Below are positions 1 to 64,000 of a stretch of 64,000 bases of DNA, in pieces. The position numbers and the translations under genes were made by a program. The notes below the pieces were generated by a model that was given only the letters and a program-made list of their open reading frames with translations, ran no database searches and was not told the origin of the DNA. The DNA comes from Streptomyces carminius (GTDB lineage Bacteria; Actinomycetota; Actinomycetes; Streptomycetales; Streptomycetaceae), in NCBI RefSeq assembly GCF_002794255.1, contig NZ_PGGW01000049.1:1-64000 (forward strand). Reading direction: 5' to 3'. Within the stretch, counting starts at the first letter, position 1, and each line of letters starts with the position of its first letter.

Positions 1-138
1 GGCATGAGCCCACTCGCCGGACCAGAACCAGCGAGACCCGCGCTGTTCGCCGAGCAGATCGAGCGGGACTCGGTCACTTCCACTGGGAAAGGACATCTGA
101 GCTGCGGATTCGGCTTGACTTCAACCCGGAAACTTGAT
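1..138 (+). CDS. possible 3' end of an upstream gene (partial)
   Basis: Frame 1 is open from the window edge to a TGA at 136-138, giving about 45 residues without recognisable motif. Third positions are only moderately G/C rich, so the coding call is weak. The stop is followed by the leader element that precedes the next gene. It could equally be non-coding. Confidence 0.3.
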
Positions 139-159
139 TGAATTAGCAGTGTTGGAAGG

Positions 160-226
160 GGGCGGGAATCCCCGACCGGCGCCCGGGCCCACGGGTCCAC
201 ACCGATCAACCTCAACGAAGAAGGAA
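160..226 (+). promoter_or_regulatory. duplicated 5' leader, copy 1
   Basis: The block GGGGCGGGAATCCC (160-173) is followed 37 nt later by CCACACCGATCAACCTCAAC and two further identical bases (197-218), then the GAAGGA ribosome-binding site of the gene at 232. The same two blocks in the same order and with nearly the same spacing precede the methyltransferase gene at 1025. A shared 5' UTR or operator is inferred. Confidence 0.55.
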
Positions 227-231
227 TTGCG

Positions 232-927
232 ATGACCAGCACGCCACGACTCGACCGCATCACGGCCGGCGGGACCAACGAGGTCTTCGACCGCATCCGT
301 CTGGCCGACGGTCACACGCTCAGCCTCAAGACCCGTCCCGGCGCTGACACGGCCGACGAGGTCTTTCTCTTTCCAGGCCTGACCGTCCCCAACACGGAGG
401 CCTGGGAGAACGAGGACCAGTGGGAGGGGTGGCTGACCGGCGGCGACCTCGGCGGGGAACCGCTGTACCTGGACGTCCCGATCGACGCCGTGCGCGACCT
501 GATCCTCCAGCACGGCGGCGAGCACGAGGACCAGGAGAGCGAGGAGCCCGCGCCGGGCACCGAGGAGGCTGCGCCGGACCTGCTGCCTCAGATCGCCTAC
601 CTGCACGGCCGGTTCAAGGACGGTTACACCCCCGACGACGTTCGGAACGTCTTCGAATGCATCTACACGGCGGGCGGCCCGTACCTGGTCTGCGTGTGGG
701 ACTACGCCGACGAATACGGCTTCGGCGGCGACTCGCAGTTCTACGCCGAGGACGAGGACGGCGACCTCTTCGAGGTCCAGCCCGACATCCATCAGTGGCT
801 CAGCGGCCAGCAGGAGACGCCCGGCCGGATGGACACCTGGGTGTGCGCGCCCGTCACCGAGCCGACGGAGTTCCCCGTCGGCGACGACTTCCACAACTAC
901 GCCCGACTCGACCGAACCGGCGGCTGA
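232..927 (+). CDS. hypothetical acidic protein
   Basis: A 231-residue protein I do not recognise. It is strongly acidic, with a Glu/Asp-rich linker around residues 97-115 that separates an N-terminal part (1-95) from a C-terminal part rich in Tyr, Trp and Asp (120-231). No signal peptide or membrane segment is visible. The ATG at 232 sits 6 nt after AAGGA. It is preceded by the same leader as the C5-methyltransferase downstream, so the two genes are probably expressed under the same control; an accessory or anti-restriction role is only a guess from that proximity. Confidence 0.7.
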   Translation: MTSTPRLDRITAGGTNEVFDRIRLADGHTLSLKTRPGADTADEVFLFPGLTVPNTEAWENEDQWEGWLTGGDLGGEPLYLDVPIDAVRDLILQHGGEHEDQESEEPAPGTEEAAPDLLPQIAYLHGRFKDGYTPDDVRNVFECIYTAGGPYLVCVWDYADEYGFGGDSQFYAEDEDGDLFEVQPDIHQWLSGQQETPGRMDTWVCAPVTEPTEFPVGDDFHNYARLDRTGG

Positions 928-951
928 CCGGCCGTCGCTGGCCGGGGGAGC

Positions 952-1018
952 GGGGCGGGAATCCCGCTCCCCCGGCCGGGGCCTCCCAGCCACACCGATC
1001 AACCTCAACGATCAAGGA
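952..1018 (+). promoter_or_regulatory. duplicated 5' leader, copy 2
   Basis: GGGGCGGGAATCCC at 952-965, then after 38 nt the 22-nt block starting CCACACCGATCAACCTCAAC (990-1011) identical to copy 1, followed by the AAGGA ribosome-binding site of the gene at 1025. Confidence 0.55.
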
Positions 1019-1024
1019 CAGGGC

Positions 1025-2698
1025 ATGGAAGACACCTGTATGCGAAGCGGTGCCGACGGCGCTGCGGCGGATGGACAGGGGCGTCCGTACGCGAACGGGT
1101 TCCAGCCGGCCGTCTTCGAGTGGGACGGGTGGACGTGCGCCGACTGCGCCGTGTGCGGCACGGGCGCGGCGTGCGAGGACTGCGCTCAGTGCACCGCGTT
1201 CGCCGCACCGTACCCGCCGCACTGGGCGCGGGACTGGCAGGAGGGCGAGCCGGAGCGCGGCGTGGAGATCTTCGGCGGCCCCGGCGGCATGTCCGCCGGG
1301 CGGGGCCTGGTGGACGGCGGCGGCGACTGGGTGCTCATCGAGTGGAACCGGGACGCCGCGGCGACGGCGCGGGCGGCCGGTCACTGGGTGGTGGAGGCGG
1401 ATGTCAGGACGCTCGACCCCCGCCACCCCGCCTTGCGCTGCACTCGCCGGTTCCACGGCTCTCCGCCGTGCCAGACCCTCTCCGGCGCGGGCAAGCGCGC
1501 AGGGTGGAACGCCGCCGAGATCTCCGAGCTCCAGTCGGTCATGTGGCAGGCGAGCGAGGCCTTCGGCTTCCTGGAAGTGGACGATCTGTGCAGCCTCTAC
1601 GGCGGCCCGCACCACTACTTCGGCGACGTCATCAACGGCATGGAGGACCACCCCGACGCCGACGGCTGGGGCGAGTTCTGCGGCAGCGGCCACCTGCCTC
1701 CCTGTATGACCCCCGCGGACTTCCGCAAGTGGGCGGCGAGCGTGGTCTCCGACGACCGTACGGCGCTGATGGCCGAGATGCTGGTCTGGCCGATGTGCCT
1801 GGTGCAGATCGGCGCCCCGCTGGTGTCCATCACCATGGAGCAGAGCGCGAACCTGCTCAGGCAGAGCCCGGCCTTGGCCGAAGCCATTCAGTCCGAGATC
1901 ACCAGCGTGGAAGGGTTCGGCTGGTCCTGGTGCTCGTGGCAGGTGGCGGACGCGGCCGACTACGGCGCGGCCACGCACCGCGAGCGCGCCTGGATGGTCG
2001 CCACCCGCTACGAGGAGCCCCGCTACGCGGACCACGTGGACGGCGACGAGGCGGCCCGCGCGATGTGGGCGCACGTCCTCAAGCGCACCGGCCGACTGCC
2101 GGACTGGGCGCCGGAACTCGACCGGAGGATCGAGCCCTACCAGGGGCGCCCCGTCCTGCCGACGGTGACCGTCGCGGCCGCGCTCGACCTCCCGGCGGAC
2201 TGGTGGGCCGACACCCGCGGCAAGCGCGGGGTGAACCCCGCCACCGGCAAGCCCCTGGGCGGCGGGTCCTTCCCGCTCAACGAGGTCGGGCAGTGCGTCA
2301 CCGCACCCTGGTACGGCATCAAATTCCGTCCCGCCGACGTTCCCCAGGGCGAAGGCACCGCCAAGATCACTCTGCCCGATCTCGGCGCGCTCGTTGGCTT
2401 CCGCCGCGACTACCCGTGGACCTACATCCCCACCCGCGCGGGCGCCCGGGGCGTGCGGAACATCGCACAGATGATCGCCGACGCGGTGAGTCCGTTCATG
2501 GGCGCGGCCGTCTCCTCCGCCGTCCAGGGCGAGGACTGGTACCGGCCGGTGGCCGCCTACCAGGCAGCGCTCTACCGGCTGGACACGCCAGGCCAGAAAC
2601 CGAGCGACCGCCCCGCCGACGGCGGCCGCCCAGCCCCGCCCGCCCTGCGCACCGCGCGCCGGGAGGTCGAGCAGCTGGAGCTGTTCCCCGCGGCCTGA
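1025..2698 (+). CDS. DNA (cytosine-5) methyltransferase
   Basis: A 557-residue protein with C5-methyltransferase motifs in order: motif I EIFGGPGGMSAG (about 81-92, SAM binding), motif IV SPPC with candidate catalytic Cys149, a variant motif VI in which the usual ENV is MEQS (Glu about 272), and motif VIII HRERAW (about 318-323). The N-terminus (about 37-60) carries a cluster of CxxC pairs that may bind zinc. An insertion of about 100 residues separates motifs IV and VI. It would methylate cytosine using SAM. No restriction endonuclease gene is adjacent, so a solitary or anti-restriction methylase is inferred. ATG at 1025 follows AAGGAC; a second in-frame ATG lies at 1040. Confidence 0.85.
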   Translation: MEDTCMRSGADGAAADGQGRPYANGFQPAVFEWDGWTCADCAVCGTGAACEDCAQCTAFAAPYPPHWARDWQEGEPERGVEIFGGPGGMSAGRGLVDGGGDWVLIEWNRDAAATARAAGHWVVEADVRTLDPRHPALRCTRRFHGSPPCQTLSGAGKRAGWNAAEISELQSVMWQASEAFGFLEVDDLCSLYGGPHHYFGDVINGMEDHPDADGWGEFCGSGHLPPCMTPADFRKWAASVVSDDRTALMAEMLVWPMCLVQIGAPLVSITMEQSANLLRQSPALAEAIQSEITSVEGFGWSWCSWQVADAADYGAATHRERAWMVATRYEEPRYADHVDGDEAARAMWAHVLKRTGRLPDWAPELDRRIEPYQGRPVLPTVTVAAALDLPADWWADTRGKRGVNPATGKPLGGGSFPLNEVGQCVTAPWYGIKFRPADVPQGEGTAKITLPDLGALVGFRRDYPWTYIPTRAGARGVRNIAQMIADAVSPFMGAAVSSAVQGEDWYRPVAAYQAALYRLDTPGQKPSDRPADGGRPAPPALRTARREVEQLELFPAA

Positions 2699-2713
2699 CC
2701 GACGCCCACGGCG

Positions 2714-2756
2714 AAGCCCCGGCGGGCCGCTGATCTCCAGCGGCCCGCCGGGGCTT
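2714..2756 (+). terminator. rho-independent terminator
   Basis: Perfect 19-bp stem (2714-2732 with 2738-2756), 5-nt loop ATCTC, followed by TTCGG, directly downstream of the methyltransferase stop. Confidence 0.85.
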
Positions 2757-2850
2757 TCGGTCTCCTTCGGGTACTCGATTCAGTGACCGGTACTCCCGGA
2801 TGCTCACGCACCGGTACCGTCCTGAGTGCGACGTCAGAACGGAGACCATC

Positions 2851-4074
2851 ATGGCGTACGACGCTGAACATGGCCCGCGCACGTTCGGCCAGCGGGTCCG
2901 GCAGGCACGCGAGCGGCAGGGGAAAACGCGGCCGGTGCTCGCCGGTCTGGTGGGCCGCAGTAGCGAGTGGGTCAAGTCGATCGAGAACGACCGTCTGGCT
3001 ATGCCGCGCCTGCCGCTCCTGCTGCGTCTGGCGGAGGCCCTCGGCGTGGGCGATCTCTCCGAACTCACTGGTGACGAGCGGCTGGCGGCCACCACCTACA
3101 CCAAGGCGGCACATCCCTCGCTGCTGCGGGTGAAGGAGGCGCTGACCGACTACGAGTTGCTGGCCCGCGATGAGGAGCCCGCGCCGGCGGCAGCGCTGGC
3201 GGCCCGGGTCCGGCAGGCCTGGCAGGCCTGGCACGGTTTCGGTGACCACCGCAGCCGTGTGGCCGACATCCTCCCGGCCCTGCTGGCAGATCTCCGGCAC
3301 GCCGCCCGCACACACGAGGGAGTCGAGCGCCGACGGGTCCAGGTGAGTCTCGCGCAGGCCTACCACCTGGCCCAGCTCTACCTCAGCTACCAGCCCGCGC
3401 CGGAGCTGGTGATGCTCACCGGCGACCGGTCCATGACGGCCGCCCAGGACGCCGACAGCCCGCACGCCATCGCCGCCTCGGCGTGGTACCTCAACCACGT
3501 CTACCGCGACGCCGGAGAACGCCACGAGGCCCGCGTGGAACTGGCGATGGACTCCCTCCAGCTGCTCGACGCGGACCGCGGGCACGAGGACATCGCGCTG
3601 GGCGGGCTGCTGCACCTGGCCGCCGCCCTGTCGTACGCGAAGGTGGGGCAGAAGGGCAGCGCCGAGCGGCACTGGGACAAGGCGGATGAGGCCGCCCGCC
3701 GTCTCGGCGACGGCTACGCGCACCCGTGGCTGATCTTCGGCCGGGGCATGGTCGACGCGTACGCGATCACGATGAACACAGATCTGGTCCGGTCCGGCGC
3801 GGCCGTCGACGCGGCCACGCACATCGACCTCGGCGCCATGCAGTCAGCCACCCGCCGCAGCTTCCACCTCGTCGAGACGGCCCGCGCGTACAGCCTGGAG
3901 GGCGAGCCCGTCGCGGTCGTGCACCTGTTGAGGAAGGCCTACGAGGTCAGCCCGGAGACGGCGCGCTTCAACCTGTTCGCCCGGGGCACGGCCGCCGAGT
4001 TGGTGGACAGCGGCGGAGCCCTGGTGCGCGACGACGCGCGTGACCTGGCGCGTCAACTCGGCGTTGCCGCATAG
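2851..4074 (+). CDS. XRE-family transcriptional regulator with TPR-like C-terminus
   Basis: A 407-residue regulator. Residues about 8-68 form an XRE-type helix-turn-helix, including RVRQARERQGKTRPVLAG and LLLRLAEALGVGDLSEL. The rest is helical and Ala/Leu-rich, like the TPR-like sensor half of many Streptomyces regulators of this size. I chose ATG 2851 because GGAG lies 6 nt upstream; an upstream in-frame ATG at 2800 has no such site. The inverted-repeat cluster starting at its stop codon and the RsbW-like ATPase downstream resemble WhiJ/AbaA-type regulatory loci (family knowledge). Its effector is unknown. Confidence 0.85.
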   Translation: MAYDAEHGPRTFGQRVRQARERQGKTRPVLAGLVGRSSEWVKSIENDRLAMPRLPLLLRLAEALGVGDLSELTGDERLAATTYTKAAHPSLLRVKEALTDYELLARDEEPAPAAALAARVRQAWQAWHGFGDHRSRVADILPALLADLRHAARTHEGVERRRVQVSLAQAYHLAQLYLSYQPAPELVMLTGDRSMTAAQDADSPHAIAASAWYLNHVYRDAGERHEARVELAMDSLQLLDADRGHEDIALGGLLHLAAALSYAKVGQKGSAERHWDKADEAARRLGDGYAHPWLIFGRGMVDAYAITMNTDLVRSGAAVDAATHIDLGAMQSATRRSFHLVETARAYSLEGEPVAVVHLLRKAYEVSPETARFNLFARGTAAELVDSGGALVRDDARDLARQLGVAA

Positions 4075-4116
4075 GGGTACAAGCTGTACCCCTTCGAGGG
4101 GTACAGCTTGTACCCC
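4074..4116. repeat. perfect inverted repeat whose arms are themselves palindromes
   Basis: GGGGTACAAGCTGTACCCC (4074-4092) and its exact reverse complement GGGGTACAGCTTGTACCCC (4098-4116) are separated by TTCGA. Each 19-nt arm is also a palindrome, GGGGTACA/TGTACCCC around AGC or GCT. It begins in the stop codon of the regulator gene, about 90 bp before the next gene. It could be a double operator or a terminator. Confidence 0.85.
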
Positions 4117-4122
4117 TCCCGC

Positions 4123-4155
4123 AGGGGGTAGCGACTGTACCTGTCGCTGCCCCCT
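4123..4155. repeat. inverted repeat next to the GGGGTAC repeats
   Basis: AGGGGGTAGCGAC (4123-4135) pairs with GTCGCTGCCCCCT (4143-4155) with one mismatch and a 7-nt loop TGTACCT. It forms the third hairpin of the cluster between the XRE regulator and the ATPase gene. Confidence 0.7.
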
Positions 4156-4205
4156 ACGGCATTTACGGTCGTGGCTTCGATCCACCACCGACCCGAGGTC
4201 TGGCG

Positions 4206-4643
4206 ATGCCCGGCATGACCGCAGTACGGCCCCGCAGAACGGGGCACCCCGGCTACAACGTGACCAAGACGCGCACCCCGCAGACGGCCCAGGACGCCCG
4301 CCGCCTGGCGCGCGTGGCGCTGTGCGCATGGGGGCTGGAGAACGCGGCGGAGACGGCGGCGCTGCTGCTGTCGGAACTGATCGCCAACGCGGTCCGGCAC
4401 GCCTGCGGCCCGTCGATCCGCATCGTCATCGACCGCCCCGCGCAGGACCGGGTCTATGTGGCCGTGGTCGACCGGGCGCCCCGGCAGGTGCCGGAGGTGC
4501 GCGCGCCCGGGCCGGAGGCGGTCAGCGGGCGCGGCCTGGTCCTGGTCGAGGAGCTGGCCGACCGGTGGGGCTGCGAGGTGCTGGGCCCCGTACGGCGGCC
4601 GTGGGGCAAACGCGTATGGGCTGAGATGACGGTGAGCCGATGA
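4206..4643 (+). CDS. RsbW-like ATP-binding protein (GHKL, anti-sigma type)
   Basis: A 145-residue single-domain GHKL ATPase. The N box SELIANAVRHA is at about residues 58-68, and a glycine box SGRGLVLVEELADRWG at about 106-121. Its length matches the anti-sigma-factor-like ATPases common in Streptomyces. It lies downstream of an XRE/TPR regulator, a combination known from WhiJ/AbaA-type loci, so it probably acts in the same regulatory circuit. The ATG at 4206 lacks a strong ribosome-binding site; an alternative ATG is at 4215. Confidence 0.85.
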   Translation: MPGMTAVRPRRTGHPGYNVTKTRTPQTAQDARRLARVALCAWGLENAAETAALLLSELIANAVRHACGPSIRIVIDRPAQDRVYVAVVDRAPRQVPEVRAPGPEAVSGRGLVLVEELADRWGCEVLGPVRRPWGKRVWAEMTVSR

Positions 4644-4834
4644 GCGGGCACGAGGACCTGCCGAGGGTGGGTGATGAGGTGCTGGAGAACCAGGTCCGCG
4701 CGATCGTCACCGACATCCGCAGCGGTGTGATCTGGCTGCGCGCCGCCGGGCGGGAAGAGTGGCCGGCGGAGGACCCGGGGAAGCTGCGGGTGAGGAGAAC
4801 CCGCACCGAACTGATCGCCGCGGGGGAGTTGTGA
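4640..4834 (+). CDS. small hypothetical protein coupled to the ATPase
   Basis: A 64-residue charged protein that starts within the stop codon of the preceding gene (ATGA overlap, 4640-4643), so translation is probably coupled. The sequence (VGDEVLENQVRAIVTDIRSG, then IWLRAAGREEW) suggests a small beta-rich fold. No named family is recognised. Confidence 0.7.
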   Translation: MSGHEDLPRVGDEVLENQVRAIVTDIRSGVIWLRAAGREEWPAEDPGKLRVRRTRTELIAAGEL

Positions 4835-4874
4835 GCACCTGCCGCCGCAGCGGGCCGTAGCCCGCCTCGAACCC

Positions 4875-4906
4875 CGTTGCCCGTGCCGCCCCCGTCACGG
4901 GCAACG
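4875..4906 (+). terminator. hairpin, probable terminator
   Basis: Perfect 11-bp stem CGTTGCCCGTG/CACGGGCAACG with a 10-nt loop, 40 nt after the last gene of the regulatory operon. No T tract follows. Confidence 0.6.
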
Positions 4907-4915
4907 GCTGGAAGC

Positions 4916-4954
4916 GGTGCCCCGGGACCACCCCGTGATGGGTCCCGGGGCACC
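4916..4954 (+). terminator. second hairpin, tandem terminator candidate
   Basis: Perfect 14-bp stem GGTGCCCCGGGACC (4916-4929) with 4941-4954, 11-nt loop. No T tract follows. Together with the hairpin at 4875 it may form a tandem terminator. Confidence 0.6.
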
Positions 4955-5096
4955 GCCGCGCCCCAGAGACTTCCCGGCCTTCCAACCCCCCACCGGGCGG
5001 CAGCCGCACAACCCACCCCGGCGGGTGGCGGGCCCAGGGGCGCCGACCCTTTTTCCTCCCTCCCCGTCAAGGCCCTTTCCCAGGCCGGGGGACGGA

Positions 5097-5178
5097 GTGT
5101 CAAGGTGGAGCGCCCGCACCGCAGACGCGTCGCGAGGAACGAGCGACGCGGCGAGGAGCGGACGTACGACCTTGACAC
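5097..5178. repeat. nested inverted repeats, possible structured RNA or single-strand site
   Basis: Outer arms GTGTCAAGGT (5097-5106) and ACCTTGACAC (5169-5178) are perfect. Inside lies a second perfect hairpin, CGCGTCGC (5126-5133) with GCGACGCG (5143-5150). Both outer arms contain a TTGACA-like sequence on one strand. The 443-bp stretch 4835-5277 shows no convincing gene, only this element and three other hairpins. Confidence 0.6.
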
Positions 5179-5232
5179 GGAGGAGACCGGCCGGACACTG
5201 AATCGGCCGGGGAGGGAAGTCACCAGATGCCA

Positions 5233-5259
5233 AAGGGGCCCCGCGAAGCGGGGCCCCTT
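5233..5259. terminator. terminator, possibly bidirectional
   Basis: Perfect 12-bp stem AAGGGGCCCCGC/GCGGGGCCCCTT with a GAA loop, lying 18 nt beyond the stop of the minus-strand AT-hook gene. Confidence 0.85.
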
Positions 5260-5277
5260 CTCTGCGTCTTGTTGCTG

Positions 5278-5655
5278 TCAGTCGGACAGGTTCCCGGCGG
5301 CCGCGGCCACAGGGCCGCCGGTGTTCTCCTGGGCGGGAATGGCCGGAGCCGGGGCAGTGGTCGCCGAAGTCGCGGCGGCCGCCTTCCTCGTTCCGGAGCG
5401 CCGGGTGCGCGGCCGCCCCTTCGGGCGCTTGGCCGGTTCGTCCGCGCCGAGCGCCTTCAACTCCTCCGCACTCCAGCCCGCCGCTTCCGCGGCCGCGAAG
5501 GCCTTGCCGTACGGCTCATCCAGGGCGGCCAGCTTCCGCTGGAGCTCGCCGCGTTCCTCCAGGATCTGAGCCAGAGGCTCGATGGCCTTTGCCCGGGCCG
5601 CCTGGATCTCTTCCATCCGTCGCAGGATCTCGTCTGCACTCGCCATGCCGGGCAT
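5278..5655 (-). CDS. AT-hook-like coiled-coil protein next to the mobilization genes
   Basis: A protein of about 125 residues. The N-terminal two thirds is helical and charged (DEILRRMEEIQAARAKAIEP and on), consistent with a coiled coil. A basic stretch KRPKGRPRTRRSGTRK near residues 83-98 contains an AT-hook-like GRPR core. An Ala/Pro-rich tail follows. The open frame extends upstream, but residues before the MPGMASADE start look non-coding; the ATG could be 5655 or 5646. It is divergent from mobC across the candidate oriT, so binding there as an accessory relaxosome protein is plausible but unproven. Confidence 0.7.
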   Translation of the reverse strand: MPGMASADEILRRMEEIQAARAKAIEPLAQILEERGELQRKLAALDEPYGKAFAAAEAAGWSAEELKALGADEPAKRPKGRPRTRRSGTRKAAAATSATTAPAPAIPAQENTGGPVAAAAGNLSD

Positions 5656-5783
5656 GGTAGCCGCCCCGGCTCTGGGGCAGGCATTGCGGGATGCCCAATC
5701 GCCGCAGCTCACGAGGGTTTTGACCATCGTCCAGGAACACCCGGCACTTTGATCAGATGCAGTAACCGCCGGAAGCGAGTTAG

Positions 5784-5847
5784 TGCCTAATGGAACATTA
5801 GGCATCGTCATGCGGCGGATCTTGACGCTACGCTGTCCGCCGCATGA
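5784..5847. other. oriT: candidate origin of transfer (oriT)
   Basis: Two perfect inverted repeats lie between the divergent AT-hook gene and mobC: TGCCTAAT/ATTAGGCA (5784-5791, 5797-5804) and TCATGCGGCGGA/TCCGCCGCATGA (5808-5819, 5836-5847). The 16-nt spacer of the second contains ATCTTG (5819-5824), similar to the ATCCTG seen at nic sites of some MOBP relaxases. oriT is often upstream of the mob genes. The nick position is not established. Confidence 0.5.
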
Positions 5848-5892
5848 CGGGGTCCGAGCACGGACCGGAGGCGAGAAGCTACGGGGGTTTTG

Positions 5893-6303
5893 GTGGCTGC
5901 CAAGCAGCGTCCGCGGCGCCGGGAGAGACAAGAAGAGGCGCCACGGAAGCGGCGCGTGAACCTGGCGTTCAACGACGCTGAGCTCGCGATCGTGCAGGAG
6001 GCTGCAAGCCGAGAGAACATGGCGCCCGCCGCATGGGCGGCACGCGCAGCGCTGGCTGTGGCTGCGGAGACTGTGGTGCCGGTGTCAGTCGACGCCAAGG
6101 AGGTACTTCAGGAGTTGATCCAGTCACGCGGTCAGCTGCGGCGTATCGGCAACAACCTCAACCAGGTCGCCCACGTTCTGAATGCCGAGGGTGAGATGAC
6201 CGACGAGCAGGTACAGGCGGTCCTGGCGCGTGTCCAGGCGGCGGTGCGGCGGGTGGATGAGGCCACCGTGCAGCTGATGCGTGAGCGGCGGCCGCGGCTG
6301 TGA
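5893..6303 (+). CDS. mobC: MobC-family relaxosome accessory protein
   Basis: About 136 residues with the MobC signature RRIGNNLNQVAHVLNAEG at about residues 77-94. The Arg/Lys-rich start (RPRRRERQEEAPRKRRVNLA) and following helices suggest an RHH-like DNA-binding half. MobC proteins help the relaxase open oriT DNA. The start is GTG 5893, 5 nt after GGGGG; an in-frame TTG lies at 5890. Its TGA stop overlaps the ATG of the relaxase gene. Confidence 0.85.
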   Translation: MAAKQRPRRRERQEEAPRKRRVNLAFNDAELAIVQEAASRENMAPAAWAARAALAVAAETVVPVSVDAKEVLQELIQSRGQLRRIGNNLNQVAHVLNAEGEMTDEQVQAVLARVQAAVRRVDEATVQLMRERRPRL

Positions 6304-8066
6304 TGCCGAAGAAGGCCCGGGACGGCAACGACACCTCCGGCCTGCTGCACTACCTGTACGGGCCGGGTAAGCGGGACGAGCACGTGGATCCGCACATGGT
6401 AGCCGCCTGGGATCCCTACATCGAGGACCCGGCACGCTCCCCGAACATGACGATCACCGACCTCGCGCTGGTCCTGGACGCGCCCGTGCACGCACTGCTG
6501 GGCAAGAAGCCCGCCAAGCACGTCTACCACGTGGCGGTGCGCAATCCGCCGGAAGACCGGCAGCTGACGGACCAGGAGTGGGCGCGGGTGGCGTGCGAGC
6601 TGATGCACGCCGCCGGCGTCGACCCGCACGGCGACGGCCACGGGTGCAGGTGGGTGGCGGTCCGGCACGCCGAGGACCACATTCACATCGTGGCGACGAA
6701 GGCCAGGCAGGACGGACGGCAACCCAACCTGCGGCAGGACATCGTGCGGATGCACGAGGTTGCGCGCCGCTTCGAGGTGGAGCTGGGGCTGCGCCGCCTG
6801 ATTCACGGCGACAAGACCGCGCGGAAGTGGCCCAAGACCGGAGAGGCGGAGAAGGCGGCCCGGCGTGGACTGCCGGAGACCGCTCGCGAGGTGTTGCAGC
6901 GCACCGTTCGGGAGGCGGCCGCGGCCGCCGCGAGCGATGCCGACTTCTTCGCCCGGCTGAGTGCGGGCGGGGTCCGGGTGAAGCAGAGAATCGCGCCGGA
7001 CGGCAACCTCACCGGCTACGCGGTCGCCCTGCCCGGAGACCGCGACGGGCAGCAGGAACCCGTGTGGTTTTCCGGGGCCCGGCTGGCAGCGGACCTGTCG
7101 CTGCCCCGGGTCCGCGAGCGGTGGCAGCACCCCGTCTCGCCGCCGACCGCCGCGCCGACGGAAGCGTGGCAGGCAGCGGAGGAGAAGGTGCGGCGGGCGG
7201 CCGAGCAGCTGGGCGCTGGAGGGCTGCACCAGGGCGCCGGGGACGTGGCCGCGCTCGGGGACCTGGTGGTGGTTGCGGCCGTGGTCTCCCCGCGCCTGGT
7301 GCGCGACCGGATCCGTGAGGCGGCGCGCGAGTTCGAGCGTGCCTCGCGGGCACCGACCGCCCGCAGTCTGGAGGGCCAGGCGCGCGGGCTGTACCGCGAT
7401 TCGTCGCACCTGCTGTCGCAGTCCGCGGCCGCGGGCCGCCCCAGCACGGCGGCCGTGCTGGGACTGCTGCTCGCTTTGGTGACGGCCGTGGAGGCCTCCC
7501 GACGCTGGCACGAGGCGCAGGAGTACCGCGCCCAGGCGCACGCCGCCGGACGGGCCGGGAAGCTGCTGCGGGAGGCGGTAGAGGTGACCGCCGGAGCGGC
7601 AGCGGCTCGGGAGTACAGGCCCAGCCCGAAGAAGAAGGCACCGGCCCGGTCGGGCACCGGGCAGCGGCTGGCGGCCGCAGCGGGCGGGCGGCCGATGGCG
7701 GGCGCCGTCCAGCAGGCCGTCCCCGCTCACGCCCGGGCCGTTTTGGCGGATCCGGCCTGGCCCGCCCTGCGCACGCGCCTGGTGGAGATCGAGCGGTCGG
7801 GCGAGGACCCGGCCGAGGTGCTGGCCACGGTCGCCGCCCGGCGGGAACTGGGCTCAGCGGACTCGGTGGCGGAGGTGCTTTCATGGCGCCTGGACGGATG
7901 GCGCAGGCAGCGCGGTGCGGCCGCGGCCGCCACCGGCCCGCGCCCGTCGGCGACGTCCGCGGGCGGCACCGGGCGCGGCGGCCCGGCCCGCACGACAGGG
8001 GCGCCCGCGCCGACTCGGCGCACGCCCGGCGACGAGCAGCGCAAGGGCCCAGGCCGGGCCCGTTGA
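6303..8066 (+). CDS. MOBP-type relaxase
   Basis: A 587-residue relaxase. The N-terminal domain has a Tyr-containing motif (HYLYGPGKRDEH) near residue 17, then HVYHVAVRNP (about 77), and a metal-binding His motif RHAEDHIHIVATK at about 121-133, as in MOBP/VirD2-type enzymes. It would nick oriT and pilot the strand through the VirD4 gate. The C-terminal half is helical and Ala/Arg-rich, and around 480-515 has a WPxLxxxLxxLxxxG repeat shared with the next protein. ATG 6303 overlaps the mobC stop; an in-frame GTG is at 6300. Confidence 0.9.
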   Translation: MPKKARDGNDTSGLLHYLYGPGKRDEHVDPHMVAAWDPYIEDPARSPNMTITDLALVLDAPVHALLGKKPAKHVYHVAVRNPPEDRQLTDQEWARVACELMHAAGVDPHGDGHGCRWVAVRHAEDHIHIVATKARQDGRQPNLRQDIVRMHEVARRFEVELGLRRLIHGDKTARKWPKTGEAEKAARRGLPETAREVLQRTVREAAAAAASDADFFARLSAGGVRVKQRIAPDGNLTGYAVALPGDRDGQQEPVWFSGARLAADLSLPRVRERWQHPVSPPTAAPTEAWQAAEEKVRRAAEQLGAGGLHQGAGDVAALGDLVVVAAVVSPRLVRDRIREAAREFERASRAPTARSLEGQARGLYRDSSHLLSQSAAAGRPSTAAVLGLLLALVTAVEASRRWHEAQEYRAQAHAAGRAGKLLREAVEVTAGAAAAREYRPSPKKKAPARSGTGQRLAAAAGGRPMAGAVQQAVPAHARAVLADPAWPALRTRLVEIERSGEDPAEVLATVAARRELGSADSVAEVLSWRLDGWRRQRGAAAAATGPRPSATSAGGTGRGGPARTTGAPAPTRRTPGDEQRKGPGRAR

Positions 8067-8081
8067 CGAGGGGAGAGCACG

Positions 8082-9218
8082 ATGGCGACACCCACGGGAG
8101 ATCCGGTCGGCGACGCGGCAGGCGAGGCGGTGCAGACGTCCATCATGGCGGTGCGTCTGGCCCTGGCCATTGCTGATGCGGTGCGGCGGCAGCAGCAGCG
8201 GAAGCAGGACGCGGAGGAGGAGTTGCCGCCTGCCGAGCAGGCGGTGAACGAGACGGCCGCCGAGGTGAAGACCCTCGTCCCGCCGGACATCTCCGCCGCG
8301 CTGATGACGGGAGCGGACTGGCCGCAGATGGCGCAGCAGCTGGCAGGGCTGCGCCGCGCGGGCGTGGACCTGGGCGAGTTCCTGCCGCGCGTCGGGGAGA
8401 TCGCGGTGACGGTGCGGGACGCGGTCGCCGCGAACACCGCCCGGGTGGCCGAGGAGGGCACCAGGGAGTGGGAGCGCATGCTGCGCGAGACACTGCCGGC
8501 GGGGCCGGTACGCGAGGCGATCTTGTCCTCCCCGACGTGGCCGGACATCGCGGCGACGATGGCACGGCTGGACGAACGCGGTGCCGACGTCAGGTCGATC
8601 CTCGCCTCCGCACACGACGAGGGGGTCGGTGTCGACACCGCGGTGGCGCGGGTGCTCGCGGCGGATGCGGCACCGGCCACGAGCCGGGACGCGATGCTGT
8701 CGTACGGGCCGCTGACGACCGGGCTGGACATCCCCAAAGATCTGGACCTGGGCAACCGGGCGCGGGCGCTGCGGCAGCTGGCCATCTCCCCGGCGGAGAA
8801 CGAACGCTACGGGCGGTGGATCCGCGAGGCGATGCCGGGACGCGAGCGGGAGGCCGACCTGCTGCTGTCGGCCCGGCAGTGGCCGCTGGTCGCCGCGCGG
8901 ATGGCTCACATGGAGTCCAACGACGTGCCGGTGCGCGAGCACCTGAACCGCCTGATGCAGGACACCTCCTGGGAGCAGGGGCCCAAACCGCAGCTGGGTT
9001 CACGGCTGGTGCAGGCCGCCAACGACGCACTGCGCCGGCCGCTGGGAGATGCGGCCGCCTCGCGGGTGACGGTGAACACGGCGGCGGCCCGGGCGCAGTC
9101 GGCGACGCTGGACCCTACTAAGCACCAGGCGGCCAAGGGCACAACGCCTGCGGAGGCCGGAGTCACCCCGCACCGGCAGCAGGCCGGACCCGCGCCGACG
9201 CGCGGCAAAACCCGGTAG
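8082..9218 (+). CDS. mobilization-associated helical repeat protein
   Basis: A 378-residue, mostly helical protein of no known family. Three copies of a repeat near residues 76, 151 and 265 read roughly xxWPxxAxxMAxLxxxGxDVxxxL; a fourth copy lies in the C-terminal region of the relaxase just upstream. An N-terminal amphipathic helix rich in Arg/Gln (about 36-46) may mediate contacts. It is 15 nt downstream of the relaxase gene and ends at a terminator, so a relaxase-partner role is inferred. Confidence 0.75.
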   Translation: MATPTGDPVGDAAGEAVQTSIMAVRLALAIADAVRRQQQRKQDAEEELPPAEQAVNETAAEVKTLVPPDISAALMTGADWPQMAQQLAGLRRAGVDLGEFLPRVGEIAVTVRDAVAANTARVAEEGTREWERMLRETLPAGPVREAILSSPTWPDIAATMARLDERGADVRSILASAHDEGVGVDTAVARVLAADAAPATSRDAMLSYGPLTTGLDIPKDLDLGNRARALRQLAISPAENERYGRWIREAMPGREREADLLLSARQWPLVAARMAHMESNDVPVREHLNRLMQDTSWEQGPKPQLGSRLVQAANDALRRPLGDAAASRVTVNTAAARAQSATLDPTKHQAAKGTTPAEAGVTPHRQQAGPAPTRGKTR

Positions 9219-9238
9219 CCCCCGGGCCCGGAAGAGAC

Positions 9239-9273
9239 GAGCGCCGCAGACCCGGCCCGGGGCTGCGGCGCTC
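9239..9273. terminator. bidirectional terminator between convergent genes
   Basis: Perfect 11-bp stem GAGCGCCGCAG/CTGCGGCGCTC (9239-9249, 9263-9273), between the mob operon and the convergent small gene ending at 9279. Confidence 0.8.
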
Positions 9274-9278
9274 GCCGC

Positions 9279-9473
9279 TTAGCGGACCGCTTCGCTCAGC
9301 TCGAACATCTGCTGGGTCATGCCGCGCATGTCCTCGCCGGTCGACAGCAGGGCGTGGACGAGGGCGAGCGTCGCGTTCACGCTGGCGCGCTGGCCCGGGT
9401 CGGTGATGCTCTCCAGGTCGTCGGCCGCCCGGTGTGCGTGGTCCAGGGCGCTGGTGTAGTGGCTGTCCTGCAC
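9279..9473 (-). CDS. small hypothetical protein
   Basis: A 64-residue, probably all-helical protein starting at GTG 9473 behind a strong AAGGAGG site. It begins with VQDSHYTSALDHAHRAADDL. It lies 26 nt downstream of the cell-wall hydrolase gene and is likely co-transcribed with it. Function unknown. Confidence 0.75.
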   Translation of the reverse strand: MQDSHYTSALDHAHRAADDLESITDPGQRASVNATLALVHALLSTGEDMRGMTQQMFELSEAVR

Positions 9474-9499
9474 GGGTTCCTCCTTGGTCGCGGCGGAGT

Positions 9500-10564
9500 T
9501 CAGGGGCGGGTGGCGCCGAAGTAGTCGCCCTCGGGCATGGCGGAGGTCAGGGGAGCGACCTTCACGTCCTGCCCGGTGCGCGGGGCGTGCACCACGTTGC
9601 CGTCCCCGGCGTAGAGGGCGACGTGGTAGATGCCGCCGGATCCGCCGTGGCTCCAGAACAGCAGGTCGCCCACTTTCAGGTTCTTGCGGGAGACGGGGCG
9701 GTCGGAGGTGGCGCCGTACTGGGCGGCCGCGACGCGCGGCAGTTTCAGGTCCGGCCAGTAGGCGTACTGCACGAGAGAGGAGCAGTCGAAGCCGACGGTG
9801 GAGGAGGCGGAGCACCGCCCGCCCTGGTAGCCGTTGGTGCCGTCGCAGAAGCCGGTGCTGGGGCCGCCCGGTCCGCCGCCGCCCCAGGCGTAGGGGGTGC
9901 CCAGCCGGGCGGCCGCCTTGCGCAGGGCGTCCGCGCCGTGTCCGGAGCCGGAGACCTCCAGCAGGCCCGGGCCCTGGAAGCGGGGCATGGTGGCCAGGAT
10001 GGTCCGCACGTAGTGGTAGGTCTCGCCGCCCGCGAAGGACTTCGGCGGCACCCCGCGGAACTGTTCCACCCGCCCCCACCCGGCGTTGTATCCGGCCAGC
10101 GCGAGCGCCCGTGCGTCCCCGCCGTAGCCGGAGGCCTTGGCCTGCTTGAGCAGGGAGCACATCATGCGGCCCTGCGCCATGACGGCGTCGCCGATGTCCC
10201 AGGGGGAGGCCTCGCCGTTGCCGTCGGCGTCCCGTCCCCAGGTGGCCCAGGTGCCCGGCATGAACTGGGCCGGTCCCTGCGCGCCGGCGGAGCTGGTGGC
10301 CGCCTCGCGGCTGGTGGCGAACCGGGACTCCTGCCAGAGCTGGGCGGCCAGCAGCGCCGGGGTCAGCTCGGGATGGCCGCACTCCTCGGAGGCCTTGAGG
10401 ATCCAGGGCCGGAACTCCGCCGGGACCCCTTGCAGTCCGCCGCCCCCGTCGGAGGTCTCGATGGCTTCGGCGTCGCCGTCGACGAGCACCATCGCCACCA
10501 GGCCGACGGCCGCCAGTAAGAGCAGGGCGGCGCCGCCCGCGGCGGCTCGGATGAGTACCTTCAC
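9500..10564 (-). CDS. bifunctional transglycosylase/NlpC-P60 cell-wall hydrolase
   Basis: A 354-residue exported enzyme. Residues about 5-30 are a hydrophobic N-terminal anchor. An SLT-like lysozyme domain follows, with candidate catalytic Glu79 in LWQESRF and downstream AQGPAQFMPGTW and ALAGYNAGWGRV. The C-terminal NlpC/P60 domain has GFDCSSL (Cys261), YHVALYAG (His314) and HAPRTG. Such fusions open peptidoglycan for T4SS assembly (family knowledge: VirB1/Tn916 Orf14-type proteins). It is coupled by ATGA overlap to the upstream regulator. Confidence 0.9.
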   Translation of the reverse strand: MKVLIRAAAGGAALLLLAAVGLVAMVLVDGDAEAIETSDGGGGLQGVPAEFRPWILKASEECGHPELTPALLAAQLWQESRFATSREAATSSAGAQGPAQFMPGTWATWGRDADGNGEASPWDIGDAVMAQGRMMCSLLKQAKASGYGGDARALALAGYNAGWGRVEQFRGVPPKSFAGGETYHYVRTILATMPRFQGPGLLEVSGSGHGADALRKAAARLGTPYAWGGGGPGGPSTGFCDGTNGYQGGRCSASSTVGFDCSSLVQYAYWPDLKLPRVAAAQYGATSDRPVSRKNLKVGDLLFWSHGGSGGIYHVALYAGDGNVVHAPRTGQDVKVAPLTSAMPEGDYFGATRP

Positions 10565-11034
10565 GCGTCCCCCCGCGGCTGCGGTCTTCTTCGCCGGTGT
10601 GCCTGCGCTGCTGCTGCGACTTTCTGTCGTACTAGATCACGGGATGCCTGCTGTGCGCTCACCCATTGGGTGAGCGTCAGCCCGTACGCGGCTGCCCAGG
10701 CGGCCGCCGAGCGCACGCCGGTCACGCCGCGTTCGACCTGGGAGACCATCTGCCGGACCACGCCGATACGGGCGGCCATCTCAGCCTGGGTCAGTCCGAG
10801 GCGGCGCCGGGCGTCGCGTAGGGTCTGGGAGGGCCCACTGGGAGTGAGTTCGCTGAGCGGCACGGCCAGGGCCCGGGCGAGGGCGACGGCGACACGGGGG
10901 CGCGGCTGGTGAGTGCCGGATTCGGCGGAGCGGACGGTGTTCGGGCTCACCCCGGCGGCGGTGGCCAGGTCCTCGATGCGGATGCGGGCTTTGAGACGCA
11001 GGGCCCGGGCCCGCGCACCGTCGTACGACGTCAC
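10561..11034 (-). CDS. double helix-turn-helix XRE regulator
   Basis: A 157-residue protein with two XRE-type helix-turn-helix domains in tandem: about residues 8-63 (IEDLATAAGVSPNTVRSAE) and about 72-125 (LTQAEMAARIGVVRQMVSQV), followed by a basic tail. It starts with GTG at 11034 and is divergent from the T4SS operon across 120 bp, so it is the obvious candidate regulator of transfer and of its own operon. Its stop overlaps the hydrolase gene start (ATGA). Confidence 0.85.
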   Translation of the reverse strand: MTSYDGARARALRLKARIRIEDLATAAGVSPNTVRSAESGTHQPRPRVAVALARALAVPLSELTPSGPSQTLRDARRRLGLTQAEMAARIGVVRQMVSQVERGVTGVRSAAAWAAAYGLTLTQWVSAQQASRDLVRQKVAAAAQAHRRRRPQPRGDA

Positions 11035-11156
11035 CTCTTGCTCGACCTTTCACCACGCAGAAAATGCCACTCAGATTTGCCAGCGGATCACGCTAGCCTC
11101 AGTAGTCCCACAGCCCAAGATCTTCGCTGACAAATGCAGGCAGACAGGGGGGAGTT

Positions 11157-11636
11157 GTGGCGATCACCCAGCCGGGGACAGCGGTCCCGCCGGCCGGTGC
11201 GGGGGTTGACCTCCGCTACGCACTGATCCCGGTCCACGGATACGGCATCGCAGGGGCGACGGTGGCCCGGATGCTCGACCCCGAGGGGAGGGGCGCGGCC
11301 CGCTTATTGCACCCTGGCGAGCCCGTCCCGTCCGGGGCGTGGCCGGTGCTGCTGGCCGATACCACCGTGTACGGCGCGACGTGCGTGGAGCACGTGCTGC
11401 GCAGCTGGCCCGCCGAACTGCCGCGCCCGTGGCTGGTGCTGGTCTCCGACGCGCCCGCCGCGCCGGTGCCCGCCGCGCGCTACCGCATCCGGGCCCTGGG
11501 GGGCCGACTGGCAGGCGCCGCGACAGTGCCCTACCTGCCGGTCCTGCGCACGGTCGAGGGGGCTGATGAGGCCCTGGAGCACAAGGACGTACGGGTCGCG
11601 GCCGAGAAGCTGCGGCGTCAGATGGAGGGCAAATGA
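11157..11636 (+). CDS. transfer-operon protein, DUF6668-like
   Basis: A 159-residue protein that opens the conjugation operon, starting with GTG 11157 behind GGGGGGAG. An alpha/beta pattern is visible, with a Gly-rich turn (VHGYGIAGATVARM) and hydrophobic strands (WPVLLADTT, PWLVLVSDAP). Genes at this position in Streptomyces T4SS-like islands are often assigned DUF6668; I make that assignment from position and size with moderate confidence. It overlaps the next gene. Confidence 0.7.
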   Translation: MAITQPGTAVPPAGAGVDLRYALIPVHGYGIAGATVARMLDPEGRGAARLLHPGEPVPSGAWPVLLADTTVYGATCVEHVLRSWPAELPRPWLVLVSDAPAAPVPAARYRIRALGGRLAGAATVPYLPVLRTVEGADEALEHKDVRVAAEKLRRQMEGK

Positions 11637-11926
11637 TGATGGACATGGCCGTGGAGCTGGTCACGCTGGCTGACGGCATCCCCGGGGCCAAGCCCACGGA
11701 GATTCCCGGGCTGAGCGGGCCGGTGTCCAAGTTGTTCGGCTACGGCCTGTGGCTGCTGATCCTGGCGGGCGCCGGGGGCACGGGGTTCGGCGTCTACAAG
11801 CTGGCGGTGGCGGACAAGTCCCGCCACGGCGGCGGATCCGAGCCGTTCAAGTGGATGGGGGGAGGAGTGGCCACGATCCTCCTGGCCGGTTCGCTGATCA
11901 CCATTCTCAACGGCATCGCGGGCTGA
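11633..11926 (+). CDS. small membrane protein, DUF6112/VirB2-like
   Basis: About 97 residues with two hydrophobic segments (about 37-56, YGLWLLILAGAGGTGFGVY, and about 76-95, GGGVATILLAGSLITILNG), the layout of VirB2/TrbC-like pilin subunits and DUF6112 proteins. Three consecutive ATGs occur at 11633, 11636 and 11639. The first overlaps the upstream stop. It probably forms a membrane or conduit part of the transfer channel. Confidence 0.75.
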   Translation: MMMDMAVELVTLADGIPGAKPTEIPGLSGPVSKLFGYGLWLLILAGAGGTGFGVYKLAVADKSRHGGGSEPFKWMGGGVATILLAGSLITILNGIAG

Positions 11927-11936
11927 GGCGGCGGAG

Positions 11937-12728
11937 ATGTCACGGACCAGGGGAACGTGGAACACCAAGGGCATCTGGCTGGTGGGCGCGGCGCTGGCGG
12001 CGGTGCTCGCCCTGACGGGCTACGTGCTGCTCGGCGGAGACGAGGACGGCTCGGACACCTCGGGCAAGGGCGGCGCGAGCCCGTCCGGGTCCGCCAGTGC
12101 CGCGCCGACCTACAAGGCGCCGGAGCAGTGGACCGAGCCGGAGCGCTGGACGGCGCTGCCCCGAGGAGAGCGCACCGACGACCGCGGCAGCGCCGTTGGT
12201 TTCCCGCGCACCACCGAGGGCGCGGTGGCGATGGCGGCGGCCGCCAACACCACCACCGTCGAGGCCGATCGCAGCAACGTCGACGAGCAGCTGCGGATCT
12301 ACCACTCCTACCTCTCCGAGGCCGACCGGACCGGTGAGAACGCCGAGGCCGTCGAGCTGAACGCGTTGCAGACCGACAAGATGCTGCGCAAGCAGATGGG
12401 GGTCGGCGCCGGGCAGCCGCTGCCGTCCGGCGCCTATGTGCGCAACTACGTCGTCGGCTACCAGGTCGTCACCGAGACGGACGGCGAGGTCGGCGTGTGG
12501 CTGCTGACCCGGGTGACGCAGAAGACCGGCGAGCTGGAGAAGGAGAGCAGCTCCTACACCCGCACGCTGGCCGGCGTGGTGTGGGAGGGCGGCGACTGGA
12601 AGCTGTCCGCCGCGGCCACCGAGCGCGCCCAGCACCAGGCCCAGACCCAGGGTGAGCCGGAGATGGTGGCCCCCGGCGACGCGGAGTTCAACGCGGCCGG
12701 GTGGACGGCCATCCGGGAGGCGTCGTGA
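11937..12728 (+). CDS. conjugal transfer protein with one TM helix, VirB8-like
   Basis: A 263-residue protein with one N-terminal transmembrane helix (about 13-33, IWLVGAALAAVLALTGYVLL), a Gly/Ser-rich linker, and an outer domain (about 75-263) with a helix-then-strand pattern as in VirB8/TcpC NTF2-like domains. ATG 11937 follows GGCGGAG. It stands between the small membrane protein and the TrbL-like gene, as expected for an inner-membrane scaffold. The VirB8 link rests on topology and place. Confidence 0.7.
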   Translation: MSRTRGTWNTKGIWLVGAALAAVLALTGYVLLGGDEDGSDTSGKGGASPSGSASAAPTYKAPEQWTEPERWTALPRGERTDDRGSAVGFPRTTEGAVAMAAAANTTTVEADRSNVDEQLRIYHSYLSEADRTGENAEAVELNALQTDKMLRKQMGVGAGQPLPSGAYVRNYVVGYQVVTETDGEVGVWLLTRVTQKTGELEKESSSYTRTLAGVVWEGGDWKLSAAATERAQHQAQTQGEPEMVAPGDAEFNAAGWTAIREAS

Positions 12729-14200
12729 GGCGTCGGCTGGCAGCGCTCCTCCTGGCGCTCTTGGCGGTGCTGGGCCCGTCGGCGGTGCCCGCGGCCGCCG
12801 ACGACGGGCCGGTCGACAAAGGCATCGAGGTTGCGTGCCGGATCGGGACGGGCCCGGTCCTGGGCACCATCATGCGGGGCGCCACCAAGGCCACCGGTTC
12901 GGAAGTGTGCGCGGCGATCGGCGAGGTCGGCGAGGAGAAGATCAAGCAGGAGTGGAAAGGCGTCTGGGAGAGCGTCCTGGGCGATGTCATCAACACCTCC
13001 GCCGACGTGGTGAAGTGGACCATCAAGAAGGTTCTGACCGTCGCCCTGCTGGGGCCCAGCCTGGATCTGAAAGCCACCGGGCTGTTCGGAAGGGACGCCA
13101 CGCTGGCGGGCATGATGACCTGGCTCGGGCTGGTGGTCGCCACCGCCGGGGCGATGTGGCAGATCGGCAAGATGGCCCTCACCGGGCAGAGCAAGCACGT
13201 CGGGCGGGCGATGCTGGGCTGGGTGGAGAACACCGTCCTGTCCGTGGCCGGTGTCGCCATGATCGCGCTGCTGCTGGCTGCCGGAGACGCCCTGGCCGCC
13301 GGTCTGGTCGAGGCCACGTTCAAGGACGACGGGAAGGCCTACGAGCGGATCGTGGCGGTGATGGTGCCCACCGCGGTCTCCAACCCCATCACCATGCTGG
13401 GCATCGTCGCGGTGCTGCTGCTGGTCGGCTTCATTCAGCTGATTCTGGTGTTCTTGCGGCAGAGCGCCATCCCGATCCAGTGCCTGCTGCTGCCGGTGGC
13501 CGGCGGCGGCCGGGTCGGCGGTGACGCCACCCGCCAGTGGGCACCCCGCCTGATCACCTCCATCTGCGTGGTGATCGCCTACAAGCCGATCCTCGCGCTG
13601 ATCATCTGCACCGGGTTCGCCGAGTTCGGCCGGGCCCAGACCCTGGCCGAATGGCTGCGCGGGTGCGCCACCCTCATCCTGGGAATCCTCGCGCCCGGCC
13701 CTCTGACCAAAATCTTCGCCCCGTTCGGCGAGGCCGTCGGAGCGGGGATGACCTCCGGTGGCATCAGCGGGGCGTTCGCCGGGGCCGCGGGCTACTTCAC
13801 CGGCAAGCACCGCAGTGACAGCGGCGGCGACGGCGCCCGTCCCATGACCCCCATGGAGTACGCCCGGTACGTGGAGCAGTCCATGGGCAGCCAGGGAGGC
13901 CGGGACGGAGCCGCGGGGGAGAGCGGCGGCGAGGCGGGCCGCGACGCCCAGACCCAGGCAGCCCGCAACGAGTCCGGCCGGGTGCCCCGGCAGCCCGCCC
14001 CCGGCGAGGGCCCGGCCGCAGGCACCGGGACCGCGGCGGCCGGCGGCCAGAGCGCAGGCGCCGGAACACCCGCAGCCGCAGCCGGTGCCGGGAGCGCGGG
14101 CGCGGGCGGTGCGGGAATGGCCATCCAGGTCCTGGACGGCGTGAACAACACCGTCCAGGGCGCGAGCGGACAGATCGGAAGTGGGGGGCAGTCGCAGTGA
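12725..14200 (+). CDS. polytopic transfer protein, TrbL/VirB6 or SCO6881-like
   Basis: A 491-residue membrane protein. GTG 12725 (GTGA overlap with the previous stop) gives a clear signal peptide ending near AAADD. Several hydrophobic segments follow (LTVALLGPSL, MMTWLGLVVATAGAMW, MIALLLAAGDALAAGL, LGIVAVLLLVGFIQLILVFL, ICVVIAYKPILALIICTG). The last 140 residues are Gly/Ala/Gln-rich and disordered. Size, topology and position match the SCO6881-type/TrbL channel protein. Confidence 0.8.
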   Translation: MRRRLAALLLALLAVLGPSAVPAAADDGPVDKGIEVACRIGTGPVLGTIMRGATKATGSEVCAAIGEVGEEKIKQEWKGVWESVLGDVINTSADVVKWTIKKVLTVALLGPSLDLKATGLFGRDATLAGMMTWLGLVVATAGAMWQIGKMALTGQSKHVGRAMLGWVENTVLSVAGVAMIALLLAAGDALAAGLVEATFKDDGKAYERIVAVMVPTAVSNPITMLGIVAVLLLVGFIQLILVFLRQSAIPIQCLLLPVAGGGRVGGDATRQWAPRLITSICVVIAYKPILALIICTGFAEFGRAQTLAEWLRGCATLILGILAPGPLTKIFAPFGEAVGAGMTSGGISGAFAGAAGYFTGKHRSDSGGDGARPMTPMEYARYVEQSMGSQGGRDGAAGESGGEAGRDAQTQAARNESGRVPRQPAPGEGPAAGTGTAAAGGQSAGAGTPAAAAGAGSAGAGGAGMAIQVLDGVNNTVQGASGQIGSGGQSQ

Positions 14201-15651
14201 CCAGCCAGCACGAGGTACCCGGCGCCCTCATGGTCGACGGGTTCCGCACCCGCCGGAGCTTCGGCTTCGGCGGGCTGTCCAAGACCGCCACGATGGTCGG
14301 GGCCGCGGCCCTGGTGGCGGAGGGCATCGTCGGCACCCAGGCGCCGGTCACCTTGCTGGTCACCGTCCCGGTCACCCTCGCGGTCCTCGCGCTGGCCGCC
14401 TCCCGCCGCCACGGCATGTCCGCGCTGGCCTACTACTGGGCCAAGCTGTCGTGGCGGCGGGCCGCCCGCATCGATGCGACTTCCTACCGGCGGGTGCTGC
14501 TGCCGCACCCGTACGCGCTGGACCTGCCCGGCGTCGGCGCCTCCTCCACCCTGATCCGGGCCTACGACCCCACCACCGGCAAGCGCGTGGGCGTCGTCCA
14601 CGACCGCGCCAGCGGCCACATGACCATCACCACACTGCTCGCCCCCGGCGGCAGCCTGATGGCCCCCACCGGCGCCGTGCAGAGTTCGCTGCGCACCTGG
14701 TCGAGCGTGCTGGACGCCATGTCCACCGACGACCAGGTCAAGGGGGCGAGCGTGACCATCCAGATCACCCCGGGTGCGGGGGAGGCCCTCGGGGACGACG
14801 TGCAGGCCCGCCAGGACCCGGACGCCCCCCGGCTGGCCAAACGCATCGTCAGTGAACTGGTGCGCACCACCCCGCACGCCACCGCCTCGGTGGCGCCGTG
14901 GATGTCGGTCACCGTCGACCCCGCCGCGTCGGCCAACGCGCCGACCGAGCTGTCCGACCAGGTCGCCGAGGCGCTGAAAGTCGTGGACTCGCTGGACCTG
15001 TCCGGCACCGGCACCGACATCGAGCGCCGCGCGACCGACGTCGACCTGCGCCGCCTGGTCCGTGCCGCCTACGACCCGGCGGTCTTCAACGCCCGCGACC
15101 AGGAGTTCGAGGACCTGTCCTGGTCGGAGTGCGGGCCGATCGCTGCCGACGACGGATGGGAGGAGTACGCGCACGACGGCGGGGTGTCCATCAGCTGGGT
15201 GCTGCGGGAGATGCCGCGCCGCCCCATCGCCTACAGCGTGCTGCTGCCGCTGCTGGCCCCGGGCCGCTTCCAGCGCCGCATCACCTTGGCCTACCGCGTG
15301 CTGGACCCGCACGAGGGTGAGGCGGTGCTGGAGCGGGAGATCAGCCACGCCCACCAGCGTGCGCAGGCCACCGCCGAGGTCAAGGGCCGCGCGAAGTGGT
15401 CCCAGCGGGCCGATGCCCAGCGCGCCGAGCAGGCCGCCGCCCAGATGGCCGGAGGCTCCCAGGTGGCGGACTGGACGCTGATGGTGACCGTCACCGCCCG
15501 CAGCACCGCCGAGTTGCCCGCTGCCCGCCAGGAACTGGAGCGGGCGGTGAAGGCCACCCGCGGCATCCGCATGCGTCCCGCCTACGGCGCCCAGGCCGCC
15601 GCCTTCGCGGCCGGGCTGCCGCTGGGCTACAACCCGCTCGTGAAGGACTGA
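14197..15651 (+). CDS. SCO6880-family conjugation protein
   Basis: A 484-residue protein starting at GTG 14197 by GTGA overlap. Two transmembrane helices near residues 33-70 (ALVAEGIVGTQAPVTLLV, VTLAVLALAASRRHG) resemble a VirB3/PrgI-like segment. The remainder is a soluble domain like the N-terminal part of VirB4. No Walker motif is seen; the ATPase is supplied by the next gene. The assignment follows order, length and topology in Streptomyces T4SS islands. Confidence 0.8.
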   Translation: MTSQHEVPGALMVDGFRTRRSFGFGGLSKTATMVGAAALVAEGIVGTQAPVTLLVTVPVTLAVLALAASRRHGMSALAYYWAKLSWRRAARIDATSYRRVLLPHPYALDLPGVGASSTLIRAYDPTTGKRVGVVHDRASGHMTITTLLAPGGSLMAPTGAVQSSLRTWSSVLDAMSTDDQVKGASVTIQITPGAGEALGDDVQARQDPDAPRLAKRIVSELVRTTPHATASVAPWMSVTVDPAASANAPTELSDQVAEALKVVDSLDLSGTGTDIERRATDVDLRRLVRAAYDPAVFNARDQEFEDLSWSECGPIAADDGWEEYAHDGGVSISWVLREMPRRPIAYSVLLPLLAPGRFQRRITLAYRVLDPHEGEAVLEREISHAHQRAQATAEVKGRAKWSQRADAQRAEQAAAQMAGGSQVADWTLMVTVTARSTAELPAARQELERAVKATRGIRMRPAYGAQAAAFAAGLPLGYNPLVKD

Positions 15652-15653
15652 CC

Positions 15654-17252
15654 ATGGCAGCACGCAAGTCCCGGCCGCCGGCGGTGACCACGCCCAAGCG
15701 GCTGGTCCGGCAGATCGAGCAGGCCCCCACCCGCGAGGAACGCCGCGAGCAGCGGCGGCTGCGGGGCCGGTTCGCTCCCCGGCTGGGGTGGGGCGGCCGG
15801 TTCGGCGGCCGCGCGGCGGTCGAGGACCCCGGCACCGTCTACACCGGCCCCACCAGCCAGGCCGGCGGCATCTACCCCTTCCTGCTCGGGTCCGGCCTGC
15901 CGCCGCGCGGCGTGCCGGTCGGGCGGGACGTGCTCACCGGGGAACTGGTGTGCATCGACCCCTCGGGCTGGACGGGGAAGCTGACGACCAACCCGGGCGT
16001 GTGGGTGATGTCCCAGCCCGGCGCGGGCAAGAGCGCGCTGGTCAAGCGGATCTGCCTGGTGTACTGCGCCTACGGGCATATGGTCGTGGTCCCCGGCGAC
16101 GTCAAGGGCGAGTACACCGAGCTGGTCCGCGAACTGGGCGGCTCGGTGGTGCGGATCGGCGACGGCACCGGCCGGATCAACCCGCTGGACTCCGGCCCCC
16201 TCAAGGGCCGGGTGCAGTCCCTGCCCGTCGAGCGGCGCGAGGCCCTGCTGGACGTCCTCAACGGCCGCCGCCTGGAGACGCTGGTCGCTCTGCTGTCCAC
16301 CAAGCACGGACTGGGCCGCAGCCCCAACGAAGTCGAGCGCAGCGCGCTGGACACGGCCGTCCAGGTCGCCTCCGCCGCCCAGGAATCGGGCAGCGACCCC
16401 GTCGTCAAGGACGTCGTCGACGTCCTGCGGGCCGCCCCGGAGGTACTGCGCACCAAGCTCGCCGCCGAGGGCGAGCGCTACCAGGACCTGACCCGGTCGG
16501 TCATCGCCGGACTCGACAACCTCATCGGCGGCCCCCTAAAGGGCCTGTTCGACGGGCCGACGACCACCCCGCTGGACATCAACGCCCCCGCGGTCTCCGT
16601 GGACATCTCCGCCCTGCGGGCCCGCGGCAACGACGTCGTGTCCGCCGGGATGATCGCCACGTGGGCGTACACGTATTCGAGTATCGACTCCGCCCGCAGC
16701 ATCGGGCTGATGGACCGCAAGTTGGTGCTGCCCATGGACGAGATGTGGCGGGCCCTGCGCAGCGGCCCCGGGCTCGTGGACGCGATGGACGCGATCAGCC
16801 GCCTGAACCGCACCACCGACGATGTGACGATCTACGTCACCCACAGCTTGCTGGATGTCGAGGCCCTGCCCACCGAGATGGACCGGGCCAAGGCGCGCGG
16901 GCTGATGGACCGGTGCGACACCTGGGTGCTGGGCGCCTCCACCGCCGAGGAACTCGGGCGGGTGACCGGCAAGAGGATGCTGACCGAGCAGGAGGTCATG
17001 ATGGTCAGTTCCTGGGCGTCGGCGACGTCCACCGGGCTGGACATCGACCCCACCACCTACGACGGCGAGGACGGGGCCCGCCCGGCGGAGGAGGAGGCCG
17101 CCCGGCACCCGGGCCGCGGCAAGTATCTGATCAAGCTGGGCACCCGGCCGGGCATCGCGGCCGCGCTCGACCTCACCGCGACCGAGCAGCGGCTGTACCG
17201 CACGGACACCAACCGGCGCCGGGTGACCACCACGGGGGGCGGCAGCCGATGA
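15654..17252 (+). CDS. VirB4/TraC-type conjugation ATPase
   Basis: A 532-residue ATPase with Walker A SQPGAGKSALVK (about 120-131) and Walker B LVLPMDEMWRAL (about 357-368). The region STAEELGRVTGKRMLTEQE resembles the C-terminal ATPase part of VirB4 proteins. It powers substrate transfer at the inner membrane. ATG 15654 follows AAGGACTGACC; the longer upstream open frame is the shadow of the SCO6880-like gene. It overlaps the coupling-protein gene. Confidence 0.88.
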   Translation: MAARKSRPPAVTTPKRLVRQIEQAPTREERREQRRLRGRFAPRLGWGGRFGGRAAVEDPGTVYTGPTSQAGGIYPFLLGSGLPPRGVPVGRDVLTGELVCIDPSGWTGKLTTNPGVWVMSQPGAGKSALVKRICLVYCAYGHMVVVPGDVKGEYTELVRELGGSVVRIGDGTGRINPLDSGPLKGRVQSLPVERREALLDVLNGRRLETLVALLSTKHGLGRSPNEVERSALDTAVQVASAAQESGSDPVVKDVVDVLRAAPEVLRTKLAAEGERYQDLTRSVIAGLDNLIGGPLKGLFDGPTTTPLDINAPAVSVDISALRARGNDVVSAGMIATWAYTYSSIDSARSIGLMDRKLVLPMDEMWRALRSGPGLVDAMDAISRLNRTTDDVTIYVTHSLLDVEALPTEMDRAKARGLMDRCDTWVLGASTAEELGRVTGKRMLTEQEVMMVSSWASATSTGLDIDPTTYDGEDGARPAEEEAARHPGRGKYLIKLGTRPGIAAALDLTATEQRLYRTDTNRRRVTTTGGGSR

Positions 17253-18991
17253 TGATGACCGAGTCCGACCGCGCATGGGCCCTGGGCGGCATCGTCTTCG
17301 GCAGTGCGGTCACCTTGTCCGCCGCCAGCTGGGCCGGGGCCGCCGCCGGTGCGGTGCTCACTGGCGCCGAGGTCGCCCCTGCCTCCCCGCTGACCGTCTA
17401 CCGCATGGCCGCCGACTGGTCCGCGGTGTGGCCGCACTCCTCCACCGCCTCCGCGGTTGGCGCCGTGCTGGTGGACGTGGTCGCCGTCGCCCTCCTGGCG
17501 TGGGGGCTGCGCTGGGCGTTCCGCTGGTTCCGGAACCCTTCCCACCTGGCCACGCTGCACCAGGTGCGCGAGCTCACCCCCAAGCACGCCGCGCGCACCG
17601 CGACTCGGCTGCGGGCCTCCCTCAAGGGGGCCGACCCCAAGAAGATCCCTGCCCGCGACCGGGGGGTGCTGCTGGGGGACCACCTGCCTTCCAGGGTGGA
17701 GCTGCGCGGAAGCGACGAGGACACCTACGTCGCCATCATGGCGCCCCGCGCGGGCAAGTCGACCTCGTTGGCCATCCCCGTGGCCGAGGAGGCCCCGGCG
17801 AGCCTGCTGATGACCTCCAACAAGCCGGACGTCTACGCCGCCACCCTCGCCTCCCGCTCCCGGGTTGGGCACGCCTGGATCCTGGACACCCAGGGGGTCG
17901 CCCAGGCCGAACGCGAGATGTGGTGGGACATGGTCGCCCAGGCCGAGACGCTGGAAGGCGCCGAGCGCCTGGCCTCCCATTTCGTCGTCCAGATCACTTC
18001 CGAGCAGGCCGACCCGTTCTGGTCCCAGGCCGCAGGTGACCTCCTGGTCGGCCTGTTCCGGGCCGCGTGGTGGGACGGCGGCAGCGCCCGGGACGTCATG
18101 AAGTGGCTGTCCGACCCCAACGAGAAGGCGCCCATGCGGGTGCTCTACAACCACGAGCCGGTACTGGCCGAACAGGTCGAGTCCTCCGTCAACATCGCGG
18201 AGGAGACGCAGAGCGGCATCTATCAAAACGCCCGTACCGCGGTGTCCGCGCTGCGCGACGAGAAGGTCCTCGCCTGGGTGACGCCGGACAAGCACCGGCC
18301 CCGCTTTTCCCCCGAGGCCTTCGCCACCTCCCGCGACACCCTGTACCTGCTGAGCAAGAAAGGCGGGCCCGCGAGCGCGGTCATCGCCGCCCTCGCGGAC
18401 GCGGTCTTCACCGCCGGCACCGAGGCGGGCGAGCGCCACGGCGGCCGCCTGCCCGAGCCGATGCGCGCCGTCCTGGACGAGGCCGCCAACATCTGCCGCA
18501 TCGCCGACCTGCCCGACCTCTACAGCCACCTCGGCTCCCGGGGCATCACCCCGTTCGTCATCCTCCAGTCCTACCGCCAGGGCGTGAAGGCGTGGGGCGA
18601 GGTCGGCATGGACGCCATGTGGTCGGCCGCCACGAAGAAACTCATCGGCGTCGGCCTGGACGACGCCAGGTTCGCCAGCGACGTCTCCACCCTCACCGGC
18701 GCCCACTACGTCGGCCGCAGCTCGTACTCCAAGAGCAAAGAGGGCTACTCCTACAGCGTCGGCGAGCAGCGCGAGCAGGTCATGGACCCCGCCGAGATCC
18801 GCGCCATGAAGAAGGGCACGGCCCTGCTGATGTCCACCGGCATGCCCGTCGCCCAGATCGCCCTGCGGCCCTGGTACGCGGAGAAGGTCATGGCCCACAT
18901 CGGTGAGCAGATGAAGACCGAGGAGCAGGCCATCACCAAGCGGGCCGTCGCGGCGTATGAGGAGAGGAGGGCAGCGCGCGGTGGCCGATGA
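17249..18991 (+). CDS. type IV coupling protein (TraG/VirD4)
   Basis: A 580-residue coupling protein. Two N-terminal transmembrane segments (about 12-38 and 60-88) precede the motor domain. Walker A is MAPRAGKST (about 163-171) and Walker B RAVLDEAAN (about 406-414). Further VirD4-like motifs are LLMTSNKPDVYA, LYLLSKKGG and FVILQSYRQG. It links the relaxosome to the channel. ATG 17249 overlaps the VirB4 stop; ATGs at 17252 and 17255 are on different frames or later starts. The open frame before 17249 is a shadow. Confidence 0.92.
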   Translation: MMMTESDRAWALGGIVFGSAVTLSAASWAGAAAGAVLTGAEVAPASPLTVYRMAADWSAVWPHSSTASAVGAVLVDVVAVALLAWGLRWAFRWFRNPSHLATLHQVRELTPKHAARTATRLRASLKGADPKKIPARDRGVLLGDHLPSRVELRGSDEDTYVAIMAPRAGKSTSLAIPVAEEAPASLLMTSNKPDVYAATLASRSRVGHAWILDTQGVAQAEREMWWDMVAQAETLEGAERLASHFVVQITSEQADPFWSQAAGDLLVGLFRAAWWDGGSARDVMKWLSDPNEKAPMRVLYNHEPVLAEQVESSVNIAEETQSGIYQNARTAVSALRDEKVLAWVTPDKHRPRFSPEAFATSRDTLYLLSKKGGPASAVIAALADAVFTAGTEAGERHGGRLPEPMRAVLDEAANICRIADLPDLYSHLGSRGITPFVILQSYRQGVKAWGEVGMDAMWSAATKKLIGVGLDDARFASDVSTLTGAHYVGRSSYSKSKEGYSYSVGEQREQVMDPAEIRAMKKGTALLMSTGMPVAQIALRPWYAEKVMAHIGEQMKTEEQAITKRAVAAYEERRAARGGR

Positions 18992-19568
18992 GCCGGACGG
19001 GGTGCCGGAGCTGAACGTGCCGGTCGGCATGTTCGAGGACATCGAAGACCTCAAGACCCAGCTCACGGCCCTGACCGCCCAGGTCAGGACACTCACCGGG
19101 GACGCCGGGGCCGACCCGGGCGAGGCCTTGGCTGACGAGGAGGCAGCGGCCGGTGGGGAAGCCGCCGACGCGGAAGAGGAGTGGCAGTACCCGCCGTTCA
19201 TCCTGCTGCTCGACCCTCCCCAGTACGACGACGAGCTGCGCGCCCTGATCGAGTGGGTGGAGGGCGTCCTGGTGCCCGGCTACCTCGCCGAACCCTCGGC
19301 CGATGCCCGCTGGTGCCACCTGTGGTTCGAGCACCCCGTCGCCATCGCCCGCCTGCACGCGTGCTGGCTCGCCTGGCAGGAGCTGACCGACCCCGCCACC
19401 TGCGGCTACACCGGGCCCAGCGTGTGGCACCGTGACCACCTGGACCCCTGCATGCGCGAGCTGCGCGCCTCCACCGGCCCCTTCGCCGGGTGCACCAAGG
19501 GTGAGCACCAGATCGACCACCGCATGCCCGGCACCGTGCCCAGCGCCTGGCGGCACGGTGACGACTGA
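18981..19568 (+). CDS. DUF4913 protein ending the transfer operon
   Basis: A 195-residue protein. A coiled-coil-like N-terminus (IEDLKTQLTALTAQVRTL) and an acidic linker lead to a DUF4913-like domain with WCHLWFEHP, RLHACWLAWQEL and VWHRDHLDPCMREL. Genes of this family regularly end Streptomyces T4SS operons. GTG 18981, behind GGAGGG, overlaps the coupling-protein gene by 11 nt. A role in transfer is inferred from position. Confidence 0.82.
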   Translation: MADEPDGVPELNVPVGMFEDIEDLKTQLTALTAQVRTLTGDAGADPGEALADEEAAAGGEAADAEEEWQYPPFILLLDPPQYDDELRALIEWVEGVLVPGYLAEPSADARWCHLWFEHPVAIARLHACWLAWQELTDPATCGYTGPSVWHRDHLDPCMRELRASTGPFAGCTKGEHQIDHRMPGTVPSAWRHGDD

Positions 19569-19600
19569 CCGGGCCTCGGAAGCTCCCACACAGAGGCGCC

Positions 19601-19642
19601 GCCTGACTTGCCATTCTGGCCAGATAACCCATGGGCCCCGGC
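19601..19642 (+). repeat. 42-nt dispersed repeat, copy A (with TCTGGCCAGATAACCC)
   Basis: Begins GCCTGACTTGCCATTCTGGC and continues into CAGATAACCCATGGGCCCCG. A copy with four differences lies at 25731-25772. It contains the palindromic core CTGGCCAG, also found at 26878 and 47582, and runs into a terminator. Confidence 0.8.
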
Positions 19643-19672
19643 TCCCTGTTCAGCAGGGAGCCGGGGCCCATG
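19630..19672 (+). terminator. strong terminator of the transfer operon
   Basis: Perfect 19-bp stem CATGGGCCCCGGCTCCCTG (19630-19648) with 19654-19672, loop TTCAG. It lies 62 nt after the DUF4913 stop and may also end the convergent gene at 19721. Confidence 0.85.
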
Positions 19673-19720
19673 TCACTCACCCAGCATGTTCACCCGTTCT
19701 CAGGGCAGGGCCAGTGGGTT

Positions 19721-20203
19721 TCAGGTGTCGGCACGGTCGGCGGGCGTCATGCCGAGGACGCGGGTGGTGGTCTCCTCCACCGCGGCGTGGATGGCGGCCA
19801 CCAGCTCGGTGCGGGCGTCCTCGGTGAGGTCGGGATGGGTGGCGACCTGCACGGCGACCTCGTAGCCGCAGGTGGTGGAGCGGACCGCGAACGGTTCATG
19901 CGGCTGGAGTCCGGCGGCGCCGAGGCGGACGGCCCAGGCGGAGGTGTCGGAGGCCTTGCGGGCCAGCTCGAAAACCTCCTCCCGGGCCTCCTCGTAGGCG
20001 GTGAGGTCGGCCCAGTCGTCTTCCTCGTCGTCGTCGAGGAGTTCGTTCCACGTGGCGGGGGCGCCGGCCGCGACGGTGGACGGCACGGTGCGGTCGGCCA
20101 TCAGGTCGCCGAAGTCGGCGAAGTCGGTGTTGCGGGCGATGGCCTGGCGTAAGCCAGTGGCCGCGTCCACGAGGTCGGCGTCGGTGTAGGCGCGGGTGTT
20201 CAT
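19721..20203 (-). CDS. hypothetical protein
   Basis: A 160-residue acidic, helical protein of unknown family. A stretch DDDEEDDW near residues 57-64 is notable. ATG 20203 lies behind AAGGAG. It follows the RHH gene in the same direction and may share its promoter. No membrane segment is visible. Confidence 0.7.
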   Translation of the reverse strand: MNTRAYTDADLVDAATGLRQAIARNTDFADFGDLMADRTVPSTVAAGAPATWNELLDDDEEDDWADLTAYEEAREEVFELARKASDTSAWAVRLGAAGLQPHEPFAVRSTTCGYEVAVQVATHPDLTEDARTELVAAIHAAVEETTTRVLGMTPADRADT

Positions 20204-20279
20204 GGCGTGATCTCCTTGGGTGTTGTGGGGCGGCCCGCCTGGTTGGGTCAGGCAGGCCGCTCCCGGCTTCCGTGGCGGA

Positions 20280-20369
20280 TCAAGCGGGGGTGTCGTAGCC
20301 CCGGCGGGGCCCGTCGGGCACGGACTCGGTGCACGGCTCGCCCTCGCTGATTCCGGCGGGGCTGGTCAC
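20280..20369 (-). CDS. small coupled ORF (29 residues)
   Basis: GTG 20369 overlaps the stop of the RHH gene in a GTGA arrangement, giving a 29-residue acidic peptide. The overlap pattern, used throughout this window, is the only support, so this is tentative. Confidence 0.3.
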   Translation of the reverse strand: MTSPAGISEGEPCTESVPDGPRRGYDTPA

Positions 20370-20854
20370 AGGCTGGCGGCCACCAGGCGGCGGATCATCT
20401 CGGCGCGCGGGATTCCCTCGGCCTTGGCTCGCTCGTCCAGGGCCGCAAGCACGTCGTCCGGGAGCCGGGTTTCGACCTTGGTGCCCACCGCCGGGCGTCC
20501 GCCGAGGTTCGGACCAGCCTCCTCCTCCAGCTCGCCGAACCACTGCTCGACCGCGTCGTCCTCGTCGTTGCGCAGCAGCCAGTCCTTCGCGGTTGCATCA
20601 TCCACGAACTCGTACTTGCCCTCCGAGCCCTCCCACTGGGACCAGGTGTTGAGGACCCAGCGGCCACCCTTGGTGCGGTAAAGGGCCTGGTGGCCGAACT
20701 GTCCAACAGGGTTGACGGAGACGTTGTTGTTCCCGTCCCACCGAGTCCCCTCGTCGTACTTGATGGCGGAGTCGGGGTTGAACCAGCCGACAAGCTGGGG
20801 GCCGTCTTGGCCGTATTCGCTGATCGGGTAGGCGAAGACGTTGACGCGCGGCAT
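20366..20854 (-). CDS. ribbon-helix-helix protein with N-terminal actinobacterial domain
   Basis: A 162-residue protein. The C-terminal 45 residues form a CopG/Arc-like ribbon-helix-helix (KVETRLPDDVLAALDERAKA, then MIRRLVAASL). The N-terminal 105 residues (VNVFAYPISEY, LVGWFNPDSA, GRWVLNTWSQWEG) form a Trp/Tyr-rich domain I have seen linked to RHH in actinobacteria but cannot name. ATG 20854 follows GGGAGGA; the upstream extension is not credible. The spaced repeats just upstream suggest autoregulation. Confidence 0.8.
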   Translation of the reverse strand: MPRVNVFAYPISEYGQDGPQLVGWFNPDSAIKYDEGTRWDGNNNVSVNPVGQFGHQALYRTKGGRWVLNTWSQWEGSEGKYEFVDDATAKDWLLRNDEDDAVEQWFGELEEEAGPNLGGRPAVGTKVETRLPDDVLAALDERAKAEGIPRAEMIRRLVAASL

Positions 20855-20875
20855 ACTTCCTCCCTTGCTGCGGAA

Positions 20876-20941
20876 TTTCCGCATGCCTAAACCATTGCAT
20901 AGGTTCCAGCATGCGTCAACCAAGTCTAGTTTTCCGCATGC
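20876..20941. promoter_or_regulatory. three spaced direct repeats, candidate RHH operator
   Basis: TTTCCGCATGC occurs at 20876-20886 and 20931-20941, with TTCCAGCATGC at 20904-20914 between them. The copies are spaced 27-28 bp. They lie 22-87 bp upstream of the RHH start, suited to cooperative binding by RHH dimers. Confidence 0.6.
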
Positions 20942-21075
20942 GCATTCAGGAGTGAGGGCGCGAGGCTCCTCGGCGGGTGCGTCGAACAGGGGGTGGGTCC
21001 GCCGCCTGCCGTCTGACGGCGCGATGGAGGTCGGCTGGGCACTGGAAGCCGGTCGCCGGGAAGGGCTTGCAACCT

Positions 21076-21091
21076 TGCATCACGTGATGCA
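21076..21091. promoter_or_regulatory. 16-bp perfect palindrome, operator candidate
   Basis: TGCATCACGTGATGCA lies 57 bp before the start of the gene at 21148, in the 290-bp region between it and the divergent RHH gene. Confidence 0.5.
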
Positions 21092-21147
21092 TAGTTGTGG
21101 CTGTGAGGCAGAGGGAACAGCCCGAAGCCACGGAGAAGGAGCCTCCG

Positions 21148-21531
21148 ATGATCACCCTTGTCAAGTCCGACGTCACCGGCCAGACCGCCACCTTCCACCG
21201 GTTCGAGGGCGGCGCGCTCTACAAGTTCACCGACGCCGACGAGACCATTCACGTCCAGCCCACCTACCTCGGGCAGCCGGAGCGGGAGGCGGTCACCATC
21301 AGCCTCGGCTCTCCGACGGACCGGAGCGGCTACCGCCTTACCGGGCTGAGCGTGGGTGACTACCTTCTGACCGGTGTGGTCATGTGTGCTGGCCCCGGGC
21401 TGACCCCCTGCCCGCACCCGCAGGCCCCGACCGACTACCCGCTCCCCGACATCCAGGACGAGGCCACCCGCGCCGACGCCGCCGACCTTCTGTGCGAGAT
21501 CGCCCAGCACTTCTACTCTCTCGCCCGGTAA
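21148..21531 (+). CDS. hypothetical protein
   Basis: A 127-residue protein of unknown family. The first half is strand-rich (MITLVKSDVTG, TFHRFEGGALYKF); the C-terminus is helical (ADAADLLCEIAQHFYSLAR). ATG 21148 follows GAAGGAG, a better start than the upstream 21097. It is divergent from the RHH gene, with a palindrome in the shared promoter region. Confidence 0.7.
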   Translation: MITLVKSDVTGQTATFHRFEGGALYKFTDADETIHVQPTYLGQPEREAVTISLGSPTDRSGYRLTGLSVGDYLLTGVVMCAGPGLTPCPHPQAPTDYPLPDIQDEATRADAADLLCEIAQHFYSLAR

Positions 21532-21616
21532 CCCCCTACCTCCACCCATGCGAGCGGCCCGCCACCGGATGCCCCCCGGCGGCGGGCCGCTCCGGCACGA
21601 GAAGGAGCCCCGCACC

Positions 21617-21850
21617 ATGACCGACGATAACGGCCGCGAGTGGTGGACGATCGCCCAGGTCGCCGCCTACCTCGGCGTCAAAGAGGCGTCCGCCCGCGGG
21701 CAGGCATCCCGCTGGGGCATCACCCGCGCCCATGTCACCGGTGCCAGCGGGCGCGCCGAGGCCCGCTACGACGCTGCCGAAATCCGTGAAGCGCATGCCG
21801 CCCGGCCCGGCCGCGGCGCTCGCACCGACAGGCGCCCCCGACAGGGCTGA
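21617..21850 (+). CDS. small helix-turn-helix protein (excisionase/MerR-like)
   Basis: A 77-residue protein with a predicted winged-helix/MerR-type HTH: WWTIAQVAAYLGVKEASARG at about residues 9-28, then SRWGITRAHV. Its size and motif fit excisionase-like DNA-binding proteins. ATG 21617 follows GAAGGAG. It could regulate neighbours or act as a recombination directionality factor for the tyrosine recombinase at 33283, although the two are 12 kb apart. Confidence 0.7.
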   Translation: MTDDNGREWWTIAQVAAYLGVKEASARGQASRWGITRAHVTGASGRAEARYDAAEIREAHAARPGRGARTDRRPRQG

Positions 21851-21868
21851 CCACGCAACCACGACGGC

Positions 21869-21898
21869 GCCCCCGCGTCTCCATCACAGCGCGGGGGC
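21869..21898 (+). terminator. terminator hairpin
   Basis: 9-bp stem GCCCCCGCG/CGCGGGGGC with a 12-nt loop, 18 nt after the small HTH gene. Confidence 0.65.
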
Positions 21899-21967
21899 AC
21901 CGCCGTGTCCCAGGGCATAGCCCTTGTGGCCGACTACTCCATCCGCGCCGCTTCCGGTGCTCCCATA

Positions 21968-23632
21968 TCAGCGGGTGCGCCTTCGCTGCGGGGATTGCTG
22001 CCCTGCCGGGAGGTGCGCCGGGCGGTTTTCGGACTGCGGGGCTGTTCGGCGCTGGTCGGACACGGTGGTGGACCTGGAGCGGGCCGCGGCCGCTGAAACC
22101 CTGACGCTTGCCCCCTCGGCGGCGGCAGGAGGAGGCGGGGGGGTCGGCGCATGCTGGACGGCCGCGTCGAGCCGAGCGCGGAGCATCTCGGCGCCGCTGC
22201 CGTGCGCGATCGTCACCAGCTGGTCGGCAGCTTTTTGAGCGGCCCGAGCGGTGGGCGTATACGTGTCGGTGAGCGCGTTGAGCTGTTGCACGGTGGGCGG
22301 GTAGAACCGGCCGTGCGTCTCGCCCACATGGAGCGGACGGCGGTCGATGTCGTGGGTCACGAGCCCTCCCGCGACGTGCTGCACGTGGTGAGGGCCCGCT
22401 TCGGCGAGGGCCCGACCGGTGGCCGGCAGCCGGTAGAGGCCAGTGAGCAGAGGTTCCAGCCCGCCGACCTCATCGAGCATCGCCGCTACGTCCCGGGCGG
22501 CTCGGGGACCGTTCTCCGGCAGCCAGTCGGATCCGTAGAGGAACCGGCCGATCCGCACTGCCATGGCGTGCGCGTCGGCGGTGACCGGATGCGGCTGAGT
22601 GCGCGGCAGCAACCCGGCACGCCCCAGCCGCTTCACGTCGTAGGCGTAGCGGGGCAGGGACGGATGCTCGCGGGGATCAGCGGTGTCCACGAACCAGCGC
22701 CAGGCCTGGGCGGTGTGCTGCCACGCCTGCGCGGCGGTGCGGAGCCGGGCCGCACCGTCGCCCAGCGCGGCGGCCACCGGCTCGGTATGCGCGGCGCCCA
22801 TCTCCAGCAGGACGCGCCCGGCCAGCAGATGCCCCATCGCCATGGACCGGGCGATCTGCTGGAGGTCGGAGCCGCTGAAAGGCCGTTCCTGCCGGGAGGC
22901 CTGGAAGGCGGCGCGGACGAGCCTGTCCCCGTCCTCGGCGAGCCCGTCGAGAACGGGGGTGGTGTCCAGCTGATACTGGCGGGGCGTCAGAGCAGGCGCG
23001 AAGGGCAGAGCCGCCATCTCCGCGGGGGCATCCTGATTGGCCTGGCGGCCGAACACCGCGGCCCGGTCGAGGGCATCGCGCGTCCCCTCCAGCGCCGCAC
23101 GGACCGTCGACGGCGAAGTCCGGGAGGCCAGCTGGTCCGCGTACCGCCCCGCCGCCCACGCCACATCGGCGACCCGGCGCAGCACATAGCGCTGTGCGCG
23201 GGCCTGGGCGATCACCACCACGTACGGGGTGGTCGGGCGGCCGTCGGGATCACGGTGGCTGCGCAGCAGATCCCGGCTGATGGCCAGGCGTTGCCCCGCG
23301 GCCTCCAGAGAGCCGGAAGGGGAGAAGGGGACGACAGGCCCCCCGCTCAGCTCAGCCGCTTGCGCCACCCGCTCCGCAGCGGTACTCAGGTAGGCCCGCA
23401 GGTCCGCACTCGTCTCCGACATGACCGTGTGGACCGCGCCGGACGCACGCGGCAGGTGTCCGGGGTCACGGGCGTACTGCTGCGGGTACGCCCTGAGCTG
23501 ATCCACCAGCTCGCGCAGCGAGGACACCAGGGCGCCCAACTGCTCGGGCGCGAGGACAGGCGGAAGCGTGCGGGCAGCGGATTGGACCTCTTCTGCGGCC
23601 GCGTCGAAGGTCTCGCCGAGCGTGAGAGGCAT
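21968..23632 (-). CDS. large helical hypothetical protein
   Basis: A 554-residue, Ala/Arg-rich, mostly helical protein of unknown family. Examples are VLAPEQLGALVSSLRELVDQ near the N-terminus and a basic, proline-rich tail (PTPPPPPAAA, then Arg/Ser-rich). No catalytic motif or transmembrane segment is seen. Long helical proteins of this kind are common on Streptomyces plasmids. Its ATG 23632 overlaps the stop of the upstream gene (ATGA), so the two form a unit. Confidence 0.75.
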   Translation of the reverse strand: MPLTLGETFDAAAEEVQSAARTLPPVLAPEQLGALVSSLRELVDQLRAYPQQYARDPGHLPRASGAVHTVMSETSADLRAYLSTAAERVAQAAELSGGPVVPFSPSGSLEAAGQRLAISRDLLRSHRDPDGRPTTPYVVVIAQARAQRYVLRRVADVAWAAGRYADQLASRTSPSTVRAALEGTRDALDRAAVFGRQANQDAPAEMAALPFAPALTPRQYQLDTTPVLDGLAEDGDRLVRAAFQASRQERPFSGSDLQQIARSMAMGHLLAGRVLLEMGAAHTEPVAAALGDGAARLRTAAQAWQHTAQAWRWFVDTADPREHPSLPRYAYDVKRLGRAGLLPRTQPHPVTADAHAMAVRIGRFLYGSDWLPENGPRAARDVAAMLDEVGGLEPLLTGLYRLPATGRALAEAGPHHVQHVAGGLVTHDIDRRPLHVGETHGRFYPPTVQQLNALTDTYTPTARAAQKAADQLVTIAHGSGAEMLRARLDAAVQHAPTPPPPPAAAEGASVRVSAAAARSRSTTVSDQRRTAPQSENRPAHLPAGQQSPQRRRTR

Positions 23633-24027
23633 CAGGCCGCCCGCGCGGTCCGCAGGCAGCGCGCCGCACCGACGGCGCGAGCGGCCGCCGCCCGCAGCGC
23701 CTCAGCGTCTTCCCCGCCGCCTTCGGCCAGCGCGGCCAGACACCGCCCGGCCTTCTCCAGGACGCCGACGCACTCCGGCAGAGCCGCCTCATGGTCGAGC
23801 AGGGCCACCGGCCGGCCGGCGGGCAGCGGCAGCAACGCCCGGCCCGCCGTCGCGGCCTCAGCGGCAGCCAGAACCTGGAGCTCGTCGTACCCCGGCTGCC
23901 AGGCCACCGCGTCGGCGACCTGCTGCCCGGCGTCGAACGCATCCCACGAGGCTGCCAACACCGCGAGGCGGTCCCCGCCATCCAGCGCGGCGGCGACATC
24001 AGCGAGTGAGGATGTACCGGTAGACAC
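23632..24027 (-). CDS. hypothetical protein coupled to the helical protein
   Basis: A 131-residue helical, Ala-rich protein. GTG 24027 with GGGGGAG just upstream is preferred over the longer frame to 24063. It lies directly upstream of and overlaps the 554-residue protein gene, so they are likely partners. Function unknown. Confidence 0.65.
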   Translation of the reverse strand: MSTGTSSLADVAAALDGGDRLAVLAASWDAFDAGQQVADAVAWQPGYDELQVLAAAEAATAGRALLPLPAGRPVALLDHEAALPECVGVLEKAGRCLAALAEGGGEDAEALRAAAARAVGAARCLRTARAA

Positions 24028-24228
24028 TGTGCTCCCCCTAATCGATCCGGTTGCTGCCTGCATGCTTACACGCGCCCGGGACGCCCGGCAGGAGGGTTTG
24101 CGGCCCTGTGGATGAAACCGGGGCTGTGGACAATGCCCCGGAGGTGGCGGCCAAAGCCCGGACCGCGCGAAGTCGGGCCAGCGGCTGGCCCGATGCCTCT
24201 GCCAGGCAGGGAGAGGTCCGGTGTGCCG

Positions 24229-24234
24229 TATAAT
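24229..24234 (+). promoter_or_regulatory. -10 promoter element TATAAT
   Basis: A consensus TATAAT, rare in this G+C-rich DNA, lies 118 bp upstream of the coupled ORFs at 24352. No good -35 is visible. The 323-bp stretch 24028-24350 otherwise holds no gene I can support. Confidence 0.45.
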
Positions 24235-24351
24235 GGGCCCTCAGGCCTGTGGCCTGTCCGCCGGTTACGGCATCCGGGGCACTTCGCCGGGACGCTTAAA
24301 AAAAAGCCCTACCGGTGTGACCCGAATCACGGCAAAGTACAAAAAGACCTG

Positions 24352-24453
24352 ATGGCCGCCTACGTAGGGCTTACTACTCGTCGAGTCGAGGCCCCGGCTG
24401 TAGCAGCGCACGCCAACCAGGTGGGGCCTCACGGATCAAAGGCCCTCAGTTGA
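24352..24453 (+). CDS. 33-residue leader ORF
   Basis: ATG 24352 opens a 33-residue ORF (MAAYVGLTTRRVEAPAVAAH and on) whose TGA stop overlaps the TTG start of the membrane-protein gene (TTGA, 24450-24453). The overlap supports real translation and coupling. No domain is visible. Confidence 0.45.
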   Translation: MAAYVGLTTRRVEAPAVAAHANQVGPHGSKALS

Positions 24454-24746
24454 ACCTGCACATCGACCCCGTGAACGGCCTGCTCGTCGCCGTCGGCTGC
24501 ATCGTTGGGTACCTCGTGCACCGCCGCCCCACCAGAGGAGCGGCCTTGCAGACGCCGCAGCGACCGGACGGGGATTTTGTCGGCAGCGCCACCGCAGCAC
24601 TGACCACGATCCTCATCCTCGCTTTCTTGTTCGGGCTTGGAAACGGCGAAGGCAACCATGTCCAGGACGTCAGCCCGCGCCCCGCGCCGACGGCCTACGA
24701 GACACCCACTGTCGAGCAGTCCCAGACTTCTCTCCCCGCTCCTTGA
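24450..24746 (+). CDS. small two-helix membrane protein
   Basis: A 98-residue protein with two transmembrane helices, about 10-24 (GLLVAVGCIVGYLVH) and about 47-64 (ATAALTTILILAFLFGLG), and a Pro/Thr-rich tail. The start is TTG 24450; an alternative GTG lies 7 codons later. Translation is probably coupled to the 33-residue ORF. Small membrane proteins of Streptomyces plasmids often serve in spread or entry exclusion, but no family is recognised. Confidence 0.55.
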   Translation: MNLHIDPVNGLLVAVGCIVGYLVHRRPTRGAALQTPQRPDGDFVGSATAALTTILILAFLFGLGNGEGNHVQDVSPRPAPTAYETPTVEQSQTSLPAP

Positions 24747-24751
24747 ATCAC

Positions 24752-24802
24752 TGGACTGCTGGTGGGCGCGGCGCCTCGACCGTCACGCCCGCCAGCAGTC
24801 CA
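24752..24802 (+). terminator. terminator
   Basis: 17-bp stem TGGACTGCTGGTGGGCG (24752-24768) with 24786-24802, one wobble pair, just after the membrane-protein stop. Confidence 0.75.
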
Positions 24803-24857
24803 AGACGGCATTTGCCCTGCTGTTCCATCCTGCCCGAAACTCGATACCGCCCTACCG

Positions 24858-24889
24858 CTGAAACTCACCTCTTAAGAGGTGAGTTTCAG
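24858..24889. promoter_or_regulatory. 32-bp perfect palindrome upstream of the SprT-like gene
   Basis: A perfect palindrome centred on CTTAAG with inner 20 bases CTCACCTCTTAAGAGGTGAG. It ends 13 bp before the ATG at 24903 and covers the region where a ribosome-binding site would lie. The 22-bp core recurs at 47469. A dimeric repressor site or, in RNA, a hairpin hiding the start is possible. Confidence 0.75.
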
Positions 24890-24902
24890 TTAGAGTCGGG
24901 CT

Positions 24903-25736
24903 ATGCCCACAGAAGCCATCGCCGTCACCCCCGAGCCCTCACCCGCCCTGTCACTGGAGGTCGTGCCCGATCCGCCCGCCGGATCCGTTGCTGAGATCGC
25001 CGCCGGGGTCACCGGCGCCCTGGTAGGGGCCTGGAACGCGATCCGCGCCCAGCACCCGGACGTTCCTGAAGCCGTTATCACCATGGCCACCGGCGGCCGG
25101 GAGAGTGCAAGGAAACTCGCCCACTTCGAACCCCGGCGGTGGCGCCTGCGTGAAGGCGACGACGTCCACCACGAGGTTTTCGTCACCGCTGAGTCACTCC
25201 AAGGCGGAGCGGAGGAAGTCTTCAGTCATCTGCTGCACGAGGCCGTGCACGCGGTCTGCGAAGCCCGCGGCGTCGACGACTGTTCGGCCAGCCAGTACCA
25301 CAACAAAAAGTTCCGCGACGCGGCCGCCGAGCTGGGGCTCAGGCAGAAGGGCGACGTCAGCGCGTACTTCAAGAAGAAGTACGGCTTCGCCGGTACGGAG
25401 CCGACGGAGGAGACCGCCGCGGCGTATGCCGAGCAGGTCATGGCGCTGGACGAGGCGATTCGAGCCACTCGCGTGCCCTCCTTCTTCGCCACTCGCACCC
25501 GCGGGGATGGTGCCGGGGGAGGGGTGGCAGGCGACGACAACGCCGCCAGCGACTACGACGACCAGGACGAGGACGAAATCCCGACGGTGAAGGAGAAGGA
25601 GGACCGCAACTACGCCAAGGCAACTTGCGGCTGCACACCGCCCACCGTCATCCGGGTGTCACCGCGGACGCTGAGCCGGAAGAACATCATGTGTGCCGAC
25701 TGCACCACCGTCTTCACGCGAGACGACACTGCCTGA
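24903..25736 (+). CDS. SprT-like zinc metalloprotein
   Basis: A 277-residue protein with the metal-binding motif LLHEAVHAVCEARG (HExxH, about residues 109-122), as in SprT-like/gluzincin proteases. A downstream SQYHNKKFRDAAAELGL may supply the third ligand. Acidic linkers (DYDDQDEDE) precede a C-terminal CGC...CxxC zinc-ribbon (about 240-270). SprT-family proteins act on DNA-protein crosslinks or are of unknown role on plasmids. Its translation start lies right behind the 32-bp palindrome. Confidence 0.85.
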   Translation: MPTEAIAVTPEPSPALSLEVVPDPPAGSVAEIAAGVTGALVGAWNAIRAQHPDVPEAVITMATGGRESARKLAHFEPRRWRLREGDDVHHEVFVTAESLQGGAEEVFSHLLHEAVHAVCEARGVDDCSASQYHNKKFRDAAAELGLRQKGDVSAYFKKKYGFAGTEPTEETAAAYAEQVMALDEAIRATRVPSFFATRTRGDGAGGGVAGDDNAASDYDDQDEDEIPTVKEKEDRNYAKATCGCTPPTVIRVSPRTLSRKNIMCADCTTVFTRDDTA

Positions 25737-25772
25737 TTGGCAATTCTGGCCAGATAACCCGTGGGCCCCGGC
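25731..25772 (+). repeat. 42-nt dispersed repeat, copy B
   Basis: Begins GCCTGATTGGCAATTCTGGC and continues CAGATAACCCGTGGGCCCCG; four differences from 19601-19642. It overlaps the SprT-like stop codon and runs into a terminator hairpin. Confidence 0.8.
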
Positions 25773-25805
25773 GATCCCCTCGCAGAAGGGAAGTCGGGGC
25801 CCACG
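25760..25805 (+). terminator. terminator after the SprT-like gene
   Basis: Outer stem CGTGGGCCCCG/CGGGGCCCACG (25760-25770, 25795-25805) with an inner CCC/GGG pairing, followed by TTGTT. Confidence 0.75.
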
Positions 25806-25898
25806 TTGTTATGCGGCTGTACCACTGTGGTGCACCGGGAACGGCGCCTACGGCATGACGTTCCCCTGTTCAGCGATCCGTAGTGAGGTCCGGGAGGC

Positions 25899-26351
25899 TC
25901 AGGCGAAGTGGCGCGCGGCGGCCGCGACGAACCGGTCCGCAGCGGTCACGGCGCCCTCGCGAAGGGTGTCGAGCGTCTGCTGGTCGGGGGCGCCGCGCAG
26001 TGCGAACACCGCGCGGGTCGCCTCCTCGGCGGCTGCGGCGAGCGACGGCACCAGGATCGACACCTGGACCCTCGGCGCCTCGATGGCGGACCGGGTGGCG
26101 TGCGACTCGGCGCAGGCCGCAGCCACGGCCTCCGGGTCGGCTCCGGACAGCCGGAGCCCTTCCCGTACAGCCATGGCGCGGAGGTGGCCGGCGACGGCGG
26201 AGGCGAAGGCAGTAACGGCCTCCAACTTCCGGTCGCGCCGGTAGTCGTCCCGGGCCTCGCTGCGGATGGTGCGGGCGGTGCGGTGCTGGATGAGCCCGGC
26301 GACGACCGCACCGAGCAGCGTGCCGACGACCGCGATGAGGGTGCTCAGCAC
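25899..26351 (-). CDS. membrane-anchored helical protein
   Basis: A 150-residue protein with an N-terminal transmembrane helix (LSTLIAVVGTLLGAVVAGLI), then a basic helical region (HRTARTIRSEARDDYRRDRK) and Ala-rich helices. GTG 26351 follows GGGGAGGG and overlaps the zinc-ribbon gene stop by 7 nt. It is the last gene of the minus-strand operon starting at 30245. Function unknown. Confidence 0.7.
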   Translation of the reverse strand: MLSTLIAVVGTLLGAVVAGLIQHRTARTIRSEARDDYRRDRKLEAVTAFASAVAGHLRAMAVREGLRLSGADPEAVAAACAESHATRSAIEAPRVQVSILVPSLAAAAEEATRAVFALRGAPDQQTLDTLREGAVTAADRFVAAAARHFA

Positions 26352-26830
26352 GAGCCCTCCCCGGCGGGCGGCTGCGAGAGCACGGTGTCGCGGCGGGCGT
26401 CCCAGCCGACGCAGTGCGTCGTCTCCCGGCCGTCCTGGTCGTAGCGTACGGTGATGTCCCACACGGGCCAGACGCCGAGCGGGCGCGGGCCCCGCTCGAT
26501 CGCGAGGACCTCGTACGCGCTCGCGGCGTCGCCGTGGTTGTACCGGCCGCCGACGACGCGGGGACCGACCTGGGTGGCGATCCACTCCTCCCAGGTCATC
26601 TCGAACCCCTCCTCGCGGTCGCCCAGCAGCTCAGCGGGCATCGCGCCGTCGCACTCGTTGCAGGTGCTGTATCCGGAGGGGTTCACGGTGCCGCAGGTCG
26701 CGCACGTCCACGACGGACGGCCGCAGTCGTGGCAGGCGTCGTACGTCGCCGGGTTGTCGCCCCCGCACGTGCAGCCCCACGCCGTGCGCGAGCGCTTCGC
26801 GGCCGCGAGGTCGGTCTCATAGGTACCCAT
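26345..26830 (-). CDS. double zinc-ribbon protein (RanBP2-type)
   Basis: A 161-residue protein with two zinc-finger units, CTCGGDNPATYDACHDC (about 20-36) and CATCGTVNPSGYSTCNEC (about 43-60), in the CxxC...CxxC spacing of RanBP2-type fingers. A C-terminal domain (about 75-161, FEMTWEEWIATQVGPR onward) is unrecognised. ATG 26830 follows AAGGAG. The fingers could bind single-stranded RNA or protein. Confidence 0.75.
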   Translation of the reverse strand: MGTYETDLAAAKRSRTAWGCTCGGDNPATYDACHDCGRPSWTCATCGTVNPSGYSTCNECDGAMPAELLGDREEGFEMTWEEWIATQVGPRVVGGRYNHGDAASAYEVLAIERGPRPLGVWPVWDITVRYDQDGRETTHCVGWDARRDTVLSQPPAGEGSC

Positions 26831-26877
26831 AGGTCTCCTTCTCGTACGGGCCGGGGGTCCCGGCTCTGATCGTTGTC

Positions 26878-26891
26878 TATCTGGCCAGATA
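26878..26891. promoter_or_regulatory. palindrome TATCTGGCCAGATA
   Basis: A perfect 14-bp palindrome between two minus-strand genes, 47 bp upstream of the zinc-ribbon start. It is the most symmetrical example of the motif also found at 19613, 25743, 47582 and, degenerate, at 62582. Confidence 0.55.
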
Positions 26892-26899
26892 AATCGCGC

Positions 26900-27685
26900 C
26901 TACATGGCCCGCAGGCGGCGCGGGGAGCGGGCCGGGGGCGGGTTGCGCGGGTTGGGCCAGTCGTCGGCGGAGAGGCCGTACGAGGGCGGCTTCCAGCTCG
27001 CCGGGGCGTAGTGCCGGTAGACGTCCTCCCACGGCGCCTTGAAGTACGCGGGCAGGAGGCCGCCGCGGTTCGGGATCGGCTCGGGCGCCGCCGCGTTCTG
27101 CTCGCGGACCTGCTCGGCGACGCGCTCGGCGTGGTCGACGTGCCGCTTGCAGAACCAGTGCGCGAGCACCCAGCCGGTCCGCGGGTCCAGCTCCAGCACC
27201 CTGTGGTGGGAGTCGGCGCCGCAGATCTGCCGCTCGTTGCGGAAGTCGACCGGCGGGACGTAGCCCGGGCCGACGTGCACGACCGGGGCGGGCGGGCGCC
27301 GCAGCGGCACCGCGGCCGCCTCGTCCCCGCTTGTGGCGGGTCGGCGCGGCCGGTAGACGTACGGCCGCAGGCGCGGTGCCTCGCAGCCCGGAGCCTGCCC
27401 GGGGCCCCAGTCGGCGGCCGCGCGGGGCGGCTCGTAGCGGGGCGCGTCGTCGGCGACCAGGGCGTCGAACCGGGGGCGGCCGGTCGACGGGTTCCAGCCC
27501 AGGGCCCGGGCGGCGGTGTTCAGCACGCGCCCGGGGTCGCCGGGGGCGACGAACAGGGCGTAGGCCACGGCCAGCAGCAGCTCCCGCGCCGGCGGGGTGG
27601 CCCGACGGTCGCCGTAGATCCGGTGCACGGTCTGCGCGTACGTCTCCGCCCGGTCCAGCCGGGGCGGTTCGTCCGGCGCGCTCAC
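26900..27685 (-). CDS. hypothetical protein
   Basis: A 261-residue Arg/Pro-rich protein of no known family. It has a helical N-terminus (RAETYAQTVHRIYGDRRATP), a central part with Cys and His (QICGADSHHRV, HWFCKRHVDHAERV) and an Arg/Pro-rich C-terminus. GTG 27685 overlaps the stop of a 27-residue ORF. It belongs to the operon starting at 30245. Confidence 0.65.
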   Translation of the reverse strand: MSAPDEPPRLDRAETYAQTVHRIYGDRRATPPARELLLAVAYALFVAPGDPGRVLNTAARALGWNPSTGRPRFDALVADDAPRYEPPRAAADWGPGQAPGCEAPRLRPYVYRPRRPATSGDEAAAVPLRRPPAPVVHVGPGYVPPVDFRNERQICGADSHHRVLELDPRTGWVLAHWFCKRHVDHAERVAEQVREQNAAAPEPIPNRGGLLPAYFKAPWEDVYRHYAPASWKPPSYGLSADDWPNPRNPPPARSPRRLRAM

Positions 27686-27765
27686 TCCGGCTCCCCGTCG
27701 GCGGGCCGGGCGACGAACGGCAGTCGCGCGGCGCGCTCGGCGTCGCTCTCCTCGGGCGCGCTCAC
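27682..27765 (-). CDS. 27-residue ORF between two coupled genes
   Basis: GTG 27765 overlaps the stop of the DUF4326 gene and its TGA overlaps the GTG start of the next gene, both GTGA. The peptide (VSAPEESDAERAARLPFVAR and on) is acidic then basic. It may serve mainly to couple translation. Confidence 0.45.
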   Translation of the reverse strand: MSAPEESDAERAARLPFVARPADGEPE

Positions 27766-28367
27766 GCGAACACCTCCACCAGCCGGACCGTCACCGCGTC
27801 CTCGTGCAGCCGCTGCCGCTTCAGGTAGTGGTTCCAGGTGCGGTTGTCGCAGCGCTGCGGCACGCCGTCGCCCGGGTCGAAGTCGACCAGGCAGTCGAGG
27901 TGCACGTCGCGGGTCAGGACGGCGGCCAGGGCGTCGGCGTCGTACATCGGCTCCAGGCCGTGGAAGACGCGCTGCCGGTCGACCCGGACGCGGGTCGCAG
28001 CGGTGCGCACTTCCATGGCGAGCGGGGAGAGCGCGGCCCACTCCAGCAGCACGTCGCCGTGGCACGGCTCGCCGGGCTCGCACGGGCAGGCCAGGTCCAT
28101 GCCGCGCAGCTCCGGCAGCCGGGTGAGGATCTTCTCCCGCCGCCGGTCGCTCTCGTCGGCGGTCCAGTTGGCGCGGCTTCCGCGCAGCCACGGACGGAAC
28201 TCGGCGATCACCGTCGCGCGGGCCTCCGGCTCCTGGTAGCCGATGTCCACGAGCTGCGCGACGGTGAACGGGTTGCCGAAGTCGGACGTGCGGTCCACGA
28301 TCATGCACCGCTCGGGCTTGCGCCAACCGCGGTTGCGGCGGCGCTGGATGCGGGTGCAGGTACGCAT
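27762..28367 (-). CDS. DUF4326-like protein
   Basis: A 201-residue protein. The N-terminal part has the DUF4326 pattern: RRRNRGWRKPERCMIVDR, SDFGNPFTV, then LRGMDLACPCEPGEPCHGDV with clustered Cys/His that may bind metal. The C-terminal 80 residues lie outside that domain. DUF4326 proteins occur in phages and plasmids and their activity is unknown to me. ATG 28367 follows AAAGGATCG. Confidence 0.8.
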   Translation of the reverse strand: MRTCTRIQRRRNRGWRKPERCMIVDRTSDFGNPFTVAQLVDIGYQEPEARATVIAEFRPWLRGSRANWTADESDRRREKILTRLPELRGMDLACPCEPGEPCHGDVLLEWAALSPLAMEVRTAATRVRVDRQRVFHGLEPMYDADALAAVLTRDVHLDCLVDFDPGDGVPQRCDNRTWNHYLKRQRLHEDAVTVRLVEVFA

Positions 28368-28390
28368 AGGATGCGATCCTTTCTTGCTGG

Positions 28391-29350
28391 TCAGAGGGCG
28401 GTCGGCCGCGCGTGGATCGGGATGTGGACCTCCCCGCCCCCGCAGTCGAAGTCAGACCACTGGTACTCGGGGTCGAGCCTCCATCCGTTGTCCGTCGCCG
28501 CGCGCACGGCCTCCCGGATCGCCTCGGATTTGCTGGCGTAGGAGTCCCCGAGAGCCACGGACGCGAGCGGCAGCGCAAGGTCGGAGGTGTAGGTGTCCAC
28601 CGAGGCCACCCAGCCCCCGCACTCCAGGATCAGGAGGTGCGTTGCCACCAGCCCGGCGCGGGCGGCGAGTTCGAGGTACCGGGCGTGATCGGTCTGCATC
28701 ACCAGCCCCTCGTACTCCGGAAAGTACCCGGCGAGGTCTCGGTGCGCGGTCTGGTCGCCTTCCTGCGCCTTCCGCAGTACGGCGACGGCATCCGCGATCC
28801 GCTCGGGGGCAAGGACATCGTTGGACACGGTGGCTCCTGTCGGGGCGGGTTCGATGTGGTGCACGGCGGTGAAGCCCTCCCGGAGCAGGGCGTCCGCGGT
28901 GGTCTCTCGCGTGAGGTCGTGCTGCCAGCGCAGCGTGTCGTCGGGGACGCGCCGGTTGGTCGGCCGCAGCCCGTTCCGGGTCAGGCAGGTGCCGAGGTCG
29001 GGCAGAAAGCGCAGGGCGACGACGGGGCGCCCGTGCCGGCGGGCCCGCTCCACGAGCTGCGCCCGCACGTGGGGCTCCACGTTCGTGCTGTCGAGGAAGA
29101 CCGTCGCCCCGGCGCTCAGGTGCTGCTCCAGGAGGGCGTTCTGCCGCTCCACGGCGGCCGGGGTGACGGACTGGTCGCCCGCGTCCCCGCCGATCTCGCG
29201 CCGCAGGGAGTCGAGGCAGACCACGACGTCGACCGCCGCGGTGTCGGCGTACGTCGACTTGCCCGAGGCCCCGGGGCCGACCGCGACCAGCAGCGTGCCG
29301 GGCGCCAGGTCGAGGGCAGGGATGACCAGGAAGTCCGTGGGCGCCGTCAT
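28391..29350 (-). CDS. P-loop kinase-like protein (AAA_33/polynucleotide-kinase type)
   Basis: A 319-residue protein. Walker A GPGASGKST (about 25-33), DSLRR and VFLDSTNVEPHVRAQL (about 85-100) match the AAA_33/T4-polynucleotide-kinase-like fold, which phosphorylates nucleic-acid ends or small molecules. The C-terminal 110 residues (from about 205, DLAGYFPEYEGLVMQTDHAR onward) are a second domain I do not recognise. It overlaps the downstream side of the gene at 29347 by 4 nt and lies within the minus operon. Confidence 0.8.
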   Translation of the reverse strand: MTAPTDFLVIPALDLAPGTLLVAVGPGASGKSTYADTAAVDVVVCLDSLRREIGGDAGDQSVTPAAVERQNALLEQHLSAGATVFLDSTNVEPHVRAQLVERARRHGRPVVALRFLPDLGTCLTRNGLRPTNRRVPDDTLRWQHDLTRETTADALLREGFTAVHHIEPAPTGATVSNDVLAPERIADAVAVLRKAQEGDQTAHRDLAGYFPEYEGLVMQTDHARYLELAARAGLVATHLLILECGGWVASVDTYTSDLALPLASVALGDSYASKSEAIREAVRAATDNGWRLDPEYQWSDFDCGGGEVHIPIHARPTAL

Positions 29351-29793
29351 CCCTGCCTCCCGGTCATCCGTTCCACGGCGGCGGCGAGTTCACCGCGCTC
29401 GGCGGCCTCCTCCGCCTCGGTCAGCCGCCGCAGGGCGTCCGCGACGGTGGCCTTCGGGTCGACGCGCGCGGCCTCCGTGAGCAGCTGGTTCAGCGCCTCG
29501 TAGCCGGCGGTGTAGCCCTCGTGGTAGCGGCAGAGCTGGTCCGCGACCTCGCCGCAGGCCGGGCAGTCCTCCCAGTCGGCGGCGTCGTACGGCTCGATCT
29601 CCATGGGCACGTCACCGGTGGGAGGCAGCTCCAGCGCGGCGTGCGGCCGGGCCAGGCCGAGGACGCGCTGCGACCAGTCCTCGGGCAGCGCGCGTACCTG
29701 CATGGCGAGCGCGGCGGCCACGGCGGGCTGGTGCTCGATGAGGTGCTGCCACAGCGTGTCCGCCGTGGTCAGTGGGTCGGGCGATAACGTCAT
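29347..29793 (-). CDS. hypothetical protein with Cys-rich motif
   Basis: A 148-residue helical protein with DCPACGEVADQLCRYHEGYT (a CxxC...CxxxH arrangement) around residues 75-94. ATG 29793 follows AAGGAG. It shares ATGA overlaps with both neighbours (29790-29793 and 29347-29350), so the three genes are translated as a unit. Function unknown. Confidence 0.7.
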   Translation of the reverse strand: MTLSPDPLTTADTLWQHLIEHQPAVAAALAMQVRALPEDWSQRVLGLARPHAALELPPTGDVPMEIEPYDAADWEDCPACGEVADQLCRYHEGYTAGYEALNQLLTEAARVDPKATVADALRRLTEAEEAAERGELAAAVERMTGRQG

Positions 29794-30245
29794 GTCGTCT
29801 CCTTCTGGACGGAGTTGGCGATGACCATGCGGGCGATGGCGGACCGGAAGACCGGCACGTTCTCGCGGCTCATCTCGTAGGCGATGGCCTTCTGCCACGA
29901 GGGGTTGTCCGGGTCGTACACCACGGTGATGGGCGCCGCGGTGCCCTCCGGCCACCAGCCCGCCTTCACCCCGCGCGGGATGGCGCGGGATAGGGCGACC
30001 GTCGGTCCGTTGAGCTTGCCGAGGACGCTGCGCAGCTGCTCGGCGTCGATGTAGCCGTCGCCGTCGACCACGACCATCTCGGCGAACCGGCGGGCGCCGG
30101 CGGGCAGCGAACGGAGGTAGCGTTCAGCCCGCTCGACCGTCCACTCGGTGTCCGCTGCGACGGTCAGCTCGTGGCGGTGCTCGGCGAGCAGATCGAGCAG
30201 TTTTCGCTCGAACTCCGGTGAGGCACCTTCAATGGTGATCTTCAT
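29790..30245 (-). CDS. hypothetical protein, first gene of the minus operon
   Basis: A 151-residue protein of mixed alpha/beta pattern (MKITIEGASPEFERKLLDLL, VVVDGDGYIDAEQL, ITVVYDPDNPSWQKAIAYEM). ATG 30245 is 175 bp from the divergent gene start at 30474, and it opens an eight-gene operon. No family recognised. Confidence 0.65.
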   Translation of the reverse strand: MKITIEGASPEFERKLLDLLAEHRHELTVAADTEWTVERAERYLRSLPAGARRFAEMVVVDGDGYIDAEQLRSVLGKLNGPTVALSRAIPRGVKAGWWPEGTAAPITVVYDPDNPSWQKAIAYEMSRENVPVFRSAIARMVIANSVQKETT

Positions 30246-30388
30246 TAGGCCTTCCGACAGATACTTGCCCGGTTCTCCGGGGCCTGCATGGCGAGTGTGG
30301 CCCGCTGAACCCCCTTCCGTCTAGACCCGGGAGAATTTGGCGAGATTTCTGCACTCGTTCGGGTGATGTGGTGGCACGGCGCGTATCA

Positions 30389-30414
30389 CCTCGGATAATG
30401 TGCCATATCCGAGG
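30389..30414. promoter_or_regulatory. inverted repeat in divergent promoter region
   Basis: CCTCGGATA (30389-30397) and TATCCGAGG (30406-30414) are perfect arms with an 8-nt spacer. They lie between the divergent operons starting at 30245 and 30474, and overlap GATAAT, a possible -10. Confidence 0.6.
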
Positions 30415-30473
30415 CGATAAACCGGACATGACGCCAGGTCAGCGAACCGGTCCGCCGACCCGAAAGGAGTCGC

Positions 30474-30848
30474 ATGCCCGTTCGACGCAGCGACGCGGTG
30501 CCGATCGCCACCCTCCACCGGTGGCAGAGCAACGGACAGCGGCAGCTCGCCGCCTTCCTCACGCACGGCGCGAAGACCGACCTCCCGCCCCTCATGTGGA
30601 CGCTCGCCCAGACCGGCGCCCTCACCGGCGAGGCCGACGGTCTCGAATACACCCCGGAGGGACAGCGCGCCGCGGTCACGCAGTGGGCCGCCCACGTCGG
30701 CGCCATCGTGACCAGCCGGACGACCAGCGACGGCCGTGAGGAGCTGTACGCCGGGTGGAAGATCGGCAAGGGCATGGAAGAGGTCGGCGGCTGCTTCCGC
30801 GCCACCATCTTCCTGGACGACGAGGCCCCGCAGCCGGGGAACCGGTGA
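30474..30848 (+). CDS. hypothetical protein, first gene of the plus operon
   Basis: A 124-residue protein. Helices (VPIATLHRWQSNGQRQLAAF) precede a strand-rich part (EELYAGWKIGKGMEEVGGCF). ATG 30474 is behind AAAGGAG. It opens an eight-gene operon joined by start/stop overlaps and ending with the recombinase. No family recognised. Confidence 0.7.
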   Translation: MPVRRSDAVPIATLHRWQSNGQRQLAAFLTHGAKTDLPPLMWTLAQTGALTGEADGLEYTPEGQRAAVTQWAAHVGAIVTSRTTSDGREELYAGWKIGKGMEEVGGCFRATIFLDDEAPQPGNR

Positions 30849-31027
30849 ACGCGCCGGCGGCGGAGGCAACTTCTCTGTGCCCGGGGCAGCTTGAACTGTT
30901 CCGCGTGCGGACCCGCCCGCACCTCACCATCGACTACGCCCGCCCCGACGGCGGCCCGCTCACCGGCGCCGACTTCGAGCACCTTGCCCGGATCGCCCGG
31001 GCCGCCACCACACGAAAGGGTGACTGA
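30845..31027 (+). CDS. small hypothetical protein
   Basis: A 60-residue protein starting at GTG 30845 in a GTGA overlap with the previous gene. It begins VNAPAAEATSLCPGQLELFR. No recognisable domain. Confidence 0.65.
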   Translation: MNAPAAEATSLCPGQLELFRVRTRPHLTIDYARPDGGPLTGADFEHLARIARAATTRKGD

Positions 31028-31031
31028 CCGC

Positions 31032-31529
31032 ATGCCGTTGTCCGTACCGCTCCTCCTCGTACCGGGAGAGCCGGACCGCCACTACACCGTCCATCTGCAC
31101 CGCGTGCGCTCGGACGCCGACGCCGGGCCGCTCACCGCGTACCACCTCACGGAGCTGGAGGTGAAGGCCCAGCAGGGCCTGCGGATGGTCTCCGAGTGCA
31201 TCGCCGCCGAGCTGGAGGCCGCCGACGTCGAGGTCACCGAGCACCCCGACGGCTCCGCCGAGGCCGTGGCCCGCGTGCTGTGCACCGAGGACGACTGCGC
31301 CGCCGTCGCCGAGCGCTACCGCCGCGACACCGACGAGGACGTCGAGGCGGAGGCTGCCCGGAAGTGGGCCGCCACCCAGCTCCAGGACCAGACCGTGGAA
31401 CTCCTCCAACTCCGCGCCGAGCTGGAGAAGACCACCCCCGGCAAGACAGCCACGGACATGCTCGCCGTCCTGCTGGCTGTCCAGCAGGAGCGCACCGGCG
31501 GCCAGGGCGACCGCGCGGACGGGAAGTGA
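31032..31529 (+). CDS. hypothetical protein
   Basis: A 165-residue protein with a strand-rich N-terminus (MPLSVPLLLVPGEPDRHYTV) and a helical, coiled-coil-like C-terminus (ARKWAATQLQDQTVELLQLR). ATG 31032 lies 4 nt after the upstream stop. The next protein shares a similar order of parts, so the two could be distant relatives. Function unknown. Confidence 0.65.
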   Translation: MPLSVPLLLVPGEPDRHYTVHLHRVRSDADAGPLTAYHLTELEVKAQQGLRMVSECIAAELEAADVEVTEHPDGSAEAVARVLCTEDDCAAVAERYRRDTDEDVEAEAARKWAATQLQDQTVELLQLRAELEKTTPGKTATDMLAVLLAVQQERTGGQGDRADGK

Positions 31530-31534
31530 CCGCC

Positions 31535-32197
31535 ATGATGCTCACCTCCGTCACCCTGCCCGACGGCACCGCCGCCGTGGTGCACACCGCCACTCTCGGG
31601 TGGGGCGAAGACCTCATCGAGGAGCGCGGACTGCCCGCCCTCTACCGGATCGTGCTGGACGAGCTGAACGAGGCCGCTACCTGCACGGCCGTACGGGAGC
31701 ACGACGGCGGTGTGCTGGTGGAGTCGCTGCACGGCGGACCGGGTGTGCTCGCGTACGCGCTGGCCCTGTGCACCGCCCCGGAGTGCCGCGCGGCCGCCGA
31801 ATCCTACGAGAAGGAGATCGGCGGCCCGCACCCGGGCATGGACTTCGAGCGTGCCTGGGCCAGCAAGCAGGCCGTCGGCGACCAGGACGACCAGGAGATG
31901 CTCCAGGAGTACCTGTCCGCCGAGATTCAGGACGTCAACCTCCACTGGCTCCAGCAGACTGACCCCGACGCGGCCCGGATCTTCCGGCCCGGCTGTTTCA
32001 CCGACAGTCTGCTCGACCTCGCCCACCCGGTGCACGGCCACGCCGCATTCGACCTGGGGCGGGCCCTGGAGCAGTACGCGGCCGCCAAGCGCGACGAGGG
32101 CCGAATGGACCGCTACGGCGCCCTGTTCGCCGGGACCGCCGACTACCAGTGGGACGCCTTCCTCCCCGCCGGCGCGACGACGGAGGCCGCCCGATGA
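31535..32197 (+). CDS. hypothetical protein
   Basis: A 220-residue acidic protein of unknown family. It opens with a strand pair (MLTSVTLPDGTAAVVHTATL) and continues with helices. ATG 31535 is preferred; another ATG follows immediately. Its stop overlaps the next ATG (ATGA). Confidence 0.65.
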   Translation: MMLTSVTLPDGTAAVVHTATLGWGEDLIEERGLPALYRIVLDELNEAATCTAVREHDGGVLVESLHGGPGVLAYALALCTAPECRAAAESYEKEIGGPHPGMDFERAWASKQAVGDQDDQEMLQEYLSAEIQDVNLHWLQQTDPDAARIFRPGCFTDSLLDLAHPVHGHAAFDLGRALEQYAAAKRDEGRMDRYGALFAGTADYQWDAFLPAGATTEAAR

Positions 32198-32835
32198 GCA
32201 GTTCCGACGCCATCGCCGCCCACCTGGAGTGGCAGCCGTTCGCCCACCGGGCGGACTGCGCCAAGCCCGTCTGGGAGGTCGACCAGCAGAACGAGAACGA
32301 CAAGCGGCGCCTGCGCCGGGCGGGGCCGGAGCACTCCTGCCCCAACGAGGAGTGCGGCCACCGCGGCCACTACGACCGGATTACCCTGCGGGTGCTGTGC
32401 CGGTCCTGCGGCACGGTCCACCTGATCAGCGGTGAGGAGTACACCACCCAAACGACCACCACGGTGCGCACCGGGTACGGGCAGCCTCCGAAGCGGGTGG
32501 CCGGGCTGTGGCTCTACCCCGGCCCGCCCATGCTCGACCTGCGGGGGTACGACTCGCCCGGCGCCTACCTCTGCTCCCGCCAGAAGGTCGACCGGCTGTC
32601 GGAGGCCGACATCGTCGGTGTCGTCACCGAGGGCCGGGGCAAGCGCGGCGGCACGGTCTGGCACGCGGCCGTCGGGCCCGACTTCTTCCCGCCCTCCCGT
32701 GGCTTCTCGGGCTACGCGACGTGGGCGAAGAACAGCGGCGAGAAGCCGTTCACGTCCGTCGCCGCGGCGGCGAAGTGGGTGGCGGCGGAGCTGGACGCGG
32801 CCGCCGCCGAGACCAAGGAGGACCAGGAGCAGTGA
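32194..32835 (+). CDS. zinc-ribbon-containing hypothetical protein
   Basis: A 213-residue protein with CPNEECGHRGHYDRITLRVLC and CRSCG (about residues 49-72), a likely zinc ribbon. The C-terminal half has Trp/Gly-rich motifs (VWHAAVGPDFFPPSRG, GYATWAKNSG). It starts by ATGA overlap with the preceding gene and ends in a GTGA overlap with the next. No family recognised. Confidence 0.7.
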   Translation: MSSSDAIAAHLEWQPFAHRADCAKPVWEVDQQNENDKRRLRRAGPEHSCPNEECGHRGHYDRITLRVLCRSCGTVHLISGEEYTTQTTTTVRTGYGQPPKRVAGLWLYPGPPMLDLRGYDSPGAYLCSRQKVDRLSEADIVGVVTEGRGKRGGTVWHAAVGPDFFPPSRGFSGYATWAKNSGEKPFTSVAAAAKWVAAELDAAAAETKEDQEQ

Positions 32836-33215
32836 GCGCCACCGAGCAGGTCGACGGCGCGGCCGTCGTCGCCACGTACTTCGAGGACCAGATCACGGAG
32901 GCGGAGAAGGAGGTCGAGGCGGCCCGAGCGGCGCTCGCCGCGGCTGAAGCCAAGGTCGAGCAGCGGCAGGCCGAGCGGGACACGTTCGTCCGGGACGGCT
33001 CGCTGCCCCCGGCCGCGTACAACAGCTCCACCGGCCAGCCGGAGTGGGCTCTGTGCCAGTGGGCGCAGAACCGCATCGCCCACGTGGCCTTCGAGGACCT
33101 GTACGCCGATGACAGCGCCGTCTACAACCGGCTGCGCGCCGAGGAGAGCGCGGCCCATGAGTGGCTGCGAGAGAACGGCCACACCGTCCCCGAACCGTTC
33201 GGAAGGAAGGCATGA
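32832..33215 (+). CDS. coiled-coil hypothetical protein
   Basis: A 127-residue protein with a coiled coil at about residues 18-55 (ITEAEKEVEAARAALAAAEA and on). GTG 32832 overlaps the previous stop. Its stop overlaps a 24-residue ORF that leads into the recombinase gene. Confidence 0.7.
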   Translation: MSATEQVDGAAVVATYFEDQITEAEKEVEAARAALAAAEAKVEQRQAERDTFVRDGSLPPAAYNSSTGQPEWALCQWAQNRIAHVAFEDLYADDSAVYNRLRAEESAAHEWLRENGHTVPEPFGRKA

Positions 33216-33286
33216 AGGAGGAGCGCACCGAGTCGATCGCGGCTGCCGCAGGGCAGCGGGCCGCCGAAGCGGAGGCTACGGAATGA
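33212..33286 (+). CDS. 24-residue coupling ORF before the recombinase
   Basis: ATG 33212 overlaps the preceding stop (ATGA), and its TGA overlaps the recombinase ATG at 33283 (ATGA). The peptide starts MKEERTESIAAAAGQRAAEA. A ribosome could pass from gene to gene; the peptide itself may be incidental. Confidence 0.45.
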   Translation: MKEERTESIAAAAGQRAAEAEATE

Positions 33287-34419
33287 CTGCTGTTGAGGAG
33301 GCGTACGGGACCGCGCTGGAGCCGGTGGAGGTGGTCGACGCCGAGCTGGTGGAGGACGACGCCTCCGGCGCCGACGCGGTCGCCGTGCCCGATCCGGTGG
33401 CAGCCGTCCTGGCGGCCCTGGACACGGACGCCAAGGCTCACCTGGACGACATCCGGCCGAAGAAGACTAAGGACGGTTACGCGCGGGACTGGGAGATCTG
33501 GGGGGAGTTTCACGACTGGCTCGCTGAGCGGACCGGCACCCGCCTGCCGCTCAGCAAGGTCACCGTGGGCACCTTCGTGTCGTTCGTGACGTACCTGGAC
33601 CAGGTGGTCGAGGCGCCGCCGAACACGATCGAGCGCAGGATCACGGGCGTCACCTCGGAGGCCCGCAGGTTCGGCTACAGCGTGCCCAAGGAGGCCACCG
33701 AGGCGGCCCGCCGGGCGCTGAAACCGCTCAAGCTGGACGAGAAGCGGATGAAGCGCGGTCGCGGCAAGGCGGCCGCCGTCACCCCGGCGGATCTGCGGAA
33801 GATGGCCAACGCTCCGCGCGAGCGCCAGCCGCAGCCGACCGCCCGGCGCCGCCGCGTCTTCCATGTGTCGGAGCTGGCCCGGCTGCGGGACCAGGCCCTG
33901 CACGCCTTGAAGTTCGCCGTGGCCGGGCGCAACGAGGAGATGTCCATCATGGACGACGTGCACGTTCGGCCCGTGGAGGAGGGGCTGATGGTGCACGTGC
34001 CCAGTGTGAAGGGCCGCCCGGCCCGGGACGTGCCTGTCACTTACGGAGAGGACCGTGCCACCTGTCCGGTGCGCTGCTGGCAGGCGTGGCAGGAGGCCAA
34101 GCTGGCCGCTGGTGCCGAACCCGGCGGCCCAGCGTTCCTGCCGGTCGACCAGTGGGGCCACCTGGGCACCGCGCGGCTGTCGCCCGACGGCGTCGGCCGC
34201 GCGCTCGCCCGCAGCGCGCAGTACGCGGGTCTGACCGGGCGCCGGATCACCGGCCACTCCGCCCGGCGCGGGCTGGTCACCACCGGCCGCAAGAAGGGCA
34301 AGCGCGTCGAGAAGCTGCGCCGTCAGGGCGGCTGGTCCGCCAACAGCCCGGTGTTCTGGGAGTACGTGGACGAGGGCGAGGCCTTCGAAGACGCCCCGAC
34401 CGAGGGCATCGGCCTTTGA
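33283..34419 (+). CDS. tyrosine recombinase/integrase
   Basis: A 378-residue integrase-like protein. An N-terminal SAM-like domain (KTKDGYARDWEIWGEFHDWL) precedes the catalytic domain with Arg216 (AGRNEEMSI), HSARRGL (His325, Arg328) and Tyr361 (WEYVDEGE). These are the R-HxxR-Y residues. It may resolve multimers or integrate the element. It is the last gene of the operon from 30474, an unusual place. A terminator follows. Confidence 0.85.
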   Translation: MTAVEEAYGTALEPVEVVDAELVEDDASGADAVAVPDPVAAVLAALDTDAKAHLDDIRPKKTKDGYARDWEIWGEFHDWLAERTGTRLPLSKVTVGTFVSFVTYLDQVVEAPPNTIERRITGVTSEARRFGYSVPKEATEAARRALKPLKLDEKRMKRGRGKAAAVTPADLRKMANAPRERQPQPTARRRRVFHVSELARLRDQALHALKFAVAGRNEEMSIMDDVHVRPVEEGLMVHVPSVKGRPARDVPVTYGEDRATCPVRCWQAWQEAKLAAGAEPGGPAFLPVDQWGHLGTARLSPDGVGRALARSAQYAGLTGRRITGHSARRGLVTTGRKKGKRVEKLRRQGGWSANSPVFWEYVDEGEAFEDAPTEGIGL

Positions 34420-34434
34420 TCGAGACGGTCACTC

Positions 34435-34473
34435 ACGGCGGTGGCCGACGGGATTCCCGTCGGCCACCGCCGT
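34435..34473 (+). terminator. terminator of the recombinase operon
   Basis: 18-bp stem ACGGCGGTGGCCGACGGG (34435-34452) with 34456-34473, loop ATT, followed by TTTCGGG. Confidence 0.9.
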
Positions 34474-34741
34474 TTCGGGTGGCTCTTGGTGCGTTCTCAG
34501 CGCCGCTGTCAGCCCCGGCCGCTACCGTGTTGAGCACGGCCCGCGCACGGGCCCAAGCCCGCCTCAGCCCATGACTGGGAGCACTGAGGCGAAGGTGCCA
34601 GGACTTCGATCCCAGCGCATCAGTGCGTACCGCACCACCTCGCCGCCCGGCGGCGAGCACCGAATGCCCGCGCAGCTTCACGTTCTCGCTCGCGTGCATC
34701 GGGTCATGGGTAACCGCTGCACGCTCCAGAGGAGAACTGCT

Positions 34742-35794
34742 GTGGTCAAGGGACATGGGAAGAAGCAGCGCGCCAAGAAGAGGGCCGCGCGCACCGGAGC
34801 CTCCCACGCATCGGCGGCCGCCGGCACCACACACAACCACCCCACGCCCGACACGGACCTCTTCACCGGGATGCTTCCGCACGTCGACGGCTGGGAAGCC
34901 AATCACGACCTGGCCACCCGGCTGGTCAGCGCTGCCTGGGCCGGGTGCCACCCCTGCCAGGCCTCGCTGTCGAGGAAGGTCCTGGCGGACCGGGCCACGC
35001 TCGCCGGTCTGGCGGGCGCCTGCTACCTGAACCCGCTGGGGGCCGGTGTCCAGCACTCGGCTGCGGTCAGCCCTGTCACCCGCGCGTGGGCCGCGAAAGC
35101 GCACGGCAAGGCGTTCTCCGCGGACGCCGAAGCGGCGTTGCGGGCCGTCGCCGAGATGAGCGAGGACGAGGCCAAAGAGCTGCTGGAGGACACGCTCGAC
35201 CACTGGGCAGGGGTGTCTCTGGCAGCGCTCGGGCTGGGGGACCGCCTCACCGACGCCCCGCCGAGCCAGCCGCCGGGCGAGGCGATGGACCGCTTCCGCG
35301 AAGCCGGAATCAACGTCATCACACTCGACGACCTGGACCTCGAACTGCCCGACGACATCGACGGCGTGGCGCACTACTCGGTGCTGCTGGCCCGCACTGT
35401 GCTGCCGGACGGGCGGCCGTTCCCCATGCTGAGCCTGGAGTGCGAGACGGCCGGGGCCGGGATCGAGGACCTGCGCCGCCGCACCGACTGGCAGAGCTGG
35501 GACGGGCGCAAGATGCCCGCGCTGGACATCACCTGGCGGGTACGCGCGGACATCGCGACCCGCTCGCTGCGCTGCCTGGCTCAGGTCGACACCGAGGGCT
35601 GGGACATCGAGCCCCGCCTGTGGGACGCCAACGAGACCGTGTCCCTGCCCGAGCACTGGTGGGATCTGCTCGACCGCGCCCAGCACGTCCTGGTGGCCGG
35701 ACCACTCAAGGGCGCACCTGACGAGAGCGGGCTGACCCGGGCGGCGGACTCCGGCGAGCTGCTGGCCGTCATCGCCCGCGTGTCCTTCTCCTGA
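34742..35794 (+). CDS. hypothetical protein with basic N-terminus
   Basis: A 350-residue protein. GTG 34742 follows GAGGAGAA, and the protein begins MVKGHGKKQRAKKRAARTG, a basic stretch that may bind nucleic acid. The middle part contains CHPC (TRLVSAAWAGCHPCQAS) and the rest is acidic helical and strand sequence. No family recognised. The 320 bp from 34420 to 34741 contain a terminator and no supported gene. Confidence 0.65.
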   Translation: MVKGHGKKQRAKKRAARTGASHASAAAGTTHNHPTPDTDLFTGMLPHVDGWEANHDLATRLVSAAWAGCHPCQASLSRKVLADRATLAGLAGACYLNPLGAGVQHSAAVSPVTRAWAAKAHGKAFSADAEAALRAVAEMSEDEAKELLEDTLDHWAGVSLAALGLGDRLTDAPPSQPPGEAMDRFREAGINVITLDDLDLELPDDIDGVAHYSVLLARTVLPDGRPFPMLSLECETAGAGIEDLRRRTDWQSWDGRKMPALDITWRVRADIATRSLRCLAQVDTEGWDIEPRLWDANETVSLPEHWWDLLDRAQHVLVAGPLKGAPDESGLTRAADSGELLAVIARVSFS

Positions 35795-35906
35795 CCCTCC
35801 CCCACCCGTCCAGCCGAGGCAGACACGGCCCCGGTGCCGTCCGGCGCGCACGCACCTGCACCACGGGAGCGCTGTCCGCGCCGGGCGGTGCCGGGGGAGC
35901 GGGGGT

Positions 35907-35930
35907 CTGGGGGCCGGCGAAGGCCCCCAG
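35907..35930 (+). terminator. terminator
   Basis: Perfect 9-bp stem CTGGGGGCC/GGCCCCCAG (35907-35915, 35922-35930), between the gene ending at 35794 and the small ORF at 35982. Confidence 0.6.
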
Positions 35931-35981
35931 CGCCCACCGGCCCCGGCACCCGACTCTTTGACGAGCAGACAGGAGGATCCC

Positions 35982-36095
35982 TTGACCCACCCCGACGAGG
36001 ACGAGGTGAACCTCGCCCAGATCGCCCGTACGGCCGTCGCCAACTGGCGCCGGGCCCTTCCCGCCACGACCGAGACGACGGAGGTACAGGCATGA
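35982..36095 (+). CDS. small protein coupled to the exonuclease
   Basis: A 37-residue peptide (MTHPDEDEVNLAQIARTAVA and on) starting at TTG 35982 behind AGGAGG. Its stop overlaps the exonuclease ATG (ATGA, 36092-36095). The strong ribosome-binding site and overlap support it as real. Confidence 0.6.
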   Translation: MTHPDEDEVNLAQIARTAVANWRRALPATTETTEVQA

Positions 36096-37606
36096 CGGAC
36101 GCCGCGATCGAGACCCCGCAGACTACGGCCCCGACTTCCCGGCAGGAGCCGCCCCTGCCCGAGGCTCTGGGCGCCCGGCGGATCGCGCTTCTGCTGGCTG
36201 AGCACACCGGCGAACAGGTCACCGCCGCCGATGTCGAGGAGCTGGTCGACCAGGAGCACCTCGTCGCGATCGACTCCTACAAGGGCTGGCCGATGTACTC
36301 GACCGCGGCCGCGCTCGACCTCGGCGCCGACCTGGTGCGGTCGGTGGTCGCCGAACGAGTGGCGTGGGAGGCGGCGAGCCTGCCCCGCGACGCCGCGGCG
36401 GAGCGAATCGGCTGGCACTGGAGCGACCTGGACCGCATGGGACGGGAGGGCCGCATCACCACCGGGCGCGGCGGGCGGTACCTGATCGCCGACCTGGACA
36501 AGCTCACCGAGGAAGCCGACGGCGAGCAGTACGTCACCGCGCAGGTCGCAGCCACGGACGTGCTGGAGATCCGGGCGAGTGACTGGAGGTACGTCGAGGC
36601 CGCCGGGTGGATTCGGCCGGCGGACGTCTACGAGAAGGAGGTGGGACGGCACCGCACGGTCACTGTCTCCCTCTACCGGCTTGGTGACGTCCGCGCGCTG
36701 CGGGACCTGCCCGGCGTCGACTGGGAGGCAGTCCGGGGCCTGCCGAAGGGGGCACCGTCCCCGCTGCGTGAGTACGCCAGGTTGGCCCCGACCCGGGCGG
36801 CCGCCGTCCGCGGCTTCGCTCAGGGTCTCGCCGACCGGCACGGCGTGACCGTCTGGGCTTGGAACAGCCCGTACTCCGGCCGCTGGGAGCTGGACTGGGA
36901 ACGGACGGAGGACACACCCACCGAGGCCACCGTGCGCCGGGAGCTGGCCAAGGACCCGGTGGTGGGCGCCTACGCGGGCGAAATCCAGCTGTGTCCGGAG
37001 TGGGGCAAGATCGCTCGGGAGGCCCGGCAGTTGTTGGAACCGGGCCGCGCGGTCGTGCTCGATACCGAGACGACCGACCTGTACGGCCGCACCGTCGAAA
37101 TCGCCGTGATCGACGCGGCCACCGGTAAGAAGCTGATGGACACCCTGGTCAACCCCGGGGACACCGAGATCAGCGACGGGGCCCGCTGGGTGCACGGCAT
37201 CACGAGCGAGATGGTCGCCGATGCCCGTCCGTTCGAGAAGGTGCTCCCCCGGCTCCGCAAGGTCACCAGGGGGCGGACGATCCTCGCCTACAACGCCGAG
37301 TTCGACCGGGCCGTGGTCCTGGGCGACGTCGCCCGGGTTGGGAAGAAGCCGATGCACCTGGAGCCCTGGGGCAACTGGTACTGCCTGATGCAGGCGTACG
37401 CGGACTGGATCGGCTCCCGCCGCTGGCTCCGGCTCGGTGGCAGTCACCGCGCCGCCGGCGACTGCGAGTCGGCTCGGCAGGTACTGATCAAGATGGCGCA
37501 GGGCCGGGGCACGGCGTTCACCCCGGCGCCGCCCGTACCGGGTGACCCGGTCAGCGAGCCGCCGTCGGGGACGGTCCTAGCCGCGACCGCCGTGCCGACC
37601 GCCTGA
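36092..37606 (+). CDS. DEDDh 3'-5' exonuclease (DnaQ-like) with N-terminal HTH region
   Basis: A 504-residue protein. The C-terminal DEDDh domain shows VLDTETTDLYG (Exo I, about 323-333), WVHGITSEMV, LAYNAEFD (Exo II, about 388-395) and HRAAGDC (Exo III, about 452-458). The N-terminal 300 residues contain helix-turn-helix-like blocks (AERIGWHWSDLDRMGREGRI). Catalysis is metal-dependent removal of 3' nucleotides. ATG 36092 follows a 37-residue coupled ORF. A truncated copy of its C-terminus follows at 37677. Confidence 0.85.
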   Translation: MTDAAIETPQTTAPTSRQEPPLPEALGARRIALLLAEHTGEQVTAADVEELVDQEHLVAIDSYKGWPMYSTAAALDLGADLVRSVVAERVAWEAASLPRDAAAERIGWHWSDLDRMGREGRITTGRGGRYLIADLDKLTEEADGEQYVTAQVAATDVLEIRASDWRYVEAAGWIRPADVYEKEVGRHRTVTVSLYRLGDVRALRDLPGVDWEAVRGLPKGAPSPLREYARLAPTRAAAVRGFAQGLADRHGVTVWAWNSPYSGRWELDWERTEDTPTEATVRRELAKDPVVGAYAGEIQLCPEWGKIAREARQLLEPGRAVVLDTETTDLYGRTVEIAVIDAATGKKLMDTLVNPGDTEISDGARWVHGITSEMVADARPFEKVLPRLRKVTRGRTILAYNAEFDRAVVLGDVARVGKKPMHLEPWGNWYCLMQAYADWIGSRRWLRLGGSHRAAGDCESARQVLIKMAQGRGTAFTPAPPVPGDPVSEPPSGTVLAATAVPTA

Positions 37607-37629
37607 CACACCGCGCGTCCGCCACGAAA

Positions 37630-37676
37630 GCCGGGCCCATCCTCCTCGTACGCGACACGAGAAGGATGGGCCCGGC
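37630..37676 (+). terminator. terminator of the exonuclease gene
   Basis: 14-bp stem GCCGGGCCCATCCT/AGGATGGGCCCGGC (37630-37643, 37663-37676), ending exactly where the fragment copy begins. Confidence 0.8.
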
Positions 37677-37946
37677 GTGTCCTCAAACCAACAAGGGACG
37701 GAAGAGACTATCCCGGCCCCGGGACTGGTAGGGGCATACGCGGGGTGGCTTGGGAGTCGGCGCTGGTTGCGGCTCGGTGGCGGGCACCGAGCCGCTGGCG
37801 GCTGTGAGGCCGCCCGGGAAGTGTTGATCAAGATGTCCGAGAGGTGGGGCAGCGCCTCCACCTCTCGGACGTCCGGCAGACATGGCGGCCGCCGCGTCCA
37901 CCGGACGCGGCCCGACCGCGCGCCGGGGGCTACGGTTCACCGATGA
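37677..37946 (+). pseudogene. truncated duplicate of the exonuclease C-terminus
   Basis: An 89-codon frame from GTG 37677 contains AYAGWLGSRRWLRLGG and HRAAGGCEAAREVLIKM, matching the end of the exonuclease (AYADWIGSRRWLRLGG, HRAAGDCESARQVLIKM). The Exo III Asp is Gly here and the catalytic core is absent, so it cannot be an active nuclease. It abuts a terminator and lacks a ribosome-binding site. Its TGA overlaps the next gene's ATG (ATGA), so it could still act as a leader. Confidence 0.7.
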
Positions 37947-38581
37947 CTGCCGCCGTATTCCTTGCCGCAGCCTCTCCGGCAGCGGCCCCTGCCTGGGTTT
38001 CCTACGTCGGACTGGCGGTCGCCGGCCTGTCCGCGCTGGGGGTTGTCTCCAACTTCCTTTCGACTCACCACCGCGAACAGCGCAAGCAGCGCGAACGCTA
38101 TGCGGAACACATCTCCGCCTGGACCGGGCCCCGCGTCCCCGAGGTAGCGCGCCCCGGCAAGGAGGACAGCGCGGAGTCCTGGGGGCACCGGTTCCGCACC
38201 ATCATCGTGAACAACGGCTCGGAGCAGCCCGTCTACAACACCGTCGTAGCCGTCCCGACGCCGGAGGCGGAACTCCTTCCCGAGGAGGAACCGCTGCTGT
38301 ACTGCGCTGTCGGGCTGATCCCGCCGGGAGAGAAGATCGAGGTGGACATTGGGGAGGCTGGTCAGTTCTGTCCCCAGTTCGCCGCACCGTTGCAGGTGTA
38401 TTTCACCGACGCCCAGCGAATCCCGTGGTACCGCGACGAGGACGGGAAGTTGCACCGTAACCGCGCCAGGCCAGACGACGAAAGCCTGGGTGCAGGGGAG
38501 GGAACAGGGTTCGGCCGGAGGGTGAAACGCCTGACCCGCTGGCGCCGCACCCACGGCGCCACCCTGCCTCGAACTCAATAG
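37943..38581 (+). CDS. membrane-anchored hypothetical protein
   Basis: A 212-residue protein with an N-terminal hydrophobic segment (about 17-40, WVSYVGLAVAGLSALGVVSN), a basic linker (HHREQRKQRERYAEH) and a soluble strand-rich domain (FRTIIVNNGSEQPVYNTVVA). Similar single-helix proteins are common in Streptomyces. ATG 37943 overlaps the stop of the exonuclease fragment. Function unknown. Confidence 0.7.
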   Translation: MTAAVFLAAASPAAAPAWVSYVGLAVAGLSALGVVSNFLSTHHREQRKQRERYAEHISAWTGPRVPEVARPGKEDSAESWGHRFRTIIVNNGSEQPVYNTVVAVPTPEAELLPEEEPLLYCAVGLIPPGEKIEVDIGEAGQFCPQFAAPLQVYFTDAQRIPWYRDEDGKLHRNRARPDDESLGAGEGTGFGRRVKRLTRWRRTHGATLPRTQ

Positions 38582-38585
38582 ACAG

Positions 38586-38607
38586 CTGTCCCACAACTGT
38601 GAGACAG
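38586..38607. promoter_or_regulatory. interrupted palindrome, operator candidate
   Basis: CTGTC-n-CACA-nn-TGTG-n-GACAG spans 22 bp, 76-97 bp upstream of the gene at 38683. This fits an operator in its promoter region. Confidence 0.45.
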
Positions 38608-38682
38608 TTAGGTGTCCGCACGGAAGCGGCCGGTCGGAGAAGCGACCTCCGACCGGCCTGCGCCCACAGGGAGGAGACCCCC

Positions 38683-39303
38683 ATGAGCGTCACCACCGTA
38701 CAGGTGATCCCCTGTACCAGCAGCGACGAGCTGTACCGCCGCTATCCCAGCCAGGGCGAGGCCCAGCCGGTGTACCTCCAGCTCGGGCTGGAGGACGGCA
38801 TCCTGCACGCCAGCTACGACGCGCTGATCGGCAACGGCGCACCGCCGGAGGTGTTCCATGGCCGGGAGCGCCGCTACTACCTGCCGACCGTCCTCACCGG
38901 CGACGGCGCGAACAAGCTGATGCACGAGCTCGCGCCCCTGGCCCAGCGCGTGGTCGACGGCGGCGAGGTGCGGTGGAACGGAAACAACTTCGTCGGCGTG
39001 CTGAACGAGGACGCCCGGGCCGCCGAGGACGAGATCCAGGAGCAGATCGGCGCCATCGAGACCGCGGCCGAGTGCAACGAGGACGTGCTGCCGGTGTGGG
39101 ACGTCGACGGCGTGTGCGGCGGCGACGAGGTCGAGGAGCACGGCATCACCGCCGCCACCACCGACGAGGAGCTGGAGGAGATCGCGGCCAGGATCCTCAA
39201 GGACCACCGCGAGGGCATGAAGCAGCCCTGCGCGATCGTCGACGGCCTGGAGGAGTACCTGCGCGACCTGCGCGACCAGCTCGCCGAGTCCGAGAACGAC
39301 TGA
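38683..39303 (+). CDS. hypothetical protein
   Basis: A 206-residue acidic protein. The N-terminal half is strand-rich (SVTTVQVIPC, QPVYLQLGLEDGILHASYDA), the C-terminal half helical (DDEIQEQIGAIETAAECNED-like and LEEIAARILKDHREGMKQP). ATG 38683 follows GGAGGAG. No family recognised; a palindrome lies upstream. Confidence 0.7.
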   Translation: MSVTTVQVIPCTSSDELYRRYPSQGEAQPVYLQLGLEDGILHASYDALIGNGAPPEVFHGRERRYYLPTVLTGDGANKLMHELAPLAQRVVDGGEVRWNGNNFVGVLNEDARAAEDEIQEQIGAIETAAECNEDVLPVWDVDGVCGGDEVEEHGITAATTDEELEEIAARILKDHREGMKQPCAIVDGLEEYLRDLRDQLAESEND

Positions 39304-39320
39304 CCGGCTCCCGCTCTCGC

Positions 39321-39366
39321 CCGGGAGGGGGCCGTTCCCGCGCCGTCTGGAGCGGCCCCCTCCCGG
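39321..39366 (+). terminator. terminator
   Basis: 14-bp perfect stem CCGGGAGGGGGCCG (39321-39334) with 39353-39366, 18-nt loop, downstream of the 206-residue protein gene. Confidence 0.75.
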
Positions 39367-39412
39367 CCTTCTCCCTCCCATTTCCATCTCTGCATCCGAC
39401 TGGAGCCGTGCC

Positions 39413-39928
39413 GTGCCCTCCCCGAAGATCGACTTCCGCGCCGTGCCCCCGCTCGACAGGCTGATCGAGCAGCGCCGGGACTTCCCCGACACCCGCAACG
39501 CCCCCCTGGCCAGCGCCCCGGACGAGCCCTACCAGGAGGCCCGGCCCGGCGCCGTGGCCGCCCGCGACCTGTACGCCTACTACCAGCTCACCACCGCCGA
39601 GCTGGAGGACGCCGCCCGCGAGCTGACCCACGACCAGGTGCTGGCCATCATGGAGGCCCTCCACGGCATCAGCCTGGATGTCACCTGGCTGACCAGCGCC
39701 CCAGCCCTGCTGTCCGAGGAGATCGCCGACGGCTACGGCGACGACGAAGACGGGCCGGACAAGGAGCGGCAGGACCTGGCGGACACGGTCGCCGCCTGGC
39801 CGCGGCTGCGGGCCCTGGCCGTGGTGGAAGCGGCCGTCGCCGCCCGCACCCGGATGCGCGGCGGCCAGAACCTGGACGCCGCACTGGCCGCGGTCGGCCT
39901 GCTGCGCACCCGGAAGCACAAGGCCTGA
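39413..39928 (+). CDS. hypothetical protein
   Basis: A 171-residue helical protein (LTTAELEDAARELTHDQVLA, then acidic DGYGDDEDGPDKE). The start is GTG 39413 with TGGAG upstream. No family recognised; same direction as the helicase gene that follows 110 bp later. Confidence 0.65.
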   Translation: MPSPKIDFRAVPPLDRLIEQRRDFPDTRNAPLASAPDEPYQEARPGAVAARDLYAYYQLTTAELEDAARELTHDQVLAIMEALHGISLDVTWLTSAPALLSEEIADGYGDDEDGPDKERQDLADTVAAWPRLRALAVVEAAVAARTRMRGGQNLDAALAAVGLLRTRKHKA

Positions 39929-40038
39929 CTTCCTTGCCCGTCCGACGGCCGGGGCATCCGAAGTCGGCTGCCCCGGCCGTCTCCCGTCTCCGCCTCCCCG
40001 GCACAGGCCGGGAGCCCGCCCCGTACGAAGGAGTGCAG

Positions 40039-42597
40039 ATGCCGCGCCATGCTCAGCCAGCCGGACGGACCGCCGCGGTTCCCCCGCCGCGCTCGGGGCC
40101 GGGCGAGCTGGCCCTGCGGCCCTACCAGGTCGAGGCTGTGGACCGGATTACCGAAGGCCTCGCCGATGGCGGCCGCGGGCAGCTGCACGCCGCCTGCGGA
40201 GCGGGCAAGACGCTCATCAGCGTGCTGGCGGGGCGGCGCCTGGTCCCGGCCGGCGGGCTGGTGGTGGTGCTGGTGCCGTCCCTGACGCTGGTTGCGCAGA
40301 CCCTTGACGCATGGCGCGGTCACGGGCAGGCGGCGGCGCTGCTGGCGGTGTGCAGCGACGACACCCTCGCCGACGCCCCGACCCGCACCGCCGACCTGGG
40401 GGTGGAGGTGTCCACCGACCCGGCGCGGATCGGCGCGTGGCTGACCGCCCAGGGCGCCGGGCGCCGGGTTGTGGTGGGCACCTACCAGTCGGCCGGGCGT
40501 CTGGCCCAGGCGCTGCGCGCAAGCGAGCTGGCCGCGGACCTGGCCGTCATGGACGAGGCCCACCGTCTGGCCGGGCGGCCGGACTTCACCACCCGCCGGG
40601 TGCTGGAGGACGCCTACCTGCCCGCCCGCCGGCGGCTGTTCATGACCGCCACCCCCCGCATCGACGACGTGCGCACCGAGACCGTCGGCGCGCTGTCCAT
40701 GGACGACGCCGTGGTGTACGGACCGGTGCTGTACCACTACCCGTGGGCGCGGGCGATCTCCGAGGGCTACCTGGAGGACTACCGCATCGTGGTGATGGGC
40801 GCCACCGAGGCCCAGGCGATGGAACTGCTGCGGGACGAGGAGCACCACTACACCGACCGGCCCGGCGCCCCGGACCTGCGGATGCTGGCCGCCCAGGCGG
40901 TCATCACCCAGGCCGCCCAGCGCTACGGGCTGCGCCGCATCCTGGCCTTCTGCCCCCGCCTGGCGGCGGCCCGGGAGTTCGCCGCCACCCTGCCGGGCAC
41001 GGTGCGCCGTCTCCCGCCCGTCTCCCGCCCCGAGGGCGAGCTGTACGCGGGCCGGATCGAAGGAGCGATGAGCGACCGGCAGCGGCAGGTCGAGCTGGAC
41101 CGGCTGCGCCAGCCACCGGGGCAGTGGACCGTCCTGGCCAACGTGCGCTGCCTCTCGGAAGGCGTGGACATCCCCGCCGTCGACGCGGTCGCCTTCGTCC
41201 ACCCCAAGCGCTCTCAGGTCGACATCGTCCAGGCCGTCGGCCGGGCCCTGCGCCGTTCACCCGGCGGCACCGGCACCGCCACCATCATCGTGCCCATCGT
41301 GATCCCCGACTCCGCCGAAGAGGTCGGCGACCTCGACCCCGGCGAGTACGCCACGCTGTGGCGGGTGGTGCGCGCCCTGCGCGCCCACGACGAGACCCTC
41401 GGGATCGAACTGGACGACCAGCGCTCCCACGGCCACACCAGCAACCCCCAGCTTCCATCGAAGATCACCGTGGAGTTGCCGCCGGGCACCAGCGCCCGCG
41501 TCCTGGCCTCGCTGACAGCCCTCACCGTCCGGCAGGCGACGTCCCCGTGGTGGACCGGCTACGGCCACGCCCGCACCTACTACCAGCAGCACGGCCACCT
41601 CAACGTCCCCTTCGAGCACACCATCGCGGACGGAGACTTCCGGCTGGGCCAGTGGATCGTCAACGCCCGCCAGCAACGCCGCAAGGGCTGGCTGAGCCCG
41701 GACCGGATCGACGCCCTGAACAAGATCGGCATGATCTGGGAGACCAGAGCCCGCCCCTGGAAGGCCTTCCTGGACGAACTGGCCGCCTTCCGCGAAAGGT
41801 TCGGCCACACCCTCGTGCCGCAGGACTACACCGCCCCCAGCGGCTACCGGCTCGGCTCGAAGGTGAACGCCACCCGCTCCCGGTCTCACCAGGTGCCCGA
41901 GTACGTCCGCCGGGCCCTGGACGACCTCGGCATGGTGTGGAACATCCGCGAGCTGCGCTGGCAGCAGCTCTACACCGCCTGCTGCCACTACCGGCAGGCC
42001 CACGGCCACCTGGACGTGCCCGTCGGCTACATCACGCCCGACGGCTACCGGCTCGGCGCCGCCCTCAAGCGCCGCCGCCGGGCCTGGCGGCATGGCCGCC
42101 TCGACCCGGCCGAACAGGCCTCCCTGGAGGAACTGGGAATGGTCTTCTCCGAGGACACGGCCGCCTGGAACGCGCTGCTGGCCGCCTGCGACCGCTACGT
42201 CGCCGAACACGGCAGCCTCGCCGGCATCCGCAAGGACTACACCGGCCCCGACGGCTACCAGCTCGGCGCCCGCATCTCCTACTACCGCACCCTGCACAAC
42301 GGGACCAAAGGCGCTTCCAGGCTGCCCGCAGCCCGCAAGGCCGCCCTCGATGAGCGCGGCATGGTCTGGCGCGTCGCCCCCGCCCGCGACATCACCCCCG
42401 GCGAGACCCGCACCCTCCAGGCCCTGACCGGCACCGACCGGGCCCGCGAGATCGTGCGCCTGATCGACGAGCACGGCGTCACCCAGTCCAGCATCGCCGA
42501 CGCCCTGGACACCCACCGCTCCTACCTCAACACCAAGCTCAAGCAGTACCGGAACACCGGCTGCTGGGCCGAACGGCCGCGGCGCCCCGCTCAGTGA
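40039..42597 (+). CDS. DEAD/DEAH-box helicase with helicase-associated repeats
   Basis: An 852-residue helicase. Walker A CGAGKTL (about 53-59), DEAH box MDEAHRL (about 171-177), FMTATPR and QAVGRALRR (about 398-406) define a superfamily 2 motor. Four helicase-associated (HA) repeats follow between about 510 and 790, each starting at a Trp and ending GMVW-like. The last 45 residues contain a helix-turn-helix (QSSIADALDTHRSYLNTKLK). Such HA helicases are frequent in actinobacteria and on linear replicons; replication or repair of the element is inferred. ATG 40039 follows GAAGGAG. It overlaps the convergent gene by 7 nt. Confidence 0.88.
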   Translation: MPRHAQPAGRTAAVPPPRSGPGELALRPYQVEAVDRITEGLADGGRGQLHAACGAGKTLISVLAGRRLVPAGGLVVVLVPSLTLVAQTLDAWRGHGQAAALLAVCSDDTLADAPTRTADLGVEVSTDPARIGAWLTAQGAGRRVVVGTYQSAGRLAQALRASELAADLAVMDEAHRLAGRPDFTTRRVLEDAYLPARRRLFMTATPRIDDVRTETVGALSMDDAVVYGPVLYHYPWARAISEGYLEDYRIVVMGATEAQAMELLRDEEHHYTDRPGAPDLRMLAAQAVITQAAQRYGLRRILAFCPRLAAAREFAATLPGTVRRLPPVSRPEGELYAGRIEGAMSDRQRQVELDRLRQPPGQWTVLANVRCLSEGVDIPAVDAVAFVHPKRSQVDIVQAVGRALRRSPGGTGTATIIVPIVIPDSAEEVGDLDPGEYATLWRVVRALRAHDETLGIELDDQRSHGHTSNPQLPSKITVELPPGTSARVLASLTALTVRQATSPWWTGYGHARTYYQQHGHLNVPFEHTIADGDFRLGQWIVNARQQRRKGWLSPDRIDALNKIGMIWETRARPWKAFLDELAAFRERFGHTLVPQDYTAPSGYRLGSKVNATRSRSHQVPEYVRRALDDLGMVWNIRELRWQQLYTACCHYRQAHGHLDVPVGYITPDGYRLGAALKRRRRAWRHGRLDPAEQASLEELGMVFSEDTAAWNALLAACDRYVAEHGSLAGIRKDYTGPDGYQLGARISYYRTLHNGTKGASRLPAARKAALDERGMVWRVAPARDITPGETRTLQALTGTDRAREIVRLIDEHGVTQSSIADALDTHRSYLNTKLKQYRNTGCWAERPRRPAQ

Positions 42598-43280
42598 GAA
42601 CGGCGCGAGGAAGGGCGGCTGGCAGGGGCGGTGAGCAGGGTCCACTGGCCGTGCCCGGCTCGCCCGCAGGCTATCCCCCAGTCCGTACCGAGCCGCTGGT
42701 GCAGCTGCCGGGGGGCGACGTACAGCGGGGTGCCGGGCCCGAAAGCGGTGCACCACAGCACCTGTCCGCCGGGAGCGATGACGCGCTGCACCTCGGGCGG
42801 ATGGAAAACGCCGTTGAGGGCGACAATCAGGGGGACGGTGTGATCCGCGTAGGGCAGGGCCCGCACATCGGCGGTGCGCCACCGTACGCCGGGCAGGTCG
42901 TCGCAGTGGGCGAGCATGCCCGCGTGGAGGTCGGTGGCGACCACGACGGGCACCGCCGCAGCCAGCGCCGCGGTGGCCTCGCCGGTGCCGCAGCACAGCT
43001 CCAGCGCCCAGGGGGCCGGGCGGGCGCGGGCCAGCCCGGCGCGCACCGGCCAGTCGTATCCGTGCTGGGCGCTGGACCATTCCCTCCAGGTGGGTGCCTG
43101 CTCGGCGTAGGTGGCGGCCAGGGTGCGCCAGGCGTCGGCGTCCTTCGGGGAGGCCAGGATGCGCTGCTGGGCCAGGCGGCTGGAGTGCGCCGCGGCGTCC
43201 AGGTCGGGGGCCTGGTCGGCGGGCAGCACCGTGTCAATGTCGCCGGGGGCGGGGCCGGCGGAGGAGGTGGAGGGAGGCAT
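42591..43280 (-). CDS. class I SAM-dependent methyltransferase
   Basis: A 229-residue protein. Motif I LELCCGTGEATAAL (about 96-109), motif II VVVATDLHAGML and a later VIAPGGQVLW are those of a Rossmann-like methyltransferase. Its substrate is unknown. ATG 43280 follows AGGAGAG. It converges on the helicase gene with a 7-nt overlap, which suggests compact packing but not common regulation. Confidence 0.8.
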   Translation of the reverse strand: MPPSTSSAGPAPGDIDTVLPADQAPDLDAAAHSSRLAQQRILASPKDADAWRTLAATYAEQAPTWREWSSAQHGYDWPVRAGLARARPAPWALELCCGTGEATAALAAAVPVVVATDLHAGMLAHCDDLPGVRWRTADVRALPYADHTVPLIVALNGVFHPPEVQRVIAPGGQVLWCTAFGPGTPLYVAPRQLHQRLGTDWGIACGRAGHGQWTLLTAPASRPSSRRSH

Positions 43281-43382
43281 GGCAGTGCTCTCCTGATAGG
43301 CGTGGTCGGAAGGGTGGAGGCGGGAGACTGCGCGGGCCGGATGGCAGGAAGGCGGCCCGCGGCGGAAGGGGAGTTTCGGGGC

Positions 43383-43450
43383 GCTGGTGGCCGCATCTGA
43401 CACGCCAGGTGCGGCCACCAGCGGAGCGGAGGCCACGCGAAGTGGCCTCC
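43383..43450. terminator. pair of terminator hairpins
   Basis: Stem 1 is GCTGGTGGCCGCA/TGCGGCCACCAGC (43383-43395, 43410-43422). Stem 2 is GGAGGCCAC/GTGGCCTCC (43428-43436, 43442-43450). Both lie between the methyltransferase start and the end of the SH3-like gene, so they end the latter (minus strand). Confidence 0.7.
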
Positions 43451-43473
43451 GGCGGTCTCCGTGGGCTATGCCG

Positions 43474-43845
43474 TCACCTGTGGCAGTCGGGGTCCTCCGG
43501 GATGCACGTCCGCACGTGCTTCTCGACGTAGCGGGTCGCGACCCAGCCGGACTTGTTCCGGTTGGCGCCCTCGCTGACCTTCAGGTACGACCACGAGCCT
43601 TTGGTGCAGTACACCCGGACATCGGTGCTGCGGGAGAGCAGGCCCTTGGAGGTGTAGCTGGTGCTCGGGCCGCTGCGGAGGTGCACGGCCGACGCGGTGG
43701 TGTAGCCGTTGTAGTCGGTGACGTTCTTGGTGCAGGCCGAGGAGCCGACGGCGGCGGCCGACGGCGCCATGGCAACGGCGCCTCCGGTGAGCAGCGCCAG
43801 GGTGGCGGCGCCGGTGGCGACGCGGCGCGCGATGGTACGACGCAT
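43474..43845 (-). CDS. secreted SH3-like protein
   Basis: A 123-residue protein with a Sec signal peptide (basic MRRTIARR, hydrophobic core GAATLALLTGGAVAM, AxA cleavage near SAAA). The mature part has an SH3b-like domain (SAVHLRSGPSTSYTSKGLLS, then SWSYLKVSEGANRNKSGWV). Such domains bind cell wall. It may act at the cell surface. It starts at ATG 43845. Confidence 0.8.
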   Translation of the reverse strand: MRRTIARRVATGAATLALLTGGAVAMAPSAAAVGSSACTKNVTDYNGYTTASAVHLRSGPSTSYTSKGLLSRSTDVRVYCTKGSWSYLKVSEGANRNKSGWVATRYVEKHVRTCIPEDPDCHR

Positions 43846-43868
43846 GGGTGGCTATCTCCGTCTGGTGT

Positions 43869-44121
43869 GGATGGATGGACCTCTGGAGCGGCCTGCGTGG
43901 TTGGCGACCGGGTGGCCTTCTCCAGCGGTGTGCAGCAAGCGCGGCACCGTGGGCTTGATCTCAGGGAGCAGTCAGCCCTGGTGCCGCAGGCGCCAGGAGG
44001 CGCCCGCTGCCGTTGCCCGTCGCGGAGAGCGGGAGACATGGGAGAATCAGCGCTCCGTCTCGTCACGCACGGGATGGATGGGCCTGGGGCGGCTTCTGCG
44101 TGGTTTGGCGACCGGGTGGCC
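43869..44121. repeat. two imperfect copies of a 50-nt block in a non-coding region
   Basis: Copy 1 (43869-43917) and copy 2 (44072-44121) share GGATGGATGG, then TGCGTGGTT with an optional extra T, then GGCGACCGGGTGGCC. The region 43846-44526 (680 bp) contains no gene I can support; open frames there are shadows of each other. Confidence 0.65.
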
Positions 44122-44313
44122 GCCCCAGGCGGTCTGTGGAGATAACGCGCAAGGCGGCTTCGGGTGTCGCCGGGCAAACGGCCAAGACGCCGTCACCGGC
44201 GGCAGGGTCGCAAAAGCAGGCGCAGGCATGATTTCCCCCGTGGAATCAACGGCTACCGCCCTAGGCGGCGCGGTCTTCCAAGGACGCTAGACACAAGACC
44301 GCCCCGTGCGCAC

Positions 44314-44409
44314 TGTGCAGCGTGCACTGCTGGGGTGTGCACCGCGTGCATGCCCGAAATGCCCTGTGCAAGGCGCTGCATATGCCGACAGCATGTTGTG
44401 CAGCATGCA
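44314..44409. repeat. iteron-like repeats TGTGCA-N-TGCA
   Basis: Four related units: TGTGCAGCGTGCA (44314), TGTGCACCGCGTGCA (44336), TGTGCAAGGCGCTGCA (44365) and TGTGCAGCATGCA (44397). Each is an imperfect palindrome, spaced 22-32 bp. Iterons of a replication origin or multiple operator sites are possible; no replication initiator is recognised. Confidence 0.6.
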
Positions 44410-44468
44410 CTATCGCATCGGTGCGTGATCACACGGTTGCTTTCTGCGCCGGAGAGTTCGGATGCGAC

Positions 44469-44513
44469 TGAGGGCCTGACCACCCGGAAGACGTCCGGAT
44501 GGTCAGGCCCTCA
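44469..44513 (-). terminator. terminator of the methyltransferase fusion gene
   Basis: 14-bp perfect stem TGAGGGCCTGACCA (44469-44482) with 44500-44513, with further CCGG pairing inside, just beyond the stop at 44527. Confidence 0.8.
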
Positions 44514-44526
44514 AAGGGAGCCGGGG

Positions 44527-47337
44527 CTACGGCTTGCGGGCGACGAGCGCGTAGGCGTTGATCTTGTCGTTCTCCAGCAGCTCACCGGAGGTCTCCGGGC
44601 GCCAGCGGTGCACGGGCACGACTCCCGGGGCGACCAGCTCCAGCCCGTCCATGAACCCTTCGATGACCTCTCGGCTGCGGAGCTGGCCAGTGACGCTGCC
44701 CCGGCCCGCCGCGTTGTAGATCGCCTCCACTTCGGCCATCATCTCCGGAGCGAAGTCGTCCGTCGCGTGGGTGAGCACGACGACGCTGCCCGGCGCCAGG
44801 GCTGCCACGAGCCGGCGGACGATGCCCGCGGGATCCTGCTCGTCGCGGATCAGGTGCAGCAGTGCGCACAGATACAGCGCGACCGGCTGGCTCATGTCCA
44901 GCGTGTCCGCCAGCTCTGGCGAGGTGAGGATGGTGCCGGGGTCGGTGGCGTCGGCGTGGAGGTAGGCGGTGCGCCCCTCGGGAGTGCTGGTTAACAGCGC
45001 CTGGGCGTGGGCGAGCACCATGGGGTCGTTATCGGTGTAGAGCACCCGTGCGTCCGGGGCAGTCTCCTGCACGACCTGGTGGAGGTGGGGAGAGCGCGGG
45101 TCGGGGATGCCGGTGCCGATGTCGAGGAACTGGCGTATGCCGACCTCGGCTGTGAGCCAGCGCGCTGAGCGGCCGATGAAGGCCCGGTTGCTCAGTGCCG
45201 CCTCCCTGACCTCCGGCCAGATTCCCATGATGCGCTGGGCGATCTCCGTGTCGGTGGAGTAGTTGTCCTTGCCGCCGCCGAAAGCGTTGTACAGGCGTGC
45301 GCTGGAGGCCGAACGGTGGCCCTCGGCGCCGTGATCGTCGTCGTGCATGCGCCCTCCGTTGACTCGCTCCCCATCACCGGGGGGAGCTGCTGCAATTGCA
45401 AAGGGCGGCAGTGTATCGAGGAGGTGTTCCCCCGCGCGGTCGATCACCAGGGCCAGGAGTACGTCGTGCTGATCGCGGCCGGTCTCGGACAGAGTTCGGG
45501 AGAGCGCCGACGAGACCTCGGCCAAGGTCCGCGTCAGGGTGTTGCGGTGCCTGCCCAGGGCATCGGCGGCGTCCTGGAGACGGCCGTTGCACTCCGCCCA
45601 GGTCGTCAGCGCTCCCAGGTGCCCGGCGGGGTCCTCCAGCTCCGCCAGAGGGGCGAGCAGCTCGGTTACCCAGTCCCGCGCCCCGCTCTCGCCGAGAACC
45701 TCCCGCAGGGACGGGGAGGCGGTCCCGGGCGGCGGGGCGGGCAGTGCGTCCAGGTCCAGTGCCAGGTGCAGCACCGCGCGGTGGGCCAGCTGGGAGCGGT
45801 CGAGGCCGACGCGCTTCGTCAGGTCGGCGAGTCTGCGGCTGAGGGTGTTGCGGTGCAGCCGGGGCGACACGGCAAGATCCGTGCCGTCGAGGGCAAGGGG
45901 CGCGCAGGCGGTACCGGTTTCCTCCCTGTCCAGCAGTTCAGCGGCCCGGCTCGGTCCGTAGGACAGGGCCAGGCGGGCGCTGCCGACCAGCTCCCGCCGG
46001 TCCGCCTCGGGAAGGTCCCGTAGCGGGGCCAGCAGCCCGGCGGCCCAGGCTCGCGCCCGCAGGGACAGACGGTGTGCCAAGGGTGTGGCGCCCTCGTCCA
46101 CCCAGGTGCGGCTCTCCTGTCGATGCGCTCTGATCAAGGCTTGCTTTGCCGCGGTGTGGGCGGACTCGATGTCTGTCCAGGGCACCGGCTGGCTGATGCC
46201 CGCGGCTCGCTGTCCGTGCGCGGCGATTACCGGGCGCAGCAGGTCTGCGGCCGCGGCTGCGTCCTTGCCGCGAGGGTGCAGTACGAGGACGTGCTGGTAC
46301 TCCACCGGGCAGGCCACCAGCGCCCGCCGCTCCAGCGCCGCATCGCACGCCTCGGCGACGGCGGCCCGCTCCTCGCCTGGCCCGCACTCCACCACGCACA
46401 CCTCGGCGACGTCCGCTCTGAACAGATCCGGCAACAGCGGCGCGGCCGTTCGTATGGCCTGCGGCACGTCGCCGGCCACGAGGTGCTGGATCACCGCGAC
46501 CTTCACGGCCATCGCAGATTCCTTGAGCCGCCGCTCCTGGGCCCGCAGCGACAGAGGATGGCGCAGCAGCGCCACCTGGCTGGCCGCTTGAGCGACCAGT
46601 TCGCTCGCACGGCGCGGCCACGGGGTGTCCCGAACGGCCGCGAGGACCTGGCGTGGAACGGCAGCACCCATGGCGTGCAGGCGCATGTGGCGCCCCGCCA
46701 CTGCTACGGCCGCGCTGTCCACCTGCCCGGCGAGCAGCTGCTCCAGCACCCGGCCGTGCTCGGCCAGGGCCGCCCACGTCCCGTCATCCCGGGTGATCAC
46801 GGTGACAGTGCTGTCCGTCTGGTCGGCCAGCCACCGCAGCAGGGGCCCCGGCCCTTCGCCCTGCCGGTCCAGACGGCGTGTCTCCGCCAGCAGGTCAGCG
46901 GTCTGCCGGACCTGGGCCGTCAGAGCTTCGGCCAGCGCCTCCAGAACGAGGGCCTGGAGCTCCGGCACCGTGCACGGACGGGTGGCGACGAGCAGCGGCA
47001 GGCCACAACCGTGCGCGGCGGCCAGCAGCTCGGCAGTCGCCCACACCGGCGCCGGAGCACCAGCGTGCAGCGGCAGGGCCGGGTCTGCGACCGCGACCGC
47101 GACCGATCCCCTGCTCGCCAGGGCCCGCAACGCTGTCCGCGGAGCCGCCAGCACCCGCTCGTCGGCAGGCGGCGCGATGATCAGCCCATTACTCCCAGTG
47201 TCCTCGGGCGGGTACCAGTGCGGCCCGAGGGTTCTGACCGTCTCAACGGTCCGGTTCTCCGCGCGAGGATCCCCCGCCGCGTCCAGATGCCGGAGGATCG
47301 CTCCAGGCTCGGTACTCAGGTCGTAGGTGGTCAGCAT
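44527..47337 (-). CDS. PucR-type HTH regulator fused to SAV_2177-like methyltransferase
   Basis: A 936-residue fusion. Residues 1-660 resemble a PucR/CdaR-type regulator, with HTH blocks RLHRNTLSRRLADLTKRVGL and ALGRHRNTLTRTLAEVSSAL. The last 273 residues match the SAV_2177-type (DUF574) SAM methyltransferases of Streptomyces: ASSARLYNAFGGGKDNYSTD, FLDIGTGIPDPRS (SAM site), VLYTDNDPMVLAHA. The usual forms of these families are separate proteins. An internal ATG at 45348 lies behind GGAGGGCGC, so the 273-residue methyltransferase (44527-45348) might also be made alone. Confidence 0.8.
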   Translation of the reverse strand: MLTTYDLSTEPGAILRHLDAAGDPRAENRTVETVRTLGPHWYPPEDTGSNGLIIAPPADERVLAAPRTALRALASRGSVAVAVADPALPLHAGAPAPVWATAELLAAAHGCGLPLLVATRPCTVPELQALVLEALAEALTAQVRQTADLLAETRRLDRQGEGPGPLLRWLADQTDSTVTVITRDDGTWAALAEHGRVLEQLLAGQVDSAAVAVAGRHMRLHAMGAAVPRQVLAAVRDTPWPRRASELVAQAASQVALLRHPLSLRAQERRLKESAMAVKVAVIQHLVAGDVPQAIRTAAPLLPDLFRADVAEVCVVECGPGEERAAVAEACDAALERRALVACPVEYQHVLVLHPRGKDAAAAADLLRPVIAAHGQRAAGISQPVPWTDIESAHTAAKQALIRAHRQESRTWVDEGATPLAHRLSLRARAWAAGLLAPLRDLPEADRRELVGSARLALSYGPSRAAELLDREETGTACAPLALDGTDLAVSPRLHRNTLSRRLADLTKRVGLDRSQLAHRAVLHLALDLDALPAPPPGTASPSLREVLGESGARDWVTELLAPLAELEDPAGHLGALTTWAECNGRLQDAADALGRHRNTLTRTLAEVSSALSRTLSETGRDQHDVLLALVIDRAGEHLLDTLPPFAIAAAPPGDGERVNGGRMHDDDHGAEGHRSASSARLYNAFGGGKDNYSTDTEIAQRIMGIWPEVREAALSNRAFIGRSARWLTAEVGIRQFLDIGTGIPDPRSPHLHQVVQETAPDARVLYTDNDPMVLAHAQALLTSTPEGRTAYLHADATDPGTILTSPELADTLDMSQPVALYLCALLHLIRDEQDPAGIVRRLVAALAPGSVVVLTHATDDFAPEMMAEVEAIYNAAGRGSVTGQLRSREVIEGFMDGLELVAPGVVPVHRWRPETSGELLENDKINAYALVARKP

Positions 47338-47468
47338 CGGCTCCCCATAAGGGTGTTGGGGAATCGATCTTCACGCATAGACCCGTCGGCACCAAAAGGG
47401 TTGAAGCCGCGCGTACGGCAGTGGTCAGCCGCGCGAGTGCGGTCTTTCCTCTGAAGGTCAGACCCGGC

Positions 47469-47504
47469 ACCCAAGACTCACCTCTTAAGAGGTGAGTCTT
47501 GGGT
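47469..47504. promoter_or_regulatory. 36-bp perfect palindrome, second copy of the CTTAAG-centred element
   Basis: Perfect palindrome with inner 20 bases CTCACCTCTTAAGAGGTGAG, extended by different flanks from the copy at 24858. It lies 132-167 bp upstream of the start of the HTH/methyltransferase fusion gene (minus strand), in a 330-bp region without a gene. Confidence 0.7.
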
Positions 47505-47544
47505 ACGCAGGCAGAGCCCTCCGCCGCGTTTGCCTCTACGACGA

Positions 47545-47597
47545 CAAAAGCCCCGACTGCACGGTTACGCCGAGGGCTCGCGGGTTATCTGGCCAGA
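47545..47597 (-). terminator. terminator and CTGGCCAG motif after the giant gene
   Basis: Downstream of the giant gene (minus strand), TCTGGCCAGATAACCC (47582-47597) leads into a bulged hairpin AGCCC.../...GGGGCT followed by TTTTG (47545-47579). The same motif-then-hairpin order occurs at 19613 and 25743. Confidence 0.6.
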
Positions 47598-47668
47598 CTT
47601 ACCAAAGAGGCCGGAACCGGCCGGACGCAGAAGACTGATGGTCGCCAAACGCCCAGCCAGAAGGCCAG

Positions 47669-50600
47669 TCAACGCGGGTTTGGTTTGCGGGCCTGCCGCT
47701 GCTCAACGCCATCGGGGCGCAGGTGTCCAGCTTGCTCAGCACCGTTGGCGGGCTTCTTCGCTCCCCGGTTAACAGTGGTAGACCGGCCTCGGGCGGCCGC
47801 CGTAGACACGCGTTTGGTGGCGCCTGGCATGGGCCGGGCCAATGCCTCCCCGAGGCGGCGCATCGATGGGATATCCACCGCGGCGGAGGCGGCATCCCGC
47901 GGCCCTGGCGGCGGCCCGCTGCGGCCCCCACCGGGGGAGGCGTAGGCGCTCGCGGCATCCGCGACGCCCCGCAGAGCGTCGGCGGCCGGTGCGTCCGAGC
48001 CGGTTCCCTCGCCCCGCCGCCGCAGGCGCCCCGCCGCCGCCTGCGCCCATCCGGCGACCTTCTCGCACGCGGTGATCGAGATCTTGCGGAAGAACTCGCC
48101 GACCCGGTGGTCCCCCATCAGCCGGTCGAAGTGCTCCCCGGCCCGCTCCTTCATCACACGGAACAGGTGGCCGAACGCGCCGCGCACCGTCTGGATCTTC
48201 TGCCATTCCGGAAAGTTCTGGAGCGCGGTGGCGTGCGTGTCGGCCTGCTGTAGGGCAGCGTTGACGTCGGCCGCCTGCTGCGGTGCGGACAGGGGCGCCG
48301 CCGCCTCCGCCGACTCGGCAGGGGTAGCAGCGTCCTGGTCCATGGCAGCGGGCGGTGCCGCCGGCGTGGCGGGGGCGACGGCCTCAGCGAAGGCCCGTTG
48401 CAGCGTCGCCAAGTCGGCGTCAAGGTTGGCGACCAGGTCCTGGGCGGTGCCGTTCCCCGGCGGCACGTGCTCCTCCCAGGCCTCCAGGACCGCATGGAAC
48501 TCGGCGCGGACGTCCAGCGGCCCGGCCGGGGGTTCCGTCACCGCGGTGTCCGCGAGCGGGGCCTCTGTGCCGGTCCACAGCGGCAGCTCGCCAGGCTGCG
48601 CGGCGACTTCCGGCTGAGCTGCCTGGAGGGCATCTTCCAATGCCCGGCGGATGCCGTCGACGGCGGCATCGAGGGCCGGACCGCCGTCCTCGGGCGGTGC
48701 GGCGCCGTCCGGGCTCTCCGGACCCGGAGCAGCCGCAGGCTCCGCCGGTGCTGCCGAAGAATCCTCCCGTGCCGTCTCGCTGGTCTGTGAGTCCGGGACT
48801 TCGGAACTCTGGAACTGCGTGGATTCCTCGGGTGCCCCGGTGCCCGCCGGGGCGGGCGCGGGCTGCACCTCGGGCCCGGGCTCGGTGGGAGCAGCCTGTT
48901 CACGGACGGCGGCCCGCTCCGCCTGGACCGCGGCGAGCGTGGCTTGCACCTGGCCCTGTAGACGCCGGGAGTCGTACAGGAGAGAGGCCAGCGGGAAGGC
49001 CAGCTGACCGCGTACGGGATGGCCCGGGTCGACCGGCAGCGCACCGCCCCAGGCGTTGACGGCCCCCTGCACGGCGTCGAGGTGCTGCGTCATCTGCTGC
49101 GAGCCGTAGCCCTCGGACACCGCGGCCGCCAGGCCGTCGAGGGCACCGCCCAGCGCCCGGAAGTGCTCGTTCTGCTCGAAGTCGGAGTAGGCCCGGGCCG
49201 CGGCGAGGGCCACCGACTCACGGTGCTGTAGGGCGACGTCGCGCAGGGTGGCCCGCAGCACGTCCACCCGCTGTCGCGTCTCGTCGCCGACGGCCGCGCC
49301 CACCGGCGGGCCATAGGGGTCGCCGGTGAACGCGGAGTGCATGACCGCCGCGTGGGCGGCCGCTTCCTGCGGCTGATCTGCCAGGTAGGTGAAATCGGCA
49401 GGTTCGGCGGCCAGCTGTGCGAACCAGCCGCCGTCGCCGCCCGGCTGGAGCATGGCGACGACGAGGTCGTCCCGCAGTACCTCGCCGGAGTCGACCGGCT
49501 GGCCGTCCAGCCCGGACAGGCGCAGCCGGTAGCTGGAGTCGCCCGCGAGCGGGGCCGTCTCGAAGTAGCGCTGCGGTGCGGGCGGTTCCTCGGTGATCGG
49601 TTCGTCCGGGGCATGGGTGGGCTCCGGAATCGGCGGGGTGGTCATGGTCGGCTCCTCCGAAGCGTCTCGCGCCGTCTCGTCACTGGGGGCGTCCTCTCCC
49701 GCCGGGGTCGTCGGCGCGGCCGTCGTGTCGGTCTCGGGTGTCTGCTGGTCGCCGTCCGTCGTCTGGGGTCGGTCCTGCTCGAGGAACGACGCTTCGCGCC
49801 GTGCCTCGTGCATCCCCTTATCCGGGGCTGCGCCTGCGGGCTCCGGCGCGTCCTGGGGGAGGGGCACACGATCCGGCGCCGGATCGCTGTCCGTGGCGGT
49901 GTCGCCCGGAGCGTCGTCGACGGCGGCCGGCGGCTCCGGTACTTTCTGGGGGTCCGGCGCTGGGGCGTTGTCCGTGGCGCTCTCCGTCTCGGTGTCCGTC
50001 GCGGGCGGCGTGCCCGCGGGCGGTTCCCCGAGGCCTTCGGTGGCCGCTGCCGGTTCGTCGGGGCCTGGCTCGGTGCGGGTCTCCGGGGCGTCGTCGGCAT
50101 CGGCGGGCGGTTGTTCGGCGGCCGCGCTCTCCGGGGTGGCGGTGTTCTGCTCCGCCGAGCTCGCGGTGAGGGCGGCCAACTCCGCCTCGAAGGCGGCGAC
50201 CGTCGCTCGCGAGCGGGAGGCCAGGAGGCGGGCGGCCTCCCGGACCTGTCCCAGTGGGCCGCGCAGGTCGTCGCTGACGACCGCCTCCAGGGCGCCACTC
50301 CAGGCCGCCACCGTGTGGACCTGGCGCACCAGGTCGTCCGGCGAGCCCACCGGGCCCTCCCGCAAGGTCCGCTCGGCGTCCTGGTAGGCCGCCGCCAGCT
50401 GGGCGATGGGGTTGGTCGGATCACCGTCGCCGTCGGGGCGCTGCTGCCGGTCCGCTTCGTGGAAGCGCTGGACGACGGGCAGGGCGGCCCACCGTGCGAA
50501 TGCCTCCCCCAACCGGTCGATGTCCGCCTGTGCCTCCGCGTCGGTGGTGTACGGCTCGGCAGGATCAAGCGACGGCACGTCCATGTCCAGGAGCACCACG

Positions 50601-53600
50601 TCCAGCTCCGGCAGTTCAGCAGCCGCTGCCGACGTCTCCGGGTGGTGGGCCTGGTGGTGCGCCTGAGCCAGTGCCTCACCGGCGGGGGCGCGGCCGGCGT
50701 ACTCGGCGACATCGGCGCGCTCGGTCCAGCTGCACACACACCACGCCTCGACCCACGTCCTGCCCGGGCCGCCGAGGGTGACGGCCGTCGCGTGCGGGGC
50801 ACCGTCAGCAACCGCCGTGGCGTGGAGGCGGAGTCGTTCGAGCATTGGCGCCCACGCGGACATGTAGCTGTCGACGGCGGTGCAGGATGCGATCAAGGTC
50901 CCCGCTTGGTCCTCGATCAGGAGCGGCGCCAGGTCACCGGAAGCGGTGCGGCCTTGCCACTCCCGGCGGACTGTGTAGAGGGCGCCGGTCTCGGCGGTGA
51001 TCGTCCACGAGCCGTCAGGGTTGTACTGGATTGCCTCCGACTCCCCGACTTCCGGCAGTATCCACAGTCCGGCGTCATAGTTCATGCGGCGGGCGACGGT
51101 GAACCCGGCGGCCAAGTCCCCGCCAGTCTCGGCCGCATGCTCAGCGACGGCCGCCAGGGCCGCGCTTCTGCCCTTGCCGGAACCGATGCTGATCACGTCC
51201 CACCGGCCCGACGGTTCTACACCGTGCCAGGTCGCCCGCCACATGATCCCCTGCGCGCCCTTGCCCTGGTTGTCGTGGGAGATCTCGTACTTGCCGACGG
51301 TCAGCCCGGGGCCGGTGACGGTGAACTCATACGGGGACGGCCCGCCGTTGCGGCCCTTCGGGCTGACGGTCAGCGTGTTGACGTCGACGACCTCGGGCGC
51401 CGCCTCCTCAGCAGGCTCCGGCGCCGCGTCGCTGCCCTCCGCCCCCCAGCCGGCGAGTTCGAGGACTGCGAGGGCCACGCGGTCGGCCTCGTTCGCCGCT
51501 TCCACGCGGGGCGTGCCACGCCGGGCGACCAGCGCGACCCGGTCCTGGCGTGCTGCGGCCACTTCCGCCGCCGCCCGCTTCTGTGCCGCCGCGTCCCCGC
51601 CCGCAGCCTTCACCTCCGCTCGCGCTTCCCGCATGGCGCGGTCGTCACCGGCTTCGCACGCCTCGGTGAGGAGCTGACTCGTCAGAGCCTGGGCGGGCCA
51701 GGGGGCGGTCTCTCCGGCATCCAGTGCGGCCGACAGCATCTGTCCAGCAAGCTCAGCGATTCGGTCGGGCCACTGCTTCCAGTGCAGGTCGACCACCTTC
51801 GGATCACCTTTGGCCAGGCTCTCAACCAGGCTCTCCACGTCGTGGTAACTGATGCGCCTGTCCTCATCGTCCAGGAGCCGACGAGACAGGCACCGCGCGC
51901 ACATGGTGTAGCAGCCAAGCTCGCTGCCCTGGTCGTCGACGACGGCGACCGTGTACCGGGCGCCCGAGCGCTTCGCACTGCACTTGCCGACGTACGGCGC
52001 CGACGCATCGCAGTACGCGTCCGGTGTGTCGGCCATGTCATCCGTGAGCTGGGCCACGACGTGTAGCCGCGCGTTCGGAATGGCGGCCCGGGCTGAGTGC
52101 CAGATCTTCCACTCGGCGACGTACTGCCGGTTATCCGGGCCCTTCCGGGACCAGTCCTCACCGGTGCGGCCCTGCGCGCCGTCCGGGTCGGTCAGGTGCT
52201 CCCAGCCCCACCGGCACGACGCGATAAGGCCGACACTGCCGAACCGGCGGACCAGGTACACGTCCTCTTCGAGCTGGACGCGGTCCGTGGTCGTCTCGAA
52301 CTGGGGGGTCTGCGCCGTCAGGTGCCCGTACCGGGCCCACAGGGAAGCGAACCGGGTACGAGTCGCCGAGTCCTCACGGATTCGCTCCAGCACGGTGGTA
52401 AGGGGCCGGTCCTCCACGTTCGCGTCCCACCAGTAGGAGCCGTCAGCGTCGTGACCGGCCTCCCACTTGTCCTCACCTGGACGGGAGTACGGCACAGGGC
52501 GTAGCCGGAATGTGTGCCCGCCCGCCGTCGTCAGGACCCAGCCCGCCGCCGGTTCGCGCCAGTCGGTGAACGACACGGGGGCGATCGTCTCGCCCTCGAC
52601 GAGCGCCGCCCGAAGCTGTGCCTCTCGCCCGTCGTCGGCCATTACCAGCTGGGCAGGCGGTTCATCATCAGGAACGGTCCCGCTGCCCGTGGTCGTCTCC
52701 GGCTCCACCGGGCCCTCTGCCGGGTCCTGTGCCGGATCGCCGAACAACCCGAGCTGTTCTGTCCCTGCGCCGGGCGCGGCCGCGCTCCCCTTTCTCCGGG
52801 CGCGAGTTCGGTCGGGGGCGGGTGTTGGCGTGGGCTGCTCGACGTCGGCTGGCGCCGCCACGAACGGGTCGGGCCGCCAGGCTCGGGGATCGTCCGGGCG
52901 GATGGCCGCCAGCAGGACGGCCAGTTCCTCAGCCGCCCGGGTCAGGTAGGGCGCGGACGTGTCGGCGAAGTCGGCAGCCCAGAGTAGATCGTCATGCACC
53001 AGCGCCAGGTCATCCGCGAGGTCCGTGCTGGTGAGCTGTCCAGCACTCAGGTTCTCCACGACCTGCCGCAGGGCCGACAGGCGTGCGGCGGCTTCCTGGT
53101 CCTCGCCCGGGTAGCTGGGGGAGAGGCGGATCGTGCCGAGCGCGGCGGTGAGCGTCCAGGCGGTGTCCGCGTCGATGGCCTCCCGGGGCACGGGCATCTG
53201 GAGGGCGCGGGCCACCAGTTCCGCCACCGCCGCCTGGCTGTCTTCGAGCAGAGCCGATACGGAGTCCCTGTGGCCGAAGGGGGGCCGACTCTCGAAGCGG
53301 GGCCCGGGCGCCTGCCGCATCTCGGCAGGCCGCGACTGGTCATGTGCCGCCCCCACTGTCTGGTTGAGGTCCGTGATGTAGCCGATCAGTCGACCGTCGA
53401 GCCAGACGGTGGAGGACGACTCGCTCGTCGGGATGATGTCCGCCCGGCCCGCGTACTGGGCCAGCTGCTCGGGGCCGCCGAACCGCTGCTCGGACTGTTG
53501 GAGGGGCTCCGGGGTGTCCGACGAGGACGTCGGCGGGGTGGCCAAGATGACGGAGGGCTCAGGAGGCGCGGGCGGGGTGCCTTCCGGGCCGGCGGGCGCG

Positions 53601-56600
53601 GCTTCGGTCTGCGCCTCTTCCACGGTCATCTGCCCGTCCGGGACGCCGTCGGTCTCCTCCCCTTCCGCGTCCGTCTCCGGCTCATCCTGCGGGGCCGGGT
53701 TCGGGACGCGTTCCGGCGGCACGAGGCCGAACTCCTCGTACAGGTTGGCCGTCCCGTGCCCGTCGCTGTCTTGCTCCGGGGTCGGCTCGGTCGGCTGCTG
53801 GCTGGTGTTCCGCTGTTCGGCCGTCGGCGGGGATGCCTCGCTGTCCGCCGGTTCCGTGTCCAGCTTGTGCAGTTCACGCAAGGCGTCATAGTGCCTGCTG
53901 GTGCCGTGCTCCGGCTCGCGCACCATGTAGTTGCCGTTCCGGGTGTAGCTGATCACGGTGCCGATGAACTCAGGCTGCGGCACGTAGGTCTTGCTCCACG
54001 TGTCGTAGTTCATGGGGGTTACGCGGACCTGCTCGCCGGGTGCGTACAGGGTGGTTACGTCTTCGACGGCGGACGATTCCACCTCTGCTGACTCCGCCTC
54101 GCGAGTGGCAGCCTCCGCTGCCTTTGCCTCGGGGTCTACCTGCCGCACCCGAGCCTGAGACAGGGCACGCCGGTAGTCGGTCAGCGTCACGTATCCGGGC
54201 AGAAGGCGGCCGCCAATCTCCGCCCCGGAGCGCTCAGTGTCGAACGTCCAGCGCTTAGCGCCTTCCGCCTGAGTCCACATCAAGGACAGAACGGCGAGCG
54301 ACTCCCCACCTTGGTAGTTGTCGTGTGTCGTGCCAGAGGCCTCGCACTCCCACACACCGAGCAATGATTCCTCGTCCCCAACGACGATGGATCCGGCGCG
54401 CAGCGCCACGGCCCATCCCGCCGCCTCCGCCTTAGACGCGAACTCGATCATGGCGGACGGAACGCCCTTACGTCCCACGTTGGACGTATCCCACTGGCCG
54501 TAGGCACCCACCCACCAGGAGCGGTCGATCGCCGTGCCCGCTGGGCGCGTGATCCGGGCGACAAAACCAGGCTCGGGCCGCTCCTCTGTCCCGGGGCCGG
54601 GCTCGTCCTGTGTTGCCGGGGCCGGGGCGCGGTCGGGCTGCGCGAGGTCGAACTCCTCGTCGCCGGACGGCTCACTGGTCCGTGAGTCCGGAACTTCGGG
54701 AGTCTGGGACTCCGTGGGTTCCTCGGTGCTGCTGCCGTCCTCTGGCTCCGGCGGGGCCTGCTCCGGCGGTGCTTGGGCCCCGTCCGCGGGACGAGTGCCG
54801 GAGCTGCCGGTGGGCCTGGCGGCCGTTTCGTCGGGCGCAGGCGCAGGCGTGAGTGCCGGATTCGGCGCCGGCGCGGGGGCGGCCGTGGGAAGCTCGGGGG
54901 CGGGGGTCGTCGCGTCGAACGCGGCGAGGGCGGCCGCCGCCTGGTCGACCTTCGCCTGATGGGGTGCGCGCTGCTCGGCACGCTCCGCGATGGCCTTCTT
55001 ACGGCTCTCGGGAGTGCGGTACCTCTCCGGGTCGAGCATGGACTCGGTCAGCTCCGGGAGCTTGTCCCGCTCGGTGATCGCGCCGACCACGGCATCCAAC
55101 AGCTCCACGCGGCGCCGGGCGTGCTCGATGGCCGGGCCGTAGTCGACCGAGGCCTGCTGCGCGGTGAGCAGCGTGATCTCGGCTTCCAGCACCGGAAGGC
55201 GCTCGCGGTCCATGAGCTGGTGGTCTTCGGCCTTCTCCAGCGCGGTCGCCAGGCGGCCGATGATGGTGGCGCCGAACTTCGGGTTGGCCAGGTCGCCGAT
55301 GGAGCAGACGGATTCGCTGTGCCGCAGGTTGGGGAAGCCGACGTGGGCGCGGATCTCGCCGCCGTCCAGGATCTCCGGCTGTACCGCGAAGTCGAGCCCG
55401 CCGAAGGTGCCGATCGTCGTCCACGGCCCCATTCCGAGGCTGCTGTGGCCGCGCAGGGCGTCGGCGACGGCCTGGCGTACGACCGGACCGGCCTTGCCGC
55501 GCTTGTCGAAGTCGCGGCCGCCGACCCGGATCTGGAAGGCGTCGCCGCGGATCGTGGCGGTGACCTTCGGCAGGGCGGCGTCCCGGAGGGCGATGGCGCG
55601 CTGGGTGCTGGCGAGTTCGTTCTCCTTGGCGAGCAGCAGCTCCGCCTGGCGGACGCGGTCGGCGGCCGCGTTGCGCCGGTCGGCCTCCAGGCCCTGGAGG
55701 TGGACCTTGGCCTCCATGAACTGCCGCATGAAGGGGTTGCCGCCGATCTCGGCGGCCATCGTGGCGTAGTCCCAGTCGCTCGCGCCGATCTCTTCGACGG
55801 TGTCGTTGTCGTCGTCGCCCTCGCCGGGCGGACGCTGGATGTCGCGCAGCCCTTCCGCCTTGGAGGTGAGCAGTCCGACCTGCCAGGCGTCCATGCTGCC
55901 CTTGGTGGCCAGGAAGTAGATGTTCACCTCCTCGTGCTGGTTGCCGGGGCGGATGACGCGGCCGTTGCGCTGGATCATGCTGGCCGGGGTCCAGTCCTGA
56001 TCCAGGTGCATCAGGGCGTAGGCCCGGTTCTGGCCGTTGAAGCCGGTGCCGAGGACTTCGGTGGAGCCCATGAGGACCGCGATGCCGCCGTTGTTGGCGG
56101 CCTCCGACATCGCGGCCTTCTTCTCCGGGGTGGCGTTGTCCTGCGCGAACTGGACCATGTCGCGGGGCACCCCGCGGGCGGCGAGCAGGTCGCGCAGCTC
56201 GGCGTAGGCGTCGAAGCCGCCCTTGTTGTTGCCGCCGGGGGTGCCGCTGTTGCAGAAGACGAAGAACAGCCCGCCGGGGATCGGGTGCGGGGTGTCGTCG
56301 CGGCTGGAGACGGCGTAGGTGCGGTCCTTGTGGGCGTGGTAGCCCGCCGCGATGATGTCGGCCGCCGTCACCAGCTTGTTCGCCGCGGGAGCGCCTGCGT
56401 CCACCAGCCGGGGGTCGAGCGCGACCGCGCGGCCCTCGCCGGAGACGGCCAGCATGTTGTCCTCATCGCGGGTGACGTCACCGGCGTGGATCGCCTGGCC
56501 GCGGGCCACCAGGGTCTGGAGCCGGGCGCGCTGGTCGGCGGTCGACTCCACCAGCACCAGTTCCGGGGCGCCGCCGGCGAGCTTGGGCCGCTCGATCCCG

Positions 56601-59600
56601 ACGTCGTCGCCGGTCTTGGTGTCGGTGGCCAGTCCCCACATCGTCTTCATCGTGGACTTCGACACGAACCGGGAGAAGCGTTCGACGATCGTCAGGCCAC
56701 TGCCGTCCGGCGCCATCTCGATGCGCTGGACCTTCTGTCCGAAGGTCTCCGACCACAGGTCCGGGCCGTGCACCCCGAACTGGTCCAACAGCCACGGCGT
56801 CGCCAGTTCGAGCACTGAGTACTGCTCGAAGATGGAGTTCTCCATCGGCGTGCCGGTGCCGAGGGTGACGGTGGGGCGGCCGCCGTGGACCTCCGCCACC
56901 TGGTGGTGCCACCTGAGCTTCTGGTGCAGGTCCACTGCGCGGACGCTCGCGGTCTCGCCGCCGGCCTCTTTGGAGCGGAAGCCCACGGCGGTGAAGCGGT
57001 GCGCTTCGTCGACGAGCGCGTAGTCGAACCCCAGGTCCTCCCAGTACACCTCGCCCGGGGTGCGCATCGGCGCGTCGTTGCGCCGGATGCGGGCTTCCAC
57101 CGTGGTCAGGCGCCGTTCCAGCTGCATCAGCGCGAAGGCGTTGTGCGGAACCCCCCGCTCGCGCTTGAGCTGTTCCTTCAGTGACTCGATCTCGCGGAAG
57201 AGGTACAGCTCTTGCTGCTCGGGGCTCATCCGGATCGACCCGAACGCGCCCTCGGTGAAGATGACCAGGTCCGGGGTGTTCGAGCGCAGCCACTCCAGGA
57301 CCCGGCGACGGTTGCCGTCGGCGAGGTCGTCGGAGGTGATCAGGTGGATGTCGGCGTTGGGGTAGAGCAGTTTGGCCTCATCCAGCCACTGCCGGGCCAG
57401 GTGCGGTTGGACCACCGCGAAGGGCTTGGCGATCTGCCCGGAGGCCTTGAGTGCCTGCGAGCCCATCACCATCGTGGTGGTCTTGCCGAGGCCGACCTCG
57501 TGCGCGAGAACCACGCCCCGCTCGAACTGCATCCGCGCGGCCGCCGAGAGCTGCCACGGGTGCGGGGTCCGCTCGGTGGTGAACCCGGCCAGGGTCGGGG
57601 CCAGACCGTCGTAGCTGCGGACGACGTGCCCGTTCATCTGCCAGTTGTAGGCGTCGGTGAGCAGCGCGACCCGGGCGGTACTGGCGGTGCAGTAGTCCTC
57701 GAACGCCGACCGCATCGCGTCGGCCTTGTAGCGCATCGCGCGGGTGGCGTCCTCGTCCACCCCGTCGCCGCCGAGGGTGTTGACCACCATCGAAGCCCGC
57801 CCGAGCAGGGCCTTGGCGATGTGCACCGCCGAGCGCCGTTCGGTGCCCTTGAGCGCGTTGATCGCATCGGGCACCTTGCCCGCGGCCAGGGACCAGCCGT
57901 ACCGCTCGTTGTGGCTGACCTGGAGGGTCGGATCGCCGAGGTACTCCCGCAAGAAGCCCTGCACGAGAGACGCGGGAATCCAGTGCGCGCCGAGCTGGGC
58001 GGTGAACTGCCCCAGGCGCTTGGGCGGCGGCTGCACCGCTTCCAGCGCGGCGACGTTCACCGCGTACGTCGGGTCGGTGGCGGCCGCCTCGCGGGCCTGT
58101 TCGAGCTTCACCCGGACCGGCCCGGACAGGTAGGCGCCGGCGTGCTCCAGCTTCTTGGTGACCGGGTTGTCGAAGACCTCGGTGCCCAGGCGGCGGCGGG
58201 CCTCTTCGGGGGTCGTGCCCAGCAGGGAGGCGATCAGCGGCAGGTCCACGCCGCCGGTGGCGCCCATCACGGCCGTCAGTGCCGTCTTCGGGTCGTCGGT
58301 GGGCTCCAGGCCGCCGCGGCGGGTGCCCGGCCGCCGGGTGAGGACCTCGGAGGGCACCGGCCGGTCGTTCGCCCGGTCCCAGTGCTCCAGACCCAGGACG
58401 ACGGCGGCGTGCGGGTCCTGGCGGAACCAGCCCCAGCCCGTAGGAAGGCGTTCGTCGTCGTCCAGCTCGACGCCGGCGGCGCGGGCGGCGGCCCTGGCCT
58501 CGTCGGTCGGCAGCGCCATCCGGGTCTGCCGGGGCCGGGACAGCGGCCCGTGCGCCATGGTGTAGGCGGCGTGTAGCCGGGCGAGCTGGCTGCGGACCTC
58601 GCGCGCACGGTCGGGGTCGCTGCCGGTGCGGTCCAGCTCTTGCAGTTCGCTCGCGGTGTCGCGCAGCGACAGCAGCATCCGCAGCTGCTCGGTGCCGGTG
58701 ACACCGTCGGCGGTGATGACCCGGACCGGGTCCTCGCCGTTGACGTGCTGCCAGATCTGCCCGTCGTCGTCCGCGTAGAGGCGGCCGGTGAAGTCCGTCG
58801 CGTGCTTCTCGCGGGCGGTCTGCAACAGCAGCGGCGCGCGGTCGGGCCCGTCCTCGTGCGGGACGTAGCCCTGGCCGTCGGCGACCGCCGCGGCGGCGGA
58901 GGCCTCCATCCGCTCGCGCAGCAGCCGGGGGGCTTCGCCCGGGTCGCCCTGCACCGTCACCCGCGGCCCGTACGGCCCCGTCTCGGACGTCAGGCGTCCC
59001 AGCACGTTCTCCGGGTGCTGGGTGAAGTAGGCGTTCACCGCCAGGGTGTTGCCGCCCAGGTCCCGCTCCGGGGCGTCGATCCATCTCTGGTCGCCCGGTT
59101 CCTCGCCCTCCGCACGGCGGCGGAAGACCAGCACGTCGGCGACCACGTCGGTGTCGGCGGTCTCGCCGAAGGTGCCCGCCGGCAGGCGGTACGCGGCCGC
59201 CAGGTCGCCCCAGCGGGACATGGCCCGGCGGGCGGAGGTGTCCTCGCCGTCCAGCGTCCACCGCGAGGTGATCACGGCCATGTAGCCGCCCGGCCGCAGC
59301 AGGGCGAGCTGCTTGATGATGAAGCCGTTGTGCAGGGAGTGCCCGGTCGCGCCGTAGCGGCGCTCCCCGAACGGGGCCTGCGCGAACGGCACGTTCCCGA
59401 TCACCAGGTCGAACGTGCCGACCGGGGCGTCGGTGTCGGTGAACGACTCGGACAGCACGTTGGCGTGCGGGTAGATCCGGGCCGCGATCGCCGCGGTGGT
59501 GGGGTCCACCTCAACGCCGGTCAGCCGCGCGGTCTGGGGGGCCACCCCGAAGAACGCGCCGGACCCGCACCCGGCCTCCAGGACCTCCCCGCCGTCGAAG

Positions 59601-62410
59601 CCGTACGCGGCCAGGCCCTGCCACATCGCCTCAGCGACGCCCTGCGGGGTGTAGTGGGCCGACAGCACGGCCCGGGACGCCGCCCGCCACTCGAAGGGGT
59701 CCAGCAGCTCCCGCAGCTCGCCGCGCACCCGGTCGTAGGACTCCCAGCGGGCATGGTCCGCCTCGAATCTGCCCTCCCACTCGCCGCCGGGCTGGTAGAT
59801 CGGCTCATCGGGGTCCGGCTCGTCGAGGAACACGGTCGGGACCGAGCCCCAGCCCGACCAGCGGGCCAGGATGCGCTTCTCCTCGGTGGTGGCGCCGCGG
59901 CGGTCGCTCTCCAGTGTCCGCAGCACCTTGATGGCTTCGAGGTTCGCCTCAGCGCGGGCCAGCGGGCCGCGCGGCAGGTCGGCCGGGTCGGGGCGGAACC
60001 GCGCTACAGGTTCTCCAGCTCCCTGCGGATCGCCGCCAGCTCCACCGCTTCCGGACTCAGCGGCGCCGCCGGGCTGTCCGGGTCCTCCGGCGGCGGCAGC
60101 ATCTCGCGCAGCACCTGCTCCCGCGCCGTCGCCCTGATCTGCTCCAGCTGCCCGACCCGGGCCTGGTAGCCCGTCTCCGGCTCCAGGGTCTCCTCCAGGT
60201 CCTCCTCCGCCGCGGCGATCGCCTCGCTCATCTGCGCTCCCAGCTTCCGAAAGTGCCGGTCCGGGTCCTGCATCGCCGCCAGCTCCCGCGGCCGGAACTC
60301 CTCCCAGTGCCTGCGCAGCAGCGTCTCGTACTGGCTCGTTGTCGCCATCGGCCTCGCCTCCCTCTTGCTCGTTGACGGTACCGGCCAGCGCCGCCATCTG
60401 CGCTGCCAGCCGGGACTGGTCCACCCCGCGCCGCTCGACGTCGCCGCCGACGGCGCGCACCTGCTCGATCACTGCGTTGATCCCGATGAGCGCGGCACCC
60501 ATCGCCGGGATGCGCCGCTTGGCCGCCTCCCTCTCCCGCTTGGGCAGGTCCTCGTTCAGCGATTGCTCGCGCAGGTCCTCCGTGGTCCGCTCCGCGATCC
60601 GCGCCAGCTCCCCGAGCAGTCCTTCCTCGAAGTGGAACGGGTAGGCCCGCATCACCTGGTTCGTGAGCGGGTTCACCACCTTCGTCTGCGTCGGCAGCTG
60701 GTAGGAGGTGAGGAGGGTGAGCACCCGGTCGTACTCGCGGGACAGTTCTGAAGGCCTGCGCCGCAGCCATGACACCAGCGGGTCGTAGGCGCTGACCGGC
60801 AGGTCCACTTTCCGCTCCGGGCCCCAGGTGCGCCGCGGCAGCGTCTCCGGGTCCTGGTCGTAGCGCCGCACCAGGGCTGCCATCGCGGCCGGCGCGGAGT
60901 CGAAGTCACCGATGCTGCTGCGCTGGTCGTAGTGGGCCAGGGCCCGGAACTTCTGCCCCTGGCGCTCCATGTAGCCGTAGGTGTGCACCGAGCCGTCGAT
61001 CAGCACCGTGCGGCGGCTGGTGATGCTTTCGCCCAGCTTCGCGCGGGCCGCCTCCGGGTGCTGCTCCATGCCCCGCTGGAACCACTCCGCCTCCACGGCC
61101 TTCAGCCGCGCCGCCCGGGCCTCCTTGACCGCATCGCTGTAGGAGTAGGCCGACTGCTCGTTTCTGGCGTTGAGACTCGATCCCAGCTCATTGTTCTCGG
61201 CGATCAGGTCTTCCAGCGTCATCTCGCCCACCGGCGTCCGCTCGCCGTAGGACCGCGCCCGGCGCGTGACCCGCTCCTCCTGGACGGCCTTGCGGTAGTC
61301 GGTGACCTGGTCGTACAGCTCGTGGCCGCTCGGCAGATATGTCCACACCGGGCCGATCTGCTCGTGGGCGCTCTCCAGTGCCTCATCGTCCAGGTCCGCC
61401 GCCGCCGGACCGGCCAGGAGGGCCTGGGCGGTGCGGGCGTACTGCTCGGTGCGCACCGCCTTGTTGCGGCGTGCCAGCGTCCGGTGCTCCTCGGACGAGG
61501 AGTGGAACGGCGTCTGGTAGAGGTTCTTCTGCCACCACTCGTACTCGGCAGCCAGTTCCTCGTTGCTCAGCTCCGTGACCGCCGTCGCCGTCGCCACCCG
61601 TTCCAGCAGCCGCTTGCCGCGCTCCTCCTGCAGCGCCCGGTACCGCCCCTCCACCGCGGCGCTGTAGTCCCGGGACCTCTCCATGGCGGCGGCGTCCTCC
61701 GCCTCCACCAGTTCCTCGTACGACAGGCCGGTGAGGTCCAGCGGCTCCGGCTCCGGCTCGGGCTCGGGCGGGGGAGCGGGCGCGGCCGCGGCCGCGGCCG
61801 GCTGGGCCTGCTGCGCCAGGGCGGCCGCGGCCGCCGTCGGCGAGGCGACCAGGTCCTCCGGGGTCTGGCCCGGTCCGAGCACCACGATGTTGCGGTCCTG
61901 CCGGGCGAACGCCTGTAGCACGGCGGCGAGGTTGCGGTCGCGGGTTTCCGGGTTCCACCTTCGGCCGGTCACCCGCGCCTGCCGCTGCCCGGACCAGTAC
62001 AGGTTCCCGGCCTTGACCGCGCGCACGTCATCGTCGTCGTACTTGTCGGTGCCGTACACCGCGGCGACACCGTCTTCCTCCCACCGCACCCAGACCTTGT
62101 CGCGGACACTCGGGTCGCTCGCCGCCCGGTGGTGACGCGCGGCCAGCATCGCGAAGGACGACAGCCGCCTGTCCCCGTACCCGTCGCTCACCAGGCGGGC
62201 GTCGCCGACCCGGCCCACCGCGACGCCGCCCCGGCGGGAGCCGGAAGCAATCTCGGTGCCGTCCGGGCCGAACACGGTGACCGAGTCTCCCTTGATGAGC
62301 GCGTGATAGCCCGTCACCCCGTCGACCGGCTCCGCCCCTTCGGGCAGAGGCAGCGGACCAGGCGAGGCGGCCGATTCCGTCTCGGACGCGGTCTCCGGTT
62401 CCGTCCCCAT
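47669..62410 (-). CDS. giant adenine methylase/SNF2-type helicase polyprotein-like ORF
   Basis: A single 4913-codon frame. Residues 1-686 form an unknown region; codons 687-802 lie over another gene (60004-60348). From about 804 (RFRPDPADLPRG) comes an N6-adenine methylase with SAM motif VLEAGCGSGAFFG (about 940) and IGNVPFA (about 1003). Then follows an SNF2-like helicase with Walker A HEVGLGKTTT (about 1637), VDEAHRF (about 1798) and QRNGRVIRPG (about 2148). The C-terminal 2500 residues alternate folded segments with long acidic Pro/Ala/Glu linkers. The methylase-helicase pairing resembles phage P1 DarB and polyvalent proteins of mobile elements, which may counter restriction on entry. ATG 62410 follows AGGGGGAA. 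Confidence 0.75.
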   Translation of the reverse strand: MGTEPETASETESAASPGPLPLPEGAEPVDGVTGYHALIKGDSVTVFGPDGTEIASGSRRGGVAVGRVGDARLVSDGYGDRRLSSFAMLAARHHRAASDPSVRDKVWVRWEEDGVAAVYGTDKYDDDDVRAVKAGNLYWSGQRQARVTGRRWNPETRDRNLAAVLQAFARQDRNIVVLGPGQTPEDLVASPTAAAAALAQQAQPAAAAAAPAPPPEPEPEPEPLDLTGLSYEELVEAEDAAAMERSRDYSAAVEGRYRALQEERGKRLLERVATATAVTELSNEELAAEYEWWQKNLYQTPFHSSSEEHRTLARRNKAVRTEQYARTAQALLAGPAAADLDDEALESAHEQIGPVWTYLPSGHELYDQVTDYRKAVQEERVTRRARSYGERTPVGEMTLEDLIAENNELGSSLNARNEQSAYSYSDAVKEARAARLKAVEAEWFQRGMEQHPEAARAKLGESITSRRTVLIDGSVHTYGYMERQGQKFRALAHYDQRSSIGDFDSAPAAMAALVRRYDQDPETLPRRTWGPERKVDLPVSAYDPLVSWLRRRPSELSREYDRVLTLLTSYQLPTQTKVVNPLTNQVMRAYPFHFEEGLLGELARIAERTTEDLREQSLNEDLPKREREAAKRRIPAMGAALIGINAVIEQVRAVGGDVERRGVDQSRLAAQMAALAGTVNEQEGGEADGDNEPVRDAAAQALGGVPAAGAGGDAGPGPALSEAGSADERGDRRGGGGPGGDPGAGDGLPGPGRAAGADQGDGAGAGAARDAAAAGGPGQPGGAAESGSGGAGGDPQGAGEPVARFRPDPADLPRGPLARAEANLEAIKVLRTLESDRRGATTEEKRILARWSGWGSVPTVFLDEPDPDEPIYQPGGEWEGRFEADHARWESYDRVRGELRELLDPFEWRAASRAVLSAHYTPQGVAEAMWQGLAAYGFDGGEVLEAGCGSGAFFGVAPQTARLTGVEVDPTTAAIAARIYPHANVLSESFTDTDAPVGTFDLVIGNVPFAQAPFGERRYGATGHSLHNGFIIKQLALLRPGGYMAVITSRWTLDGEDTSARRAMSRWGDLAAAYRLPAGTFGETADTDVVADVLVFRRRAEGEEPGDQRWIDAPERDLGGNTLAVNAYFTQHPENVLGRLTSETGPYGPRVTVQGDPGEAPRLLRERMEASAAAAVADGQGYVPHEDGPDRAPLLLQTAREKHATDFTGRLYADDDGQIWQHVNGEDPVRVITADGVTGTEQLRMLLSLRDTASELQELDRTGSDPDRAREVRSQLARLHAAYTMAHGPLSRPRQTRMALPTDEARAAARAAGVELDDDERLPTGWGWFRQDPHAAVVLGLEHWDRANDRPVPSEVLTRRPGTRRGGLEPTDDPKTALTAVMGATGGVDLPLIASLLGTTPEEARRRLGTEVFDNPVTKKLEHAGAYLSGPVRVKLEQAREAAATDPTYAVNVAALEAVQPPPKRLGQFTAQLGAHWIPASLVQGFLREYLGDPTLQVSHNERYGWSLAAGKVPDAINALKGTERRSAVHIAKALLGRASMVVNTLGGDGVDEDATRAMRYKADAMRSAFEDYCTASTARVALLTDAYNWQMNGHVVRSYDGLAPTLAGFTTERTPHPWQLSAAARMQFERGVVLAHEVGLGKTTTMVMGSQALKASGQIAKPFAVVQPHLARQWLDEAKLLYPNADIHLITSDDLADGNRRRVLEWLRSNTPDLVIFTEGAFGSIRMSPEQQELYLFREIESLKEQLKRERGVPHNAFALMQLERRLTTVEARIRRNDAPMRTPGEVYWEDLGFDYALVDEAHRFTAVGFRSKEAGGETASVRAVDLHQKLRWHHQVAEVHGGRPTVTLGTGTPMENSIFEQYSVLELATPWLLDQFGVHGPDLWSETFGQKVQRIEMAPDGSGLTIVERFSRFVSKSTMKTMWGLATDTKTGDDVGIERPKLAGGAPELVLVESTADQRARLQTLVARGQAIHAGDVTRDEDNMLAVSGEGRAVALDPRLVDAGAPAANKLVTAADIIAAGYHAHKDRTYAVSSRDDTPHPIPGGLFFVFCNSGTPGGNNKGGFDAYAELRDLLAARGVPRDMVQFAQDNATPEKKAAMSEAANNGGIAVLMGSTEVLGTGFNGQNRAYALMHLDQDWTPASMIQRNGRVIRPGNQHEEVNIYFLATKGSMDAWQVGLLTSKAEGLRDIQRPPGEGDDDNDTVEEIGASDWDYATMAAEIGGNPFMRQFMEAKVHLQGLEADRRNAAADRVRQAELLLAKENELASTQRAIALRDAALPKVTATIRGDAFQIRVGGRDFDKRGKAGPVVRQAVADALRGHSSLGMGPWTTIGTFGGLDFAVQPEILDGGEIRAHVGFPNLRHSESVCSIGDLANPKFGATIIGRLATALEKAEDHQLMDRERLPVLEAEITLLTAQQASVDYGPAIEHARRRVELLDAVVGAITERDKLPELTESMLDPERYRTPESRKKAIAERAEQRAPHQAKVDQAAAALAAFDATTPAPELPTAAPAPAPNPALTPAPAPDETAARPTGSSGTRPADGAQAPPEQAPPEPEDGSSTEEPTESQTPEVPDSRTSEPSGDEEFDLAQPDRAPAPATQDEPGPGTEERPEPGFVARITRPAGTAIDRSWWVGAYGQWDTSNVGRKGVPSAMIEFASKAEAAGWAVALRAGSIVVGDEESLLGVWECEASGTTHDNYQGGESLAVLSLMWTQAEGAKRWTFDTERSGAEIGGRLLPGYVTLTDYRRALSQARVRQVDPEAKAAEAATREAESAEVESSAVEDVTTLYAPGEQVRVTPMNYDTWSKTYVPQPEFIGTVISYTRNGNYMVREPEHGTSRHYDALRELHKLDTEPADSEASPPTAEQRNTSQQPTEPTPEQDSDGHGTANLYEEFGLVPPERVPNPAPQDEPETDAEGEETDGVPDGQMTVEEAQTEAAPAGPEGTPPAPPEPSVILATPPTSSSDTPEPLQQSEQRFGGPEQLAQYAGRADIIPTSESSSTVWLDGRLIGYITDLNQTVGAAHDQSRPAEMRQAPGPRFESRPPFGHRDSVSALLEDSQAAVAELVARALQMPVPREAIDADTAWTLTAALGTIRLSPSYPGEDQEAAARLSALRQVVENLSAGQLTSTDLADDLALVHDDLLWAADFADTSAPYLTRAAEELAVLLAAIRPDDPRAWRPDPFVAAPADVEQPTPTPAPDRTRARRKGSAAAPGAGTEQLGLFGDPAQDPAEGPVEPETTTGSGTVPDDEPPAQLVMADDGREAQLRAALVEGETIAPVSFTDWREPAAGWVLTTAGGHTFRLRPVPYSRPGEDKWEAGHDADGSYWWDANVEDRPLTTVLERIREDSATRTRFASLWARYGHLTAQTPQFETTTDRVQLEEDVYLVRRFGSVGLIASCRWGWEHLTDPDGAQGRTGEDWSRKGPDNRQYVAEWKIWHSARAAIPNARLHVVAQLTDDMADTPDAYCDASAPYVGKCSAKRSGARYTVAVVDDQGSELGCYTMCARCLSRRLLDDEDRRISYHDVESLVESLAKGDPKVVDLHWKQWPDRIAELAGQMLSAALDAGETAPWPAQALTSQLLTEACEAGDDRAMREARAEVKAAGGDAAAQKRAAAEVAAARQDRVALVARRGTPRVEAANEADRVALAVLELAGWGAEGSDAAPEPAEEAAPEVVDVNTLTVSPKGRNGGPSPYEFTVTGPGLTVGKYEISHDNQGKGAQGIMWRATWHGVEPSGRWDVISIGSGKGRSAALAAVAEHAAETGGDLAAGFTVARRMNYDAGLWILPEVGESEAIQYNPDGSWTITAETGALYTVRREWQGRTASGDLAPLLIEDQAGTLIASCTAVDSYMSAWAPMLERLRLHATAVADGAPHATAVTLGGPGRTWVEAWCVCSWTERADVAEYAGRAPAGEALAQAHHQAHHPETSAAAAELPELDVVLLDMDVPSLDPAEPYTTDAEAQADIDRLGEAFARWAALPVVQRFHEADRQQRPDGDGDPTNPIAQLAAAYQDAERTLREGPVGSPDDLVRQVHTVAAWSGALEAVVSDDLRGPLGQVREAARLLASRSRATVAAFEAELAALTASSAEQNTATPESAAAEQPPADADDAPETRTEPGPDEPAAATEGLGEPPAGTPPATDTETESATDNAPAPDPQKVPEPPAAVDDAPGDTATDSDPAPDRVPLPQDAPEPAGAAPDKGMHEARREASFLEQDRPQTTDGDQQTPETDTTAAPTTPAGEDAPSDETARDASEEPTMTTPPIPEPTHAPDEPITEEPPAPQRYFETAPLAGDSSYRLRLSGLDGQPVDSGEVLRDDLVVAMLQPGGDGGWFAQLAAEPADFTYLADQPQEAAAHAAVMHSAFTGDPYGPPVGAAVGDETRQRVDVLRATLRDVALQHRESVALAAARAYSDFEQNEHFRALGGALDGLAAAVSEGYGSQQMTQHLDAVQGAVNAWGGALPVDPGHPVRGQLAFPLASLLYDSRRLQGQVQATLAAVQAERAAVREQAAPTEPGPEVQPAPAPAGTGAPEESTQFQSSEVPDSQTSETAREDSSAAPAEPAAAPGPESPDGAAPPEDGGPALDAAVDGIRRALEDALQAAQPEVAAQPGELPLWTGTEAPLADTAVTEPPAGPLDVRAEFHAVLEAWEEHVPPGNGTAQDLVANLDADLATLQRAFAEAVAPATPAAPPAAMDQDAATPAESAEAAAPLSAPQQAADVNAALQQADTHATALQNFPEWQKIQTVRGAFGHLFRVMKERAGEHFDRLMGDHRVGEFFRKISITACEKVAGWAQAAAGRLRRRGEGTGSDAPAADALRGVADAASAYASPGGGRSGPPPGPRDAASAAVDIPSMRRLGEALARPMPGATKRVSTAAARGRSTTVNRGAKKPANGAEQAGHLRPDGVEQRQARKPNPR
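48780..48831 (-). repeat. 52-nt imperfect repeat in a linker of the giant ORF, copy 1
   Basis: Encodes a linker with SSEVPDSQTSE; about 5.9 kb away the copy at 54675-54726 encodes TPEVPDSRTSE. Nucleotide identity is high over the 52 nt. Confidence 0.65.
54675..54726 (-). repeat. 52-nt imperfect repeat in a linker of the giant ORF, copy 2
   Basis: Partner of 48780-48831. Both copies flank the central folded domains of the giant protein, suggesting linker duplication or past recombination. Confidence 0.65.
60004..60348 (-). CDS. 114-residue conserved-looking protein nested in the giant ORF
   Basis: Starts at ATG 60348 behind GGGAGG and stops at TAG 60004, in a different frame from the giant ORF. 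It has realistic composition (QYETLLRRHWEEFRPRELAA, then IRATAREQVLREMLPPPEDP) and almost all codons end in G or C. In the same stretch the giant frame becomes Gly/Ala-rich low-complexity with poor third-position G/C, as expected of a shadow. Similar small proteins precede methylase-helicase genes in actinobacterial elements, as far as I recall. Confidence 0.75.
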   Translation of the reverse strand: MATTSQYETLLRRHWEEFRPRELAAMQDPDRHFRKLGAQMSEAIAAAEEDLEETLEPETGYQARVGQLEQIRATAREQVLREMLPPPEDPDSPAAPLSPEAVELAAIRRELENL

Positions 62411-62423
62411 GCGCTTTTCCCCC

Positions 62424-62466
62424 TGCCACGTAACTCCCGTGGCACGTCAGCACGTACATGCCACGT
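62424..62466. promoter_or_regulatory. cluster of ACGTGGCA half-sites between divergent genes
   Basis: TGCCACGT at 62424-62431 and 62459-62466, with the inverted arm CGTGGCA (62438-62444) and CACGT at 62443-62447 and 62451-62455. They lie 14-56 bp upstream of the giant gene start and in the 190-bp divergent promoter region shared with the gene at 62604. Confidence 0.55.
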
Positions 62467-62603
62467 CGTCCCCATCGGACCCTACCGACCAAGGTCGAAA
62501 ACCTCGATCCAGATACGCCGGGGAAGTCCGGCGGATGCGGCTGCGACACTCGTTTCGCGGTCGGCAGCAGTGCGCGCCTCAGTTATCTGGCTACATTTCC
62601 ATC

Positions 62604-63314
62604 ATGGCGAGCATGGCGAAGATGAAGTTTCACGTGGCGGTGACTGAGGAGTCCTTGAAGAGGCTCAACCAGCACGCCAGGAACGAGCGTGACCGCGAGG
62701 AGGCGTGGGTCAGCGAGCGCCGCCGGGAGCTGATCGTCCCAGGGCTGTCCCGGCGTGCGGCCGCAGCCATCCGCCGCGACATCCGGGCCCGGGTTGCCCG
62801 GATGCGACGGACCGGTGAGCTCGGCGGCACCCGGGATGACATCGTGACCCGCGCCGTCCGCGAGGAGTTGCGGGCCCGCGGCCTGGACCGCAAGTGGCCG
62901 AAGCCGCCGGAGGGTGAAGTCGACGCCCCGGGCCGTCGATGGGGCACTCCTCCCAGTCAGCCGATGGGCGAGGGCGGATACTCCCATCGCGTGTCGGTGA
63001 ATCTGCCCTACAGTCTCGGCGAGGCTGTACGCCGCGCCGCGTACTGGACCAGCAAGGCCGCCGTGGAGGCCCTCCAGGAGTGGGCGGACCGCTGGGGTGA
63101 CGGCGTCAATGTGGCCATGCGCGAGGCCGAACGTGACGGCATCCCGGCCGACCTCGCTCTCATGGCCGCCGTCGGCAATCTCTCGGCGCCCCAGTCTGCG
63201 CTGGAGATCAGGGACCGACTCCGGGCACAGGTCCTCACCACTGGAGACCTCATCCGCGCCGCCATCGACCGGATCGCCTATGGGGAGCAGGGCGAACTTC
63301 CCGAGGACCTGTGA
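62604..63314 (+). CDS. putative partition-associated DNA-binding protein
   Basis: A 236-residue charged, helical protein 155 bp upstream of parA. The basic N-terminal half (ESLKRLNQHARNERDREEAW, then SRRAAAAIRRDIRARVARMR) and a later YSHRVSVNLPYSLGEAVRRA, resembling a ribbon-helix-helix start, suggest DNA binding. No ParB spacer domain is recognised. ATG 62604 has no clear ribosome-binding site; in-frame ATGs at 62613 and 62622 are alternatives. Its role beside ParA is inferred from position. Confidence 0.65.
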   Translation: MASMAKMKFHVAVTEESLKRLNQHARNERDREEAWVSERRRELIVPGLSRRAAAAIRRDIRARVARMRRTGELGGTRDDIVTRAVREELRARGLDRKWPKPPEGEVDAPGRRWGTPPSQPMGEGGYSHRVSVNLPYSLGEAVRRAAYWTSKAAVEALQEWADRWGDGVNVAMREAERDGIPADLALMAAVGNLSAPQSALEIRDRLRAQVLTTGDLIRAAIDRIAYGEQGELPEDL

Positions 63315-63351
63315 ACCTGGCGCCGCACCGGCTCCCCCCGGGAGCACAAAG

Positions 63352-63367
63352 GGGGTATTCGTACCCC
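63352..63367. promoter_or_regulatory. inverted repeat GGGGTATTCGTACCCC upstream of parA
   Basis: Arms GGGGTA/TACCCC with a TTCG centre, about 103-118 bp before parA. The arms match the GGGGTAC/GTACCCC repeats at 4074-4116. A partition site or operator is possible. Confidence 0.5.
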
Positions 63368-63469
63368 TGGTGAGGTCATAGGCGGCACGGCGGGTGACGC
63401 CTTTCGGGGGGGTCTGGCAAGCTGTGGCTCGTCCGAGTACCCACCAGGGGAAGCCTACGGAGGTCTTTC

Positions 63470-64000
63470 ATGTCCCCTGCCCAAACGACCGAAAAGCGCC
63501 GCGCAAGAGTCATCACCCTGATCCAGCAAAAGGGCGGGGCGGGAAAGTCCACCATCGCCGTGAACCTCGCCGCCGTCTCCGGCGAGAGCAACCCACCCGT
63601 GTCCTCCGACCCGGACGCACCGTGCCCGGTGGTCGCCGCGGGCATCGACCCCCAGGGCAGCCTGGAGGGGTGGGCTCGCAAGGTCCCCGAAGAGAGCCTG
63701 CCGTTCGACTACCTCGTCACCAAGGGGCGGCTGGGAGAGATTCCCAAGTTGCTCGAAGACCCTGATGTGCTGCGCGTCTACGTCGACACTCCGGGTTTCG
63801 TCGATCTGGACCCGGAGGCAGAGATCGACGATCCCGACCCGCTGGGCTCCGGCCCGGCCGGAGAGGCGATGCGTGAGGTTCTGGAGCTCACCGACCTCGC
63901 TCTGGTACCGATCGTCCCGGTCGAGACGCTGACGCATTCTCCTGCGGAGTTCACCATCGAACGCGTCCTGCGACCGCGGAACATCCCTTTCCGGGTTGTG
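63470..64000 (+). CDS. parA: ParA-family partition ATPase (3' truncated by window end)
   Basis: The first 177 codons are present and the frame runs off the window. Deviant Walker A QQKGGAGKSTIAVNLA (about 19-34) is typical of ParA/MinD ATPases. The switch region with VDTPGF (about 103-108) and later LALVPIVPVE fit the family. An insertion SNPPVSSDPDAPCP follows Walker A. ATG 63470 is behind GGAGG. It supports that the window comes from a low-copy, actively partitioned replicon. Confidence 0.85.
   Translation, partial: MSPAQTTEKRRARVITLIQQKGGAGKSTIAVNLAAVSGESNPPVSSDPDAPCPVVAAGIDPQGSLEGWARKVPEESLPFDYLVTKGRLGEIPKLLEDPDVLRVYVDTPGFVDLDPEAEIDDPDPLGSGPAGEAMREVLELTDLALVPIVPVETLTHSPAEFTIERVLRPRNIPFRVV

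Follow-up and report, generated by a model that had tools for sequence, protein, structure and literature searches.

A DarB-like giant gene

The window, a stretch of 64,000 nucleotides from Streptomyces carminius (contig NZ_PGGW01000049.1, positions 1 to 64,000), contains a giant open reading frame (ORF) within which a much smaller ORF is nested on the same strand. The features are as follows.

47669..62410, minus strand: giant ORF of 4913 codons, predicted DarB-like LPD36-methylase-SNF2 helicase polyvalent protein with an N-terminal extension of ~690 residues
60350..62410, minus strand: N-terminal part of the giant (~codons 1-687), in the same frame as the helicase; 72-87% identity in the related plasmids L004-L009
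60357..60364, minus strand: Shine-Dalgarno (SD) site GAGGGAGG of the nested gene, 8 nt 5' of the nested ATG
60004..60348, minus strand: nested gene, ATG start, TAG stop, 114 residues, in the +1 frame relative to the giant ORF
60005..60349, minus strand: the nested stretch read in the giant frame (frame 0), a Gly/Ala-rich linker with 38 Gly and 27 Ala in 115 codons
55943..60003, minus strand: LPD36-like GWGS motif, adenine methylase region (NVPF), then SNF2-type helicase domains, from motif and profile matches

The giant ORF belongs to a Streptomyces mobile element. Both a DarB-like family match and a C-terminal SNF2-type helicase are found in its frame: phrog_10089 ('DarB-like antirestriction') matches with an E value of 2e-201 across 56501-60010, and C-terminal to the methylase ResIII scores above its cut-off, with SNF2-rel_dom and Helicase_C just below theirs. 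The LPD36 GXGU motif and the NPP(Y/F) methylase motif are defined in section 14 of Iyer et al. (2017; PMC5512222). The former is present as GWGS, in ARWSGWGSVP, N-terminal to the methylase match; the position of the latter reads NVPF, and among Pfam profiles Methyltransf_11 lies just above its cut-off while Methyltransf_25 and Methyltransf_23 fall under theirs. By these matches the giant frame encodes a putative DarB-like polyvalent protein, with an antirestriction role predicted from its family. The LPD36-methylase-SNF2 helicase proteins of Iyer et al. (2017) are likewise encoded by giant plasmid or phage ORFs and combine GWGS, adenine methylase and SNF2 helicase. P1 DarB begins directly at the LPD36 part, whereas the giant in the window carries the nested gene and an N-terminal extension, for which a Pfam search (60350..62410) returned nothing above cut-off. 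The DarB-like protein gp69 of phage JC1 has been found in virions by proteomics (PMC9144972).

The nested gene

Codon phase and conservation across related loci establish the frame switch at 60004-60348 as real. GC content by codon position passes from the giant to the nested frame at ~60360 and back at ~60000; no other flip in the giant ORF comes close in strength, the rest being near ties. GC3 over the stretch is 0.956 in the nested frame vs 0.452 in the giant frame, which reaches 0.896 in its remainder. The anti-SD energy of the nested gene is -12.7 kcal/mol, whereas 2116 ATG or GTG codons in helicase parts have a median of -2.95. The preliminary description had proposed a nested gene with its own start, a good ribosome-binding site and better codon bias, and these values agree with it. 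Since off-frame ORFs of 100 residues or more occur on the same strand at 13 other places in the giant, the length of the nested ORF is by itself no evidence; its reality rests on codon phase and conservation. The 114-residue product is conserved in sequence among relatives and predicted to be all-helical, and fold searches with it gave no match at E <= 0.001. Its TAG sits just ahead of the first conserved residues of the helicase part.

The giant frame has neither a stop nor a start codon across 60005..60349, and codons 687-802 lack TTG as well as the ATG and GTG already reported missing from this Gly/Ala-rich stretch. After the nested gene the helicase frame offers no ATG, GTG or TTG before codon 829.

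Recurrence of the arrangement

Six closely related Streptomyces plasmids (L004-L009) have the same +1 frame relation, with both flanks in one open frame. The arrangement recurs in 18 of 24 loci of one homologue set, in all 15 loci from genome contigs, in all 11 class-wide loci and in other actinobacterial families. It is also found in each of 10 distinct proteobacterial phages examined (one with a split giant) and in L168. Viral contigs keep frame 0 open over the nested gene in 67 of 67 cases (one a remnant), and contigs with the arrangement range down to 47% GC. Two gut records (L170 and L171) carry it with a nested ORF that is a bona fide Pfam TnpV protein. Across loci the nested ORFs have a start codon, their own stop and usually a clear SD, and annotations of the examined records mostly omit them. 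A predicted gene within a gene is, on this sampling, common to phages and plasmids of several bacterial phyla.

The pattern is not universal. The giant of phage PBC5 is split, its upstream frame running into the nested frame; in L041 the genes are separate, with TGATG; and TnpV is in frame with the methylase in one of 14 gut records. P1 DarB has no small gene, and no nested copy was found in Pseudomonas phage 8P or a Streptococcus element (L169, L172). Among the matches listed, those to the small protein or TnpV occur in at least 35 phage records, out of 102 that have the methylase part. The nested gene is present in some, but not all, DarB-like genes.

These loci bear on the idea that separate genes were joined falsely by a sequencing or assembly error, or recently by loss of a stop codon. 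The TGATG overlap is one base short in the window, which the preliminary description had taken as a hint of a one-base deletion or sequencing error, and L041 does possess separate genes with TGATG. The six closest relatives nevertheless have the identical frame relation, and the same frames occur in independent plasmids, genomes and phages; the helicase frame also lacks ATG, GTG or TTG until codon 829. Neither the 'missing T' nor a recent fusion by stop loss survives the comparison, L004-L009 and many distant loci having the small gene at +1 between flanks that share one open frame, and such an explanation is now scarcely credible.

Selection on the giant frame

A further alternative accepts the small gene and the helicase as real and takes frame 0 as open by chance in GC-rich DNA and never translated, the start of the helicase being coupled to the small gene's end. 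In a single locus chance openness is not rare (P 0.37-0.63; 16 actinobacterial representatives, helicase codon usage), and start codons do accompany the nested stop elsewhere (GTGA in L050, TAGTG in L040/L003, TGATG in L041/L027). In the window, L048 and L049, however, the nested stop has no start codon close by, and the viral loci down to 47% GC are likewise open. Nested loci have zero frame-0 stops over the small gene, the other off-frame having 1-16 per locus. Stop avoidance was measured at risk sites, i.e., codons where a T ending would make a frame-0 stop, compared with T endings elsewhere. Among 16 dereplicated actinobacterial representatives, T occurs at 0 of 342 risk sites vs 53 of 810 elsewhere (6.5%; p 9e-9), and among 32 dereplicated representatives at 0 of 687 vs 158 of 1442 (11%; p 1e-28). 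In the phage set 3.2 frame-0 stops are expected per locus (log10 P = -49.6). Stand-alone copies of the small gene serve as controls: they do not avoid stops (17/141 vs 57/484, p 0.88), and five of six contain stops of the frame-0 type. Both the tests across loci and these controls count against chance openness, which is extremely unlikely.

Fourfold sites are slowed in the overlap (differences of 0.156 vs 0.252), although in 3 of 30 pairs they differ more there. The nested protein being conserved, frame 0 stop-free and fourfold sites slowed, both frames are under purifying selection, as in an overprinted pair, in line with the 'true overprinted region' that the preliminary description had offered as one option. 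Frame 0 is kept open by selection, putatively as a linker. Over the overlap, the similarity of frame-0 residues only slightly surpasses what the nested protein forces (z 2.7-2.8, pooled nested-gene codon usage), an excess for which relatedness could account. Of two observations named earlier as telling against a frame switch, homologues with the same uninterrupted giant frame were found, whereas conservation of giant-frame residues barely exceeds what the nested protein imposes.

Candidate helicase starts lie 52-76 nt 5' of the nested gene (ATG in L040, L047 and L049; TTG in L048 and L050), and candidate ATGs 76-82 nt 5' of it in L079-L085 and L088; from all of these the helicase ORF reads across the nested gene. 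In L050 and in L040 (the locus also labelled L003) reading over is optional, since the end of the small gene offers a further usable helicase start.

Programmed frameshifting, by a +1 shift into the middle ORF and perhaps a -1 shift out, would make the 114-residue stretch a domain of the giant and not a separate protein. SD-like sites can promote frameshifting. The upstream frame has no stop ahead of the nested ATG, as had been observed before, and in the PBC5 record the upstream part is in line with the nested frame. A shift does not require frame 0 to be open, yet selection keeps it open; the nested ORF is equipped with a start codon, a stop of its own and, in most cases, a clear SD; and stand-alone copies are known. 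Frameshifting is on these grounds very improbable.

Relationship to TnpV and to other overlaps

TnpV (PF14198) is a small protein of Tn4451-type mobilisable elements. Its gene is an ordinary listed gene in Tn6105 and Tn6106, and a role in excision has been postulated for it in Tn4451 (PMC3158075). The window protein scores 14.7 bits (E 0.03), short of the gathering cut-off of 27 bits, which nested proteins of L170 (134 bits), L171 (110 bits) and L075 (27.4 bits) exceed; by profile, an HW..P core connects these to the window protein. On this likeness the small protein is a putative distant TnpV relative, with a function equally putative. In 11 Streptococcus phage records TnpV falls mostly under its own small annotated gene, unlike the nested gene in the window.

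No published description of the nested gene was found. Section 14 of PMC5512222, on the LPD36-methylase dyad, does not mention one, and the word 'overlap' is absent from that paper's main text. Complete small genes within other genes do have a precedent. Rz1 and Rz use different reading frames. Rz1 is fully embedded in Rz (PMC9144972), as the nested gene is in the giant, although the families differ, and unlike Rz the host gene here is multi-enzyme (~3,400-6,000 codons in the annotated plasmid and phage records examined), with the overlap forming its linker. Bacterial same-strand overlaps have a phase-1 bias (Sabath et al., 2008; PMC2542354), and the window overlap is +1, the phase favoured by composition, as in that study. 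Composition accounts for the phase, but not for stop avoidance or deep conservation.

Interpretation and significance

The same DNA very probably gives rise to two proteins, the giant reading through and the nested 114-residue protein. At the sequence level both frames are under selection, the nested start and SD are conserved, and the arrangement is common to several phyla. Ribosomes from the giant's own start would read frame 0 straight across the overlap, which would connect the N-terminal part to the LPD36-methylase-helicase as a flexible linker rich in Gly and Ala. A second set of ribosomes would initiate internally at the SD and the ATG at 60348 and yield a separate helical protein. Both products are presumably made in the cell and, the nested gene and the giant sharing an mRNA, the small protein would be made at the same time and place. 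That it is an accessory of the giant, or of the element's transfer or integration, is perhaps a third likely.

Of the two frames, that of the small gene probably came first and that of the linker later, because stand-alone copies exist and codon bias follows the small gene. We tentatively suggest, as a possibility short of an even chance given the DarB-like records and TnpV genes that lack the nested layout, that DarB-like giants grew by reading over an older, once stand-alone TnpV-like gene upstream of the helicase. Swallowed whole in another frame, its sequence would have become the giant's linker, and the gene would have persisted in its own right, as a partner of the antirestriction protein, in actinobacterial and proteobacterial elements, in a cyanophage and in human-gut elements. 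If so, the Pfam TnpV genes that stand alone would represent the free-living branch of a gene elsewhere hidden inside another gene.

Many giant genes of the DarB-like family, which is believed to bring DNA past restriction, contain a gene mostly skipped by the examined annotations. The locus would be a deeply conserved natural example of one DNA stretch encoding a folded protein and a linker together. It gives the orphan TnpV family a concrete place in genomes, and puts the small protein forward as a candidate partner, open to testing, of injected proteins of a poorly understood class.

The nested gene in the window

The analysis concerns two frames of one strand, that of the giant (frame 0) and that of a small gene lying within it:

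47669-62410, minus strand, giant open frame of 4913 codons
60348-60004, minus strand, nested ORF of 114 residues in the +1 frame of the giant

GC content by codon position switches twice: at about 60360 it passes from the giant frame to the nested one, and near 60000 it returns to the giant frame. GC at third positions (GC3) is 0.956 in the nested frame and 0.452 in the giant frame over the same stretch, against 0.896 in the rest of the giant, which bears out the switch into a better-biased nested frame reported in the preliminary description. Its remark that the giant frame has no ATG or GTG over the overlap likewise holds for codons 687-802, where TTG is absent too. The sequence GAGGGAGG lies 8 nt before the nested ATG. 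Since 13 further off-frame ORFs of at least 100 aa occur elsewhere in the giant, ORF length by itself is little evidence; by GC at codon positions, the flip at 60 kb is by far the strongest in the giant, the remaining stretches being near ties. At 48538-49090 (minus strand, inside the giant) GC3 of the +1 frame slightly exceeds that of the giant frame and a 168-codon +1 ORF runs from 49044, a signal weaker than the 60-kb flip and perhaps of chance origin.

In its downstream part the giant has a match to phrog_10089, the DarB-like antirestriction family (E 2e-201). The same part contains a GWGS motif, a methylase region and helicase domains of the SNF2 type, of which some score just below Pfam cut-offs. 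Section 14 of PMC5512222 describes a GWGS-type motif for LPD36. We take the giant to be a putative polyvalent protein of the DarB-like kind. The roughly 690 residues ahead of the overlap gave no Pfam family over its cut-off. The window also holds, at 44527-47337 (minus strand), an ORF in which an S-adenosyl methyltransferase domain (Methyltransf_19) occurs together with a helix-turn-helix of the PucR type.

Close plasmid relatives

A DNA search matched 14 plasmid records, seven of them across at least 80% of the query, and 13 were examined, the omitted one (H6) being by its figures a near copy of another (H5). The records of the six closest Streptomyces plasmids (L004-L009) annotate a single protein, and no stop interrupts frame 0 between its annotated start and the point where the retrieved stretch ends (>1,880 codons); the nested ORF lies at +1 with 75-97% identity. 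Five further records (L002, L010, L012, L013, L016) have the same arrangement with 36-47% identity in the nested ORF. The nested gene is likewise present in L014, where a phage portal gene upstream of the giant suggests a phage-plasmid, and in L044, whose helicase part (L030) shows 80% identity. The giant CDS measures about 10.3 kb in L007 and L009 and about 14.3-15.6 kb in L004-L006 and L008, and the nested gene of L009 is shorter (90 codons). In S. hirsutus (L011) the small gene is kept beside a broken helicase and is annotated as its own CDS. The searches used gave no nested copy in a Mycobacterium plasmid (L015). A separate gene at 1799-2461 of that plasmid, directly upstream of the helicase, weakly matches the small-protein profile (E 0.0018) and is perhaps a stand-alone copy.

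Three architectures in the actinobacteria

Profile searches found the small protein in 20 of 392 same-genus genomes and 13 of 394 genomes of the class. At 18 of 24 loci (23 matches plus L003) frame 0 continues without a stop across the small gene and on into the helicase; the other six (L027, L028, L032, L033, L037, L039) are stand-alone copies or remnants in which it does not. A scan of genome contigs confirmed 15 loci, including some in Actinacidiphila, Kitasatospora and Dactylosporangium and several on the same contigs as in the earlier sets, all 15 nested and free of frame-0 stops. Eleven additional class-wide loci (L078-L088) are nested as well, one of them (L083) with a frame break further along in the helicase. 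Searching 11 near relatives and 14 control genomes for TnpV gave no useful result.

Three architectures are found. In architecture A the small gene stands alone, with frame-0 stops in five of the six copies tested. In architecture B the helicase ORF starts shortly before the small gene and extends across it, the starts being candidates read off the sequence. In architecture C, that of the window, the small gene is preceded by an extended N-terminal part whose open frame covers about 590 to 1,300 codons.

Frame-0 stops in architecture A and candidate helicase starts before the small gene in architecture B
A, L041: 7 stops (helicase start TGATG)
A, L042: 2 stops
A, L037: 3 stops
A, L033: 4 stops
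A, L046: 1 stop
A, L039: 0 stops
B, L040: ATG, 58 nt before
B, L047: ATG, 76 nt before
B, L049: ATG, 52 nt before
B, L048 and L050: TTG, 52 nt before
B, L079-L085 and L088: ATG, 76-82 nt before

At L048 and L049 the triplet at the site of a would-be start after the small gene is GTA, while L040 (the same locus as L003) and L050 have a possible start also at the end of the small gene; at L043 and L045 the frame reads over the small gene and the sole possible upstream start found is TTG. Three genomes (G119, G165 and G413, with loci L029/L039, L031/L037 and L033/L036) carry two tandem small-gene copies ahead of the helicase, a stand-alone one followed by a nested one. Near the start of the helicase ORF that spans the nested gene, L079-L085 and L088 share a conserved peptide around IDGQLSLESLWA, the QLSL of which we take to resemble a sliding-clamp-binding motif.

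The preliminary description had given, as one of its two likely readings, an upstream gene joined to the methylase-helicase by loss of a stop. This reading is rejected, because a profile of the N-terminal 690-residue part found no match at E 0.01 among the ORFs of 11 loci (L040-L050). That result, together with the candidate helicase starts just upstream of the small gene in several of these loci, argues that the N-terminal part is an addition.

Phages and viral contigs

The small protein is also nested at L075, from another class of the phylum (47% GC), where none of 107 frame-0 codons is a stop and the other off-frame has 11; it scores 27.4 bits against a TnpV cut-off of 27. A tblastn search with it returned 20 phage records, and the match falls on a gene annotated as DarB-like, methylase, helicase, PLxRFG or transglycosylase in all but three of them (AF448724, 'unknown'; two Itty13 records, 'hypothetical' and annotated on the other strand). 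In the Itty13 record NC_070969 (L096) genes are annotated opposite to the strand that bears the open DarB-like frame and the nested gene. Ten distinct phages were examined (Klebsiella LASTA and SopranoGao; Erwinia Pavtok, PEp14 and Stean; Agrobacterium Atu_ph08; Ochrobactrum POI1126; Pseudomonas Itty13; Vibrio VvAW1; Sinorhizobium PBC5), and in all ten the ORF is +1 to an open frame with no stops, the other frame having 6-9. Microcystis phage Mwe-JY07 has the same arrangement. In PBC5 (L090) the upstream frame runs into the nested frame, and the record gives the DarB-like gene as two pieces; either the sequence contains an indel or the change is genuine. The phage proteins align to positions 2084-2173 of the 2185-position profile phrog_938, 'endolysin', which was rejected as their identity; we read the match as probably the end of PBC5 gp22, where the frames merge.

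A viral-contig scan with the phage alignment gave 67 loci, among them two cut by contig ends (L117, L132), five matching the lengths of phages already examined (L100, L101, L114, L122, L123) and several near copies. Over the small gene frame 0 has no stops at any of the 67, and the other off-frame has 379 in total; one locus (L112) is a remnant whose frame 0 spans just 245 codons. With L112, L117 and L132 excluded, the actinobacterial, genome-contig and viral-contig sets hold 100 distinct nested genes, judged by the last 200 nt. The preliminary description had also raised a one-base deletion or sequencing error; as the same frames are common to independent plasmid, genome and phage records, sequencing error, assembly error and recent frameshift are ruled out.

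Two human-gut phage records, unannotated and marked 'UNVERIFIED' (L170, L171), link the small gene to TnpV. Their nested ORFs are clear TnpV proteins (133.8 and 110.2 bits), have AAAGGAG sites and lie at +1 to the methylase frame, which is open over 126 and 114 codons respectively, the other frame having 16 and 11 stops. Among the matches listed (60 of 102 methylase records; 43 TnpV records), at least 14 gut records have both methylase and TnpV. TnpV is +1 to the methylase in 13 of these 14 and +0 in one (MT836741), the open frame over it having been checked in two; instead of directly preceding the methylase, TnpV lies 0.7-3.5 kb upstream.

The methylase part was found in 102 phage records; the LASTA small protein matches 21 of these and at least 14 more have TnpV, so that the small gene or TnpV is shown, by sequence match, in at least 35; many of the remainder are short contigs, and distant relatives are missed by BLAST. 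P1 DarB and Pseudomonas phage 8P (L169) gave no small-protein match. A search among named phages with the window's small protein, searches of plasmids with the L075 and LASTA proteins, and viral scans with those of L075 and L171 gave no useful result. A Streptococcus element (L172) has a weak TnpV-like piece after its SNF2 gene, and 11 Streptococcus records carry TnpV, mostly beneath a small annotated gene.

Selection on frame 0

At a single locus the open frame is unremarkable (P 0.37-0.63). The product of these probabilities is 10^-5.3 to 10^-5.6 over 16 actinobacterial representatives, and 10^-49.6 over 32 phage representatives (3.2 stops expected per locus) drawn from 64 usable loci after L112, L117 and L132 were dropped. 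A second, sharper test counted T-ending codons at risk sites, those at which a final T and the codon after it would together spell a stop in frame 0.

T-ending codons at risk sites versus other sites
All 34 actinobacterial-type rows (L019 and L052 being one locus): 0/762 vs 112/1718
16 actinobacterial representatives: 0/342 vs 53/810, p 9e-9
32 phage representatives: 0/687 vs 158/1442, p 1e-28
Stand-alone copies: 17/141 vs 57/484, p 0.88
Helicase controls: 281/7157 vs 1054/24411, p 0.15
Phage helicase controls: 1137/6825 vs 3655/18668, p 1e-7

These p values are too small owing to relatedness, yet zero T-ending risk sites in 32 dereplicated loci are hard to explain otherwise; the phage helicase control is a mild context effect, far from zero. 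Differences at fourfold sites average 0.156 in the overlap and 0.252 in the helicase (30 non-independent pairs, three reversed). Against its own reading the preliminary description had set homologues with an uninterrupted giant frame and conserved overlap residues: the uninterrupted frame is there, but the similarity of frame-0 residues exceeds expectation only slightly (z 2.7-2.8). Frame 0 would thus be a linker; residue conservation is weak as proof of a functional linker sequence and is not relied on.

The nested product and its possible role

The nested protein is conserved across loci, and its start is an ATG or GTG about where expected (TTG at L134). Its Shine-Dalgarno pairing is strong, with a median of -9.1 kcal/mol over 33 actinobacterial-type rows (L011 excluded), matched by 2.6% of 2116 control starts, and of -6.6 in 64 viral loci, where 6% of control ATGs are equally strong. 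Five helices are present in each of two AlphaFold models, that of the window protein (pLDDT 85.7) and that of a phage protein (pLDDT 76.7). The window protein gave nothing significant against Pfam, PHROGs or NCBIfam, and Foldseek against PDB and viral models gave no match with E <= 0.001.

Where the nested gene lies, the records for eight of the ten named phages and for Mwe-JY07 annotate the giant alone, as do plasmid records with an intact giant (the plasmid gene table is incomplete by its own description). No description of such a nested pair was found in the portions of the open-access literature consulted. Composition favours the +1 phase (PMC2542354), which is the constant one here.

Taken together, both frames are very probably genes, with the giant read straight through, and codon bias and the stand-alone copies suggest that the small gene is the older frame. 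For the TnpV of Tn4451 a role in excision has been postulated (PMC3158075), and by analogy the main alternative to a partnership with the giant is that the small protein may serve the element as a whole in a similar way. That it acts instead as a partner of the giant is a guess, and one rather more apt to fail than to hold.
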